Shown here in pieces: positions 1-56,650 of a stretch of DNA of 56,650 nucleotides. The stretch is taken from contig DRHS01000156.1 of NCBI GenBank assembly GCA_011053095.1, positions 1 through 56,650 on the forward strand, read 5' to 3'. How positions within the stretch are numbered: position 1 is the stretch's first letter; each line of letters starts with the position of its first letter. The translations under genes were made by a program, and so were the position numbers. The notes below the pieces were generated by a model. The model ran no database searches, was not told where the DNA came from, and saw only the letters and a list, made by a program, of their open reading frames with translations. The stretch comes from Bacteroides sp. GTDB lineage: Bacteria; Bacteroidota; Bacteroidia; Bacteroidales; SM23-62.

Positions 1-2
1 TC

Positions 3-998
3 AACCCTGATGAGGCCTACCTGATTGATGTTTATCCGGTGATCAAAGGAGCTGTTCAATTCTTTATGGATTTCCTGGTTGAACATCCTAATGGCAAATG
101 GCTGGTTACCAATCCCTCCACATCACCTGAAAATCCACCCAAAGGGCCCGGTTATCGGTATTTCTTCGATGAAGTGACAGGGTCATATTATTTTACAACT
201 ATTTGTTACGGATCCTCAATCGATATGCAGATCCTGAGCGATCTGTTCGCGTATTACATTGAATCGGCAAAGGAACTGGGACTTGATCCTGGTTTTGCTG
301 CAGAGGTATCTGAAGCTCGTAGCAGATTGGTTCCCCCCCAGATAGGAATAGACGGAACCCTGCAGGAATGGACAGAAGACCTGGAACAGCTGGAGGATAA
401 ACACAGGCATTTCTCCCATATGTATGGTCTGTATCCCGGGAATGTGATTTCTGCTAAAAGGACCCCCCAGTTAATTGATGGATGCAAGGCCGTTCTTGAA
501 CAAAGGGGTGATGGCGGCACAGGTTTCTCAAGGGGATGGAAAATCGCTCTGTGGGCAAGGTTGTATGATGGAAACAGGGCAGAAAAGATCTTCAGTGGTT
601 ATATACAGGAACAGTGCTATCCCCAACTTTTCGCCAAATGTTTTACCCCCCTTCAAATTGACGGTACACAGGGTGTTGCGGCAGGCATAACAGAGATGCT
701 TATACAGTCGCATGAAGGAGTTATTGACCTGCTGCCCGCATTACCGGATAAGTGGGATGAGGGCAGGTTTGATGGTGTATGTGCCCGTGGTGGTTTTGAG
801 TTGGATATGACATGGAAGGATCAGACCCTTACTGCATTGGAAATTATATCAAGGGCCGGTGAAACCTGTCGCGTTGATGCAGGTGGAAGATTTAATGTTA
901 TGAAGGATGGAAAGAATATAAAAAGTAAAACACACAGAGACGGATCCATTGAATTCGAGACGATTGAAGGAGGTGTATATAAACTCATAAGGAGATAA
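3..998 (+). CDS. GH95-type alpha-L-fucosidase, C-terminal part (truncated by left window edge)
   Basis: Frame is open upstream of the listed start to base 3 (NPDEAYLIDVYPVIKGAVQFF). GH95-like blocks: WLVTNPSTSPEN, DGTLQEWTEDLEQLEDKHRHFSHMYGLYPGN, RGDGGTGFSRGWKIALWARL, PLQIDGTQGVAAGITEMLIQSH, LLPALPDKW. Confidence 0.9.
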   Translation, partial: NPDEAYLIDVYPVIKGAVQFFMDFLVEHPNGKWLVTNPSTSPENPPKGPGYRYFFDEVTGSYYFTTICYGSSIDMQILSDLFAYYIESAKELGLDPGFAAEVSEARSRLVPPQIGIDGTLQEWTEDLEQLEDKHRHFSHMYGLYPGNVISAKRTPQLIDGCKAVLEQRGDGGTGFSRGWKIALWARLYDGNRAEKIFSGYIQEQCYPQLFAKCFTPLQIDGTQGVAAGITEMLIQSHEGVIDLLPALPDKWDEGRFDGVCARGGFELDMTWKDQTLTALEIISRAGETCRVDAGGRFNVMKDGKNIKSKTHRDGSIEFETIEGGVYKLIRR

Positions 999-999
999 A

Positions 1000-2487
1000 A
1001 TGAGAAACTTCCTGCTCATCCTTGGTTTAGTAATTCTGGTACCGGGCGGTTGTAAAGACGATGTCCCCCTACCCAATATTCTGGTATTCCTGGCTGACGA
1101 CCTGGGTTATGGTGATCTTGGCTGCTATGGAAGCCCCATCATCCAAACCCCAAATATTGACCAACTTGCTGCCGAGGGAGTAAGGATGACCGATTGCCAC
1201 TCTGGAGGGACAGTATGTTCCCCTTCAAGATCTGCACTGTTAACAGGTAGGAATCCATACCGAAGCGGTTTTTTTTATATAAGCGGTGGAGACACATTCC
1301 TCCAGGATGATGAAGTCACCATTGCAGAGATTCTGCAGACCAGGGGCTATGAGACGAGTTTCTGGGGCAAGTGGCATCTTTCATACCTGGAGAAAGGAAG
1401 AAGGGATCAACCCGGACCCGGAGACCAGGGATTTGATTATTGGATGGGAACTACGGTAAATGCCTTTGATGGTCCCGCCAATGCCGGAAAATTCATCCGG
1501 AATGGTGAACCCGTAGGACAGGTAGAGGGATGGTACTGCGATGTGATCGTTGATGAAGCATGTGACTGGCTCAGAACCAAAAGGAACCCGGATAAGCCGT
1601 TCTTTATGTATGTTGCATCACATGAACCCCATACGCCAATTTCCCCGCCCCTGGAATACAGTGAGCGCTACAACAATCGGGAGACAGATGACCTCGAAAG
1701 AGGGATTGAATATGGCAGGGTAAAACGTCCCGTGAAAGATATTTCAGCAAATAAAAGTGAATATTATGGTACGGTCACCCAGCTTGACGATGCATTCGGC
1801 CGCCTGATGGCCGCCCTTGAAGGCCTGGGTTTGAAAAACAATACCCTGGTAATTTTTACGAGTGATAATGGTCCGGAAACCCCGGTTACTTTTGAAGAGT
1901 CACTGGGAGAATGGGAAGATCCGATCCGTGATAAGTGCTTCGGTTCACCGGGGAAATTGAAGGGCATGAAAAGATACCCCTACGAAGGAGGCCACAGAGT
2001 GCCGGGAATAGCCAGGTTCCCCGGGGTAATTCCGGAGGGCATAGAATCTGATATACTATTCAATGGTTGCGATTTTTTACCAACATTCTGCCAACTGGTT
2101 AATGTACAGGTGCCATCCGATCGGGCCATTGACGGAATGGATGCATTCGGGGCATTCTTAAATGAAAAGACGAAACGGGAAGTCCCATCCATATGGTTTT
2201 ATCCTCACTACGGCGATACCTACTTCAGGATGCCCCAGATGTCGATGCGGAAAGATGATTATACTCTGATTGGCTGGTTGCCTGAAAAACCGGATTCTTT
2301 AGACCTGAAGACTTGGATGATCATGCATGATCCTCAAAAATTCGAGTTATATGACGTGGCTCTTGATCCAAACCAAATAAGGGATATTTCAGAGCAGGAA
2401 CCTGATGTTGTCGCATCCCTTGGAAAGGAAATGACTCTTTTGTGGAGGGAAATGCGCGATGAGGGCCTGGCAAGAAAAAAAAGATAA
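1000..2487 (+). CDS. S1-family sulfatase, lipoprotein-like signal
   Basis: PNILVFLADDLGYGDLGCYG plus formylglycine motif CSPSRSALLTGR (Cys codon at 1216) and GKWHL; N-terminal MRNFLLILGLVILVPGGC resembles a lipobox. Confidence 0.95.
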   Translation: MRNFLLILGLVILVPGGCKDDVPLPNILVFLADDLGYGDLGCYGSPIIQTPNIDQLAAEGVRMTDCHSGGTVCSPSRSALLTGRNPYRSGFFYISGGDTFLQDDEVTIAEILQTRGYETSFWGKWHLSYLEKGRRDQPGPGDQGFDYWMGTTVNAFDGPANAGKFIRNGEPVGQVEGWYCDVIVDEACDWLRTKRNPDKPFFMYVASHEPHTPISPPLEYSERYNNRETDDLERGIEYGRVKRPVKDISANKSEYYGTVTQLDDAFGRLMAALEGLGLKNNTLVIFTSDNGPETPVTFEESLGEWEDPIRDKCFGSPGKLKGMKRYPYEGGHRVPGIARFPGVIPEGIESDILFNGCDFLPTFCQLVNVQVPSDRAIDGMDAFGAFLNEKTKREVPSIWFYPHYGDTYFRMPQMSMRKDDYTLIGWLPEKPDSLDLKTWMIMHDPQKFELYDVALDPNQIRDISEQEPDVVASLGKEMTLLWREMRDEGLARKKR

Positions 2488-2509
2488 TTCAATATATATC
2501 AATCTTCTT

Positions 2510-4756
2510 ATGAAAAATAGTTTTTTCCCAACCTTAATAGTTGTTGTCTCAGGATTTTTCTTCAGTGTTTCGGCAGAGGACAAATATCCTTCCGAACTAC
2601 TCCTCGAGGATATTTACAAGAACAATGTATTCACCCAGAAGGGGATCAATTCCCTTAGCTGGATGAAAGACAACAAAGGCTATTCCACACTGGAGACCAA
2701 TCAGGAAACAGGAGGAAAAGATATTGTGAGGTATGACGCAAAAACCGGCCGGAGGGATGTGCTGGTATCAACCAGCATGTTGATCCCAAAGGGAAAAAAG
2801 GATCCTCTGGCAATAAGGGAATATACCTGGTCGGCGGACAATCAAAAACTGTTGATTTTTACCAATACCAGGCGTGTCTGGCGTCGTCATACAAGGGGAG
2901 ATTACTGGGTATTAGACCTGCAGGAAGGCCACCTGCAACAACTTGGCCGGGGCATGGAACCCGCAAGGCTAATGTTTACCAAATTCTCATCAGACGCTAC
3001 AAAGGCCGGATATGTATACAAGAATAACATTTATGTAGAAACCCTGGAAACGGGCCGGATCACACAATTGACATTCGATGGTGATGATAAAATTGTGAAC
3101 GGGACATTTGACTGGGCTTATGAAGAAGAGTTTCATTGCCGGGATGGATTCCGCTGGAGCCCGGATGGCAAAAATATTGCCTACTGGCACTCCAATACAG
3201 AGGGAACGGGGACATTCTACCTGATTAATAATATTGATTCCATCTATTCCGTGCCTATCCCCCTTCCTTATCCGAAAGTCGGTACCACAAACTCTGCCGT
3301 AAAAGTAGGGGTAGTGTCTTCCGAAGGTGGCGAAAGCCGCTGGTTTGACATTCCTGGCGATATGCGAAATGATTACCTCCCGAGAATGGATTTCATTCCA
3401 AATTCTAACGAGGTAATGATCCAGCAAATGAATCGTTTGCAGAACAGGAATACAATATGGACCGCCGATGTCAATACCATGGAAATAAACAAGATCCATG
3501 TCGAAAATGACGAGGCATTTCTGGATATCCACGACAATATCATGTGGCTTGATGATGAGAAATATTTTACATGGACCAGTGAAAAAGATGGCTGGATGCA
3601 TCTTTATAAAATATCCAGGGATGGGAAAGATGAAATGCTGATCACAAGGGGTGAGTTTGATATTGTCAGGATCAGCTGCATTGATCCTAAGGGTGGCTAC
3701 GTCTACTATATTGCCTCGCCTGACAAACCGACAGAAAGATATCTATACAAGAGCAGACTTGACGGTAAGGGTCAGGCAGAAAGGGTTACACCCGGGGATA
3801 TGACAGGTCAGCATTCCTACCAGATATCGGCCAATGCAAGCTGGGCCATTCATACCTTTCAGAATGTTACCACTCCAAATCATTATCAATTGATATCACT
3901 TCCGCGCCATAAGTCCATCCGTTTGCTGGAGGACAATGCAGGGGCAAAGGACTGGTTCGAAGCTTTAACACTCAATCCAAAAGAATTTTTCAGGGTTGAT
4001 ATCGGTATTGCTGAGCTGGATGGCTGGATGATCAAACCCCCTGGATTTGATGCTTCGAAGAAGTACCCGGTCATAATATATATTTACGGAGAGCCCGCCG
4101 GAGCTACAGTACAGAACAACTGGGGAGGGGGCGATCTCTGGCACCAGTACATGGCAAGCCTGGGTTACGTGGTGATGAGCCTGGATCCGAGGGGTACAAA
4201 ATCTCCCAGGGGAAGGGAATGGAGAAAAGTGATTTATGGAAAGATAGGAATCGTGGCCGGAAATGATCATGCCGCCGGTATGAGAGAGATTTTGAAGAAG
4301 TACGCTTTCATGGATGCTGAGAGAGTCGGAATCTGGGGATGGAGCGGAGGTGGACAAATGACCCTGAACTGCCTCTTTAGATACCCGGATATTTACAAGG
4401 CCGGCATTGCAGTGGCATTTGTCAGCAATCAGCGTTTATACGATGCGATTTACCAGGAACGATATATGGGATTGCCTTCCGAAAATGAATATGGATACAG
4501 GGAAGGATCCCCCATTTTTCATGCCCATAAACTGGAGGGTGAACTGCTGATCATGCATGGTACTGCCGATGACAATGTTCATTACCAGAGCTTTGAAATG
4601 CTGGTTGATGAGTTGGTCAGGCATAATAAAATGTTCCAGATGATGGCTTATCCCATGAGGTCTCACGGGATAAGGGAAAGGGAAAACACAAGCTACCATC
4701 TGCGGCAGGTAATGGAAAGGTTCTGGTTGGAACGTCTTCCTGCGGGAGCGAGATAA
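2510..4756 (+). CDS. DPP-IV-like S9 family prolyl oligopeptidase
   Basis: ORF listed from 2459, but ATG at 2510 (MKNSFFPTLIVVVSGFFFSVSA) gives a signal peptide. C-terminal alpha/beta hydrolase with GIWGWSGGGQMTLNCLFRYPDIYKAGIAVA, HGTADDNVHYQ and SHGI (Ser/Asp/His). Confidence 0.92.
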   Translation: MKNSFFPTLIVVVSGFFFSVSAEDKYPSELLLEDIYKNNVFTQKGINSLSWMKDNKGYSTLETNQETGGKDIVRYDAKTGRRDVLVSTSMLIPKGKKDPLAIREYTWSADNQKLLIFTNTRRVWRRHTRGDYWVLDLQEGHLQQLGRGMEPARLMFTKFSSDATKAGYVYKNNIYVETLETGRITQLTFDGDDKIVNGTFDWAYEEEFHCRDGFRWSPDGKNIAYWHSNTEGTGTFYLINNIDSIYSVPIPLPYPKVGTTNSAVKVGVVSSEGGESRWFDIPGDMRNDYLPRMDFIPNSNEVMIQQMNRLQNRNTIWTADVNTMEINKIHVENDEAFLDIHDNIMWLDDEKYFTWTSEKDGWMHLYKISRDGKDEMLITRGEFDIVRISCIDPKGGYVYYIASPDKPTERYLYKSRLDGKGQAERVTPGDMTGQHSYQISANASWAIHTFQNVTTPNHYQLISLPRHKSIRLLEDNAGAKDWFEALTLNPKEFFRVDIGIAELDGWMIKPPGFDASKKYPVIIYIYGEPAGATVQNNWGGGDLWHQYMASLGYVVMSLDPRGTKSPRGREWRKVIYGKIGIVAGNDHAAGMREILKKYAFMDAERVGIWGWSGGGQMTLNCLFRYPDIYKAGIAVAFVSNQRLYDAIYQERYMGLPSENEYGYREGSPIFHAHKLEGELLIMHGTADDNVHYQSFEMLVDELVRHNKMFQMMAYPMRSHGIRERENTSYHLRQVMERFWLERLPAGAR

Positions 4757-4792
4757 AAATTTATGACTGGATATTATTAAACAAACGAGATT

Positions 4793-6850
4793 ATGAGAAC
4801 GATTTTGGCCGGAATTCTTTTCCTGATGCCGATAGTTATATTGGGACAGGATGCAAAAATTTTAATGCACTGGGGATTTGAGGATGTCGAAAACCGAAAC
4901 CTGATTGAAGCATCAAGCGGTATTGCTGATACCATTGAGGGAAATTTCGATCCTGCTCCAGGGGTATTGGGACAGGGATTGCGTTTCGATGGTTTTACTA
5001 CATGTGTCAAAAGGAGCAGCATTGACAAAGCCTCAACCGGAGATGAGTTCACGGTTGAAGCCTGGGTTGCCCTCGGAAATTATCCCTGGAACTGGTGTCC
5101 TGTCCTGACCACAGAATCGAACGAAACAATGGGATACCGGCTCATGATAGGTCCTCTGGGACAGGCATCCTTTGAAGCTGCCATTAACGAACAATGGATC
5201 TCCTGCTCCAGCGAAACGGAAGCCCTTCCGTTAAGGAAATGGATACATATTACCGGTGTTTTTAAGGCTGATGAAAGCATGACACTCTATATTAACGGAG
5301 AACTGAAGGCTGAAAACAAGATCAACGGTTCCATCTCTGATCCCATGTACGACTGTACGATTGGTATGGTTGCAGCAGCTTCCAAACCCTCAGATATTCA
5401 CCGTACATGGGGAACCATTGCTGCATATTACGGGATAGATGGGATCCTGGACGAGATATCCGTCTTCGATATGGCCCTTACCCCAGATGAAGTGCTCAAA
5501 AGTTACAGCGAGAAAAATGTTCCGAAGGCAGATATTGCTCCCCGCAAATTACCTGACATAGAAGAGCATCCTGGCAGTTTTGGTGCATTTTATACCAAAC
5601 TAAAATATTATCCCGGCTGGGATGATCTCTGGCCGGTAGAACAGGATCCGGATATTGTGGTCTGTTTCGATAAATCGCCCATCAAACTCATATTCTGGCG
5701 GGGGATTCGATACGCTGCGTCATGGGTATCCGAGAACAATAACTGGATGAGTGACCAGAGCGTTGAAGCCTGGGAACATGGGGAAAAAGACAGAGAGGGC
5801 TGTTTTGAGCACATGCAGGACCGGCATTGCAGGTTTTCACATGTCAGAATCATTGAGAATACCGATGCACGTATTGTAGTTCACTGGAGGTACGCACCCG
5901 TCAGTGCTTATAACAATACCTGGCATCCTGATCCGAAAACAGGATGGGAATGCTGGATCGATGAATACTATTATATTTATCCCGATGCCACAGCCATCCG
6001 GAAGGTATCCTGGAAGAAAGGAAGCCTTGGCTATCCAAGGCAATTCCAGGAAACCCTGGCTTTGATTCATCCGGGACAAAAGATATCGGATTTGCTTGAA
6101 ACGGACTTTGCACTGGTAGGGGATTATGAAGGGAACACTGGCAAGCAATCCTTTGTTGAAGACCCGAATGTACCACCCTTCGGACCATTTAACTGGGACC
6201 AAAACCATGACTATACCATACAGCAATATGGATTTAAATCACAGCATAAACCCTTTATTTGTTTCGAACCAGGCAATAAAATATTTCTCCGGAACGGAAA
6301 ACTGGGTTCCTATGACATGGCGGGGGGCTGCAATCATTTTCCTGTGGGACAGGCCAGATGTGATGGACGAACTACCAGGATGTCCGACCGTCCTTCCCAT
6401 GCGACCTCTTTCCCGATCTCAGATCCGGTGATCCATGAGAAGGGGGACCGTTATTTCTGGAATGGCCTCTATGGGATGAATGATATGGATCTGACCGAAC
6501 TGACTGCATTTGGAAGATCCTGGGCATATGCACCCGAAGTATCTGTAAATGGATCCGGTTTTCACTCTGCCGGATACGACGGAAGTGAAAGATGTTACCA
6601 GATTGAGAACAGCGAGGGCAAAGCCGGTGAGCTCAAGATGACCCTCGCAGGCAGCAGTGACACACCTGTACATAACCCTGCCTTCTACATAAGAAACTGG
6701 AATGCCGATGGTGCAAGCGTGTTGGTAGACGGCAAGGAACTACAGGATTGCAAAACAGGGATTCATCATAAACTGGAGGGCAAAGATCTGATCGTATTTC
6801 TCAGGATGAAATCCAATTCCAATGTGATTGTAAGTATTAAGCCTGAATAA
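4793..6850 (+). CDS. Secreted LamG-domain protein with unassigned conserved C-terminal domain (paralogue 1)
   Basis: Signal peptide; LamG/concanavalin-like block (GDEFTVEAWVALGNYPWNW...MTLYINGELK...GILDEISVFDMAL); C-terminal domain FWRGIRYAASWV / CFEHMQDRHCRFSHVRIIENTDARIVVHWRYAP / WIDEYYYIYPDATAIRKVSWKKGSLGYPRQFQE / GQARCDGRTTRMSDRPS. Confidence 0.85.
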   Translation: MRTILAGILFLMPIVILGQDAKILMHWGFEDVENRNLIEASSGIADTIEGNFDPAPGVLGQGLRFDGFTTCVKRSSIDKASTGDEFTVEAWVALGNYPWNWCPVLTTESNETMGYRLMIGPLGQASFEAAINEQWISCSSETEALPLRKWIHITGVFKADESMTLYINGELKAENKINGSISDPMYDCTIGMVAAASKPSDIHRTWGTIAAYYGIDGILDEISVFDMALTPDEVLKSYSEKNVPKADIAPRKLPDIEEHPGSFGAFYTKLKYYPGWDDLWPVEQDPDIVVCFDKSPIKLIFWRGIRYAASWVSENNNWMSDQSVEAWEHGEKDREGCFEHMQDRHCRFSHVRIIENTDARIVVHWRYAPVSAYNNTWHPDPKTGWECWIDEYYYIYPDATAIRKVSWKKGSLGYPRQFQETLALIHPGQKISDLLETDFALVGDYEGNTGKQSFVEDPNVPPFGPFNWDQNHDYTIQQYGFKSQHKPFICFEPGNKIFLRNGKLGSYDMAGGCNHFPVGQARCDGRTTRMSDRPSHATSFPISDPVIHEKGDRYFWNGLYGMNDMDLTELTAFGRSWAYAPEVSVNGSGFHSAGYDGSERCYQIENSEGKAGELKMTLAGSSDTPVHNPAFYIRNWNADGASVLVDGKELQDCKTGIHHKLEGKDLIVFLRMKSNSNVIVSIKPE

Positions 6851-6858
6851 TTTATATC

Positions 6859-8904
6859 ATGAATATTATCTTCCTGGGTCTGCTTTGTTTATTGCCAGCT
6901 CTGCTTTCAGCACAGGAAAGTACCCCCCTGGTGCATTGGGATTTTGAGAGGGTTGAAAACAGGAACCTGCTTGACAAGTTTGGGAATTTATCCGATACAA
7001 TCGAAGGGAATTTCGAATTTGCAGAAGGGATATTGGGTCAGGGATTGCGGTTTGACGGCTTTACAACCTGTGTAAGGAGAGAAGGTTCAAAAAAAACATT
7101 GGGCCAGGAATTTACTATTGAAGCATGGGTAGCTCCGGGAAGCTATCCCTGGAACTGGTGTCCCGTATTAAGCACCGCATCAGCTGAGACCAAAGGATTC
7201 AGAATGTTGATGGGTCCCTTGGGACAAGCCTCTTTTGAATGTGCCATCGGGGAGCAATGGATAGGCTGTACCAGTGAGGAAGAGGCCGTAACGCTCAGGG
7301 AATGGACACAAATAATTGGGGTGCTCCGGTCCGGCGGCAAAATGGAAATATACGTCAATGGCAAGTTGGCAGGAAGCAACCAGGTAAACGCTGAGCTCAT
7401 CCATCCCCGTTCCGGCATATGTATAGGCATGGTAACCTCAGCGGAAAAACCTTCCGATATCCACCGTACATGGGGCACCGTCGCTTCATATTACGGGATA
7501 GACGGGATCATGGATGAAATAAAAATATACAACAAGGCCCTGTCTGGACAAGAGGTATGGCAGAATTTTGACAATTATAATATTCCTGTTGCGGATATCC
7601 CGGCTCGCAGACTGCCTGTAATTAAAAATCATCCTTCCCGGTTCGGGGCATATTATACAAAACTAAAATACTACCCTGGATGGGATAATTTATGGCCTGT
7701 AGGGGAGGATCCTGATATTGTTGTTTGTTTCGATCAATCTCCCGTCAAACTAATTTTCTGGAGGGGGATACGGTACGGCGCGTCCTGGGTAACTGAAAAC
7801 GGAAACTGGATGACGGATCAGAGTGTGGAAGCCTGGGAACATGGTGCCAATGACAGGGAAGGCTGTTTCGAACACATGCAGGACAGGCACTGCAGGTTCT
7901 CACATGTCAGGATCATTGAGAACACCGATGCCCGTATTGTCGTTCACTGGAGGTATGCCCCAACCAGTGCCAGTCTCAATACCTGGCGGCCCGATCCCAA
8001 AACCGGATGGGAATGCTGGATTGATGAGTATTATTATATCTACCCGGATGCTTCTGCGATCCGGAAAGTGTCCTGGAAAAAGGGAAGTCTGGGATATCCT
8101 CGTCAATTCCAGGAATCACTTCCCCTGCTCGCTCCGGGTATGGTAGTTTCTGACCTGCTGGAGAAGGAATATGCCCTGGTGGCCGATTACGATAATAGCA
8201 TGGACAAATCATCTTACCTTGAGGATCCGGAAAATTCTCCCTATGGTGCCTCGGCAACCAAACCCTATACCATACAGCAATATCAATTCAAGTCTGAGAA
8301 CAAACCCTATATTTTATTTGAACCAGGCAATGAAATGTGGCTCAGAAATGCTGGTCTTGGTGCCTATGACAAGGTCCAGGGTTGCAATCATTTTCCGGTC
8401 GGACAGGCACGTTGTGACGGGCGGACATCAAGGATATCGGACCGGCCTTCTTCCTTTAACGGCTTCCCGATTTCCGATCCCCCTGTAAATGAATACGGTG
8501 ACAGAAATTACTGGTGTGGAGTTTATGGCATGAATGAAATGGACATCCATGAGTTGTCAGATTTTGGAAGATCCTGGGCATATGCACCAGCACTATTGGT
8601 TCAAACCCCCGCCACAGAATCAAAAGGATACGACAGGAGCCAAAGATGTTATCAGCTTAGAAACAAGGATGGTGATCCGGGTAAAATCGAGTTCATGCTT
8701 GAAGGCAGCCAGGAATCACCCATACATAATCCGGCATTTTATATCAAGAACTGGAACGCTGAAAAGGTCCGGGTACTCATCGATGGCAAGGAGATAAAGA
8801 ATGCGAGGACCGGAACCGATCATACCCTTGAGGGTAGGGACCTTGTCGTTTTTTTGAATTTGGAAAGCAGGTCAAAATTAAATATCACCTTTTCCCCTGA
8901 ATAG
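6859..8904 (+). CDS. Secreted LamG-domain protein with unassigned conserved C-terminal domain (paralogue 2, tandem duplicate)
   Basis: Collinear with and highly similar to 4793..6850 along its length; same conserved blocks. Confidence 0.85.
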   Translation: MNIIFLGLLCLLPALLSAQESTPLVHWDFERVENRNLLDKFGNLSDTIEGNFEFAEGILGQGLRFDGFTTCVRREGSKKTLGQEFTIEAWVAPGSYPWNWCPVLSTASAETKGFRMLMGPLGQASFECAIGEQWIGCTSEEEAVTLREWTQIIGVLRSGGKMEIYVNGKLAGSNQVNAELIHPRSGICIGMVTSAEKPSDIHRTWGTVASYYGIDGIMDEIKIYNKALSGQEVWQNFDNYNIPVADIPARRLPVIKNHPSRFGAYYTKLKYYPGWDNLWPVGEDPDIVVCFDQSPVKLIFWRGIRYGASWVTENGNWMTDQSVEAWEHGANDREGCFEHMQDRHCRFSHVRIIENTDARIVVHWRYAPTSASLNTWRPDPKTGWECWIDEYYYIYPDASAIRKVSWKKGSLGYPRQFQESLPLLAPGMVVSDLLEKEYALVADYDNSMDKSSYLEDPENSPYGASATKPYTIQQYQFKSENKPYILFEPGNEMWLRNAGLGAYDKVQGCNHFPVGQARCDGRTSRISDRPSSFNGFPISDPPVNEYGDRNYWCGVYGMNEMDIHELSDFGRSWAYAPALLVQTPATESKGYDRSQRCYQLRNKDGDPGKIEFMLEGSQESPIHNPAFYIKNWNAEKVRVLIDGKEIKNARTGTDHTLEGRDLVVFLNLESRSKLNITFSPE

Positions 8905-8949
8905 CAGCATAGCTGGTTTTGAACAATAACCACAAAAAATCTTGATAGT

Positions 8950-11409
8950 ATGAAAGCAAATATGAATACAAGGCAGATCCGGACAGTAATGTTTGCAGTA
9001 GGAATTGCGATTAGTTTAAATGTTACTGCCCAACTGAAGATTCCTGAGCGGGGATTTGTAAGTTCTGAACCGGGCGAAACATGGGAACAGGGATTGATCT
9101 GCGGCAATGGTACCATCGGAGCAAACATAATGAGTCGTCCACTGGATGAAACCATCATCTTCACCCATGAACGGTTGTTTCTCCCCAGTGGAGCGCCCCT
9201 TATGCCTCCAGACAATGGGTACAGGCTTTTTGAGATCAGGGATTTAATTGACAGGGGACTCTATTCACAGGCCACCCAATTAGCATTCGACTTCTCTACC
9301 CAAAAGAGTTTCATGTATCCGGATCCTTTTGTACCAGCTTTTGACCTCAATATCCGGATGAATACCTCTGAAGAAATTACCGATTACATGCGGTCCGTAG
9401 ATTTCCAGACCGGTGAAACAACGGTACACTGGGCTGATAGAAATGGAGTATACGAACGCCGGATGTTTGTTTCCCGGGCAGATGGAATGGCTGTATTACT
9501 GATCACTGGTCCCGGAAAAGGATCTGTTAATTGCAGCTTGAAACTCAAAACAAGAGAGCCCAGTAATATGTTAATTGAAAAACAGGTAGCAGCCTCTGCC
9601 CGTAAATTTGCCAGCCATGTTACAGATGTGACAGTGTCCGCAGATAAGACGACACTGACCTATCAGAACAGTTATCCCATGGCTTACCCGGGAAGCCTTC
9701 ATGCTCTTGAGGGAATGGCACTTGTGAAACAAATAAATGGCCAGGCAAACACAGACGGAGAAAGCCTTATCATTACCGGAGCAGATGAAGTACTGTTACT
9801 CCTGGATATCAAATTGATATATGATCCGGATCAACCACAACTGGAGAAGACAAAAATGTCTCTTTCTGAAGTATCGGGTAATTATGATGAGCTTCTCAAG
9901 CGTCATGCTAAAATACACGGGGAATTATTCAACCGTATGTCCCTGGATCTCAGGGGAGGTAAGGATCATAAATTGACAACTGAGGAGTTACTGGAAATAA
10001 GCAGTACTGAAAAGTTAAATAACGCCCTGGTCGAAAAAGAATTTGACGCCGGGCGGTATAACATAATCTCTTGTACCGGGGAACTTCCCCCAAACTTGCA
10101 GGGGATTTGGGCCGGGACCTATGTACCGGACTGGGCAAGTGATTTTACCCATAACGGAAACGTGCCCTCTGCCATTGCCAGTATGCTCATGGGCAACATG
10201 CCCGAGCTTATGCTGGCATATACCTCCTATATCGAATCAATTGTCCCTTACCTTGAAATCAATGCCAGGAATATGTTTGGCGCCAGGGGTATAGTACTTC
10301 CCTCCCGTTCAACAACCAATGGTTTCAACAATGCCCTGGCCCCCAGGTTTGCAGGTGGTTTCTGGGTAGGAGGTGCAGCCTGGGCCGCTCATTTCTTTTA
10401 TGATTATTATCTCTACACTGGAGATCGAGAATTTCTTATTGATCATGCTTTGCCCTTTATGGAAAAAGCGGCCCTGTTCTTTGAGGATTACCTGTACGAA
10501 GGTCCGGATGGAAAATATATTTTCTCTCCCACCCAATCACCTGAAAACACCCCGGGCAATACAAAATCACAGGGCAGTTTTAATGCTACCATGGATGTAG
10601 CCGCAGCCAAGGAACTGTTGGGCAATCTCATCTCTGTTTCGACAGAACTTGGGATGAACCAGCAAAAGTTACCCGTCTGGGAAGGCATGCTGGAGAAAAT
10701 GCCTGAGTATATGATCAACCAGGAGGGTGCAATCAAGGAATGGATAACCCCGAAACTTGAGGATAATCTTGGCCACCGGCATTCCTCTCAGCTCTATCCA
10801 TTATACGACGGAATACCGGGGGAGATCGCAAATGATCCTGAACTCCAGGCTGCCTTCAGAAAAATCATCGAAATCAAACTCGACCGGCATTGGAATCCGG
10901 ATAAATCAGGATTCATGTCATTTGGATTGGTGCAATTGGGACAGGCAGCAGCGAGCCTGGGTGAAAATGAACTTGCCTACAGGTGCCTGGTCCAGCTGGC
11001 CAACCGTTATTGGCTGAATAACCTGGCATCCATGCACAATCACAAACGGCTTTTTAACATGGATATCAGCGGGGGAATGCCTGCGGTGCTTATTAAAATG
11101 CTGGCTGCTTCAGAACCTGGAAAGATCACACTGCTTCCAGCCTTGCCTGCTGCATGGCCCGAAGGAGCTATTGAAGGCGTATTGTGTCGTGGACAGATTG
11201 AAATCAAACACCTTGAATGGGATGGACAGGGTATAAAGGTCACGCTGCATTCAAAGAGGGATCAACAGATCCTTCTGGAAATCCCTGATGAGATCAAAAA
11301 GATTACCCTGAAAAAGGGCAAAGCCAAAGTAGGGGATTCGGGTTTCATGAACAGCCGCTTGTTGTCACTACCTGCCATGCAGGACATTTCGTTGAAAATA
11401 ACATTATAA
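8950..11409 (+). CDS. Divergent GH95-like glycoside hydrolase
   Basis: Signal peptide; N-terminal domain (WEQGLICGNGTIGANIMSRPLDETIIFTHERLFLP), toroid with FSPTQSPENTPG, AIKEWITPKLEDNLGHRHSSQLYPLYDG, LLPALPAAWPEGAIEGVLCRG. Similar order to GH95 but altered motifs. Confidence 0.8.
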   Translation: MKANMNTRQIRTVMFAVGIAISLNVTAQLKIPERGFVSSEPGETWEQGLICGNGTIGANIMSRPLDETIIFTHERLFLPSGAPLMPPDNGYRLFEIRDLIDRGLYSQATQLAFDFSTQKSFMYPDPFVPAFDLNIRMNTSEEITDYMRSVDFQTGETTVHWADRNGVYERRMFVSRADGMAVLLITGPGKGSVNCSLKLKTREPSNMLIEKQVAASARKFASHVTDVTVSADKTTLTYQNSYPMAYPGSLHALEGMALVKQINGQANTDGESLIITGADEVLLLLDIKLIYDPDQPQLEKTKMSLSEVSGNYDELLKRHAKIHGELFNRMSLDLRGGKDHKLTTEELLEISSTEKLNNALVEKEFDAGRYNIISCTGELPPNLQGIWAGTYVPDWASDFTHNGNVPSAIASMLMGNMPELMLAYTSYIESIVPYLEINARNMFGARGIVLPSRSTTNGFNNALAPRFAGGFWVGGAAWAAHFFYDYYLYTGDREFLIDHALPFMEKAALFFEDYLYEGPDGKYIFSPTQSPENTPGNTKSQGSFNATMDVAAAKELLGNLISVSTELGMNQQKLPVWEGMLEKMPEYMINQEGAIKEWITPKLEDNLGHRHSSQLYPLYDGIPGEIANDPELQAAFRKIIEIKLDRHWNPDKSGFMSFGLVQLGQAAASLGENELAYRCLVQLANRYWLNNLASMHNHKRLFNMDISGGMPAVLIKMLAASEPGKITLLPALPAAWPEGAIEGVLCRGQIEIKHLEWDGQGIKVTLHSKRDQQILLEIPDEIKKITLKKGKAKVGDSGFMNSRLLSLPAMQDISLKITL

Positions 11410-11412
11410 AAA

Positions 11413-13047
11413 ATGAAAAAATCATTTTTATTCTTCTCTATTGTGGCAATCCTTTTGGGGGCTTGCCAAAGAACGAATTTGGCCCAGGATATCTCTAAAG
11501 AAAATGAACCGGGTTTTGTTGGATCGGGTACCAAGGGACTTCATGGGTATATCTGGTATAATGCCCCCCGGCCACCTGCCGGATTCGGGGCGGGAGTTGG
11601 TTTTTACTCGGCTGTATGGCCGCTGATTGATAAGCCTCTTGCAAATTTTCAGATCGGTCTGCCAAGTACCTGGATAAGTCCCGATAATTCAGATAACAAG
11701 GATACACCCCTCTGTCCGGTAGGCACCTATGCAAGGGACAATTGGGATGAGAGAGGGCCTACCTATGGAAGTGTTTTCCAGACTGTTGAAGGGGGACTGG
11801 GCTATTGGGCCGGGAACAGGTTCCGTTACGGGCCTCCCAAATTCAGTATGAATGCCACCTCCAGCTGTTATGATTTTGAAATTGCTTCTCCGGGCTGGTC
11901 TTTTTTCTATAGTAAGACAGCCCTGCCCGATGATAAAATGGGAATTGCCCAACTCAGCAACAGGGTACTGGTTCCGCCGGATGGACTTACATTTCAGGGG
12001 GATCCCAAGGGTCTCTTTATGGGTTATACTTGGATGGCTTTGCCTTTTACGGATGCCAGGGAAGGTCCACCGCCCACGGGGGATCAAAGTTGGACATTGT
12101 TCCTGAATGCATTCAATTTTAAGGGTCCCCTTGCCTATTATATACCGGAGACCTGGAGCAAAATTTCGAAGAATTATGAGTTTGATTATGGCAGGGGATT
12201 GGATGCACGGTCGGGAGTGACGGGAGGAGGAGCGATGGAAATCAACACGGTTCCACATTTTGAGGGAAAGGATGCCGAGGGTGTGACCTGGGTTAAAATC
12301 CCCCGCCTGCAATTTCCTGTAGACGAGCAGGGAAGAACCATCCTGGTGCAGGATGTGGTATATTACTCAAAGCAGGCTCTTTATGATCCATTTAAGGCCT
12401 GGAGGGATGGGGGTAAAGCCTGTACCGGGGCCTTTGATGAAACTGGCAGCATGAAACCTGAATTAAATACAGGTGAGGTCAGATATGACCAGGGCGGAAT
12501 TGAACTCAGTGGAATAGACAATATCCTGAAAACAGCGATTTTCTCCTCAAATGTTTTCGGCTTACAGTGGGAAGACAGCCCGCTGAGTCCGAAGGGCCAA
12601 TTCCCCCAATATTTTAAAGAGCAGGGAAATGTGCGGATAGCTGTATCTGCATCGGAAGTTCCCGATGAGACCCAGATAAAGTCTAAAGAGTTCGCCCTTG
12701 CCGGCAATGCAGAACCATATACTTCTCCTGATACAGGAGCATGGACGAATCCAGGACCGGCACTCGGGCCATTCAAGGTAAGCCTTGTAGATGGATCGGA
12801 GGTTACCTATTACTGGTACCGTTTTGTTGACCAGCCTTCCTTCCAGCAATTTGACTGGAGCGATGAGGAGAAAGCCAAACTTCAATCTTTTGTAGAGAAA
12901 ATTCATGCAAGCTGGTCAATCGACAGGGATTATATGCCTCCACCTGCGATTGGTGAACTGGTCACACTGGATCCGGCCCTAATCCTGACACCTCCCCCTG
13001 GATTCGAAACAGGTTATGTGCCCATTGTTACAGGCCAGGAAAAATAG
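11413..13047 (+). CDS. Putative lipoprotein of unknown function
   Basis: MKKSFLFFSIVAILLGAC lipobox; long Trp/Gly/Pro-rich soluble protein with no family I recognise (GLHGYIWYNAPRPPAGFGAGVGFYSAVWPL...). Confidence 0.75.
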   Translation: MKKSFLFFSIVAILLGACQRTNLAQDISKENEPGFVGSGTKGLHGYIWYNAPRPPAGFGAGVGFYSAVWPLIDKPLANFQIGLPSTWISPDNSDNKDTPLCPVGTYARDNWDERGPTYGSVFQTVEGGLGYWAGNRFRYGPPKFSMNATSSCYDFEIASPGWSFFYSKTALPDDKMGIAQLSNRVLVPPDGLTFQGDPKGLFMGYTWMALPFTDAREGPPPTGDQSWTLFLNAFNFKGPLAYYIPETWSKISKNYEFDYGRGLDARSGVTGGGAMEINTVPHFEGKDAEGVTWVKIPRLQFPVDEQGRTILVQDVVYYSKQALYDPFKAWRDGGKACTGAFDETGSMKPELNTGEVRYDQGGIELSGIDNILKTAIFSSNVFGLQWEDSPLSPKGQFPQYFKEQGNVRIAVSASEVPDETQIKSKEFALAGNAEPYTSPDTGAWTNPGPALGPFKVSLVDGSEVTYYWYRFVDQPSFQQFDWSDEEKAKLQSFVEKIHASWSIDRDYMPPPAIGELVTLDPALILTPPPGFETGYVPIVTGQEK

Positions 13048-13078
13048 TTCTTCTAATTGATAATGAACATTAACAAAC

Positions 13079-13318
13079 ATGAATAACAGGATCCTGAGAA
13101 TCCTCGGATTATTTATTTCTGTAAATCTCACCATTGGTCTGGCATTTGTATCTGCCCAGGTCTTAACTGTCGGTGAGCATCCGGTAGAGTTACGATTGGC
13201 AGCGGTTAGCAACAATATGGCTCCTGCCTTCCGGTTCCTACTTAATTGGCACCAGTGGTTAGGCAATGTTCGCAAAGAGTTTACATACGAAGGCAAAGCA
13301 ATAGAGCTGAAATTTTAA
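13079..13318 (+). pseudogene. Small 79-aa ORF with signal peptide; possible truncated N-terminus of a larger secreted enzyme (GH31-like?)
   Basis: MNNRILRILGLFISVNLTIGLAFVSAQ resembles a signal peptide, then VLTVGEHPVELRLAAVSNN, reminiscent of the start of a GH31-type N-terminal domain; ends abruptly after 79 aa. Confidence 0.35.
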
Positions 13319-13339
13319 TGCAATGCATGTTGCATTAAA
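13314..13339. promoter_or_regulatory. Perfect 10-bp inverted repeat TTTAATGCAA-TGCATG-TTGCATTAAA
   Basis: Read directly; overlaps the TAA stop (13316-13318) of the 79-aa ORF, about 70 bp upstream of the next CDS. Confidence 0.6.
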
Positions 13340-13406
13340 GACCGGAAGTTTGGGTAACTGCCTGCTCATTACCTTTTATGAAAAAAGAACTGGTATTGCC
13401 CGTTAA

Positions 13407-16091
13407 ATGTTAAACCTGAATAATATCAATAAAATGATAAACAAATTCGTAAATCATATTTATAAAGCCGGAACCCTTTTCCTGGCACTTATGATTATCC
13501 CGGTATTTTTCTGTATTGGACAGGCAAATCAGACATCCTTGCTGAAATCATGGGACCAGTATAAAGTCCGGAAAAATGAAACCCGTTTCGGGGGATTAAC
13601 CTGGCGGACCGTAGGACCCTCATTCAATGGTGGTAGGGTCGAATCAGTTTCTAGTCCACCCGGTCAACCTGGAACCATATATGCAGGTTACGGTTCAGGG
13701 AATCTCTGGAAAACTACCGATCATGGCTTGCACTGGGATCCTGTCTTTGATGACCAGGCGGCTTATGGCATCGGGGATGTCGAGGTGGCTCCATCTGACG
13801 GGGAAGTAGTTTGGCTCGGTACAGGAGAGAACCTGAGGGCAACAAGGGGATTCACCATTCCCGGAACAGGTGTGTTTCGATCTGGTGACGGGGGAAAAAC
13901 ATGGGTCCACAAAGGATTATCCGACACCTACCACATTGCCCGTATCCTTGTGGATAATGAAGATCCCGGAAAGGTATACGTGGCCGCTCTGGGTCATTTT
14001 TGGACCAGGAACGAGGAAAGAGGGCTTTTCAGGACAATTGACAGTGGCAAAAATTGGAAAAAGATCCTTTATATTTCAGACAGCACAGGGATCAGTGATG
14101 TAGTAATTCACCCGGAAAACAAAGATATAATTTTCGCTGCCTCATGGGATTGTACCGGAAAAGTTGCCGGTGAAGAAACGGGTATATTCAGAAGCATCGA
14201 CGGTGGTATTAAATGGACACGATTATCGGGGGGATTTCCGGCAGGAAAAGATATCAGCCGGATAGGGTTGGCCATCTCCTCCGGCCCTCCCTATAAACTA
14301 TATGCCCTCGTTGACAACCGGAGCAAACCCGATACCGTGGAGGAGGGGGTGATCGGGGCTGAATTATACAGGTCTGAAAACATGGGAGATAGCTGGATCA
14401 AAACACATGAAGATGATCTTCCAATCTATGCCGGTTTTGGATGGGCTTTCGGGGATCTTCGCGTTTCTCCTGACAATTCAAACGAGGTCTACCTGCTTGG
14501 TGTAAAGATGGTTCATTCTACAGATGCCGGGAAAACCTTCGATTACATCTGGGATCCGGTTGATCACCTTTTTCCCAATGCCGGAGTTTATTTGCATCTT
14601 GACCAGCATGATCTCTGGATAGACCCGGATGATCCCAACCATCTTATTCTGGGGAACGACGGAGGAGTATTTGTCTCCTATAACCGTGGCAGAACCTGGC
14701 TCCATTATAACAATATGCCGGTCGGTGAGTTCTATTGCATTTCCGCCGATTCCCTTAACCCCTACAATGTATATGGCGGGACCCAGGATAATTCCTCTGT
14801 ATTTGGCCCTGTTAACCTTTCCCTGGATGACGGATACGCCGATAACTGGGAATATGTATGGGTAGATCCCTGGTCCGGCGGAGACGGGTTTGTCACCCTG
14901 GCTGATCCGCTTGATCCGAATATAAAATATTACGAAGCCCAGATGGGAGCTATTCAACGTAAAAATATGTCAACCGGAGAAAATGTTTCGATCAGACCTT
15001 CGCTTGAAGAGGAGGATGAAAAGATCAGGTATGAGTGGCAGACACCCTATTTTATTTCCCACCATAATCCTTTAACCCTTTATTTCGGGGGAAGTAAAAT
15101 ATTTAAAAGCCTTAACCGGGGGGATGACTGGAACTGTATAAGCCCTGACCTTACAGAGTCTACCAATACCGACCGAAAGAGCAGGGGGGTGACAGAACTC
15201 TCTGAATCTGTCATAAAACCAGGCTTATTGTATGCCGGGACCAATCTTGGCATGGTATGGATAACGCAAAACGACGGGGTTACCTGGCGCGAGCGATCGG
15301 GCAATTTGCCGCATTGTTATGTCAAAGACATAGAACCTTCATCACATGAAGATTCGTTAGTATATATAGTACTCTCGGGAATAGAAAAGGATGATTTCAC
15401 ATCCTATGTATTTGTATCTGAAAATTATGGAATGGACTGGAAAAGCATTTCTTCAGGACTGCCGGACGAGCCTGTGAATACTCTCCTGGAGGACCCGGGA
15501 AACCCAGATATACTCTATGCCGGGACTTTCCGTTCCGTCTACGTGTCGGTTGATCGTGGAAAACACTGGGAGATGCTGGGGACAGGAATGCCTGCCTGTT
15601 TTGTGCAGGATCTGATCATCCAGCCTCAGGCCGGAGAACTCATAGCTGCTACCCACGGGAGGAGTATTTTTGTGATGGATATCCGGGGCATCCGGCAGTA
15701 TTTTGACAGTACATCGGTAGAAGATAAAAATGCCTTCTTTGATATTCCCATGGCAAAATTGCCCGGTTCCAAGGACTACAGAAGTGATTGGGATTTGCGA
15801 AGCCGCATAAATGCAAAATTTACATTCTATCTGATAAAAGATCAACCGGTTGAACTGACCGTTACTGATCCCGGCGGGGAATCCGTATTTCATAAAAAAT
15901 GGAAAGGGAATACGGGGTTTAATGAATTGGATTGGGACCTGGTAAAGGAGGTTAAAAAAGGAAAATCTGTCTACGCCCTGCCGGATATCACCTTTACCGA
16001 TTCTGGAGATTATAAGGTTGTATTGTCAGGAAAAGGATTCAGCCTGGAGCAGAACCTGATGATTACGGAAGCTGGTAATTATGATAAATAA
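13407..16091 (+). CDS. Secreted BNR/Asp-box beta-propeller protein (sortilin/VPS10-like)
   Basis: Many Asp-box motifs: FRSGDGGKTWVHKG, FRTIDSGKNWKK, FRSIDGGIKWTRL, VSYNRGRTWLHY, ITQNDGVTWRERSG, VSVDRGKHWEML. Start may be 13434. Confidence 0.88.
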   Translation: MLNLNNINKMINKFVNHIYKAGTLFLALMIIPVFFCIGQANQTSLLKSWDQYKVRKNETRFGGLTWRTVGPSFNGGRVESVSSPPGQPGTIYAGYGSGNLWKTTDHGLHWDPVFDDQAAYGIGDVEVAPSDGEVVWLGTGENLRATRGFTIPGTGVFRSGDGGKTWVHKGLSDTYHIARILVDNEDPGKVYVAALGHFWTRNEERGLFRTIDSGKNWKKILYISDSTGISDVVIHPENKDIIFAASWDCTGKVAGEETGIFRSIDGGIKWTRLSGGFPAGKDISRIGLAISSGPPYKLYALVDNRSKPDTVEEGVIGAELYRSENMGDSWIKTHEDDLPIYAGFGWAFGDLRVSPDNSNEVYLLGVKMVHSTDAGKTFDYIWDPVDHLFPNAGVYLHLDQHDLWIDPDDPNHLILGNDGGVFVSYNRGRTWLHYNNMPVGEFYCISADSLNPYNVYGGTQDNSSVFGPVNLSLDDGYADNWEYVWVDPWSGGDGFVTLADPLDPNIKYYEAQMGAIQRKNMSTGENVSIRPSLEEEDEKIRYEWQTPYFISHHNPLTLYFGGSKIFKSLNRGDDWNCISPDLTESTNTDRKSRGVTELSESVIKPGLLYAGTNLGMVWITQNDGVTWRERSGNLPHCYVKDIEPSSHEDSLVYIVLSGIEKDDFTSYVFVSENYGMDWKSISSGLPDEPVNTLLEDPGNPDILYAGTFRSVYVSVDRGKHWEMLGTGMPACFVQDLIIQPQAGELIAATHGRSIFVMDIRGIRQYFDSTSVEDKNAFFDIPMAKLPGSKDYRSDWDLRSRINAKFTFYLIKDQPVELTVTDPGGESVFHKKWKGNTGFNELDWDLVKEVKKGKSVYALPDITFTDSGDYKVVLSGKGFSLEQNLMITEAGNYDK

Positions 16092-17661
16092 GATATTAAT
16101 AATAATGCTCCTGGCCGGTTTAACTGCCTGCACTGATTCTCTGGGAAGGAAGGCCCAAAAGGGCACTCACCTGAACGTGCCTGTACTGGATCCGGATTCC
16201 TTTAAAAAATACATTGATAATTTTAACAATACTGATGAGGAGTTGTATGCGCAATATTACCCAAATGATATAGCCTGGGATTTCCTCAAAAACAACATTC
16301 CGTTTTTTGATTGCCCGGACAAGGAGCTGGAGCGGATCTATTATTTCAGGTGGTGGACATACCGAAAGCATATTAAGCTGACTCCGGATGGATTTATCAT
16401 CACGGAATTCTTGCCGGATGTAAGCTGGTCCGGGAAACATAATTCTATCTCTTGTCCGGGTGCACATCATTTCTATGAGGGCCGCTGGCTTCATAATCCA
16501 CGGTACCTGGACGATTATGCAGTCTTCTGGTTCAGAAAGGGTGGAAGTCCACGGAGCTATAGCTTCTGGGCTGCAGATGCCATCTTCAACTGTTCGATGG
16601 TAAAAGGGAATATGGATATGGCGGGTGAGCTTCTTCCAGATCTGGTAAATAATTATTATGAATGGGAGAAGAAAAGGCTGGAACCCGACGGACTCTTCTG
16701 GCAGATAGATGACCGGGATGGGATGGAAGTATCGGTTGGGGGAAGTGGAAAACGGGCTACCATTAACAGTTACATGTATGGTGATGCGAAAGCCATCTCG
16801 GAAATAGCCCTTTTAAATGGCCAACCGGATATCGTGGAAACATTCTCCGCAAAGGGATCTCATTTAAAGCAACTTGTTCTGGATAAATTATGGGATGAGG
16901 AAGCTGGATTCTTTAAAACACTTTCAAGGGATACAAATGAATTGACCGACGTCAGGGAACTTCACGGCTATACCCCTTGGTACTTCAATCTTCCGGAAAA
17001 GGACGCGGGCTATGAAACAGCCTGGGAACATATCATGGATAAAAGTGGTTTCTATGCACCTTATGGTCTAACATCGGCTGAGCAGAAGCATCCGGGATTC
17101 AAAATATCCTACCAGGGACATGCATGCCAGTGGAACGGTCCCAGCTGGCCATTTGCTACTTCCGTCACACTGACCGCGATGGCCAATCTCCTCAATAATT
17201 ATGAGCAGGATATAGTCAGTAAAGGTGATTATTTTGAACAATTGAGGATATATGCCGGGAGCCATAAACTGAAGAAGGATAATGGAGAACTGGTTCCCTG
17301 GATAGATGAGAACCTGGATCCCTATACAGGGGAATGGTTATCAAGAAAAATGTTAATGCCGGCAAGTAAAGAAAGGGGGAAGGATTACAATCATTCCACT
17401 TTCAACGACCTGATTATTACGGGATTAGTAGGGTTACGGCCCAGAATGGATGAAATTATCGAGATCAATCCCCTCGTCCCCGGGGATACCTGGGATTGGT
17501 TCTGCCTGGATAATATAAAATACCATGACCACATCATAACCATAGTATGGGACAGAAATGGTAGCAGATATAACCTTGGTAAGGGCCTTATGATCCTTTC
17601 CAATGGTAAATTAATAGCAAAAACAAGGCATCTTGATAAACTAAAGGGAACACTGAACTAA
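16081..17661 (+). CDS. MGH1-like / GH63-like (alpha/alpha)6 glycoside hydrolase
   Basis: Lipoprotein-like signal MLLAGLTAC; YYFRWWTYRKHIKLTPDGFIITEFLPDVSWSGKHNSISCPGAHHFYEGRWL, DDRDGMEVSVGG, GHACQWNGPSWPFATSVTL, DYNHSTFNDLIITGLVGLRP. Overlaps the upstream stop by 11 bp. Confidence 0.8.
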   Translation: MINKILIIMLLAGLTACTDSLGRKAQKGTHLNVPVLDPDSFKKYIDNFNNTDEELYAQYYPNDIAWDFLKNNIPFFDCPDKELERIYYFRWWTYRKHIKLTPDGFIITEFLPDVSWSGKHNSISCPGAHHFYEGRWLHNPRYLDDYAVFWFRKGGSPRSYSFWAADAIFNCSMVKGNMDMAGELLPDLVNNYYEWEKKRLEPDGLFWQIDDRDGMEVSVGGSGKRATINSYMYGDAKAISEIALLNGQPDIVETFSAKGSHLKQLVLDKLWDEEAGFFKTLSRDTNELTDVRELHGYTPWYFNLPEKDAGYETAWEHIMDKSGFYAPYGLTSAEQKHPGFKISYQGHACQWNGPSWPFATSVTLTAMANLLNNYEQDIVSKGDYFEQLRIYAGSHKLKKDNGELVPWIDENLDPYTGEWLSRKMLMPASKERGKDYNHSTFNDLIITGLVGLRPRMDEIIEINPLVPGDTWDWFCLDNIKYHDHIITIVWDRNGSRYNLGKGLMILSNGKLIAKTRHLDKLKGTLN

Positions 17662-17695
17662 ATAGTAATGAACTAAATAATAGATCAAATCTACC

Positions 17696-20392
17696 ATGAG
17701 AAATAATTTGTTTATACCTGGTATATTGTTTACTGCCTTTTCAGCAACATTTTGTCTGTTTAATAGCCCGGTGGCTTATTCACAAACTCCAGGTTTCTAT
17801 GCCTATTATACGAGGCTTGGTTTTGAGGACGGAAACAATACAGGGAAATATGCCGATATAGTCATCAATGTAAACCAACTCGGAGAATTTGTTTTTAGCC
17901 GGGAATACAGTTATTTGCCATATCTGCAAATTGGAAACTCCAAACATTTTGTTGACAAGATAATTCCAATTATTGGTGACGGACCGGCTGAAAGGCCCGA
18001 CAGAATAAATAAATGTTCATCTGTAAGAGTGATTGAGAACACATCCGATAAAATTATCATACACTGGAGATATGCCCCGGACCTGAACAGTGAAAATTTT
18101 ACAGATTTTAAGAGTAGTTATGGTGGGGATATTGGGAAATATTTTGCCGATTATGTAGATGAATATTTCACAATAAATCCTGATGGTTCTGTTATAAGAA
18201 CAGTCAAAAAGGGCTGTTATTCACTCGATGAGTGGAATGATCCTATGAATGCGACTACCCAGGCATTTGAACTTACATCCAAAGGTATTGTCAACAAAAG
18301 CACTACAACGGCAAAATTGCAGTCCATTCCTGGTGATCCGGTTAAGGGAACTGCCATTAAAAACGGTGGTAATAAATCCCCGGCTGCGTGGTGGAGGTTT
18401 GACGAAGGATTAAGTAAAAATTACAAGCTTACAAAAGAGAGTATTCAAGGCCATGATTGTGTCATCTCCGGTATGGATAGCTATTGGAGGGCAGGAGTGT
18501 CCGGAACAAGTTTGTCTTTTGATGGTTATACCAATAAGGTAAGCCTGCCTGCTTCCCAGGTACCTGAGATAAGTGGTGATTTCACAATCGAAGCCTGGAT
18601 CGCGCCCCAGGAATATTCATGGAACTGGTCAGGTATTGTTGATCATGACCAGGATAAGCGAGCCGGATATTCCCTGGGAATAAACCATTTGGGTCAGATC
18701 GGATTGCATGCATATATAGCGGGGGAATGGCAGGGATTGATCAGCAGTGAAAAGGTGGACCTGTTAAAATGGACACTGGTCACCGGTGTTTATGAAAAAA
18801 CAAAAGGATTTTCTATTTATTTCAATGGAGTATTAATGAATTCCAAGCCTGTATCGGGGGAGATATTGGATGCAAAAGAGCTGGACCTTTATATTGGCAT
18901 GGCTCATGAGAAACAATATCATTGGGCTTTTGAACGTAACGTCACAACATCATTTCTTTCCAATATGGTTTTCAGTGGATTGATCGATGAGGTCAGGATA
19001 TTTGACAGGGCCCTTGCATCATCAGAAATATCCACTGATTATCAGGCATTTAAACCTGACAACGTGCAACCTTTGCAGTATTGGGTTTTACCCGCCGGAC
19101 CAGAAAAGGCAGGCGGTTTTGGAGCTGCCTATACGAAACTTGAATGCAGTCCTGAATGGGATGGACTATGGCGTGTTGGTGAGTATACGGATATCCTTGT
19201 TTCTTTTGATGATAAACCCAGCCGCTTTGTATTCTGGAGGGGCACAAATTATCTTCCCAGCCTGGTTACAAAACCTGGTGCTGAAGGCATCTGGAATAGT
19301 GACCAGGGACCTGAAGATTATACAGACGAATGCTTTGAGCATATGTCAGATAAAATTTGCCGGTTCTCTCATGTTCGGCTAATTGAGAATACCGATGCCA
19401 GGGTAGTTGTTCACTGGCGCAATGCAAGCGTTAGTATTTCTTATGAGTGGCTGCAGGAAGATGAGAACGGATGGGGCTTATGGACCGATGAGTACTGGTA
19501 TATATATCCGGATGCTGTATCTGTACGGTATCAGGTGAGCGGACGTCTGGCCGATTTTCACGACATACAGACACAGCAAAATGAATTACTCAGCCAGCCC
19601 GGAACAAGACCGGAAGACATTGTTCCTTTTGATGCGATCACTCTTTCTAATTTGGAAGGGGAAACCGAGACATGGAATTACTCTGTTGGAAAGACCTTCA
19701 GGAACGGGGCAGCGATTGGTGGGAATAAAAATCTTGTCTATATGAATCTCAAATCCGAATACAAACATTTTAATATTGGTGAGGTCGGTTCAAATTGGCG
19801 CCCCTATAGTCAATGGCAATCTATGAGGCTTGGACCGGGATTATCGAGATATAATACATGGAACCATTATCCTTTCGGAATTTTGCCCAGTGATGGTACC
19901 GTAAGAACCGGAACAGACCGGGTAAGCAGTTCCTGCCTTGGCACATTAGATGGATTGCATCATCTTCTGGATGATGGCCGGACGGAGGCATATAATATTT
20001 ATGGGATGACCAATCTTCCTGCTTCTGATTTGAAGATGCTTAACCGTTCATGGAACAGCGCAGCTGCAATTACAGATTTGAACCGATGTGAAAGCAGTGG
20101 ATATGACAAGAGACAAAGGGCATACCTTATTAATAAAGAATCAGACGGATTTTCATTCAGTCTTCAAGGTTCTGAGACAGAGCCTATTGTGAATCCTTGT
20201 TTTGTAATTAAGGACTGGGGCAGCCAGTCTTTGGCAGACCTGGAAATCAATGGGGAAAAGATAATCCCGGACAGAAATTTCCGCCAGGGTATCATAAGGG
20301 ATACGGACGGCACAGAAACGATGATCATCTGGATCAGGCAAGAATCACTACAACCGGTAAATTATAAAATCCAGTCCAGCGCCAGCTTATAG
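17696..20392 (+). CDS. Secreted LamG protein with internally duplicated unassigned domain (paralogue 3)
   Basis: N-terminal copy (FYAYYTRLGFEDG...SSVRVIENTSDKIIIHWRYAP...YVDEYFTINPDGSVIRTV), central LamG (GDFTIEAWIAPQEYSWNWSG...FSIYFNGVLMN...GLIDEVRIFDRAL), C-terminal copy (FGAAYTKLECSPEWDGLW...FVFWRGTNYLPSLV...CRFSHVRLIENTDARVVVHWRNA...WTDEYWYIYPDAVSVRYQV). Confidence 0.85.
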   Translation: MRNNLFIPGILFTAFSATFCLFNSPVAYSQTPGFYAYYTRLGFEDGNNTGKYADIVINVNQLGEFVFSREYSYLPYLQIGNSKHFVDKIIPIIGDGPAERPDRINKCSSVRVIENTSDKIIIHWRYAPDLNSENFTDFKSSYGGDIGKYFADYVDEYFTINPDGSVIRTVKKGCYSLDEWNDPMNATTQAFELTSKGIVNKSTTTAKLQSIPGDPVKGTAIKNGGNKSPAAWWRFDEGLSKNYKLTKESIQGHDCVISGMDSYWRAGVSGTSLSFDGYTNKVSLPASQVPEISGDFTIEAWIAPQEYSWNWSGIVDHDQDKRAGYSLGINHLGQIGLHAYIAGEWQGLISSEKVDLLKWTLVTGVYEKTKGFSIYFNGVLMNSKPVSGEILDAKELDLYIGMAHEKQYHWAFERNVTTSFLSNMVFSGLIDEVRIFDRALASSEISTDYQAFKPDNVQPLQYWVLPAGPEKAGGFGAAYTKLECSPEWDGLWRVGEYTDILVSFDDKPSRFVFWRGTNYLPSLVTKPGAEGIWNSDQGPEDYTDECFEHMSDKICRFSHVRLIENTDARVVVHWRNASVSISYEWLQEDENGWGLWTDEYWYIYPDAVSVRYQVSGRLADFHDIQTQQNELLSQPGTRPEDIVPFDAITLSNLEGETETWNYSVGKTFRNGAAIGGNKNLVYMNLKSEYKHFNIGEVGSNWRPYSQWQSMRLGPGLSRYNTWNHYPFGILPSDGTVRTGTDRVSSSCLGTLDGLHHLLDDGRTEAYNIYGMTNLPASDLKMLNRSWNSAAAITDLNRCESSGYDKRQRAYLINKESDGFSFSLQGSETEPIVNPCFVIKDWGSQSLADLEINGEKIIPDRNFRQGIIRDTDGTETMIIWIRQESLQPVNYKIQSSASL

Positions 20393-20396
20393 GAGA

Positions 20397-23033
20397 CTAG
20401 TATAGGTTGGGAGATTTTCCATCCAGGATAATTAGTTCCCGACTCAGGGTATCCTTACCCACCAGCAACTGCATGCTGTAGGATCCGGATTCAAGAAATG
20501 TTTCATAATGAATGAAATAAGGTTGATCGCTATCTTCCCTTTTGTATATCAGGTCCCAGCGAATCTCGTTAAATCCTTCCTGGCCATCCAGCCTGGTGGA
20601 CCAGACCAACTCATTCCCTGGATTCATAAGTTCAAGTGACACCTGCTGGGAAGTAGATAGCCAGAAGCTGATAGGTACCTTTTTGAGGGTACGGTAATCG
20701 GGTTTCCCTCGGGTGTCATTTTGCCAGGGACGGTGAACCGCCGGGATTTTAAACAAATGGTTCTCCTCAGGGCCTGCTTTATCTGAATATCCTGTCTGAA
20801 TTGGTTTAATATTCATTTTATAAATACCACGGCCATGGGTTGCAGCAATCAGGTCCATAGACGGCTCATGTATCTCCATATCTGCAATGCTTGCTGCCGG
20901 CATATTCTTCCCCAGATATGACCATTGATTGCCCCGGTCAGTTGAGATATAGACCCCCCTGTACATCCCGGCGTAAAGAATATTTTCATTTGTCGGATCC
21001 TCAAGGATTACGTTTGCAGGTTCATCCGGAAGCTTTGATCCCAGTGATCTCCAGTTTTCCCCGTAATTTTCTGATACATACAGGTAATTGCCCAGGTCAT
21101 CGTAATTGATTCCCGTAATTGCCATATATACCCTCTTTTTATTAAACCTTGAGGGACAAATACTCAAGATGTAATTATCCGGGATCCCTTTCGATTGTTC
21201 CTTCCATGACAGGCCATCGTCTTGCGATACCCAGAATGCTCCCCTGTCGGTACCCAAATAGAGCAGTCCGGGTTGTAACGGTGACTCCGCCAATGCTCCT
21301 GCTGCTGTTGATTTTTTTGTTTCAACAGAGGACAGGGAAAGATCTCCACTGATCAGTTCCCAATGATCACCACGATCGGTACTCTTAAAGACAAAATTGC
21401 CTGCATGGTAAAGTGTTTTGGAATGATGTGCTGATATGAAATATGGGGTGACAAAATTAAACCGGAGGCTATCCCCGTATTCTTCAGGCAGCTCTGGCCT
21501 GATGGAAGTCGAACTGTCTATTGCCATGTTTAAGCGTCTGGCAGCACCATTTTGAGCGCTGAAGTACACTGTATTGGGATCTTCCGGATCGACCTGCGTT
21601 ACACAGCCGTCGCCTCCGTTCCAGGCATCTATCCAGAGATATTTCCACCTGTCAGGAAAAGCGGGATTCCATTCTTCCGGTGGACCATATACAGTGGCAT
21701 CATCCTGGACGCCTCCATAGATTTGATATGGAGTCTGATGATCCAGCGTGATGTCATAAAATTCACCGGCAGGAATGTTGTTATAATGCATCCAGGATTT
21801 ACCCCTGTCATAACTGATGTACAATCCACCGTCATTCCCCAGGGCAAGGTGATCGGGATTACCGGGATGGATCCAGAGCTCACAATGATCGAGATGGAGT
21901 CCATGGGCTGCACTGGGTGTAATATGTGCCACATCACCTCCCATTATGGCAAATGTTTTCCCTCCATCAGCACTGTGAGCCAGCCTTACACCCAGCGCAA
22001 ATATTTCATCATCATTCGCCGGACTCACATAAATATCTGTAAAATACCAGCCTATTACCGAAAAAATCTTCAGGTCTTCCTGGTGGGTCCTTTCCCAGTG
22101 CAATCCTCCATCGAGGGTTTTATACACCTCGGCTGCATCGTCATTTTCATTGCTCCGGTTATCAACCAGTACATAGGCTTTGTCAGGATTGGTATAGGAT
22201 ACGGCCAGACCCATTCTACCGGTCCCATACCCCTGCGGCAAACCGATGTTACGCGCTGACCAGGTCTTTCCACCATCGCTGCTCCTGTAAACTCCGCTGT
22301 TGGGACCGCTGACACCCGGATTATTCTCCCACATGGAAGCATACAGGATATCAGGATCTGAAGGAGAGATGACAATATCATTGGCGCCGGTTTGATCATC
22401 ATTATAAAGAACTTGTTTCCAGGATTCTCCTCCATCATTTGTGCGAAAAACGCCCCTGTTCTCATTCTTGGACCAAAAATGCCCAAGCACACTCACCAGG
22501 ACGATATCAGGATTATGGGGGTGAACGGCAATCTCTCCAATATGCCAGGAATCATCAAGTCCAAGGTGCCTCCAGGTTTCGCCGGCATCATCCGACCGGT
22601 AGATACCTGTCCCCGGCATGGTAAAATTCCTTGCTTTTTTGAGGCTTTCTCCCGTCCCCACATAAATGATATTGGGATTTGACGGAGCAAGTGCAAAATC
22701 CCCTATCCCAAGCGATGGCTGGCCTTCAAAAATCGGTTTCCAGGATATGCCATGGTTAACCGACTTCCATAAATTGCCGGAACCAAATGCAATATACATG
22801 GTACCCGGATGCTCAGGGTCGAGTTGTACGGCCTCCACACGTGCTGAATTCAGTGTTGGTCCAAGGCTTATCCAGTCCAATTTAAAGACCGTCTCCATTT
22901 TCATCAAACGATGCATTTCAAAGGAAGCAACCAGGGGAGAAACCGGCTGCTGCGCAAGCATGGTCATGTGAGGTAGAATGATTAGGAGGAGGGCCAGGAC
23001 TTTCTTGACAGGGCTGATCATTTTCATATTCAC
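20397..23033 (-). CDS. Secreted BNR/Asp-box beta-propeller protein (sortilin/VPS10-like), paralogue of 13407..16091
   Basis: Asp-boxes YRSDDAGETWRHL, FRTNDGGESWKQV, YRSSDGGKTWSAR, ISYDRGKSWMHYNN, VSQDDGLSWKEQSKG, ISTDRGNQWSYLG; collinear with the + strand paralogue. Confidence 0.9.
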   Translation of the reverse strand: MNMKMISPVKKVLALLLIILPHMTMLAQQPVSPLVASFEMHRLMKMETVFKLDWISLGPTLNSARVEAVQLDPEHPGTMYIAFGSGNLWKSVNHGISWKPIFEGQPSLGIGDFALAPSNPNIIYVGTGESLKKARNFTMPGTGIYRSDDAGETWRHLGLDDSWHIGEIAVHPHNPDIVLVSVLGHFWSKNENRGVFRTNDGGESWKQVLYNDDQTGANDIVISPSDPDILYASMWENNPGVSGPNSGVYRSSDGGKTWSARNIGLPQGYGTGRMGLAVSYTNPDKAYVLVDNRSNENDDAAEVYKTLDGGLHWERTHQEDLKIFSVIGWYFTDIYVSPANDDEIFALGVRLAHSADGGKTFAIMGGDVAHITPSAAHGLHLDHCELWIHPGNPDHLALGNDGGLYISYDRGKSWMHYNNIPAGEFYDITLDHQTPYQIYGGVQDDATVYGPPEEWNPAFPDRWKYLWIDAWNGGDGCVTQVDPEDPNTVYFSAQNGAARRLNMAIDSSTSIRPELPEEYGDSLRFNFVTPYFISAHHSKTLYHAGNFVFKSTDRGDHWELISGDLSLSSVETKKSTAAGALAESPLQPGLLYLGTDRGAFWVSQDDGLSWKEQSKGIPDNYILSICPSRFNKKRVYMAITGINYDDLGNYLYVSENYGENWRSLGSKLPDEPANVILEDPTNENILYAGMYRGVYISTDRGNQWSYLGKNMPAASIADMEIHEPSMDLIAATHGRGIYKMNIKPIQTGYSDKAGPEENHLFKIPAVHRPWQNDTRGKPDYRTLKKVPISFWLSTSQQVSLELMNPGNELVWSTRLDGQEGFNEIRWDLIYKREDSDQPYFIHYETFLESGSYSMQLLVGKDTLSRELIILDGKSPNLY

Positions 23034-23170
23034 GGATTGATATCACAAGTATAGCATAAATTATGTTATGCATATCCACGGAATCTCCTGTCACTGCAAG
23101 TATTTTATAATAATTTGATTATTTTTATTACCCGGTTACGCATCCTTTTTATTATTCCAATCTACGGGTT

Positions 23171-24736
23171 ATGTTTACAAAAATTATTCAAGGATTTTGT
23201 CAACTTTTACAGGCCGGTTTTTTATTATTGCTTTCTTCCTGTGGAACTGAATCAGAGATAATCGATAAGCCAAATGTTCTGTTTATCTCCGTGGATGATC
23301 TCAATGACTGGATCGAACCACTGGGCGGACACCCCCAGGCCATTACTCCAAATCTCAACCGGCTTGCAGAGGGATCCGTAAATTTCAGTCAGGCCTACTG
23401 CAGCAGTCCCGGGTGCAACCCGTCCAGGACATCGGTCATGACGGGTCTGGCACCCTATACTTCAGGTGTTTATTCAAATTACCAGGATTGGCGGGAGCTG
23501 ATCCCGGACCGGATATCCATGGGTACTTATTTCAGGAAACATGGATATTATTCCAGCGGAGCCGGAAAGATATTTCATTATTTCATGGTAGACTCTGCCT
23601 GCTGGGACGAATACTGGCCTTCGCAGAAGCAAAATATGCCGGTTGATTACCCGGTGAATCCGGATAAGCATGATAGCTCAACCTACAATATGCCGGTGTT
23701 TGAAAACATGTACATGAGTTTTGACTGGGAAGCCCTGCAGACCGAAGACAAGCAGATGGGAGACTTTAAATCCGTCGAATATATTGCTGGGCAACTCCGC
23801 AAAGACCATGATAAACCATTTTTCCTGGCCTGTGGTATTTACAGGCCACATCTGCCATGGTATGTGCCACAGAAGTACTTTGATATGTTTCCGCTTGAGT
23901 CCATTCAATTGCCGGTAATACTTGAAAACGACCTGGATGATGTTGGAGACCGCTCCAGGGATATTGCCTACAGGGGAGGGGGGTATCACCAGCATGTCCT
24001 GGAAGCGGGACAGTGGGAGATGGCAGTCCAGGCTTATCTTGCATCCATTGCCTTTGCGGATGCCATGTTGGGCAGATTGCTGGATGCCCTGGAAGGAAGT
24101 CAATTCGCTGATAATACGGTAGTTGTACTATGGTCCGATCATGGGTGGCAATTGGGGGAAAAGGAACATTGGAGGAAATTTGCATTGTGGGAGAATGTTG
24201 TTCAATCGGTACTGATGATCAAAGTTCCCGAAGGAACACCCGGTTTACCTGAAGGCTCCTCTGATGGATCCAACTGCAGGCGGATTGTTTCCCTTCAGGA
24301 TATTTATCCCAGCCTGCTGGAAATATGTGGCTTGCCTGCCAGGGATGAAATCGACGGACGAAGCCTGGTCCCCCTGTTACGGGATCCGGGAAGGACATGG
24401 GATTACCCGGCCCTTACAACTTATGATTTCAGTGAATTCTCAGTGCGAAACGAGAGATGGAGGTATACCGTTTTAATAGATGGTAGCGAAGAGTTGTATG
24501 ATCATAGCAGGGATCCCGAAGAATGGACAAACCTTGCAAATAATCCGGAATTCCAGGATGTCAAAAAGGAAATGGCCGGGTATATCCCGAAAAATCCAGC
24601 CCCCCTGAAAGAAACCTCCCTCAAATTGCAGCCACATCACCTTCCTCCGTTTAAATCCAGTGAGGAATACTGGGACTGGAGAAACCATGGAAAAGACTAT
24701 AAATATTTCATTGAGAAATACTGGAATCAAAAATAA
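23171..24736 (+). CDS. S1-family sulfatase (iduronate-2-sulfatase-like)
   Basis: PNVLFISVDDLNDWIEPLGGHPQAITPNLNRLA; CNPSRTSVMTG; ACGIYRPHLPWYVPQKYFDMFP; WSDHGWQLGEKEHWRKFALWE. Confidence 0.93.
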   Translation: MFTKIIQGFCQLLQAGFLLLLSSCGTESEIIDKPNVLFISVDDLNDWIEPLGGHPQAITPNLNRLAEGSVNFSQAYCSSPGCNPSRTSVMTGLAPYTSGVYSNYQDWRELIPDRISMGTYFRKHGYYSSGAGKIFHYFMVDSACWDEYWPSQKQNMPVDYPVNPDKHDSSTYNMPVFENMYMSFDWEALQTEDKQMGDFKSVEYIAGQLRKDHDKPFFLACGIYRPHLPWYVPQKYFDMFPLESIQLPVILENDLDDVGDRSRDIAYRGGGYHQHVLEAGQWEMAVQAYLASIAFADAMLGRLLDALEGSQFADNTVVVLWSDHGWQLGEKEHWRKFALWENVVQSVLMIKVPEGTPGLPEGSSDGSNCRRIVSLQDIYPSLLEICGLPARDEIDGRSLVPLLRDPGRTWDYPALTTYDFSEFSVRNERWRYTVLIDGSEELYDHSRDPEEWTNLANNPEFQDVKKEMAGYIPKNPAPLKETSLKLQPHHLPPFKSSEEYWDWRNHGKDYKYFIEKYWNQK

Positions 24737-24741
24737 GTATC

Positions 24742-27180
24742 ATGAGAACCTCATATCTTCTTCTGTCAATCAGTTTAATAATTAACATTTTAGGTACCCG
24801 GGCCCAGACAAATAGAAATGTACTCTGGTATGATGAACCTGCCCAGGTATGGACAGAGGCTTTGCCCATTGGCAATGGCCGATTTGGTGGGATGGTTTAT
24901 GGCGGAGTGATTGATGACAGGATACAATTAAATGAAGAAACGATCTGGTCGGGTGGACCCTATGAGCCTGAGCTCCTGGGCAAAGGGGCAGAAGCCCTCC
25001 CGGAGATACGAGAGCTGGTTTTTCAGGAAAAATTCCGGGAAGCACAGAAAGTGTTTTATGAGGCCATGGAGACAAAGCCTCAACACCACCAGAAATACCA
25101 GACCCTGGGAAGCCTCCATTTGAAATTTTTTGGATTTGGAGACCTGACAGATCACGGGAGTCAGCTCTGGAAATACCGGAGGGAACTGGATATTGATTCT
25201 GCAATTGTACGTGTTTCTGTTACGATTGGAAATGTCACCTACACAAGGGAATATTTTTCGAGTCCGGTTGATAATGTAATGATCATACGGCTGACAGCAA
25301 GTCAACCTGGCAGGATTTCATTCGAAGCCAATCTGACAGGTAAAAAGAATCAACAATATCCTGGTGATGAGTACTTTATGTCTGAAGCCCAGGAAACCAA
25401 TACCTTGATCCTGCGCGGACGAAATGCATCTTATGAGGGTGTGAAAGGCCAGGTGGAATACCAGTGCCGTGCAATGATAAACACCAGTGGAGGGCAAACC
25501 AGTGTTGTTGAGGACAGGGTCAGGGTCGAAAATGCTGATGAGGTAATGATAGTGATTTCTGCGGCTACAAATTTTGTAAATTATAAAGATGTAAGTGCTG
25601 ATCCTGAAAAAAGAGTCCTCTCTCACCTGGAGAATATTCAGGTCAAATCTTACGCCGATCTCAAAAAGGATCATGTGGCGGAACATTCCCGTTTAATGAA
25701 AAGGGTGAGCCTGTCTTTTGGAAGGTCATGGAAGGATGATCTTCCTACGGATGAAAGGATTAAAAGGTACAAGGAAGGAGATGATCCCAATCTGGTAGCC
25801 CTGTTTTTTCAATTTGGGAGATATCTACTGATTAGCAGCTCCAGACCCGGGACACAGCCTCCAAGTCTGCAGGGTATCTGGAATGAGAGTATGAACCCTG
25901 CCTGGGGAGGAAAATACACTACCAACATCAACCTGCAAATGAATTACTGGCCTGTAGATGTTACAAACCTTGCGGAGTGTTTTGAGCCACTTTATGAATT
26001 TATCGAAGACCTGGCTGAAACAGGTTCCAGAACGGCAAAACTACATTACGGTGTAAACGGATGGGTGCATCATTTTAATACCGATATCTGGAGGCCGACG
26101 GCACCAATGGGCTGGGATGGTTACTTTGGTACGTGGCATGCCGCAGGAGGTTGGTTTGCAAGTCATCTCTGGGAACATTACCTCTTTACAGATAACCGGG
26201 AATACCTTGAAAAAGCCTATCCGTTGATCAAGGGTTCCGCGCAATTTTTCCTTGAATCCATGGTGGTCCATCCAGAAACGGGCTGGCTTGTTACCTGTCC
26301 TTCGAGCTCTCCTGAAAATTGGTATAAAGTAGGATTGAATCCACGGGTATGGGACTATCAAAAATTCGAAAATAATGAGATGACAACCATTTGCGCAGGT
26401 CCGACCGTAGATATGGAAATAATCAGGTATTTATTTCAGGCCTGTTCCGATGCAGGAGAAATTTTGGATCTAGACCCTGAATTCAGGAAAAAACTGGCAG
26501 CAGCCACGGAAGAACTTGCTCCTGTCCAGGTCGGTAAACACGGACAGCTGCAAGAATGGCTTGATGATTGGGATGATCCCAATGACCGGCACCGGCACAT
26601 TTCACAATTATGGGGTGTTTATCCTGGCAATACCATCATCCTGGAAAATGATCCGGGATTGGCTAGGGCGGCCAGGGTCTCCCTCCTTCAGAGGGGAGAT
26701 GGGGGGACTGGTTGGGCCATGGCCTGGAAATTAGGTTTATGGTCCAGGTTAAAAGATCCCGGCCATGTTAAAATACTCCTGGATAATATTTTCAATCCGG
26801 AAGGTGAACACTCCCCGGGATCCGGGTATACAGGAGGTGTATTGCCAAATTTGTTTGTGGACCATCCTCCTTTCCAGATAGATGGGAATTTCGGGGGCAC
26901 TGCCAGTATTGCAGAGATCCTGTTGCAATCCCATAACAAAGAAATCGAACTTTTGCCTGCACTCCCGGACAATCTTGCTACAGGTGAGGTGAAAGGTCTG
27001 CTTGCCAGGGGAGGATTCGAGGTGGACATCAAGTGGGAAGAGGGAAAATTAGTTGAATCAGTCATCCATTCCAATCAGGACGGTCCCTGTCGTATCAGAT
27101 ACCTTGGTAAGGTGGTGAGTATAAACCTTAAGAAGGGAATCAAATATAAGCTAAACCGTGAACTAAAATTAGTTCAGTAA
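24742..27180 (+). CDS. GH95 alpha-L-fucosidase
   Basis: LWYDEPAQVWTEALPIGNGRFGGMVYGGVIDDRIQLNEETIWSG; PPSLQGIWNESMNPAWGGKYTTNINLQMNYWPVDVTNLAEC; GQLQEWLDDWDDPNDRHRHISQLWGVYPGNTI; PPFQIDGNFGGTASIAEILLQSH. Confidence 0.96.
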   Translation: MRTSYLLLSISLIINILGTRAQTNRNVLWYDEPAQVWTEALPIGNGRFGGMVYGGVIDDRIQLNEETIWSGGPYEPELLGKGAEALPEIRELVFQEKFREAQKVFYEAMETKPQHHQKYQTLGSLHLKFFGFGDLTDHGSQLWKYRRELDIDSAIVRVSVTIGNVTYTREYFSSPVDNVMIIRLTASQPGRISFEANLTGKKNQQYPGDEYFMSEAQETNTLILRGRNASYEGVKGQVEYQCRAMINTSGGQTSVVEDRVRVENADEVMIVISAATNFVNYKDVSADPEKRVLSHLENIQVKSYADLKKDHVAEHSRLMKRVSLSFGRSWKDDLPTDERIKRYKEGDDPNLVALFFQFGRYLLISSSRPGTQPPSLQGIWNESMNPAWGGKYTTNINLQMNYWPVDVTNLAECFEPLYEFIEDLAETGSRTAKLHYGVNGWVHHFNTDIWRPTAPMGWDGYFGTWHAAGGWFASHLWEHYLFTDNREYLEKAYPLIKGSAQFFLESMVVHPETGWLVTCPSSSPENWYKVGLNPRVWDYQKFENNEMTTICAGPTVDMEIIRYLFQACSDAGEILDLDPEFRKKLAAATEELAPVQVGKHGQLQEWLDDWDDPNDRHRHISQLWGVYPGNTIILENDPGLARAARVSLLQRGDGGTGWAMAWKLGLWSRLKDPGHVKILLDNIFNPEGEHSPGSGYTGGVLPNLFVDHPPFQIDGNFGGTASIAEILLQSHNKEIELLPALPDNLATGEVKGLLARGGFEVDIKWEEGKLVESVIHSNQDGPCRIRYLGKVVSINLKKGIKYKLNRELKLVQ

Positions 27181-27208
27181 ATACCGTTAATTCTAATTCA
27201 ATCAAGCA

Positions 27209-29125
27209 ATGATAAAAAATAAATGTCAATTGTTTTTAATACAGCTTCTAGTATATTTATTAGTGATAGGGTGTAATCAGGCTCCGGTACCCGGGGGAGA
27301 ATACCCCATCACACCCGTGCCCTTTACCAGTGTGCATATAATGGATGATTTCTGGGGACCGAGAATCAAGCGTAATCACGAGATTACCATACCCATTGCA
27401 TTTTATCAATCTGAAATCACCGGCAGGATAAAGAATTTTGAAGTTGCAGGTGGTTTGAAAAAGGGGAGCTTCAATTCTCTTTTTGCTTTCGATGATTCGG
27501 ATGTTTATAAGATTATCGAAGGAGCGAGCTATTCATTACAGACAATTCCTGATCCGGAATTAGAGGCTTATCTTGACAGCCTTATTTATAAAATCGGGAT
27601 GGCTCAGGAGGACGATGGTTATCTGTATACAAACAGGACAATTCTTGGGGATAATGCATCGGATATGGCAGGTCCCTATCGCTGGATCAATGTTGAAAAA
27701 GGAAGCCATGAACTGTATAATGTTGGCCATATGTATGAGGCAGCAGTTGCCTTCTATGAAGTGACCGGCAAACGTAGCTTACTTGAGGTTGCTATTAGAA
27801 ATGCCGACCTGATTCACCAGGAATTTGGCTTGCAGGCCAATACTTCTGCCCCAGGTCATCAGGAAATAGAAATTGGGCTTGTAAAACTTTATAGAACAAC
27901 CGGAGATGAGAAGTATCTAAACCTGGCTAAGTTTTTTCTGGATGTACGGGGACCCGGTGGACATAAGCAATTACAACAACATGCGAAGGTCATTGACCAG
28001 ACTGAAGCTGTTGGACATGCAGTACGGGCTACATACATGTTTTCGGCAATGGCTGATATTGCTGCCCTGGAGAAAGATTCTGTCTATGTTGAGGTGATAG
28101 ATAAAATATGGGAGGATATCGTTTATAAAAAGACCTATATAACCGGTGGAATCGGAACCCATGCCGGGAATGAAGGTTTCGACCAGCCTTACGTTCTTCC
28201 AAACATGGAAGCTTATGCTGAAACTTGCGCTTCCATTGGGAATATATTTTTGAATCACCGGCTGTATCTGTTGCATGGAGAGTCAAAATATTTTGATATG
28301 CTTGAAAGGACCCTCTACAACAGTATGCTTTCAGGTGTCTCCCTTTCAGGGGATATGTTTTTCTATCCCAATCCGCTGGCCTCATCCGGGCAGCACAAAC
28401 GGAGTGAGTGGTTCGGATGTGCATGTTGTCCCTCTAATATTTCAAGATTTATACCTGCCGTACCTGGATATATCTATGCGAAGACGGCTGATGAAATCTT
28501 TGTAAACCTCTTCATTGAGAATCAAGCCTCCCTGGAGCTCAAGGGTCAGCAAATACAGCTTAAACAAGCAACAAAATATCCCTGGGAAGGCAAGATTGAA
28601 ATCACTATTAATCCCAAGGAAAGCATGCGTTTCAGTTTAAATATCCGCCGTCCGGGTTGGGTGGAAAATGAGGCGATCCCAGGTGGATTGTACAGGTTTA
28701 CCGGGGAAAGCAAGGTTTCTATTAAACTCATGGTCAATGATGAACCTGTTGATGTCTCTGTGAAAGATGGGTATATGGTCATCAACAGAAAATGGAAAGC
28801 AGGCGACAGGGTTACGCTTGAGTTACCTATGGAAGTACGGAAAATTTCAGCAGATACCAGAATAGAAGCAAACCTGGATAAGGTCAGCATACAACGAGGC
28901 CCACTGGTATATTGTGCAGAGTGGCCGGATAACGAAAATGTCAGGATACATGAACTGGTACTGAATAAAGATGTTCCCACGAGTACTTTGTTTGATCCTG
29001 AGTTACTGGGAGGAACACAAATCATAAAGACCAGGGCAGGAGAATCAGACCTGACACTCATTCCTTATCACCTGTGGAATAACAGGGGACCCGGAGATAT
29101 GGCGGTTTGGTTATCGGTAAAATAG
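27209..29125 (+). CDS. GH127 family glycoside hydrolase (beta-L-arabinofuranosidase-like)
   Basis: PFTSVHIMDDFWGPRIKRNHEITIPIAFYQ; DDGYLYTNRTI; HELYNVGHMYEAAVAFYEVTGKRSLLEVAIRNADL; GQHKRSEWFGCACCPSNISRFIPAVPGYIYAK; RGPLVYCAEWPDN. Confidence 0.92.
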   Translation: MIKNKCQLFLIQLLVYLLVIGCNQAPVPGGEYPITPVPFTSVHIMDDFWGPRIKRNHEITIPIAFYQSEITGRIKNFEVAGGLKKGSFNSLFAFDDSDVYKIIEGASYSLQTIPDPELEAYLDSLIYKIGMAQEDDGYLYTNRTILGDNASDMAGPYRWINVEKGSHELYNVGHMYEAAVAFYEVTGKRSLLEVAIRNADLIHQEFGLQANTSAPGHQEIEIGLVKLYRTTGDEKYLNLAKFFLDVRGPGGHKQLQQHAKVIDQTEAVGHAVRATYMFSAMADIAALEKDSVYVEVIDKIWEDIVYKKTYITGGIGTHAGNEGFDQPYVLPNMEAYAETCASIGNIFLNHRLYLLHGESKYFDMLERTLYNSMLSGVSLSGDMFFYPNPLASSGQHKRSEWFGCACCPSNISRFIPAVPGYIYAKTADEIFVNLFIENQASLELKGQQIQLKQATKYPWEGKIEITINPKESMRFSLNIRRPGWVENEAIPGGLYRFTGESKVSIKLMVNDEPVDVSVKDGYMVINRKWKAGDRVTLELPMEVRKISADTRIEANLDKVSIQRGPLVYCAEWPDNENVRIHELVLNKDVPTSTLFDPELLGGTQIIKTRAGESDLTLIPYHLWNNRGPGDMAVWLSVK

Positions 29126-29151
29126 CCTCGAAATCAAAATATCATAGAGCA

Positions 29152-30312
29152 ATGAGTGAATACACAAGTTATGAAAGAGTAAAAGCCGCTCTGGAGCACC
29201 GTGAACCGGATAAAATTCCTTTCGATCTGGGAGGAACCATGGTTTCTGGTATAAATATTAATGCTTTACACGCCTTAAAGAAATACCTGGGACTTCCCGG
29301 TGAGGCTGAAATCAAAGACAGGGTAACCCAGATGGCATCAACGGGAGAGGACGTCATTGAACGGTTGGGCGTAGATATTAAAAATGTCTCTCCAAGATCT
29401 TCACCACAGGGAATGTTAAAGGAACTCGGAGTCCGGGAAGGATATATTAGAATTGAAGACGAATGGGGGATGCGTTGGAGGATGCCAGTTCAAAACGGAC
29501 ATTATTATGACCTGTATTACAGTCCCCTGAGAGATGCAACAAGTATTTCAGATATTGAGAAATTTTCCTGGCCTGATGCACTTGATACAGAAAGATACAG
29601 CGGCATGAGAAAAGAGGCGAATCAAATTGTTTTTGAAGAGCAGAAGGCATATGTTCTAGGCAGGATGAGTTCCGGGATGTGGGAGCATGCCATGTGGATG
29701 AGAGGTTATGAGCAATTCTTTATGGATATGATGATGAATCCCGGAATTGTGCAGGCAATTATGGAACAGATCCTCGCAATAAAAATGCAATATTGGGAAA
29801 GAGCACTGGAGGAAGTAGGTGAAAATGTGATGGTAGTCTCCTGTGCCGATGACCTGGGAATGCAGACAGGCTTACTGGTGGAACTTGACACCTATAAAAA
29901 GCAGATATGGCCATACCATAAAAGATTGTTCGATTTCATTAAGTCAAAAGCGAAATCAAAGGTTTATATATTTTTTCATAATGATGGAGCCATTATGGAA
30001 ACAATACCTCTCCTGATAGAAGCCGGCGTGGATATCCTTAACCCTTTCCAGGTAAACTGCACCGGGATGGATACAAAAAAATTCAAAAAAGAGTACGGCA
30101 ATCAACTTACCATATGGGGGGGCAGTTGTGACAACCAGACCATTATGCCATTTGGTACTCCACAGCAGGTGAGGGATGAAACCAAAAGAAGGATAGATGA
30201 CCTGGCAGCCGGGGGTGGATTTATTTTCGCACCCATTCACGTTATCCAGGCAGGTGTCCCACCGGAGAATATAATGGCCTGGTGGGAAACGCTGAATGAA
30301 TTCAATTATTAG
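29152..30312 (+). CDS. URO-D/MtaA-like protein (corrinoid methyltransferase-type superfamily)
   Basis: ORF listed from 29107, but MSEYTSYERVKAALEHREPDKIPFDLGG at 29152 is the typical start. CADDLGMQTGLLV, FFHNDGAIMETIPLLIEAGVDILNPFQVNCTGMD, GGGFIFAPIHVIQAGVPPENIMAWWETL. Confidence 0.88.
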   Translation: MSEYTSYERVKAALEHREPDKIPFDLGGTMVSGININALHALKKYLGLPGEAEIKDRVTQMASTGEDVIERLGVDIKNVSPRSSPQGMLKELGVREGYIRIEDEWGMRWRMPVQNGHYYDLYYSPLRDATSISDIEKFSWPDALDTERYSGMRKEANQIVFEEQKAYVLGRMSSGMWEHAMWMRGYEQFFMDMMMNPGIVQAIMEQILAIKMQYWERALEEVGENVMVVSCADDLGMQTGLLVELDTYKKQIWPYHKRLFDFIKSKAKSKVYIFFHNDGAIMETIPLLIEAGVDILNPFQVNCTGMDTKKFKKEYGNQLTIWGGSCDNQTIMPFGTPQQVRDETKRRIDDLAAGGGFIFAPIHVIQAGVPPENIMAWWETLNEFNY

Positions 30313-30485
30313 CTATCATCAAATCCTGTCGGTCCCTGCCTATCCCCGAAAAGTAAATATGGTATATAATTGGGTTAAATTAATATTTAAATGTGAGGCT
30401 GGGATTAGATACATTTATAAGCGATATAAATTACTAATACGATTTTTAGAATATTCTGTCATAATCAGGGATATCGATATTAGCT

Positions 30486-31508
30486 ATGAAGGATACAGGG
30501 TATGACTCAGAAAAAGAATTGATTAATTCAGATCCTCTCGATCAATCATTACATAACATCAAGGTCTTCTCTGCTGAGGATATTAAAAAAATGATTTCCA
30601 TGGAAGAGGCGATTGGTCTTATGGAGCAGGCTTTCGCAAGTTTTTCCTGTGGAAAAAGCCATGTACCTCAGCGCTATATCTCTGATTTCCCTGGTCTCCC
30701 GATGGATATTTTTTTTAAGCCTGTATATTGTGATGACCTGGGACGAATAGCAGCGAAAATCCTGACTCAGAAAAGAGAGAATTCCAATATGGAGAAGCCA
30801 ACAATTTTAGGAATTGTATTGCTTTTTGATTCCACTTCTGGGGAATTATTATCGTTGATTGACGGAACTTATTTAACTGCATTACGGACAGGAGCAGCGA
30901 GTGGCATTGCAACAAGGTTACTTGCAAGAAAAGATGCAGACACTGTGGCTGTATTTGGATGTGGAGCACAGGGACGTACACAACTGGAAGCAGTTTGTAA
31001 TGTCAGACCAATTAAACATGCGATGTTATTTGATACAAGTTCATCAGCATCAGCCAGGCTAATGGAAGAGATGAAGAAAAAACTGGATATATCGATCAGT
31101 ATTGAGGAAGACATGATGAGCCTTAAGCAGGCTGATATCATCTGCACTGCCACAAGTTCACAAACACCCTTATTTCAAATTGAGGATATCCGCCAGGGTG
31201 TTCATATCAATGCCATTGGATCATTCAAACCTCAAATGCAGGAAATTGATCCAATGATAATTAAATCAAGTAATCTTTTTGTGGATTCCAGAAAAGCAGT
31301 CTTAAATGAATCAGGGGATCTGATTAAACCAATCAAAGAGGGTGTGATAAGCGAAAACAATATCAGGGGAGAAATTGGTGAACTCGTAAACGATACAGTA
31401 CCCGGCAGGCAAGGTGCGAATGAAATCACCCTTTTTAAATCTGTGGGTATTGCCGTACAAGATCTTTTTGTAGCAAATGCAGTTTATAATAACTCTCTGA
31501 ATAATTAA
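30486..31508 (+). CDS. Ornithine cyclodeaminase/mu-crystallin family protein
   Basis: FSAEDIKKMISMEEAIGLMEQAF; LLSLIDGTYLTALRTGAASGIATRLLARKDADTVAVFGCGAQGRTQLEAV; DIICTATSSQTPLF; HINAIGSFKPQMQEIDP. Confidence 0.92.
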   Translation: MKDTGYDSEKELINSDPLDQSLHNIKVFSAEDIKKMISMEEAIGLMEQAFASFSCGKSHVPQRYISDFPGLPMDIFFKPVYCDDLGRIAAKILTQKRENSNMEKPTILGIVLLFDSTSGELLSLIDGTYLTALRTGAASGIATRLLARKDADTVAVFGCGAQGRTQLEAVCNVRPIKHAMLFDTSSSASARLMEEMKKKLDISISIEEDMMSLKQADIICTATSSQTPLFQIEDIRQGVHINAIGSFKPQMQEIDPMIIKSSNLFVDSRKAVLNESGDLIKPIKEGVISENNIRGEIGELVNDTVPGRQGANEITLFKSVGIAVQDLFVANAVYNNSLNN

Positions 31509-31524
31509 TAGTATCCCGATTTGT

Positions 31525-31555
31525 TATGCTAACAGTAGGATGATCTGTCAGCATA
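31525..31555 (+). terminator. Hairpin downstream of ornithine cyclodeaminase-like gene (possible terminator)
   Basis: TATGCTAACAG-TAGGATGAT-CTGTCAGCATA: 11-bp stem with one mismatch, 9-nt loop. No clear U-tract follows, so the terminator call is weak. Confidence 0.35.
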
Positions 31556-31730
31556 TTAATTAAAAAACCGCACTGTTTTTGGTCAAATTGTTCTCCGGGA
31601 TGATTATATTCATCAGGAAATGATGTTGTGGGACAAAATATGTTTCACCGCTATTGAAATCCTGTTTATTGAACCCGGTTCTATCCTGAGAATAAAGGAA
31701 ATTCTGCCGTATCATGATTAAAAAAGAAAG

Positions 31731-32871
31731 ATGAAAACAAATCTTGATCCGAGTACCGAGCAGCGTTTCAGCTCCCGATGGGGATTTATACTCAGTGCCC
31801 TGGGCATTGCAGTCGGAACAGGAAATATCTGACGCTTTCCGAGAATAGTAGCTCAAAATGGCAGCCAGGATGGTGCAGGAACCTTCATTGTGATATGGAT
31901 CGGTTTCCTGTTTTTATGGAGCATACCGCTAATCATCGGGGAGTATGCATTGGGAAGGAAGTACAGGAGAGGCGTTCATGGCACCTTCATATACGCAATT
32001 GGAAAGAAGTTTGCCTGGATGGGTGCTAATGTGGCTTTTGTAGCTACCGCCATTACATTTTTCTATTCCGCCCCCTTCCAACAACACTCGAGAGTTCTAT
32101 GATGATATGGGACAATTATCAATCAGGAGGATGGCCCCTGCTGTTTCATGCGCTGGCGATGGGATTTTGTGCACTGGTTATTTGGAAAGGGATCCGTTCA
32201 ATAGAGCGTGTAAATAAAATTCTGATACCATCATTACTTGTGATTGTTGTTCTTGCTGTTATCCGGGCACTTACCCTGGAGGGAGCTATGGAAGGGGTTT
32301 ATTCCTAACCTATGCAGCCTATATGAAGCATAAGTTCGGCGTGGTAAAAAATGCCTTTGCAACCGGTATTGGGAATAACCTGGTATCACTGATGGCTCAG
32401 CTAGAACTTCCAACAAGGATACTTATTGATGTTGGAATGAAGCGCTCAAAAGCCATTTTTGTAATAATCGGGATATCTTATCTGTTAGGAATACCTTCCG
32501 CCCGGAACCTGAATTTCCTCAGCAACCAGGATTTTGTATGGGGACTCGCGCTTATGCTTTCCGGTGCATTCGTGGCGTTCATGTTGATTAAACACGGTAT
32601 TCGGAATCTCAGGATCAATGAAATCTTGAAGGATAGAAGTGACTGGCAGTTAGGGAAATGGTGGGAGCATGTTGTCCGGTTTGTTATCCCATTGGCAGTA
32701 ATTATATTACTTGTTTGGTGGCTGGCTTTGGCGGGCAGAGTGGAAGAGTGGTATAATCCATTCAAAGCTTTTAGCTTAATGACCTGCCTGGTTCAATGGT
32801 CCCTCATCATTACGATATTGTTGTTATTAAATAAATATCTCCAATGGCAGACTCCTTCACATAAAATTTAA
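31731..32871 (+). pseudogene. Degraded sodium:neurotransmitter symporter (SNF) family transporter
   Basis: Frame from 31731: MKTNLDPSTEQRFSSRWGFILSALGIAVGTGNI*RFPRIVAQNG...GTFIVIWIGFLFLWSIPLIIGEYALGRKYRRG; TGA at 31830-31832 sits where the family has Trp (GNIWRFP). Homology then continues over fragments in three frames (31890..32102, 32099..32308, 32323..32871). Confidence 0.85.
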
Positions 32872-33216
32872 CCTGGCATAAAGTATTAAATGTATATGAT
32901 TTTTGCCGTATACTATTCTTAATCAACTCCAAAACATATTCGCTAAACAATACATAAAACACAGAAAATCAAATAGATATAAATTAGTTCTTTATAATTC
33001 CCTCCTGCGGATTCCTTGGCCAGATGTTAAGATAGTACACATTTGCGAGAATATATTGATTTACTTTCTGAAAATTTTGTATTAACTTACCTACGAATAA
33101 TTGCACCGGATACCTGATCGGGAATTCTATGGATCAGGCACCGGATATTTTTCAGCATCTTAGTTCTCAGTCACATGATCATATAGGATTCTTTAGTAAT
33201 TAAATATAAGGCAATC

Positions 33217-34137
33217 ATGGATGAAATATTGGAGTACGAAATACAGAACGATCATACCACTCATAAAAAGATCGACCCCGTCTATTTCAAGGTTCCACGC
33301 CTGGCAGAGGAAACCGTAAAGGCTGAGATGTGGGATCTTCAATATTTTTATGATCCAATTCACTATCACGAAGAATGCCAGATCACTTTTATCATTGAGA
33401 GCGAAGGAATGTTGTTTATCGGCGACAGGCTGACAAAATTCCACCGGGGTGAATTATTCGTTATTGGATCGAATACCCCGCATGTATTCAGACACGAAAA
33501 CGCCTATTACCAGGGCCAAACAACCCAGCATGCCAGGGCTATATCAATTTTTTTTAACTCGGAATCCATACTGAATATTATAAATGATCTACCTGAATCC
33601 TCTTCACTCCATAAACTTATGGAGAATGCAAAATATGGATTTAAGATTGAAACCCGCCAGGCAGCTAAATTAAAAGGTCATATAAAGAATGTTTTAAATA
33701 CCTCAGGCATGGAAAGGGTCATTGAACTGCTTACCCTGCTTAATAAGTTGTCGATTCAGAAAGATCTTGAGATTCTCATGACCAAAACCCCGATGATCCT
33801 TGAATATGAGGATGGTCAGAAGCTTGACAAGGTCTTTACCTACATTATGGAAAGCTATAGGGAGAAAATCACACTTGAAGAGGTAGCAGCGCTGATCAAT
33901 ATTACTCCAAGTGCCTTTTGCAGGTATTTTAAGCACCGGACACAAAAAACATTCTCTCGGTTCCTGATAGAAGTAAGGATCGGTAAGGCATGTAAAATGC
34001 TACTGGAAGGTGAGAATGTAGCAGAAGCTTGTTATTCAAGTGGCTATAATAATATTTCCAATTTTCATCGCCATTTTAAGCGAATAATGGCTTTGACACC
34101 CAATGAATATAAAAGGACAATCCAGAAGAGGGCCTGA
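33217..34137 (+). CDS. AraC-family transcriptional regulator with N-terminal cupin-like domain
   Basis: DPIHYHEECQITFIIESEGMLFIGDRLTKFHRGELFVIGSNTPHVF, then HTH ITLEEVAALINITPSAFCRYFKHRTQKTFSRFLIEVRIGKACKMLLEGENVAEACYSSGYNNISNFHRHFKRIMALTPNEYKR. Confidence 0.96.
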   Translation: MDEILEYEIQNDHTTHKKIDPVYFKVPRLAEETVKAEMWDLQYFYDPIHYHEECQITFIIESEGMLFIGDRLTKFHRGELFVIGSNTPHVFRHENAYYQGQTTQHARAISIFFNSESILNIINDLPESSSLHKLMENAKYGFKIETRQAAKLKGHIKNVLNTSGMERVIELLTLLNKLSIQKDLEILMTKTPMILEYEDGQKLDKVFTYIMESYREKITLEEVAALINITPSAFCRYFKHRTQKTFSRFLIEVRIGKACKMLLEGENVAEACYSSGYNNISNFHRHFKRIMALTPNEYKRTIQKRA

Positions 34138-34501
34138 TGTTCAGGTATTGGCTATTTTACATTGTTCTTAGCCAAGGTATCTCAGCGATTCTTTTAGATT
34201 TATGGATTCGGGTGTAACGGTTTATCACCAGGGCCCCCAACATATTATATGCAGGTACGGAAATAAGTGGCTGGATAAATTTTATGATGGACAAGACTTT
34301 AGGAAGCCTGAACCTGCAAGATAAAGATATCATCAGATTTCAAAATGGTTGACATTAGATTTATCCCGAGGAAACTAAGGTATCTGATAATTGCCGGTTG
34401 AAGGGTAGATACCCTATTTATTTTATTATGAAAATTCCTTAACTTACTGAAAAACTCACGAAGGCGCTTCCAGATCATCCCGAAACTTGTAACTAACTGT
34501 C

Positions 34502-34527
34502 CGATAATTAGATAAATTCTAATATCG
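34502..34527. promoter_or_regulatory. Imperfect inverted repeat upstream of sulfatase 34661
   Basis: CGATAATTAGA-TAAAT-TCTAATATCG: arms complementary except one extra A in the left arm; about 130 bp upstream of the start. Confidence 0.35.
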
Positions 34528-34660
34528 ATGAACCATTTTCCGTAACGAAATAAATATAACTTGCAGAATGAGCATCAATGAAGTGAACCAATCTAAAGCT
34601 ATGCTTAAATTCCTAAGAATTATAAAATCCAATAAGCACTCATAGATTCGTATACGGAAA

Positions 34661-36082
34661 ATGAAAAAAACAAAACTATTACTTATCGCATTGACAATTG
34701 TATATTCCCTGTGCTCCGCTAGTGGCATTGCCCGGGATAAGCCTAACATAGTATTCATTTTCATTGATGACCTTGGGTGGACGGACCCTGGATATATGGG
34801 GTCAACCTATTATGAAACACCCAATATTGACCTGCTGGCCGGGCATGGGATGATTTTTACCAATGCCTATGCCAATGCAGCAAATTGCGCACCTTCACGT
34901 GCTAGTTTTTTAACCGGGCAATATACACCCCGTCACGGGGTGTTCACAGTGGCGAGACCGGACAGGGGTGAGTCTGAGGATCGCAGGCTTATACCCATTG
35001 AAAATTCCAGGCAATTTTCACCTGATAAAATTACTATTGCCGAAGCCCTAAGACCTGCCGGATATGTTAGTGCCGCAATTGGCAAATGGCACGTTGCGGA
35101 TTCCCCTCAGCAACAAGGCTTTGATGTTGGCTTAAACAAATTTCAAATAGCCAATGGTTACGAAGCGGGGCATTTTAATATTGAAAAGGAATACCTGACA
35201 GACAGGCTTACCAATGAGGCTGTAGAATTTATCACCCAAAATAAAGACAATCCTTTCTTCCTGTATCTGGCGCATTATGCTGTTCATACTCCGATCGAAG
35301 CAAAGGAAAATCTTATTTCAAAGTACAATGCAAAAGATGCTGCAGGATGCCATGGCAATGCAACATATGCTGCAATGATTGAAAGTATTGATGAAAGCGT
35401 CAGGAAAATTAATGCAACCATTAAGGATCTGGGCTTAAGTGAAAATACCCTGCTGATTTTTTTCTCCGATAACGGAGGCCATGGCACGTATACCTGCCAG
35501 AAACCCCTTCGAGGAGGTAAAGGGATGTTTTACGAAGGAGGGATTCGGGTGCCGATGTTTGTTTACTGGCCGGGAGAAGTCAGAGGCGGCACAATTTGTG
35601 ACTTCCCGGTAATAGGTACAGATTTTTACCCAACATTTATAGAGCTGGCAGGAGCACAACAACCTGTGGATTATATATTGGACGGAAAAAGCATTGTTCG
35701 CCTTTTTAAGGGAAAAAAGTCAATAAAAAGGGATGCTGTTTTCTGGCATTTTCCTGCATATCTGAATTCATATGAAGGTTTGAAAGATGAATCCCGGGAT
35801 ACTGTTTTCAGAACCCGCCCGGTAAGTGTAATCCGAAAAGGAGATTGGAAGCTGTTAATGTTTCATGAAGAATGGGTTCTGGATGGGGGGAAAGAAAAAA
35901 TCAACTCAAACAATTCAGTTGAATTGTATAACCTGAAAAAAGATCCGGGGGAATCAGATAATCTTTCCAACGCTAATAATAAAAGACGGAATAAACTGTT
36001 GGAAGATCTTTTGGAATGGCAGAATGAAATCAATGCACCCATTCCCACGCAGGCAAATTCCGCCTACATTGAGAAATTGTAA
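34661..36082 (+). CDS. S1-family sulfatase
   Basis: PNIVFIFIDDLGWTDPGYMGSTYYETPNIDLLAGHGMIFTNAYANAANCAPSRASFLTGQYTPRHGV; GKWHV; FFSDNGGHGTYTCQKPLRGGKGMFYEGGIRVPMFVYWPG. Confidence 0.95.
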   Translation: MKKTKLLLIALTIVYSLCSASGIARDKPNIVFIFIDDLGWTDPGYMGSTYYETPNIDLLAGHGMIFTNAYANAANCAPSRASFLTGQYTPRHGVFTVARPDRGESEDRRLIPIENSRQFSPDKITIAEALRPAGYVSAAIGKWHVADSPQQQGFDVGLNKFQIANGYEAGHFNIEKEYLTDRLTNEAVEFITQNKDNPFFLYLAHYAVHTPIEAKENLISKYNAKDAAGCHGNATYAAMIESIDESVRKINATIKDLGLSENTLLIFFSDNGGHGTYTCQKPLRGGKGMFYEGGIRVPMFVYWPGEVRGGTICDFPVIGTDFYPTFIELAGAQQPVDYILDGKSIVRLFKGKKSIKRDAVFWHFPAYLNSYEGLKDESRDTVFRTRPVSVIRKGDWKLLMFHEEWVLDGGKEKINSNNSVELYNLKKDPGESDNLSNANNKRRNKLLEDLLEWQNEINAPIPTQANSAYIEKL

Positions 36083-36146
36083 AGAATGATTCGTTCCAAA
36101 ATCGGAATTACCAATACAGATGTCAATCTCTAAATAAGTGCAAGTA

Positions 36147-37271
36147 ATGAAGAAAATAGTAGTATTAGGAGCCGGATTGGTGGGCAGTGCCATGGCCATT
36201 GATCTGAGCAAAAATTTTGAAGTGACCAGTGTGGATATCAATCCCGACTCTTTCCGTAAACTGGATCCCTATAAAGAAATCAGGCAGGTCGTTGCGGATC
36301 TTTCAGATAAAAAAATCCTTAAGGAATTAATACAGGATTATGACCTTGTGGTGGGAGCCGTTCCCGGGTTTATGGGTTACCGGACTCTTGAAACCGTGAT
36401 TGAGGCAGGAAAGGATATTGTTGATATATCCTTTATGCCCGAAGATTTCCTGCAACTGGATGACCTGGCTAAAAAGAATAATGTTACGGCGGTAGTCGAT
36501 TGCGGAGTCGCACCCGGAATGAGTAATATTCTTCTGGGCTACTATAACAAGATTATGGATATCAGCAGTTATGAATGTTACGTTGGGGGATTGCCCTTTG
36601 TCAGGGAATGGCCGTATGAATACAAGGCTGTTTTTTCACCCATCGATGTGATTGAAGAGTATATACGGCCGGCAAGGTATATTCAAAACTCTGAGGTGAT
36701 AATTCGTGAAGCCCTTTCCGATGCCGAGCAAATGGAGTTCGGGGGGATCGGGACACTGGAAGCCTGGAACTCGGACGGTTTGCGCTCTCTTTTACATACC
36801 ATGAAAATCCCCAATATGATCGAAAAAACATTGCGCTACCCGGGATGCATTGAATACCTGAAGGTTCTTCGGGAGACGGGGTTCTTTTCATACGATGAAA
36901 TTGATGTGAAGGGTAAAAAGATCCGGCCAATTGACCTGACGGCTAAACTTCTTTTTCCGATATGGAAAATGAAAGAAGGAGAGGAGGATTACACGGTTAT
37001 GAGGATAATAATCAAAGGCCGGAAGGATGGCAAAGACCAGGCCTATATTTATGACCTTTTTGACCGGTACGACACGGGCGAGAATATTCTTTCGATGGCC
37101 AGGACCACGGGTTATACATGCACAGCAGTTGCCAGCATACTGCTTGAAGGACATATTGACAGGAAAGGTGTATTGCCGCCTGAACTGGTAGGGGAAATTG
37201 ATGGAAACATGGAGCGTGTTTCTAAATACCTGGCCGAAAGGGAGGTGGATTACAAGTTGACAATTCAATAA
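36147..37271 (+). CDS. Saccharopine dehydrogenase-like NAD(P)-binding oxidoreductase
   Basis: Likely start ATG 36147: MKKIVVLGAGLVGSAMAIDLSKNFEVTSVDIN; VDISFMPEDFLQLDDLAKKNNVTAVVDCGVAPGMSNILLGYY; DGLRSLLHTMKIPNMIEKTLRYPG. Confidence 0.85.
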   Translation: MKKIVVLGAGLVGSAMAIDLSKNFEVTSVDINPDSFRKLDPYKEIRQVVADLSDKKILKELIQDYDLVVGAVPGFMGYRTLETVIEAGKDIVDISFMPEDFLQLDDLAKKNNVTAVVDCGVAPGMSNILLGYYNKIMDISSYECYVGGLPFVREWPYEYKAVFSPIDVIEEYIRPARYIQNSEVIIREALSDAEQMEFGGIGTLEAWNSDGLRSLLHTMKIPNMIEKTLRYPGCIEYLKVLRETGFFSYDEIDVKGKKIRPIDLTAKLLFPIWKMKEGEEDYTVMRIIIKGRKDGKDQAYIYDLFDRYDTGENILSMARTTGYTCTAVASILLEGHIDRKGVLPPELVGEIDGNMERVSKYLAEREVDYKLTIQ

Positions 37272-39712
37272 TGATGAGATTTATACAATTCAATATACTG
37301 GTACTGATTTTTTTGCTGCTCGCCTGCTGCAAGAGAACAGAAGACCCGGAAATACCGGTTTTCTTCAAGGGTAAGAAAGCTGAGTGGATCAGCGACGCAA
37401 GGCCTCTGCCTTCTAACGACTCCCTGTTTTACCTGGATCAGCCTGCGCCGCTTTTCAGAAAAGAATTCAATGCAGGGAGTTCCATTGATGAAGCTAAATT
37501 GTTTATCACTGCGGCTGGTTATTATAAAGCATCTATGAACGGGGAAGCAGTTGGCAGGGCAGTACTTGATCCTGCCTGGACCGATTTCAGCAAGCGGATT
37601 TATTATGCCGAATATGATGTTACATCACTGATTAGTAGTGGCAATAATTGCCTGGGGGTGAACCTTGGAAACGGTTTCTATAATCCCCTGCCTCTCATGA
37701 AGTGGGGGCGCAGGAATTTAAGAATGGATCTGGATATAGGGAAACCCGTATTTATAGCAAAGCTTCTTATTAGTTATACTAACGGCAAATCAGAAGAGAT
37801 CGTCACAGACGGCAGCTGGAAGTATACCTACGGACCATTATTGAAGAACAGTGTCTACCTGGGCGTTGTTCATGATGCCAGGATGGCTAAGCCTGGATGG
37901 GAAAAGCCTGGGTATGAGGACGAATCATGGTCGCCGGCAAAAACTGGTCATGGTCCGGGCGGAAGCCTGCAGAAGGCTTTTTTCCCTCCGGTACGGATTA
38001 CCCGGGAAATATCTCCCGTCGGGCTCTCTTCCCCTGATCCGGATATTTATATAGTGGATATGGGGGTGAATTTTACCGGCACTTACAGGATCAGATTGTC
38101 AGGATCAAGGGGTGATACGATCCGCTTCAGGTTCGGTGAACGGATCTATGAAGACGGAAGGCTTAACCCGATGACCACCGTTATAGGGCAGATAAAAAGA
38201 AAGGGTATCGGCGGACCCGGTGCACCGGATGTTGCATGGCAGACAGACAGTTACATCTTTGGTGACAAAGAAGAGGATTGGTTCAGTCCCCCGTTCACCT
38301 ACCATGTCTACCGGTATATGGAAATCTCCGGCCTTAGAGAAAAGCCTCAAATCCAGGATATTACGGGACTGTTTATGCATTCTGATATTCCAAGGGAAAA
38401 CAGTTTTGCATCTTCTTCAGACCTACTGAATTCAATCCAGGATGCAACTGTAAGGACTTTCAGGGCAAACCTGGTCAGTGTGCAGTCCGACTGTCCCGCA
38501 AGGGAGAAATTCGGTTACGGGGGAGACCTGAATGCAACCAGTGAATCATTCATATATAATTTTAACATGCAGGCATTCTATCGTAAAACCATATACGATT
38601 GGGTAGATGCCATGAACGATTCATTGTTTGTTGATACGGCACCCTTTGCCGGTATCAGGTATTGCGGTTTAAGCTGGGAATCGGCTTACCTCACCACCCA
38701 GTATTACCTCTACCTCTACTACAACGACACAGAGATCGTCAGGGAGTTGTATGAGCAGAACAGGAAGTGGATGGACAAGGCGGCACGCCTGCATCCCGGT
38801 GGAATAGTTGATAAAGGACTGAGTGACCATGAATCCCTTGAGCCAGTCCCTGTGGAGCTGACCGGTACAAGCCATTACCTGCAATGTGCCCGCATTATGG
38901 CAGAATTTGCTTCCGTTATGGGTGACCGTGACAGCGAACATCAATACAGGCTTCTGGCAGATCATCTGGAGGGGCTGATCAGGGAGAAATTCTGGGATAC
39001 ATCCCCGGAAGGGGAAATCAACAGGCAGACCCTGTTCTCAACACTGCTGTATCACGGGATTGTTCCGGAGGATGAAAGGGACGCTGCGACAGATTCCCTG
39101 GTAGAAGCAGTTCAAAAAGGTCCGGCAGGTCATTTCAACACCGGGATATTCGGGACCAAATATGTACTGGAGACTCTTTCTGAATACGGTTCCCCTGCAT
39201 TGGTTTACGAGGTGGTAAACAGTACTGAATTCCCCGGATGGGGTTACATGATCGACCGGGGGGCGACTACCATCTGGGAAACATGGAAGGAAAGCGACAA
39301 CACTTACTCGAACAATCATCCCATGTTCGGTCCCGTTACGGAATGGTATTACCGCTGGCTTGGCGGGATACGGCCTGATCCTTCATATCCCGGGTTCGGC
39401 GAATTTATTCTTGCTCCCTTTACTCCCGTGGGACTCGACCATGTGAATTGTACCTACCATTCACCACCGGGGATGATCGTTTCCAACTGGAAAAAGGCTG
39501 AAGAGGGAACTACCATTTATGAAATGATTATCCCGGAAGGCAGCATCGCAAATGTGATCCTTCCGGTGGATCAATTCCAGCGAATAGAAATCAAAAAGAA
39601 CGGGGAGGATCTATTGCCTGAGAGTGTTGATGGACTGCCATCAGGAAAATTCAGGCTGGATGAGGGTGAATACCATATTACCCTATTATCCCCGCAAAAA
39701 TCAATTTATTAA
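37271..39712 (+). CDS. GH78-like alpha-L-rhamnosidase, lipoprotein signal
   Basis: LIFLLLACCKRT lipobox; APLFRKEF, ITAAGYYKASMNGEAVGRAVLDPAWTDFSKRIYYAEYDVT; VSVQSDCPAREKFGYGGDLNATSESFIYNFN; GWGYMIDRGATTIWETWKESDNTYSNNHPMFGPVTEWYYRWLGGIRPDP. Confidence 0.95.
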   Translation: MMRFIQFNILVLIFLLLACCKRTEDPEIPVFFKGKKAEWISDARPLPSNDSLFYLDQPAPLFRKEFNAGSSIDEAKLFITAAGYYKASMNGEAVGRAVLDPAWTDFSKRIYYAEYDVTSLISSGNNCLGVNLGNGFYNPLPLMKWGRRNLRMDLDIGKPVFIAKLLISYTNGKSEEIVTDGSWKYTYGPLLKNSVYLGVVHDARMAKPGWEKPGYEDESWSPAKTGHGPGGSLQKAFFPPVRITREISPVGLSSPDPDIYIVDMGVNFTGTYRIRLSGSRGDTIRFRFGERIYEDGRLNPMTTVIGQIKRKGIGGPGAPDVAWQTDSYIFGDKEEDWFSPPFTYHVYRYMEISGLREKPQIQDITGLFMHSDIPRENSFASSSDLLNSIQDATVRTFRANLVSVQSDCPAREKFGYGGDLNATSESFIYNFNMQAFYRKTIYDWVDAMNDSLFVDTAPFAGIRYCGLSWESAYLTTQYYLYLYYNDTEIVRELYEQNRKWMDKAARLHPGGIVDKGLSDHESLEPVPVELTGTSHYLQCARIMAEFASVMGDRDSEHQYRLLADHLEGLIREKFWDTSPEGEINRQTLFSTLLYHGIVPEDERDAATDSLVEAVQKGPAGHFNTGIFGTKYVLETLSEYGSPALVYEVVNSTEFPGWGYMIDRGATTIWETWKESDNTYSNNHPMFGPVTEWYYRWLGGIRPDPSYPGFGEFILAPFTPVGLDHVNCTYHSPPGMIVSNWKKAEEGTTIYEMIIPEGSIANVILPVDQFQRIEIKKNGEDLLPESVDGLPSGKFRLDEGEYHITLLSPQKSIY

Positions 39713-39722
39713 ACCAATTGAT

Positions 39723-41345
39723 ATGTATACAAAGAATTTACTTATACTGCTTGGATTCTCAGCTCTGATTATATCTTCCTCAGCCTGCCGGAACACCGGA
39801 AAAGCAGGGGACCAGGACAGGCCCAATATCCTGTTCATTATGTCGGATGATCACGCTTACCAGGCAATCTCTGCCTATAGCGATAAACTGATAAGCACAC
39901 CGAATATCGACCGTATTGCCGGTGAAGGGATCTTGTTTACAAATGCATGTGTCACAAATTCGATTTGTGCTCCCTCCAGGGCAACCATCCTGACAGGGAA
40001 ACATACTCATATCAACGGTAAGATCGATAACAGTATGCCATTTGACACGAACCAGGTTACCTTCCCCCAATTGTTCAGCCAGGCGGGTTATGAAACGGCC
40101 ATGTTCGGGAAACTGCATTTTGGAAATAATCCAAAAGGGGTGGACGATTTCATGATACTGCCTGGACAGGGCAGCTATATTAACCCCAGGTTTATCACTC
40201 CGGAAGGAGACACAACCATCACGGGATATGTAACAGATATCATTACCGACCTGGCCCTTAACTGGCTGGAGGAAAAAAGGAATCCTGAAAAGCCATTCCT
40301 GATGATGTACCTGCATAAAGCACCGCACCGGGCCTGGTGGCCCAACCCGGAGAAGTTTGAAGAATTCTCAGCAAAAACCTTCCCCGAACCTGCAACATTA
40401 TTTGACGACTATAAAAACCGGGGTACAGCGGCCAGGGAGGCCGTGATGGGCATCCGGACCCTCCTGCTCAGTTACGATAACAAGGTACTCCCCGGAGCCA
40501 TTGATGAAGCCGGAATAACAAACGATGACCCCAGGAACAGGAGATATTTTGAAGGGTCCGATTATTCGCGCATGAACGAAGAACAAAGATCCATCTACGG
40601 ACCCATCCTTGAATCCATTTCAGATGATTTCAAATCGCGCTGGCCTTCCATGAGCGAAGAAGAAAAGAGGAGATGGCAGTACCAGCGCTACATCCAGGAT
40701 TACCTGGCCTGCATTTCTTCGGTAGACGATAATGTTGGCAGGGTGCTGGATTATCTTGATGAGAGCGGGTTGGCCGGGAATACCATGGTTGTATATACCT
40801 CGGACCAGGGTTTCTATCTCGGGGAGCACGGGTGGTTTGATAAGCGGTTTGTATATGAAGAATCCTTCAAAACCCCCCTGCTGATCCGCTGGCCAAATGA
40901 GATCACCCCCGGTATCAGCAATGATGAAATGGTCCAGAACCTGGATTTTGCCCAGACATTCCTTGAAGCTGCTGGTATTGAAGCCCCGGGCGACATGCAG
41001 GGAAAGAGCCTTATGCCGCTGCTTAAGGGTGATACAGCCGGATGGGACCGTGATGCTGTCTATTATCATTATTATGAATATCCGGACGGGCAGCATATGG
41101 TCAAGCGACACTATGCCATAGTAACCAGGGAATATAAACTGGTCCATTTTTATTACGATGTGGACGAATGGGAACTGTATGACAGGGAGAAAGACCTCAT
41201 GGAGATGAATAATGTTTATAAGGATACTGCCTATGCTGATGTTGTTGCCAGGCTGCATAAGGAGCTGGATGAAATGAGATTAGAGTATAAGGATTCGCCC
41301 GAACTGGATAAGAAATTTATTGATATTTATATGAAGGAGGAGTAA
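39723..41345 (+). CDS. S1-family sulfatase, lipoprotein-like signal
   Basis: ORF listed from 39624, but MYTKNLLILLGFSALIISSSAC at 39723 is the likely start; PNILFIMSDDHAYQAISAY; SICAPSRATILTGKHTHING; YTSDQGFYLGEHGWFDKRFVYEESFKTPLLIRWP. Confidence 0.95.
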   Translation: MYTKNLLILLGFSALIISSSACRNTGKAGDQDRPNILFIMSDDHAYQAISAYSDKLISTPNIDRIAGEGILFTNACVTNSICAPSRATILTGKHTHINGKIDNSMPFDTNQVTFPQLFSQAGYETAMFGKLHFGNNPKGVDDFMILPGQGSYINPRFITPEGDTTITGYVTDIITDLALNWLEEKRNPEKPFLMMYLHKAPHRAWWPNPEKFEEFSAKTFPEPATLFDDYKNRGTAAREAVMGIRTLLLSYDNKVLPGAIDEAGITNDDPRNRRYFEGSDYSRMNEEQRSIYGPILESISDDFKSRWPSMSEEEKRRWQYQRYIQDYLACISSVDDNVGRVLDYLDESGLAGNTMVVYTSDQGFYLGEHGWFDKRFVYEESFKTPLLIRWPNEITPGISNDEMVQNLDFAQTFLEAAGIEAPGDMQGKSLMPLLKGDTAGWDRDAVYYHYYEYPDGQHMVKRHYAIVTREYKLVHFYYDVDEWELYDREKDLMEMNNVYKDTAYADVVARLHKELDEMRLEYKDSPELDKKFIDIYMKEE

Positions 41346-41370
41346 TCATCAGACAGAAAGGAAAAACCAT

Positions 41371-42840
41371 ATGAAAACAATTTGCCTTATTCCAATTGCT
41401 TTGGTATTTGCAGTTCTCCTGCCGGCTTGCGTAAATAGCGATTCAGCAGAAACTGTAAGTCCAAATATTATTTATGTGCTGACCGATCAATGGAGGGCAC
41501 AGTCCACAGGATACAATGGAGATCCAAACCTTATTGGAAAAACACCCAATATCGACCTTCTGGCTGCACAGGGCGTTAATTTCAAAAATGCAATTTCTGT
41601 ATGCCCGGTCTGCACCCCTTACAGGGCTGCTCTACTGACAGGGCAGTACCCCACCACTACCGGAATGTTCATGAACGACCTCCATCTTCCGGAAGAGTCG
41701 GTTACCATGGCGGAGCTGTTTAAGGAAGCAGGCTATCAAACCTGTTATATAGGTAAATGGCACCTGGACGGGATGGGTAGATTCGAGTTTACTCCGCCGG
41801 AGCGAAGACAGGGATTTGAATACTGGAAAGCACTGGAATGCTCCCATAATTATAATAATCTGCATTATTACACCGGGGATAGCGATGAAAAGAAATACTG
41901 GGAAGGATACGCACCGTATGCCGAAACGGATGAGGCCATATCCTATATCCGGGAGAATGCGGGAGGTGACAAGCCATTTCTGATGGTACTTGCATGGGGC
42001 ACTCCCCACTTTCCTCATCATACTGCACCAGAGGAATTACAGAAAAATTTCAGTCCTGATAATATCATACTTCGCAAAAATGTAAACGAGGAAATGAAGG
42101 AACGAGCAAAGAAAGAGTCAGTAGGGTATTATGCTCATATTCTGGCATTGGACAGCTGTATGGGGAAGTTGCAGAATGCACTTGAACAGGCCGGTATATC
42201 CGAGAACACAATCCTTGTTTTTACCTCTGATCACGGAGAGATGATGGGCTCGCAGGGCGTTCGTCCGAAACAGAAGCAGGTCCCCTGGGCCGAGTCCGTA
42301 AAAGTTCCCTTCCTGCTCAGGTATCCTGCCCGGTTTGGAAATAAGAAAATGGTTGTTGATGCACCCATTAATACACCCGATATTCTCCCGACCCTTCTTA
42401 CACTTGCCGGATTACCAGTTCACGATGCCATTGAAGGTGAAGATATGAGCCGGGCCATTGAGAATAAGGAGGAAGCGGCTGACAAGGCGGCTCTCATTAT
42501 GAGTGTCTCTCCTTTTGCGGGAAAAGCGGATGAATACAGGGGAATATATACTTCACGCTATGCATATGTAAAGACCCTTGAGGGACCCTGGTTTTTATTT
42601 GATCATGAGAAGGATCCGCTTCAGCTGGATAACCTGCTTGGTAAACCCGGGTATGAAGAATTGCAGAAAGACATGGAACGAATGCTGAATCGTGAACTGG
42701 CCAGGGCAGGAGATGAATTCTTGCCGAGGGAGTATTACATCGATAAGTGGGGATACAGGCTGACCGAGGGCGGTTACATTGATTATTCGGCAGGTGCTGA
42801 GTTTCAGGGACCGGGATTGAATAAATCCGGACAAGACTAA
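41371..42840 (+). CDS. S1-family sulfatase with CTPYR active-site motif
   Basis: PNIIYVLTDQWRAQSTGYNGDPNLIGKTPNIDLLAAQGVNFKNAISVCPVCTPYRAALLTGQYPTT; GKWHLDG; FTSDHGEMMGSQGVRPKQKQVPWAESVKVPFLLRYP. Cys codon at 41611. Confidence 0.94.
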   Translation: MKTICLIPIALVFAVLLPACVNSDSAETVSPNIIYVLTDQWRAQSTGYNGDPNLIGKTPNIDLLAAQGVNFKNAISVCPVCTPYRAALLTGQYPTTTGMFMNDLHLPEESVTMAELFKEAGYQTCYIGKWHLDGMGRFEFTPPERRQGFEYWKALECSHNYNNLHYYTGDSDEKKYWEGYAPYAETDEAISYIRENAGGDKPFLMVLAWGTPHFPHHTAPEELQKNFSPDNIILRKNVNEEMKERAKKESVGYYAHILALDSCMGKLQNALEQAGISENTILVFTSDHGEMMGSQGVRPKQKQVPWAESVKVPFLLRYPARFGNKKMVVDAPINTPDILPTLLTLAGLPVHDAIEGEDMSRAIENKEEAADKAALIMSVSPFAGKADEYRGIYTSRYAYVKTLEGPWFLFDHEKDPLQLDNLLGKPGYEELQKDMERMLNRELARAGDEFLPREYYIDKWGYRLTEGGYIDYSAGAEFQGPGLNKSGQD

Positions 42841-42863
42841 CTAATACACTAAACAATTTTACT

Positions 42864-44405
42864 ATGAGAAGAGTAATGTCAATTACAACAATTCTGGTGC
42901 TGATATTTCTATCGATATCATGTGCTGGGGAGGCTGACCCGGAAAAGAAATCGGACTTAAAAGAAATGGCCTATGAGGCAACATGGGAATCTCTGAAACA
43001 ACACAGTACACCACAGTGGCTGAGGGATGCAAAGTTTGGAATTTACACACATTGGGGAGTCTATTGCTATACCGCCACCCGTGGGAATGCAACCTGGAAC
43101 TCAAACGCTGCCTATTTCAGGCCCGAATCGGGTGCAGCCCGGGATTTTTATGAGAAGTTCGGTGAACTTACCCCGGAATTTGGCTACAAAGACCTCATTC
43201 CGGAATTTACCGCAGAGAAGTTCGATGCGGAAGAATGGGCTGATCTTTTTGCAAAATCCGGTGCAAAATTTGCCGGTCCCGTAGCCGAGCACCACGATGG
43301 CTTTGCCATGTGGGATACAAAATATTCAGACTGGAATGCAGCCAATATGGGCCCGAAAGGAGATATAGTAGGCGAACTCGAAAAAGCCATAAAAGCAAGG
43401 GATATGAAGTTTGTAACGGCTTTTCATCATGCTGCAAACTGGACGTTCTTTCCTGTCTGGGATACGACAAAAGACTGCAGCAATCCTGAATATTCGGGTT
43501 TGTACGGTCCTGTTCATAAGAAAGGCGAGATGCCGAGCAAGGAATTCCTGGATGAATGGTATGGAAAATTGACAGAGGTTGTCGATAAATACGACCCGGA
43601 CTTTGTATGGTTTGATTTTGCCCTGGACAGAATACGTGAGGATTATGTGAAGAATTTTGTGGCTTACTATTATAATAAGGCGGATGAAAGAGGCAAAGAA
43701 GTTGTGATATCCTATAAAGGCCACGACCTCCCCCCGGGGGTGGCTTTATTGGATCATGAATTAGGGCAGGAGCCTGAATTAACTCATTACGAGTGGATTA
43801 CTGATAATTCAATTGATGTTCAGGGTGCATGGGGTTATATCGAAGGATTGGATTATAAAACGGTTGACCGTTTGGTTGACAACCTGGTTGACAGGGTTAG
43901 TAAAAATGGTTATCTCCTGCTGAATATTGGTCCCAAATGGGATGGTACCATTCCCGAAGAGGCTAAAGCAGGGCTGCTCGGATTGGGTGAATGGCTGGAT
44001 ATTAATGGTGAAGCCATATATGGTACTAGATCCTGGACAAAATCCGGAGAAGGACCAACAAGTGTGAATTTAAACCAGAGAGAAGGAAAGGAAACAGGAA
44101 AGGTTGGTTTCAACGAATCCGATATTGTCTATACGAATAAAGACATCAGGTTTACTGTAAAGGGTAATACTCTTTATGCTACAATTCTGGACTGGCCCGA
44201 AGGAGATGTGATGATCAAAAGTTTAGTAAGGAAAAATGCTCCGGGATATTACATTTATCCGGAGGAGATTGCCTCAGTAACGATGTTAGGCGATGGGAAA
44301 GAACTTGATTGGGAATTGGTTGAAGGAGAAGGCCTGAGAATAACACCTCCCGAAACAAAACCATGCGAACATGCTTTTGTATTCAAAATAGTTCGTCAAT
44401 ATTAA
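42864..44405 (+). CDS. GH29 alpha-L-fucosidase, lipoprotein signal
   Basis: STPQWLRDAKFGIYTHWGVYCYTATRGNATWNSNAAYFRP; GPVAEHHDGFAMWDTKYSDWNAANMGPKGDIVGEL; DPDFVWFDFALDRIREDY; SKNGYLLLNIGPKWDGTIPEE. Confidence 0.96.
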   Translation: MRRVMSITTILVLIFLSISCAGEADPEKKSDLKEMAYEATWESLKQHSTPQWLRDAKFGIYTHWGVYCYTATRGNATWNSNAAYFRPESGAARDFYEKFGELTPEFGYKDLIPEFTAEKFDAEEWADLFAKSGAKFAGPVAEHHDGFAMWDTKYSDWNAANMGPKGDIVGELEKAIKARDMKFVTAFHHAANWTFFPVWDTTKDCSNPEYSGLYGPVHKKGEMPSKEFLDEWYGKLTEVVDKYDPDFVWFDFALDRIREDYVKNFVAYYYNKADERGKEVVISYKGHDLPPGVALLDHELGQEPELTHYEWITDNSIDVQGAWGYIEGLDYKTVDRLVDNLVDRVSKNGYLLLNIGPKWDGTIPEEAKAGLLGLGEWLDINGEAIYGTRSWTKSGEGPTSVNLNQREGKETGKVGFNESDIVYTNKDIRFTVKGNTLYATILDWPEGDVMIKSLVRKNAPGYYIYPEEIASVTMLGDGKELDWELVEGEGLRITPPETKPCEHAFVFKIVRQY

Positions 44406-44427
44406 TGGATCAATAATAATCCAAGCT

Positions 44428-44853
44428 GTGAAAAAAACTGTATTGAGCTGTTTTGTACTACTGTTTATCATGGCTTGTAGCAATGATAAACAGAATATGG
44501 ATGAAGAGCGGCATAAAAATGTAAAACGCGTAGGGATGGTAGTAAAGATTAAAAAGGAGATGGTGGAAGAGTATAAGAAACTGCATGCCGACAACAACCC
44601 CGGGGTACGTCATTTACTAAGCAAGTACCATATGCGAAATTTTTCCATTTTTATGGTACAGCTTGCTGATGGTGAGTGGTATGAGTTCGGGTATTACGAA
44701 TACTGGGGCAATGATCTGGAAGGCGATATGGCAAAATTGGATGCCGAACCCGAAAATGCCAGATGGCTGGAACAATGTGATCCCATGCAGGAAGGGATTC
44801 TGCCCGGCCAGAAAGGATGGAAAGTAATGGACCGGATCTATTATAATTATTAG
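44428..44853 (+). CDS. L-rhamnose mutarotase family protein with lipoprotein signal peptide
   Basis: GTG start; MKKTVLSCFVLLFIMAC lipobox; KRVGMVVKIKKEMVEEYKKLHAD; FGYYEYWGNDLEGDMAKLDAEPENARWLEQCDPMQ matches the RhaM-like pattern. Confidence 0.85.
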   Translation: MKKTVLSCFVLLFIMACSNDKQNMDEERHKNVKRVGMVVKIKKEMVEEYKKLHADNNPGVRHLLSKYHMRNFSIFMVQLADGEWYEFGYYEYWGNDLEGDMAKLDAEPENARWLEQCDPMQEGILPGQKGWKVMDRIYYNY

Positions 44854-44926
44854 TTATTGCATTTAAGAATAAGTTGAACAGTCGATTTTGTATTTAGCTA
44901 TGTTGACAAACCAATAATCGCTCGTC

Positions 44927-46222
44927 ATGAAAAATTCAAAAGTAATTCCAATCCTGATCGTTTTTGTATTCGCAGTTTGTTCGGTTTTCGCGCAAACCGC
45001 AGATCTGAAACCGGAGATTCTGAAATATGAGCCATTTGTCTGGAAATCCCAGGCTCCTTCCGATTGTCCTTTTGAAGGTTCAGAAACCATCACCGGAATT
45101 AAATTTCTGGGCATCAAGAGCGGGTATCATTACGGTGACACCTGGTACCCGGCCTGGGCGGAGAATGATACATTATACTCTCCATGGACGGATGGAAAAA
45201 CCAAAAGATTGGATGGGTATACAGACAACTCTCGGTCTTGGGTAGATCCAGTACATATTACAACTGGACAAGGGATTATTACTGGGGACGACCCCCTAAC
45301 TATGAAAGCATACAGCATTGGGCTTCATCATAAATCTCCTGCTTTCCCTTATCACGGTCGCTATCCTGCAGGCTCATTAATCTATAATGGGACTTGGTAC
45401 TACGGTACCTACTGTTTGGATCCTGCGGGCTATACGAGATATGGTAAAAATGACACAATTAACTGGCCTTGGATGGGGCCCTTTGTTGGATTTCGATATT
45501 CAAAAGATTATGGCCATACCTGGAACGAATGTCCACATACCCCGGAAAATCCAATTTTTGGTGAAAGCGGCCGTAACGCTTATCCTGTAAAAATTGGTGC
45601 TCCCCATTTTGTCGATTTTGGTAAAAACATGGAGCATTCACCGGATGGGAAAGCCTACCTGGTAGCGCATGGGGCTGATATTAATGACCCCGATCCAAAA
45701 GGGGCCTGGAACAACAGTTGGATCACCGGAGACCAGGTTTATCTCATCAGGGTAATTCCTTCGGAAGAGAATATCAACGATGCATCCAGGTATGAATTTT
45801 ATGCAGGGAAAGATGAGAAGGGTGATCCGGTGTGGACCCATGATTTTGAAATGATCATGCCCCTGCTGGAGTGGAATAATAATATGGGTTGTGTTACCAT
45901 CACGTATAACGCCCCGCTTAAGAAATATATAATGTGTGTTACCGACGGGGGTAATACATATTCAAAAATGAATACTTATTTGCTGGAATCTGACAAGCTT
46001 ACCGGCGAGTGGAGGCTGATAACGTATATGAAGTCTTTTGGTGAACAGGGATATTTTGTAAATATTCCGACCAAGTTCATCAGCAACGACGGAAAAACAG
46101 CCTGGTTGCTTTACTCGGGGAATTATTGGGACACGGTGAATGGTGAAAACAATGGTGTAAATCCTCCGGGAGGCCATTATGGAATGACGTTTCAGAAAAT
46201 TCAATTGTTAATTAATAAATAG
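44927..46222 (+). CDS. Secreted protein of unknown function, probable beta-propeller (DUF4185-like?)
   Basis: Signal peptide MKNSKVIPILIVFVFAVCSVFAQ; propeller-like repeats (GSLIYNGTWYYGTYCLD, GPFVGFRYSKDYGHTWNECP, GCVTITYNAPLKKYIMCVTDGG, WLLYSGNYWDTVNG). Confidence 0.6.
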   Translation: MKNSKVIPILIVFVFAVCSVFAQTADLKPEILKYEPFVWKSQAPSDCPFEGSETITGIKFLGIKSGYHYGDTWYPAWAENDTLYSPWTDGKTKRLDGYTDNSRSWVDPVHITTGQGIITGDDPLTMKAYSIGLHHKSPAFPYHGRYPAGSLIYNGTWYYGTYCLDPAGYTRYGKNDTINWPWMGPFVGFRYSKDYGHTWNECPHTPENPIFGESGRNAYPVKIGAPHFVDFGKNMEHSPDGKAYLVAHGADINDPDPKGAWNNSWITGDQVYLIRVIPSEENINDASRYEFYAGKDEKGDPVWTHDFEMIMPLLEWNNNMGCVTITYNAPLKKYIMCVTDGGNTYSKMNTYLLESDKLTGEWRLITYMKSFGEQGYFVNIPTKFISNDGKTAWLLYSGNYWDTVNGENNGVNPPGGHYGMTFQKIQLLINK

Positions 46223-46227
46223 AAATC

Positions 46228-48264
46228 ATGCATAAACCCGGCAACTTATTACTGGCAATAGTATTGATTATTGTACCTGCAGGTAAGCTCAGAGCCCAGG
46301 TAGAGAAGGCAGGACCCTTTACCCAATTTGAGAACCGGTTACAATGGGAAAACGAGGGCGAATTATACTGGCTGGATGCATTCGGACCGGATGCCCTCCG
46401 GTTCAGGAGTTCAAAAAGCCTCCGGATTACCGACCAGGACTGGAACCTGCTGCCCCAGTTAGACATTCAGCTTGAAATATCCATCAGCGAGGGCAGGGCA
46501 GTCGTAAAAAACGGGAAGATCAGGGCAGAAATAGAATCGCGCCGGGGGAGGATTACCTATCTGAACGATAAAAACGAGGTATTGCTTCGTGAAGCCTATC
46601 ACCACCACCACCCTCAATTTGCCCGCCAGTATAAAAGCAAGGGGAGCGATCATTTTGAAATGAAAGTGACTTTTGATGCGGACAAAGACGAACATTTGTA
46701 TGGGATGGGGCAATATCCCAATGACTGCCTCGACCTGAAAGGAACTGTGCTGGAACTGGCACAGAAGAACACTCAAATTTCCATCCCATTCCTGCTTTCG
46801 AGCAAAGGCTACGGATTCATCTGGAATAACCCTGCTGTGGGCCGTGCGGAATTATCCCTGACCCATACAAGTTTTTATGCTGAATACACAAGGCAGATGG
46901 ACTATATAATATTTTCAGGTGATACACCTGCAGAGTTGGTGACCCGGTATTCCACTTTCACGGGGACAAGTCCGAAGATGCCTGAATTTGCAACCGGATT
47001 CTGGCAGTCAAAGCTCAGGTATTATTCCCAGGAGAATTTATTATCGGTGGCCCGGGAGTACAAGAAGCGAAACCTTCCCATTTCTGTTATTGTTGCCGAT
47101 TTTTATCATTGGCCTGTAACGGGGGACTGGAAGTTTAATCCTGAATTTTGGCCCGATCCTGCCGGAATGATCAGGGAACTGGATGAGATGGATATCAAGC
47201 TGGTCGTTTCAGTCTGGCCGACACTGGCACCCCAGAGCGAGAATTATGCAGAATTCAGGAGGAGGAACTTTACCATTCGCCCGGAATATGGGAACAACCT
47301 GTTTTTAAAGGTAAACGATGATCTCACCTATGTGGATGTGACCCATCCCGAAGCCAGGAAAGCCTTTTGGTCCAGGCTCAAGGAAAATTATTACGACCTG
47401 GGGGTCCGAATGTTCTGGATGGATGAGGCCGAACCCGAAATCGAACCGCTTGAATATCATAATATCCGCTACTACCGGGGAAACGGCCTTGAAGTGTCAT
47501 GTCTGTACCCGTATCATCTGTCTCAGGCCATTTACGAAGGACAGAAAGAAAGCGGCCAGGAAGAGATCATCAACCTGACACGAAGCGGATGGATAGGCAG
47601 CCAGAGGTTTGGGGCAGTTTTGTGGTCGGGTGATATAAACGGTGATTTTCCCACCCTGAGAAAACAGGTGAAAGCCGGATTAAACATCGGGCTCTGCGGG
47701 ATACCCTGGTGGACCACCGACATCGGAGGTTTCTGGGCAGACCCTCAAAACGAAGATTATAAGGAAGTATTGATCCGATGGTTTCAATACGGTACCTTCT
47801 GTCCGGTGATGAGGATTCACGGGGTCAACAGGCCCTTTCAGCAGATCGAAGGCCAGCTGACAGGTACCGGAGCGGATAATGAGGTATGGAGCTTTGGTGA
47901 AGATGCCTTCGAAATAATGTCTCATTACCTGGATGTCCGGGAAAGGCTGCGCCCCTACATTCAAAGGCATATGGATATCGCTTCCAAAGACGGGACACCG
48001 GTAATGCGCCCTCTTTTCTACGATTTTCCCGATGATGAAAATTGCTATACTATTGAAGATCAGTATATGTTTGGGCCTGACATCCTGGTTGCACCCGTAA
48101 TCAGCGCCGGTGCGAATTCAAGGCCCGTCTACCTTCCCGGGGGATCGGATTGGACGGATGCTGCAACGGGGAAAAAATACAAAGGAGGCCGGACAATCGA
48201 TTATAAGGTTTCGATTGAGAACATTCCTGTATTTACAAGGAACGGGATGGACTTTAAATTGTGA
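46228..48264 (+). CDS. GH31 family glycoside hydrolase (alpha-xylosidase-like)
   Basis: EHLYGMGQYPNDCLDLKGTVLELAQKNTQISIPFLLSSKGYGFIWNN; MFWMDEAEPEIEP; LTRSGWIGSQRFGAVLWSGDINGDFPTLRKQVKAGLNIGLCGIPWWTTDIGGF; CPVMRIHG. Confidence 0.95.
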   Translation: MHKPGNLLLAIVLIIVPAGKLRAQVEKAGPFTQFENRLQWENEGELYWLDAFGPDALRFRSSKSLRITDQDWNLLPQLDIQLEISISEGRAVVKNGKIRAEIESRRGRITYLNDKNEVLLREAYHHHHPQFARQYKSKGSDHFEMKVTFDADKDEHLYGMGQYPNDCLDLKGTVLELAQKNTQISIPFLLSSKGYGFIWNNPAVGRAELSLTHTSFYAEYTRQMDYIIFSGDTPAELVTRYSTFTGTSPKMPEFATGFWQSKLRYYSQENLLSVAREYKKRNLPISVIVADFYHWPVTGDWKFNPEFWPDPAGMIRELDEMDIKLVVSVWPTLAPQSENYAEFRRRNFTIRPEYGNNLFLKVNDDLTYVDVTHPEARKAFWSRLKENYYDLGVRMFWMDEAEPEIEPLEYHNIRYYRGNGLEVSCLYPYHLSQAIYEGQKESGQEEIINLTRSGWIGSQRFGAVLWSGDINGDFPTLRKQVKAGLNIGLCGIPWWTTDIGGFWADPQNEDYKEVLIRWFQYGTFCPVMRIHGVNRPFQQIEGQLTGTGADNEVWSFGEDAFEIMSHYLDVRERLRPYIQRHMDIASKDGTPVMRPLFYDFPDDENCYTIEDQYMFGPDILVAPVISAGANSRPVYLPGGSDWTDAATGKKYKGGRTIDYKVSIENIPVFTRNGMDFKL

Positions 48265-48276
48265 TAAATATGCAGC

Positions 48277-50451
48277 ATGACAAAGAAAATCATTTATGCA
48301 ATTACTGCGCTAAGCTTTCTGGTAAGCCTTTCAACACTTGCACAGGGACCTCCGGGCTATACTGAATGTGAACCGGAACAAAACTTCACCGAACCCTATA
48401 ATGTGGCTTTTGGAAATGCGGGCAGCTATAAATACCTGTTTAACCAGACCGGCCCCTTCCTTTTTTCCCGCGGACAGTTTTTCGGGGGAAGAAGTCCGGG
48501 TGATCCGGAAAAATGCTGGTGCCAGAAAATCAGAGGAATGGACGTTGATACTCCATCAGCCAGGCTGGCCGGGGCATTTGCAGTTCTGAAAAACCATATT
48601 GAAGGCGGGGACATCCTGTCGGTACGGGAAATACTTGAACAGGACTCCATAATCCAGGCCAATATCTCAGCAATAGGGATCCGGAAAAAGATCGTTGCAC
48701 AGGCTTTTGATCTTGTGGCTGCCTATGAAAAAAATATGGGTCCCCTGTTCAGGAATGAGGCCGGCACAGTTCTTCCTAGGAAACAGGAGGGTGGCAAAGA
48801 AATCCATTATGCCCTTTTTTATATACAGGATGCCATCACAAGATCGTACTGTTCCGCCAATCTGGAAGCGTTCCCGGAGGTGTACCAGGGTGCATATTTC
48901 AGGACATCGGAGTACTTTCCGGGTAAGGTTGGTCCTCCGGAAGATCCTTCAAATGTCAACATAGTCAAAGTAAATGCAACCCAGGCACCCAACTGGGGCA
49001 CACCAATCTATTTCCACCGCGATGCTCCGTCTCGCCGGCCAACCGGTACTTATGTGGCACCAGGATCCATAGTAAAAATAAAATTCCCCTCAAAGGTTGT
49101 AAACAAGGGATTTTCAATCCGGATCGGCACGCATTACTGGGATCTGAGATACAGGAACCGCATGGCAAGACTGGATCGGGCGACTATCATTTACCCTGTT
49201 AATAATGAGACAATTAGTGTGGGATCTCCCCTGGGTGGCAATATCTATTTTGAAGTCCCCGAAGGTCTGGATGAGGGTGAAATCTCCCTGGAAATAACAG
49301 GTGCAGTGCGTGCTCCCTTCTTCTCCGCAAAAAGTTCCCATAAAACCAGCCTGGAAGAATGGCGGAATATTGAACGCCACCATCCGGGTGCCTGGGCTGA
49401 CTTTGAATCCGATAAATTTTTAATGCAGGTGCCGACAAGCTGGATTTATGATTTTGATGACCCGGCGACCATGTTGAGGGATTATGATATTGCTATGGAT
49501 GTTATTAATGATTTGCTGGGTAAACCCAGGATCCACGGAACCCATACCATGTTCAGGCATGTAGATATTATTATGCGTGAGGGTTTCCATACACCGGGGT
49601 ATCCTATGATAAATGTTACCTATGATCCTGACGACCCGACTGACGGAAAAGGCACACAAACAATATTGGGAAGGCCCCAATACCAGCCCTGGCAGATTTT
49701 CCATGAACTGGGTCACTCTCATTATCCTTCATTTTTTGTGAACGAAGTAGAATCCATTGTCAATTTACTCCATGTTGCAATTGCAAACCAGGGTTTTGAG
49801 ATGGAACTTGATTCCGCTTTTGGCTGGTCGATTGTCAACCGGTATGATATTACCCTTGATGTAGCCGCCACCACATTGATGATAAGCGAACCTTTCAGAA
49901 AGAATGAACCCTTGGGCTGGGACCGGATGGCATACCAGCACCGGGGTCATGGGAAATACGTGGATGTTGCCCGCCTGTTCGGCTGGGAAGCAATCGGCAA
50001 AATGTATAAGAAAATAAGCGAGGACTATAACCGGGGGATCGTTATTAAGAAAACCGAACACCCTACCGATGACCGGATTTTGCGCATGTCTGTTGCTGCC
50101 GGGGCGGACCTGCGCCCATTATTGCATTTTTGGGGAAGGCCGCCTGAAGATAATGTATCGCTGGGAGACTCCATTAATACTGCCGGTCTGCCTGCATCGC
50201 AACGCATTTATGATGCACTGGAGCATTACAAAACCATTGTGCCCAAAAACCTGAAAAAGTGCCAATTGCACGCCAAACTTATGTTTCCAGGGGAGGGCCA
50301 TCCATCCCATGAAGGTCATGACCTGGAGCGGGATCATGCCTTTGCCTATGATAATTGGAACAGATCCTATGCAAAAGAAACACTGGATCAGATTGAAAGG
50401 ATACAAAACCTGTACTATCCTGACGGCCGTCCAGATGAAGATCAGGAATAA
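48277..50451 (+). CDS. M60-like metallopeptidase (enhancin/mucinase-like)
   Basis: QPWQIFHELGHSHYPSFFVNEVESIVNLL fits HExxH-x(8-28)-E; flanked by LMQVPTSWIYDFDDPATMLRDYDIAMDVINDLLG and HVDIIMREGFHTPGYPM; signal peptide present. Confidence 0.82.
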   Translation: MTKKIIYAITALSFLVSLSTLAQGPPGYTECEPEQNFTEPYNVAFGNAGSYKYLFNQTGPFLFSRGQFFGGRSPGDPEKCWCQKIRGMDVDTPSARLAGAFAVLKNHIEGGDILSVREILEQDSIIQANISAIGIRKKIVAQAFDLVAAYEKNMGPLFRNEAGTVLPRKQEGGKEIHYALFYIQDAITRSYCSANLEAFPEVYQGAYFRTSEYFPGKVGPPEDPSNVNIVKVNATQAPNWGTPIYFHRDAPSRRPTGTYVAPGSIVKIKFPSKVVNKGFSIRIGTHYWDLRYRNRMARLDRATIIYPVNNETISVGSPLGGNIYFEVPEGLDEGEISLEITGAVRAPFFSAKSSHKTSLEEWRNIERHHPGAWADFESDKFLMQVPTSWIYDFDDPATMLRDYDIAMDVINDLLGKPRIHGTHTMFRHVDIIMREGFHTPGYPMINVTYDPDDPTDGKGTQTILGRPQYQPWQIFHELGHSHYPSFFVNEVESIVNLLHVAIANQGFEMELDSAFGWSIVNRYDITLDVAATTLMISEPFRKNEPLGWDRMAYQHRGHGKYVDVARLFGWEAIGKMYKKISEDYNRGIVIKKTEHPTDDRILRMSVAAGADLRPLLHFWGRPPEDNVSLGDSINTAGLPASQRIYDALEHYKTIVPKNLKKCQLHAKLMFPGEGHPSHEGHDLERDHAFAYDNWNRSYAKETLDQIERIQNLYYPDGRPDEDQE

Positions 50452-50487
50452 AAATTGTCAACCAGCTGGTATTGCAAATCTTGATGA

Positions 50488-52041
50488 ATGGTATTTATTG
50501 ACAAGCTCATATTTGTACTTTACGGAATAACGATCATAGCCATTGGTAACTGGGTTGCCCGCTCAAAAACCGGAAAAACCGACAGCAAAGACTATTTTTT
50601 TGCCAATAAAACCCTGCCATGGTACCTGGTAGGAACTTCCATAATTGCCGCAAATATATCTGCCGAACAATTCATCGGGATGTCGGGATCGGGCTATGCT
50701 ATGGGTCTTGCAATTGCCACCTATGAATGGATTGGAGCATTAATTCTCATAATTGTTGCAAAGTATTTCCTCCCGGTTTTTATAAGGAAGAATATTTTTA
50801 CCATGCCCCAGTTTCTGGCGCTTCGGTACGACAACCGGATAAAGACCATTCTGGCTGTATTCTGGCTGGCCCTCTTTGTTTTTGTAAACCTGTCGTCAAT
50901 CCTCTATCTCGGAGCCATAACACTGAGATCCATTTTTGATATACCGATGCTCTACGGTATAATCGGACTTGCAGTATTTTCATTGCTTTATACTGTAGTA
51001 AACGGGCTGAAAGCAATTGCCAGCACAGATATTGTACAGGTATTATTCCTGTTTGTCGGGGGACTCATAACCACCTTTTTGGCGGTTAACAGGGTAGGGA
51101 ATGATACCGGAGTCATAAACGGATTCCAGGCGATGTTCGAGCAAATACCTGATAAATTCCATATGATCGTCAGACGGCCGGATGAAAACTTTATTTACCT
51201 GCCAGGTGTCAGGGCAATATTTGGAGGAATATGGATTGCAGCCATCTATTATTTCGGTGCCAATCAATACATTATTCAGAAGGCCTTTGGTGCCAAAAGT
51301 TTGAAGGAAGCCCAGAAAGGAATGTTATTTGCCGGCTTTCTCAAACTTATTTTACCCTTTGTTGTGGTCATTCCGGGCATTGTGGCTTTTGCCCTGAATG
51401 CAGATATCACCAAGCCGGATGAAGCTTATCCATGGTTACTTGAAAACATTGTGCCGACTGGCATCAAAGGCTTGATTTTTGCCGCCCTGATTGCTGCCAT
51501 CGTATCTTCATTCTCTGCAATCATAAACTCTGCCTCTACCATATTCACAATGGATCTGTATAAGCCTTATTTCAATACAAAAGCGACCGATAAAAAAATG
51601 GTTTTTGTGGGAAGGCTTTCCTCGGTTGTATTTGTATTCCTCTCAGTTCTGGTAGCGGGTAGCCTTGGCAATCTCGAGCAGGCCTTCCAGTTTATCCAGG
51701 AATACACCGGAATGGTTAGTCCCGGGATAACCGCCATTTTTGTTCTGGGAATGTACTGGAAGAAAACCACCTCAACCGCTGCCTTCTGGGGAACCATTCT
51801 ATCCATTCCGGTCTCAGCCGGGTTGAAGTATCTTTTCCCTGAGATTCCATTTCTGGACCAGATGCTGATATCCTTCTTTTTGGTTGCGGGCATAATTATA
51901 GCCATTTCATTGTTTGGACCCAGGGAATCAGGCAAGGGAATTGAACTGCCTGCGGGACTGTTCAAGACGGAAAAATCATTTAATATTTTATCAATCATAA
52001 TAATAATGGTACTGGCAGGAATCTATACCATATTCTGGTAA
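50488..52041 (+). CDS. Sodium:solute symporter (SSS/SGLT family)
   Basis: Multiple TM segments; DYFFANKTLPWYLVGTSIIAANISAEQFIGMSGSGYAMGLAIATYEWIGALILI; ADITKPDEAYPWLLENIVPTGIKGLIFAALIAAIVSSFSAIINSASTIFTMDLY. Confidence 0.96.
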   Translation: MVFIDKLIFVLYGITIIAIGNWVARSKTGKTDSKDYFFANKTLPWYLVGTSIIAANISAEQFIGMSGSGYAMGLAIATYEWIGALILIIVAKYFLPVFIRKNIFTMPQFLALRYDNRIKTILAVFWLALFVFVNLSSILYLGAITLRSIFDIPMLYGIIGLAVFSLLYTVVNGLKAIASTDIVQVLFLFVGGLITTFLAVNRVGNDTGVINGFQAMFEQIPDKFHMIVRRPDENFIYLPGVRAIFGGIWIAAIYYFGANQYIIQKAFGAKSLKEAQKGMLFAGFLKLILPFVVVIPGIVAFALNADITKPDEAYPWLLENIVPTGIKGLIFAALIAAIVSSFSAIINSASTIFTMDLYKPYFNTKATDKKMVFVGRLSSVVFVFLSVLVAGSLGNLEQAFQFIQEYTGMVSPGITAIFVLGMYWKKTTSTAAFWGTILSIPVSAGLKYLFPEIPFLDQMLISFFLVAGIIIAISLFGPRESGKGIELPAGLFKTEKSFNILSIIIIMVLAGIYTIFW

Positions 52042-52050
52042 TCTGAAAAA

Positions 52051-53166
52051 ATGAGAAATATGACGCCGAGAAAAAACTTATTACAGCTGTACAATCGTGA
52101 AGGATTTGTAAATGCCCCTGTTGGATTTATTTTGTGTGACAGCCTCGAAGAGGAATTTAAACAGCGATACCCTGATGCAAATAGTTATCAGGATCATTTC
52201 AACTTTCCATACAGAATCATTGCTGATCCCGGTTTTCCATGGAACTTCGACAATCTTGATATGATTCCGGATCAGTTGAACTATGACTGGAGCAAATATT
52301 ATCCGGAAGGATTTGAATACGATGTGCAAATTGATGTCTGGGGAATTGCGCATGAAGAAAATCCAAATTCAATGCATATGACTAAGATGCATCATCCTAT
52401 GAAAAATTTTTCCTCCCTGGATGAAATGAAAGCCTACCCTCTTCCCGATTATACAAATGTTGATTTTTCTCCATTGAAAAATAAGATGGACAAGATTCAT
52501 GATCAGGGATTGGCCGTTTTTGTGTGGCAGGAGTGTACCATTTGGGAAACCGCCTGGTATTTGCGAAGTATGGAGAATTTAATGATGGACATGGCGATGG
52601 GGGACGAAAAAGCAAGCTGGTTGTTGGATCAAATAACAGAAAAGGCATGTTATCGGGCTGAAATATTTGCAAGACAAGGGGCTGATATTCTTGGACTTGG
52701 TGATGATGTTGGGATGCAGGTATCTATAATGATGTCTATCGGGATGTATCAGGAATGGCTGAAACCCAGGTTGGCGAAGGTTATTCAGGCTGCAAAAAAT
52801 GTTAATCCTGATATTCTGATCAGTTATCATTCATGTGGATACATTGAACCCTTTATCCCTGATCTTATCGAGATTGGAGTGGACATACTGAATCCGGTAC
52901 AATCCGAATGCATGGATTTCGAAGAAATTCACAATAAATACGGTTCAAAGCTTTCTTTTAACGGGACCATCGGAACGCAGAAACTAATGCCCTTTGGCAG
53001 TCCCAAAGAAATAAAGGAAGAGGTCAACAGAAATCTTTCAATTTCAGGTGAAAATGGGGGACTATTCTGCTGTCCGACACATTATCTTGAACCAGAGGTA
53101 CCCTGGGAAAATATTGAAGCTTATGTTGAAGCATGCAATAGCTTTAAATTTAAAATGGAATCATGA
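52051..53166 (+). CDS. URO-D/MtaA-like protein (corrinoid methyltransferase-type superfamily)
   Basis: LGLGDDVGMQVSIMMS, ILISYHSCGYIEPFIPDLIEIGVDILNPVQSECMDFEEI, GLFCCPTHYLEPEVPWENIEAYVEA. Start may be 52063. Confidence 0.85.
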   Translation: MRNMTPRKNLLQLYNREGFVNAPVGFILCDSLEEEFKQRYPDANSYQDHFNFPYRIIADPGFPWNFDNLDMIPDQLNYDWSKYYPEGFEYDVQIDVWGIAHEENPNSMHMTKMHHPMKNFSSLDEMKAYPLPDYTNVDFSPLKNKMDKIHDQGLAVFVWQECTIWETAWYLRSMENLMMDMAMGDEKASWLLDQITEKACYRAEIFARQGADILGLGDDVGMQVSIMMSIGMYQEWLKPRLAKVIQAAKNVNPDILISYHSCGYIEPFIPDLIEIGVDILNPVQSECMDFEEIHNKYGSKLSFNGTIGTQKLMPFGSPKEIKEEVNRNLSISGENGGLFCCPTHYLEPEVPWENIEAYVEACNSFKFKMES

Positions 53167-54512
53167 AAAAAAGAACTTTTTTACTTTTGGGTCTATTCTC
53201 ATTACAGTTTATTGGGTTTAGCCAGAATCCAATCCTTCCCGCCGAGGAGGGAGTTACGGATCCCCATATTCGAATCTATGACGGGACAGCCTATATGACC
53301 ACTTGTCACGACAGGTCAATTGATAATGAATGGTTCAATATTGATCACTGGAGGATGTATTCATCTGAAGATCTGGTTAACTGGAAACTTGAATATGCGT
53401 TGCAACCCGAGGAGACTTACATCGGTACTCCTTACGATCAATGCTGGGCCACAGATTTCATTAAAAAGGATGGTAAATTCTACTGGTATTTCTCGGAACA
53501 TAACCACGGGGTGGGGGTGATGGTGGCCGAATCCCCCGGAGGACCATGGACGGACCCACTGGGAAGGCCATTGCTGAAGGAAGGCGAGGTACCGACCGAT
53601 CCCTACGATCCGGGCATAGTTGAATTCGAAGGTGAATATTATATATTTTTCGGAGTCTGGGATTTCTACATCGCCAGGTTGAATGAAGATATGATCTCTC
53701 TGGCCGAACAACCCAGGAAAATTGTAATTAACAATCCCCGCGGCCCCTACAACCAGGATGGACTGAATACTGAAAATCCAACGGATGATAAACCATTCAT
53801 TCATATCCATAAAGGGAAATTCTATCTTTCATGGGGATGTTTTTATGCCATGTCCGATAATCTTTTCGGTCCCTATGAATATGTGGATGTCATCCTGAAT
53901 GATTCGAGTTTTGCCGAAGGATATAAAGAACCAACATGGCCAAATGGCTATAAGCAGGGGAGGCATGGCTCATTTTTTGAATTCCATAATCAATGGTATT
54001 TTGCATACGATGATATGAGCCAGACAGGGACCAGGTTTTTCAGAAATTCATTTATCTCTTATGTACATTATAGAGAAAACGGGGAAATTGCTCCTATCCG
54101 TGTAGATGGTACCGGTGTGGGACAGTACGATGCAAGCACAGGAAGTATTGAGGCCGAAGATTATTTTAAAGCCTCGAAGATTTCCAAGGTTGAAACCAGG
54201 GAAGGAGGATTTATGGTTGCGGATATCGGGGATGGGGACTTCCTGACATATCCCAACATTCAGGGTCTTGAAGAAAAATCCAGGATTGAGTTCAGGATAT
54301 TGGCGCCGCAGGGTGCTGCCATTGTGATTCATCAAGGATCTCCCGGGGGTGATATCATCGCATCATACAAACTTAAAAAGTCCAGGGCCCAAACCGGTTC
54401 TGTTACCTACACCTTTGATTTTCCGCCACAGGAGGGAAAGACAAGCCTGAGTTTTGTGTTCAGGGGGAAAAAGGATAAGTTGCTGAAATTTGATTCATTT
54501 TCTTTCCATTAA
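53163..54512 (+). CDS. GH43-like beta-propeller glycoside hydrolase with C-terminal CBM6-like module
   Basis: Signal peptide; GVTDPHIRIYDGTAYMTTCHD, WRMYSSEDLVNWKLE, CWATDFIKKDGKFYWYFSEHNHGVGVMVAESPGGPWTDPLGRPLL, DPYDPGIVEFEGEYYIFFG; C-terminal GSIEAEDYFKASKISKVETREGGFMVADIGDGDFLTYPNI resembles CBM6. Confidence 0.88.
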   Translation: MKKRTFLLLGLFSLQFIGFSQNPILPAEEGVTDPHIRIYDGTAYMTTCHDRSIDNEWFNIDHWRMYSSEDLVNWKLEYALQPEETYIGTPYDQCWATDFIKKDGKFYWYFSEHNHGVGVMVAESPGGPWTDPLGRPLLKEGEVPTDPYDPGIVEFEGEYYIFFGVWDFYIARLNEDMISLAEQPRKIVINNPRGPYNQDGLNTENPTDDKPFIHIHKGKFYLSWGCFYAMSDNLFGPYEYVDVILNDSSFAEGYKEPTWPNGYKQGRHGSFFEFHNQWYFAYDDMSQTGTRFFRNSFISYVHYRENGEIAPIRVDGTGVGQYDASTGSIEAEDYFKASKISKVETREGGFMVADIGDGDFLTYPNIQGLEEKSRIEFRILAPQGAAIVIHQGSPGGDIIASYKLKKSRAQTGSVTYTFDFPPQEGKTSLSFVFRGKKDKLLKFDSFSFH

Positions 54513-54536
54513 TTTCCATCTTATAAATCCAGGCCT

Positions 54537-56650
54537 ATGTCGTATCAAAGAATGCTGCTTGTTTCCCTGCTAATGGTTTTAATTGCCAGCAATAGTGCCG
54601 GGCAGGGCAATACTACTAAACTGTCAGCCCAGGCTAATAATGAGGTTTTTCCGGGAGCGGATGAAAATACACTGTCCCTTTCCCAGTATTTTTCCTGGAT
54701 CAATAATACCAATGAAGGAAGTACGGAGGAGCAGACTTTGATCAACCTGGAATTCTTCAACTGGCTGAAGGATGAATATGGAATGATCCTGGATATCTAT
54801 GTGATCAGTGCCGGTGCAATAGACAAAGGTTTCTGGTATGGAAGCATGGAATCGGATGAATTCAGGACGCAGTTCCCGAATGGATTTGAGCCGATTTACA
54901 GGAAAGCAAAAGAGATGGGTACCCGCCTGGGAACATGGGGCGGTCCCGATGGATTTGGCGATACCCCGGAGGAGGAGAAAGCCCGCAGGGATATGATTGT
55001 GAAACTATGTAAAGATTACGAATTCAGATTGCTGAAATTCGATGCCGTGGTCGGTCAGTTAAGAGACGAGAAGCAGGATGCATTTATAAAAATGATGACG
55101 GAATGCAGAAAATACTCTCCCGATCTGATATTTCTTAACCACAGGTTGAATCTTGGTGAAGAAGCAGAAAAACATGCCACGACATCACTATGGGGAGGAG
55201 AGGAAACCTATATCGACGTTCACATGCCCAATTGGAAGATTACAGCTCCTCACCACAGGGCATCTGCCATATCGAGGGATCTTGTTCCCGGATTGATTCG
55301 CCTGACAGAGGATCATGGTGTTTGTATCTCTTCCTGCCTGGATTATTGGGAGGATGATCTCATCCTTCAGGCGTTCAACCGTAGCCTGTTACTTTCACCT
55401 CAGTTGTACGGGAATCCATGGTTTTTAAAAGATGAGGAATACCCGAAACTCGCGAGGATCTTCAACCTGGCAAGGCAATATCGAGACATTATGCTTGAAG
55501 GAATGGTATTGCCTGAAGAAACCTATGGTCAGAAGGCCGTTTCCCGGGGTTCTGCGGATACGAGGTTGATCACACTGAGAAATCTGAGCTGGGACCAAAA
55601 ATCCTTCCGGCTTAACATCAGTAAAGAAATAGGATTGGAGAGGGAGCAGAAATACGAGGTCCGGGTGCTCCACCCGGTTGAGAGAATCATCGGGGAATTC
55701 AGCTTCGGGGAAACCTGTTCCTTTGAACTTGATCCCTTCCGGACAGCCCTGATACTGGTGACCCCGGCCGGAGAAGGTGGATTGGGCATTAAAGGGACTG
55801 ATTACGAAATAATTCGCGACATAGAAGAGAGGGAAATAATCATCAATCTCCTTGGCTTTCCGGGTGAGAGTAAGTTGATTAGCCTGGATGACGGCGGTTA
55901 CGAATTCAGCAAAGCCGTCATTAATGGAAGGCCGCATAATAAACTTCTCGAAGGAAAGAAAGTAAAAATAGAATTTCCCGGGGTGAAATTAGAAGACGAC
56001 TATTACAGGGACCTGGGAGAATTACCGGAAGTGGAAGTCCCCCTTGATGCTGAAGCCCTGTATGAAGCCACCGTTTTTTCGGCCGATAATAATGCCCTGG
56101 AAGCCAGGTCGCTGGCAAGGTCCGGGTTGTCAAAAATCCCTGCCGTTATAACTGCCCGCGAGGCATTTGTGAACCAGCCATTATTCGAAGCCAGGGGGGT
56201 ATGGGATAAATTTATGTTCGACGGCGACAATAATACTTCCTTTTATGTAAACCGGAGGACATCCCGGGATGCAAGGATCAACAGGGGATCCTTAAGAATA
56301 GACTTAGGGAAGGCCATTCATATCGATGAATTAATCATAGAAACGGAAGATGAACATGGACTTCAACCCTGGAAATTCGGGGAGGCGGCCCATATGGAAG
56401 TTTCAGCTGATCTGAAAAGCTGGGAGCAGATCAGGGTTTTGGCCGGACCGGTAATGAAGGCAAAGTTGGATGCGACTATTCCCTTGAGATACATCAGGTT
56501 CAGAGGTACGCCCGATAAAATTGTTGAAGTAAAAGCATACCTGAACGGGAATGAGTTGGACAGAGATGGCTGGAGAGGATCAAACCTGTTCAGTCCCTAC
56601 AACCGGTTCAAAGCCGAAACCGCCTGGTCTGCCTCAACCGTCATTGATGA
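54537..56650 (+). CDS. Secreted protein with possible TIM-barrel (GH36/27-clan-like) region and discoidin (F5/8 type C)-like C-terminus; truncated by right window edge
   Basis: Manual translation from ATG 54537 shows no in-frame stop to the window end (about 704 codons). Signal MSYQRMLLVSLLMVLIASNSAGQ; FPNGFEPIYRKAKEMGTRLGTWGGPDGFGDTPEEEKARRDMIVKLCKDYEFRLLKFDAVVGQL; GSLRIDLGKAIHIDELIIETEDE...MEVSADLKSWEQI...RYIRFRGTP. Not in the supplied ORF track because it has no stop. Confidence 0.82.
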   Translation, partial: MSYQRMLLVSLLMVLIASNSAGQGNTTKLSAQANNEVFPGADENTLSLSQYFSWINNTNEGSTEEQTLINLEFFNWLKDEYGMILDIYVISAGAIDKGFWYGSMESDEFRTQFPNGFEPIYRKAKEMGTRLGTWGGPDGFGDTPEEEKARRDMIVKLCKDYEFRLLKFDAVVGQLRDEKQDAFIKMMTECRKYSPDLIFLNHRLNLGEEAEKHATTSLWGGEETYIDVHMPNWKITAPHHRASAISRDLVPGLIRLTEDHGVCISSCLDYWEDDLILQAFNRSLLLSPQLYGNPWFLKDEEYPKLARIFNLARQYRDIMLEGMVLPEETYGQKAVSRGSADTRLITLRNLSWDQKSFRLNISKEIGLEREQKYEVRVLHPVERIIGEFSFGETCSFELDPFRTALILVTPAGEGGLGIKGTDYEIIRDIEEREIIINLLGFPGESKLISLDDGGYEFSKAVINGRPHNKLLEGKKVKIEFPGVKLEDDYYRDLGELPEVEVPLDAEALYEATVFSADNNALEARSLARSGLSKIPAVITAREAFVNQPLFEARGVWDKFMFDGDNNTSFYVNRRTSRDARINRGSLRIDLGKAIHIDELIIETEDEHGLQPWKFGEAAHMEVSADLKSWEQIRVLAGPVMKAKLDATIPLRYIRFRGTPDKIVEVKAYLNGNELDRDGWRGSNLFSPYNRFKAETAWSASTVID

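Follow-up and report, generated by a model that had tools for sequence, protein, structure and literature searches.

Three genes for related secreted proteins lie on the plus strand of the window, the term used here for the whole 56,650-nucleotide stretch of DNA that was analyzed. The first, p1 (4793..6850), encodes 685 aa and is followed after 8 bp by a second copy, p2 (6859..8904), of 681 aa, while the third copy, p3 (17696..20392), encodes 898 aa. Each has an ATG start and a signal-peptide-like N terminus at these coordinates, and the three open reading frames called in the first-pass annotation are real. They belong to a plus-strand run of genes in the order GH95, sulfatase, DPP-IV-type S9 peptidase, p1, p2, GH95 (8950..11409), a 544-aa secreted protein that we call the partner (11413..13047), VPS10/BNR, MGH1-like GH, and p3. 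More sulfatases, GH95, GH127, GH78, GH29, GH31, GH43, and an M60-like gene follow p3. Two large BNR/Sortilin-VPS10 repeat proteins, encoded at 13407-16091 (plus strand) and 20397-23033 (minus strand), flank the MGH1-like GH and p3, and relatives of these repeat proteins also adjoin genes of the p1-p3 family at two other loci (L035 and L036).

All three proteins combine a LamG module (Laminin_G_3, PF13385) with a larger domain, referred to below as the new domain. After its signal peptide, p1 carries LamG at 5036..5494 (residues 82-234; E=4.8e-17) and the new domain at 5537..6847 (residues 249-685), and p2 has the same arrangement with LamG at 7102..7557 (residues 82-233; E=2.5e-18) and the new domain at 7600..8901. 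In p3, an extra N-terminal stretch at approximately 17768..18232 aligns to domain positions ~6-163 and is a degenerate half copy of the new domain that has lost the candidate catalytic residues described below. The p3 LamG module (18521..19033; residues 276-446; E=5.4e-24) is therefore internal, between this half copy and the full domain (19076..20389). With PF13385 scores of 62.9, 67.1, and 85.5 bits for p1, p2, and p3 against a Pfam gathering threshold of 27.6, the earlier assignment of a LamG-like module to all three proteins was confirmed. LamG is normally a binding module of the ConA-like type, and the similarity covers this one N-terminal or internal module only and is uninformative on the main domain. 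Matches to NCBIfam TafC and Pfam Sialidase-N were restricted to the LamG region and fell below cut-off, and both candidates were rejected.

The new domain spans ~437 residues and is homologous in p1, p2, and p3. Over the whole proteins, p1 is 63% identical to p2 and 33% identical to p3, and a BLASTP comparison of the p1 and p3 domains alone gives E = 2e-64, which excludes chance similarity. Five sequence blocks had been listed as common to the three proteins. FWRG, CRFSHVR[IL]IENTDAR[IV]VVHWR, and DEY[YW]YIYPDA...R are indeed present in all of them, but the NHFPxG block reads NHYPFG in p3 and the RxxDRxS block fails there (DGTVRTGTDRVS vs DGRTTRMSDRPS). The view that the large domain lies outside known families held up well: neither Pfam nor NCBIfam gave a match over it, nor one above cut-off in other members, and PDB chains searched by sequence gave no match even with a profile of 102 sequences. 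No solved or named relative was found, and literature searches on the family were likewise without result.

An AlphaFold2 model of the new domain, built from a 102-row alignment, reached a pLDDT of 95.1 and a pTM of 0.94. It consists of a supersandwich followed by a C-terminal beta-domain of ~100 residues. Foldseek comparison against the PDB returned, at a probability of ~1, galactose mutarotases, the supersandwich regions of GH38 and LacZ, and an Agrobacterium alginate lyase, with E values down to 7.9e-9, TM scores of 0.27-0.39, and identities of 6-11%. As modeled, the new domain belongs to the galactose-mutarotase-like superfamily as a distant relative: it shares the predicted supersandwich but differs by its extra C-terminal beta-domain. 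The fold comparison proposed in the first-pass annotation thus yields a superfamily, although the TM score is at most 0.39 to every solved structure.

Membership in the characterized families of this fold is not supported. GalM (aldose 1-epimerase) catalysis uses His/His/Asp together with a C-terminal Glu base, and the 102 copies have no conserved Glu past domain position 313 and none in the last 120 residues. For GH38, p1-p3 have neither a profile match nor the N-terminal metal-binding catalytic barrel. PL4 rhamnogalacturonan lyases are secreted, and their supersandwich is catalytic by itself; the PL4 domain RhgB_N (PF09284), however, has no match to p1-p3 at E<10, PL4 is absent from the best 50 fold matches of the new domain, and 149 genomes of near relatives gave one weak match. 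In most glycosidases the supersandwich plays an accessory part, being non-catalytic in GH38, LacZ, and GH31, and it is catalytic in some families only, so that the fold is compatible with a binding role of the new domain as well as with an enzymatic one.

A scan of GTDB genomes identified 176 sites encoding the new domain, from which 76 loci were kept. The 102 aligned copies come from at least nine bacterial phyla, with record titles that name Bacteroidota, Aminicenantes, Acidobacteriota, Planctomycetota, Verrucomicrobiota, Ignavibacteriota, Armatimonadota, Hydrogenedentota, Sumerlaeota, and TA06. The spread is patchy (10 of 393 genomes in the order of the source organism and 2 of 396 sampled from its phylum), and more than one family gene occurs in 18 of the 76 loci. 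A single Planctomycetota genome has up to 19 family matches, some of which are fragments or half copies. The source genome itself encodes two further full-length members on another contig (C217), again amid sulfatases. In the tree, in which phyla are intermixed, p1 and p2 form one clade while p3 and both C217 genes fall in other clades, and the five copies of the source genome represent four deep subfamilies. This placement of p3 and the C217 copies rules out a recent local tandem triplication as the origin of the three genes. Many copies per genome together with deep paralogous subfamilies resemble the expansion of a glycan enzyme. A viral origin was also rejected, as PHROGs matches were confined to the LamG region and the one match below E = 0.001 in a BFVD fold search was to a large protein of a chlorovirus, with a TM score of 0.32.

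Ten large or divergent members searched against Pfam showed essentially LamG alone and no fusion to a known catalytic domain, and domain-only copies of ~480 aa occur without any other catalytic domain. One Armatimonadota locus (L082:7422-8627) encodes a 402-aa family protein next to a full-length copy; it lacks domain positions ~178-326, the middle third, which contains the NHxP motif.

Polar positions with absolute conservation across the 102 sequences include D287, E325, E339, D343, R360, R366, Y396, and H515 in p1 numbering (D39, E77, E91, D95, R112, R118, Y148, and H267 in domain numbering). Essentially every copy has E325, E339, R360, Y396, and H515 unchanged. Remote Planctomycetota subfamilies, which score ~130-210 bits, retain E77, E91, D95, R112, and Y148, while H267 cannot be safely aligned in part of them. 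The nine N-terminal half copies show a different pattern. They retain D39, R55, Y59, D95, S101, and R118 (D287, R303, Y307, D343, and R366 of p1 among them) and mostly E143, D150, and R155, but position 77 is P or V in eight of the nine, with the glutamate corresponding to E325 in the remaining one, R360 (R112) and Y396 (Y148) occur in none, and at least six lack E91. Positions common to full-length and half copies are probably structural, and those lost in half copies would be the best catalytic candidates. E325, E339, R360, and Y396 are kept in remote subfamilies and mostly lost in half copies and would thus form a candidate catalytic site. This pattern of conservation points to the polar cluster as catalytic, but the invariant residues could instead bind a structural metal or a ligand.

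The main rival to an enzymatic role is that these are non-catalytic glycan-binding or scaffold proteins, in which LamG and the supersandwich capture or display substrate for the enzymes of neighboring genes. The usual behavior of LamG and the accessory role of the supersandwich in glycosidase classes matched by Foldseek agree with this explanation, as do the persistence of degenerate half copies across phyla as apparent structural domains and the position that the new domain can take behind a separate putative catalytic domain in fusion proteins. Strict invariance of two Glu, an Arg, a Tyr, and a His across 102 sequences is, however, beyond what is usual for binding domains, and four of these five residues follow the pattern of retention and loss just described. 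The existence of domain-only proteins also counts against it. We therefore regard a purely binding role as somewhat unlikely and prefer a catalytic one.

The surrounding genes indicate what such an enzyme might act on. As previously claimed, sulfatases and fucosidases are close by, with five sulfatases, three GH95, and one GH29 in the window. The proximity of sulfatases is weakened as evidence because the 5-Mb source genome has 126 sulfatase (PF00884) matches and ~1.4 would be expected per window. By this count the organism is a specialized degrader of sulfated glycans. Across the 76 loci, the recurrent neighbors are the GH95, GH78, GH29, GH2, and GH106 families, sulfatases, and SSF symporters, and Aminicenantes loci have a common gene order of SSF-PfkB-FeADH-family gene-ZnADH. 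Two uroporphyrinogen-decarboxylase-like (URO-D) genes at 29107-30312 and 52051-53166 are oddly placed within the glycan locus of the window and may encode corrinoid methyltransferases.

Some of these neighbors bear on whether the new domain could be a polysaccharide lyase that cleaves a uronic-acid polymer by beta-elimination with Tyr, His, and Arg, as supersandwich PL4-type rhamnogalacturonan lyases do. The invariant Y396, H515, and R360 would suit such chemistry, PL4 offers a precedent for the fold, and GH78 and GH106 rhamnosidases are common neighbors. In Bacteroides timonensis, a gut isolate (L069), the family gene comes immediately after a set of genes for uronate catabolism, SSF-UxuA-RraA-like-UxaC-SDR. 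This operon, however, is found at 1 of the 76 loci, and RhgB_N was not found in the source genome. Another difference from PL4 is that neither family contig of the source genome encodes an unsaturated-uronide hydrolase (GH88/GH105), though five strong ones are encoded elsewhere in that genome. This absence disfavors a lyase that produces Delta-4,5-uronides, and with two invariant Glu in the new domain, hydrolysis would be preferred to lysis. Of the two options "hydrolase or lyase" offered in the first-pass annotation, the second is weakened, and we consider it quite unlikely.

The partner gene between the second GH95 gene and the first BNR/VPS10 gene introduces a second unassigned family, with no match in Pfam. 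Its relatives are found close to genes of the p1-p3 family at ~10 loci. In two cases they form the N-terminal part of a protein that continues with LamG and the new domain, one of 1232 aa from Bacteroidota (L056) and one of 1145 aa from Planctomycetota (L064), the extra part of both proteins being a member of the partner family. Elsewhere, relatives are joined to a domain carrying the motif AGQSNMEG, which by its sequence reads as a SASA-type esterase. The AlphaFold2 model of the partner has a pLDDT of 82, and neprosin entries take the top four places among its PDB matches (E 3e-6 to 8e-6), with weak TM scores by target of 0.37-0.47 and an eqolisin lower in the list. Across 25 partner sequences, two glutamates (E126 and E276) never vary, and both lie on strands. 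Neprosin is a glutamate-class prolyl endopeptidase whose catalytic pair is E188 and E297 (PMC9343461). The partner is ~290 aa longer than mature neprosin and has no detectable sequence similarity to it, nor a profile match, and its predicted neprosin-like fold is accordingly a lead toward a neprosin-type glutamic peptidase, not a family assignment.

Other peptidase genes are found with the family. The gene 36 bp upstream of p1 encodes the DPP-IV-type S9 peptidase (PF00930 + PF00326; 2459..4756, plus strand), a recurrent neighbor with 10 homologues in 1.04 Mb of family loci against a background of ~0.9 per Mb across 26 host genomes (~101 DPPIV_N matches of at least 100 bits in ~118 Mb). The source genome has three strong DPPIV_N matches in 5 Mb. 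This enrichment has a Poisson P of ~4e-8; since L023 and L051 are near-copies and L015 was counted twice, the count was reduced from 10 to seven independent loci in a second test, which gave ~4e-5. Aminopeptidase P (M24) and M1 genes lie upstream of a family gene on C217, and the window also encodes an M60-like protein of the enhancin/O-glycopeptidase family (48277..50451, plus strand) with an intact HELGH motif. An ornithine-cyclodeaminase-like gene is present at 30486-31508 of the window. The combination of such a gene with DPP-IV and a family gene recurs in five other loci, four of which also have serine dehydratase, and this suggests that amino-acid catabolism is tied to the family locus.

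M60-like enzymes are O-glycopeptidases that act with PUL glycosidases (PMC11992087, PMC7518263). Like the mucin-processing PUL BT4240-50 with its M60 O-glycopeptidase (PMC11992087), the window encodes glycosidases together with a glycoprotein peptidase; in contrast to it, sulfatases, GH95, and GH127 are abundant in the window, and neither the new family nor LamG is reported in PMC11992087. The DPP-IV, aminopeptidase P, M60-like, and neprosin-like neighbors and the two fusions point to glycoproteins at least as much as to polysaccharides. The new domain might itself be a peptidase or glycopeptidase that uses its two invariant Glu as a pair, in the manner of neprosin and the eqolisins, and both the association with proline-directed peptidases and the neprosin-like fusion are compatible with this idea. 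Its own fold matches, however, fall among carbohydrate-active supersandwich proteins rather than glutamic peptidases, and its context is one of LamG and glycosidases, which makes a proteolytic role for the domain very improbable.

The reading we favor, at about even confidence, is that the new domain, built on its supersandwich, supplies the catalysis in a new family of secreted enzymes that act on glycans, probably by hydrolysis. Under this proposal, the enzyme would work in the periplasm or at the cell surface after export, tethered to its glycan by LamG. The two invariant glutamates, E325 and E339, would carry catalysis, assisted by R360, Y396, and H515. The enzyme would open or trim glycans beside sulfatases and exo-glycosidases (GH95, GH29, GH78, GH127, and GH31), while the neprosin-like, DPP-IV, and M60-like peptidases, being proline- or glycoprotein-directed, would attack the protein part. 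From the glycan and peptidase neighbors, the likely substrate class would be proline-rich glycoproteins that are sulfated or fucosylated, for example those of algal cell walls or mucin-type material. Several points run against the favored reading: the low TM scores to solved structures, a peptidase link that is statistical and found mostly in the p1 clade, the many family loci with no peptidase neighbor, and the Bacteroides timonensis locus, which points to uronate catabolism instead.

The earlier interpretation of these three proteins as enzymes is therefore partly supported. A new family of polysaccharide-active enzymes had been proposed; the domain is unassigned, its predicted fold is of a carbohydrate-active type, and its conserved polar cluster looks catalytic, but "polysaccharide" is too narrow a term for the likely targets. 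Judged from its fold, spread, and gene neighborhood together, the family is probably a new group of enzymes for dismantling polysaccharides or sugar-coated proteins.

The presence of GH127 and GH95 close to proline-directed peptidases would fit hydroxyproline-rich algal wall glycoproteins, our hypothesis for the substrate, a class proposed earlier for uncultured sediment bacteria and one whose digestion pathways are poorly known (PMC4454575). More speculatively, and with a fairly low probability, a new glycosidase class and a sometimes-fused bacterial neprosin-like endopeptidase may together define loci that digest sulfated (hydroxy)proline-rich glycoproteins across at least nine phyla. The family described here is widespread and secreted, and it has no name in the searched family libraries, no solved sequence relative, and no known activity. 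If its members are enzymes, they would add a catalytic supersandwich family to the carbohydrate-active enzymes, and the neprosin-like fusion makes testable how sediment and gut bacteria may digest heavily glycosylated proline-rich proteins.
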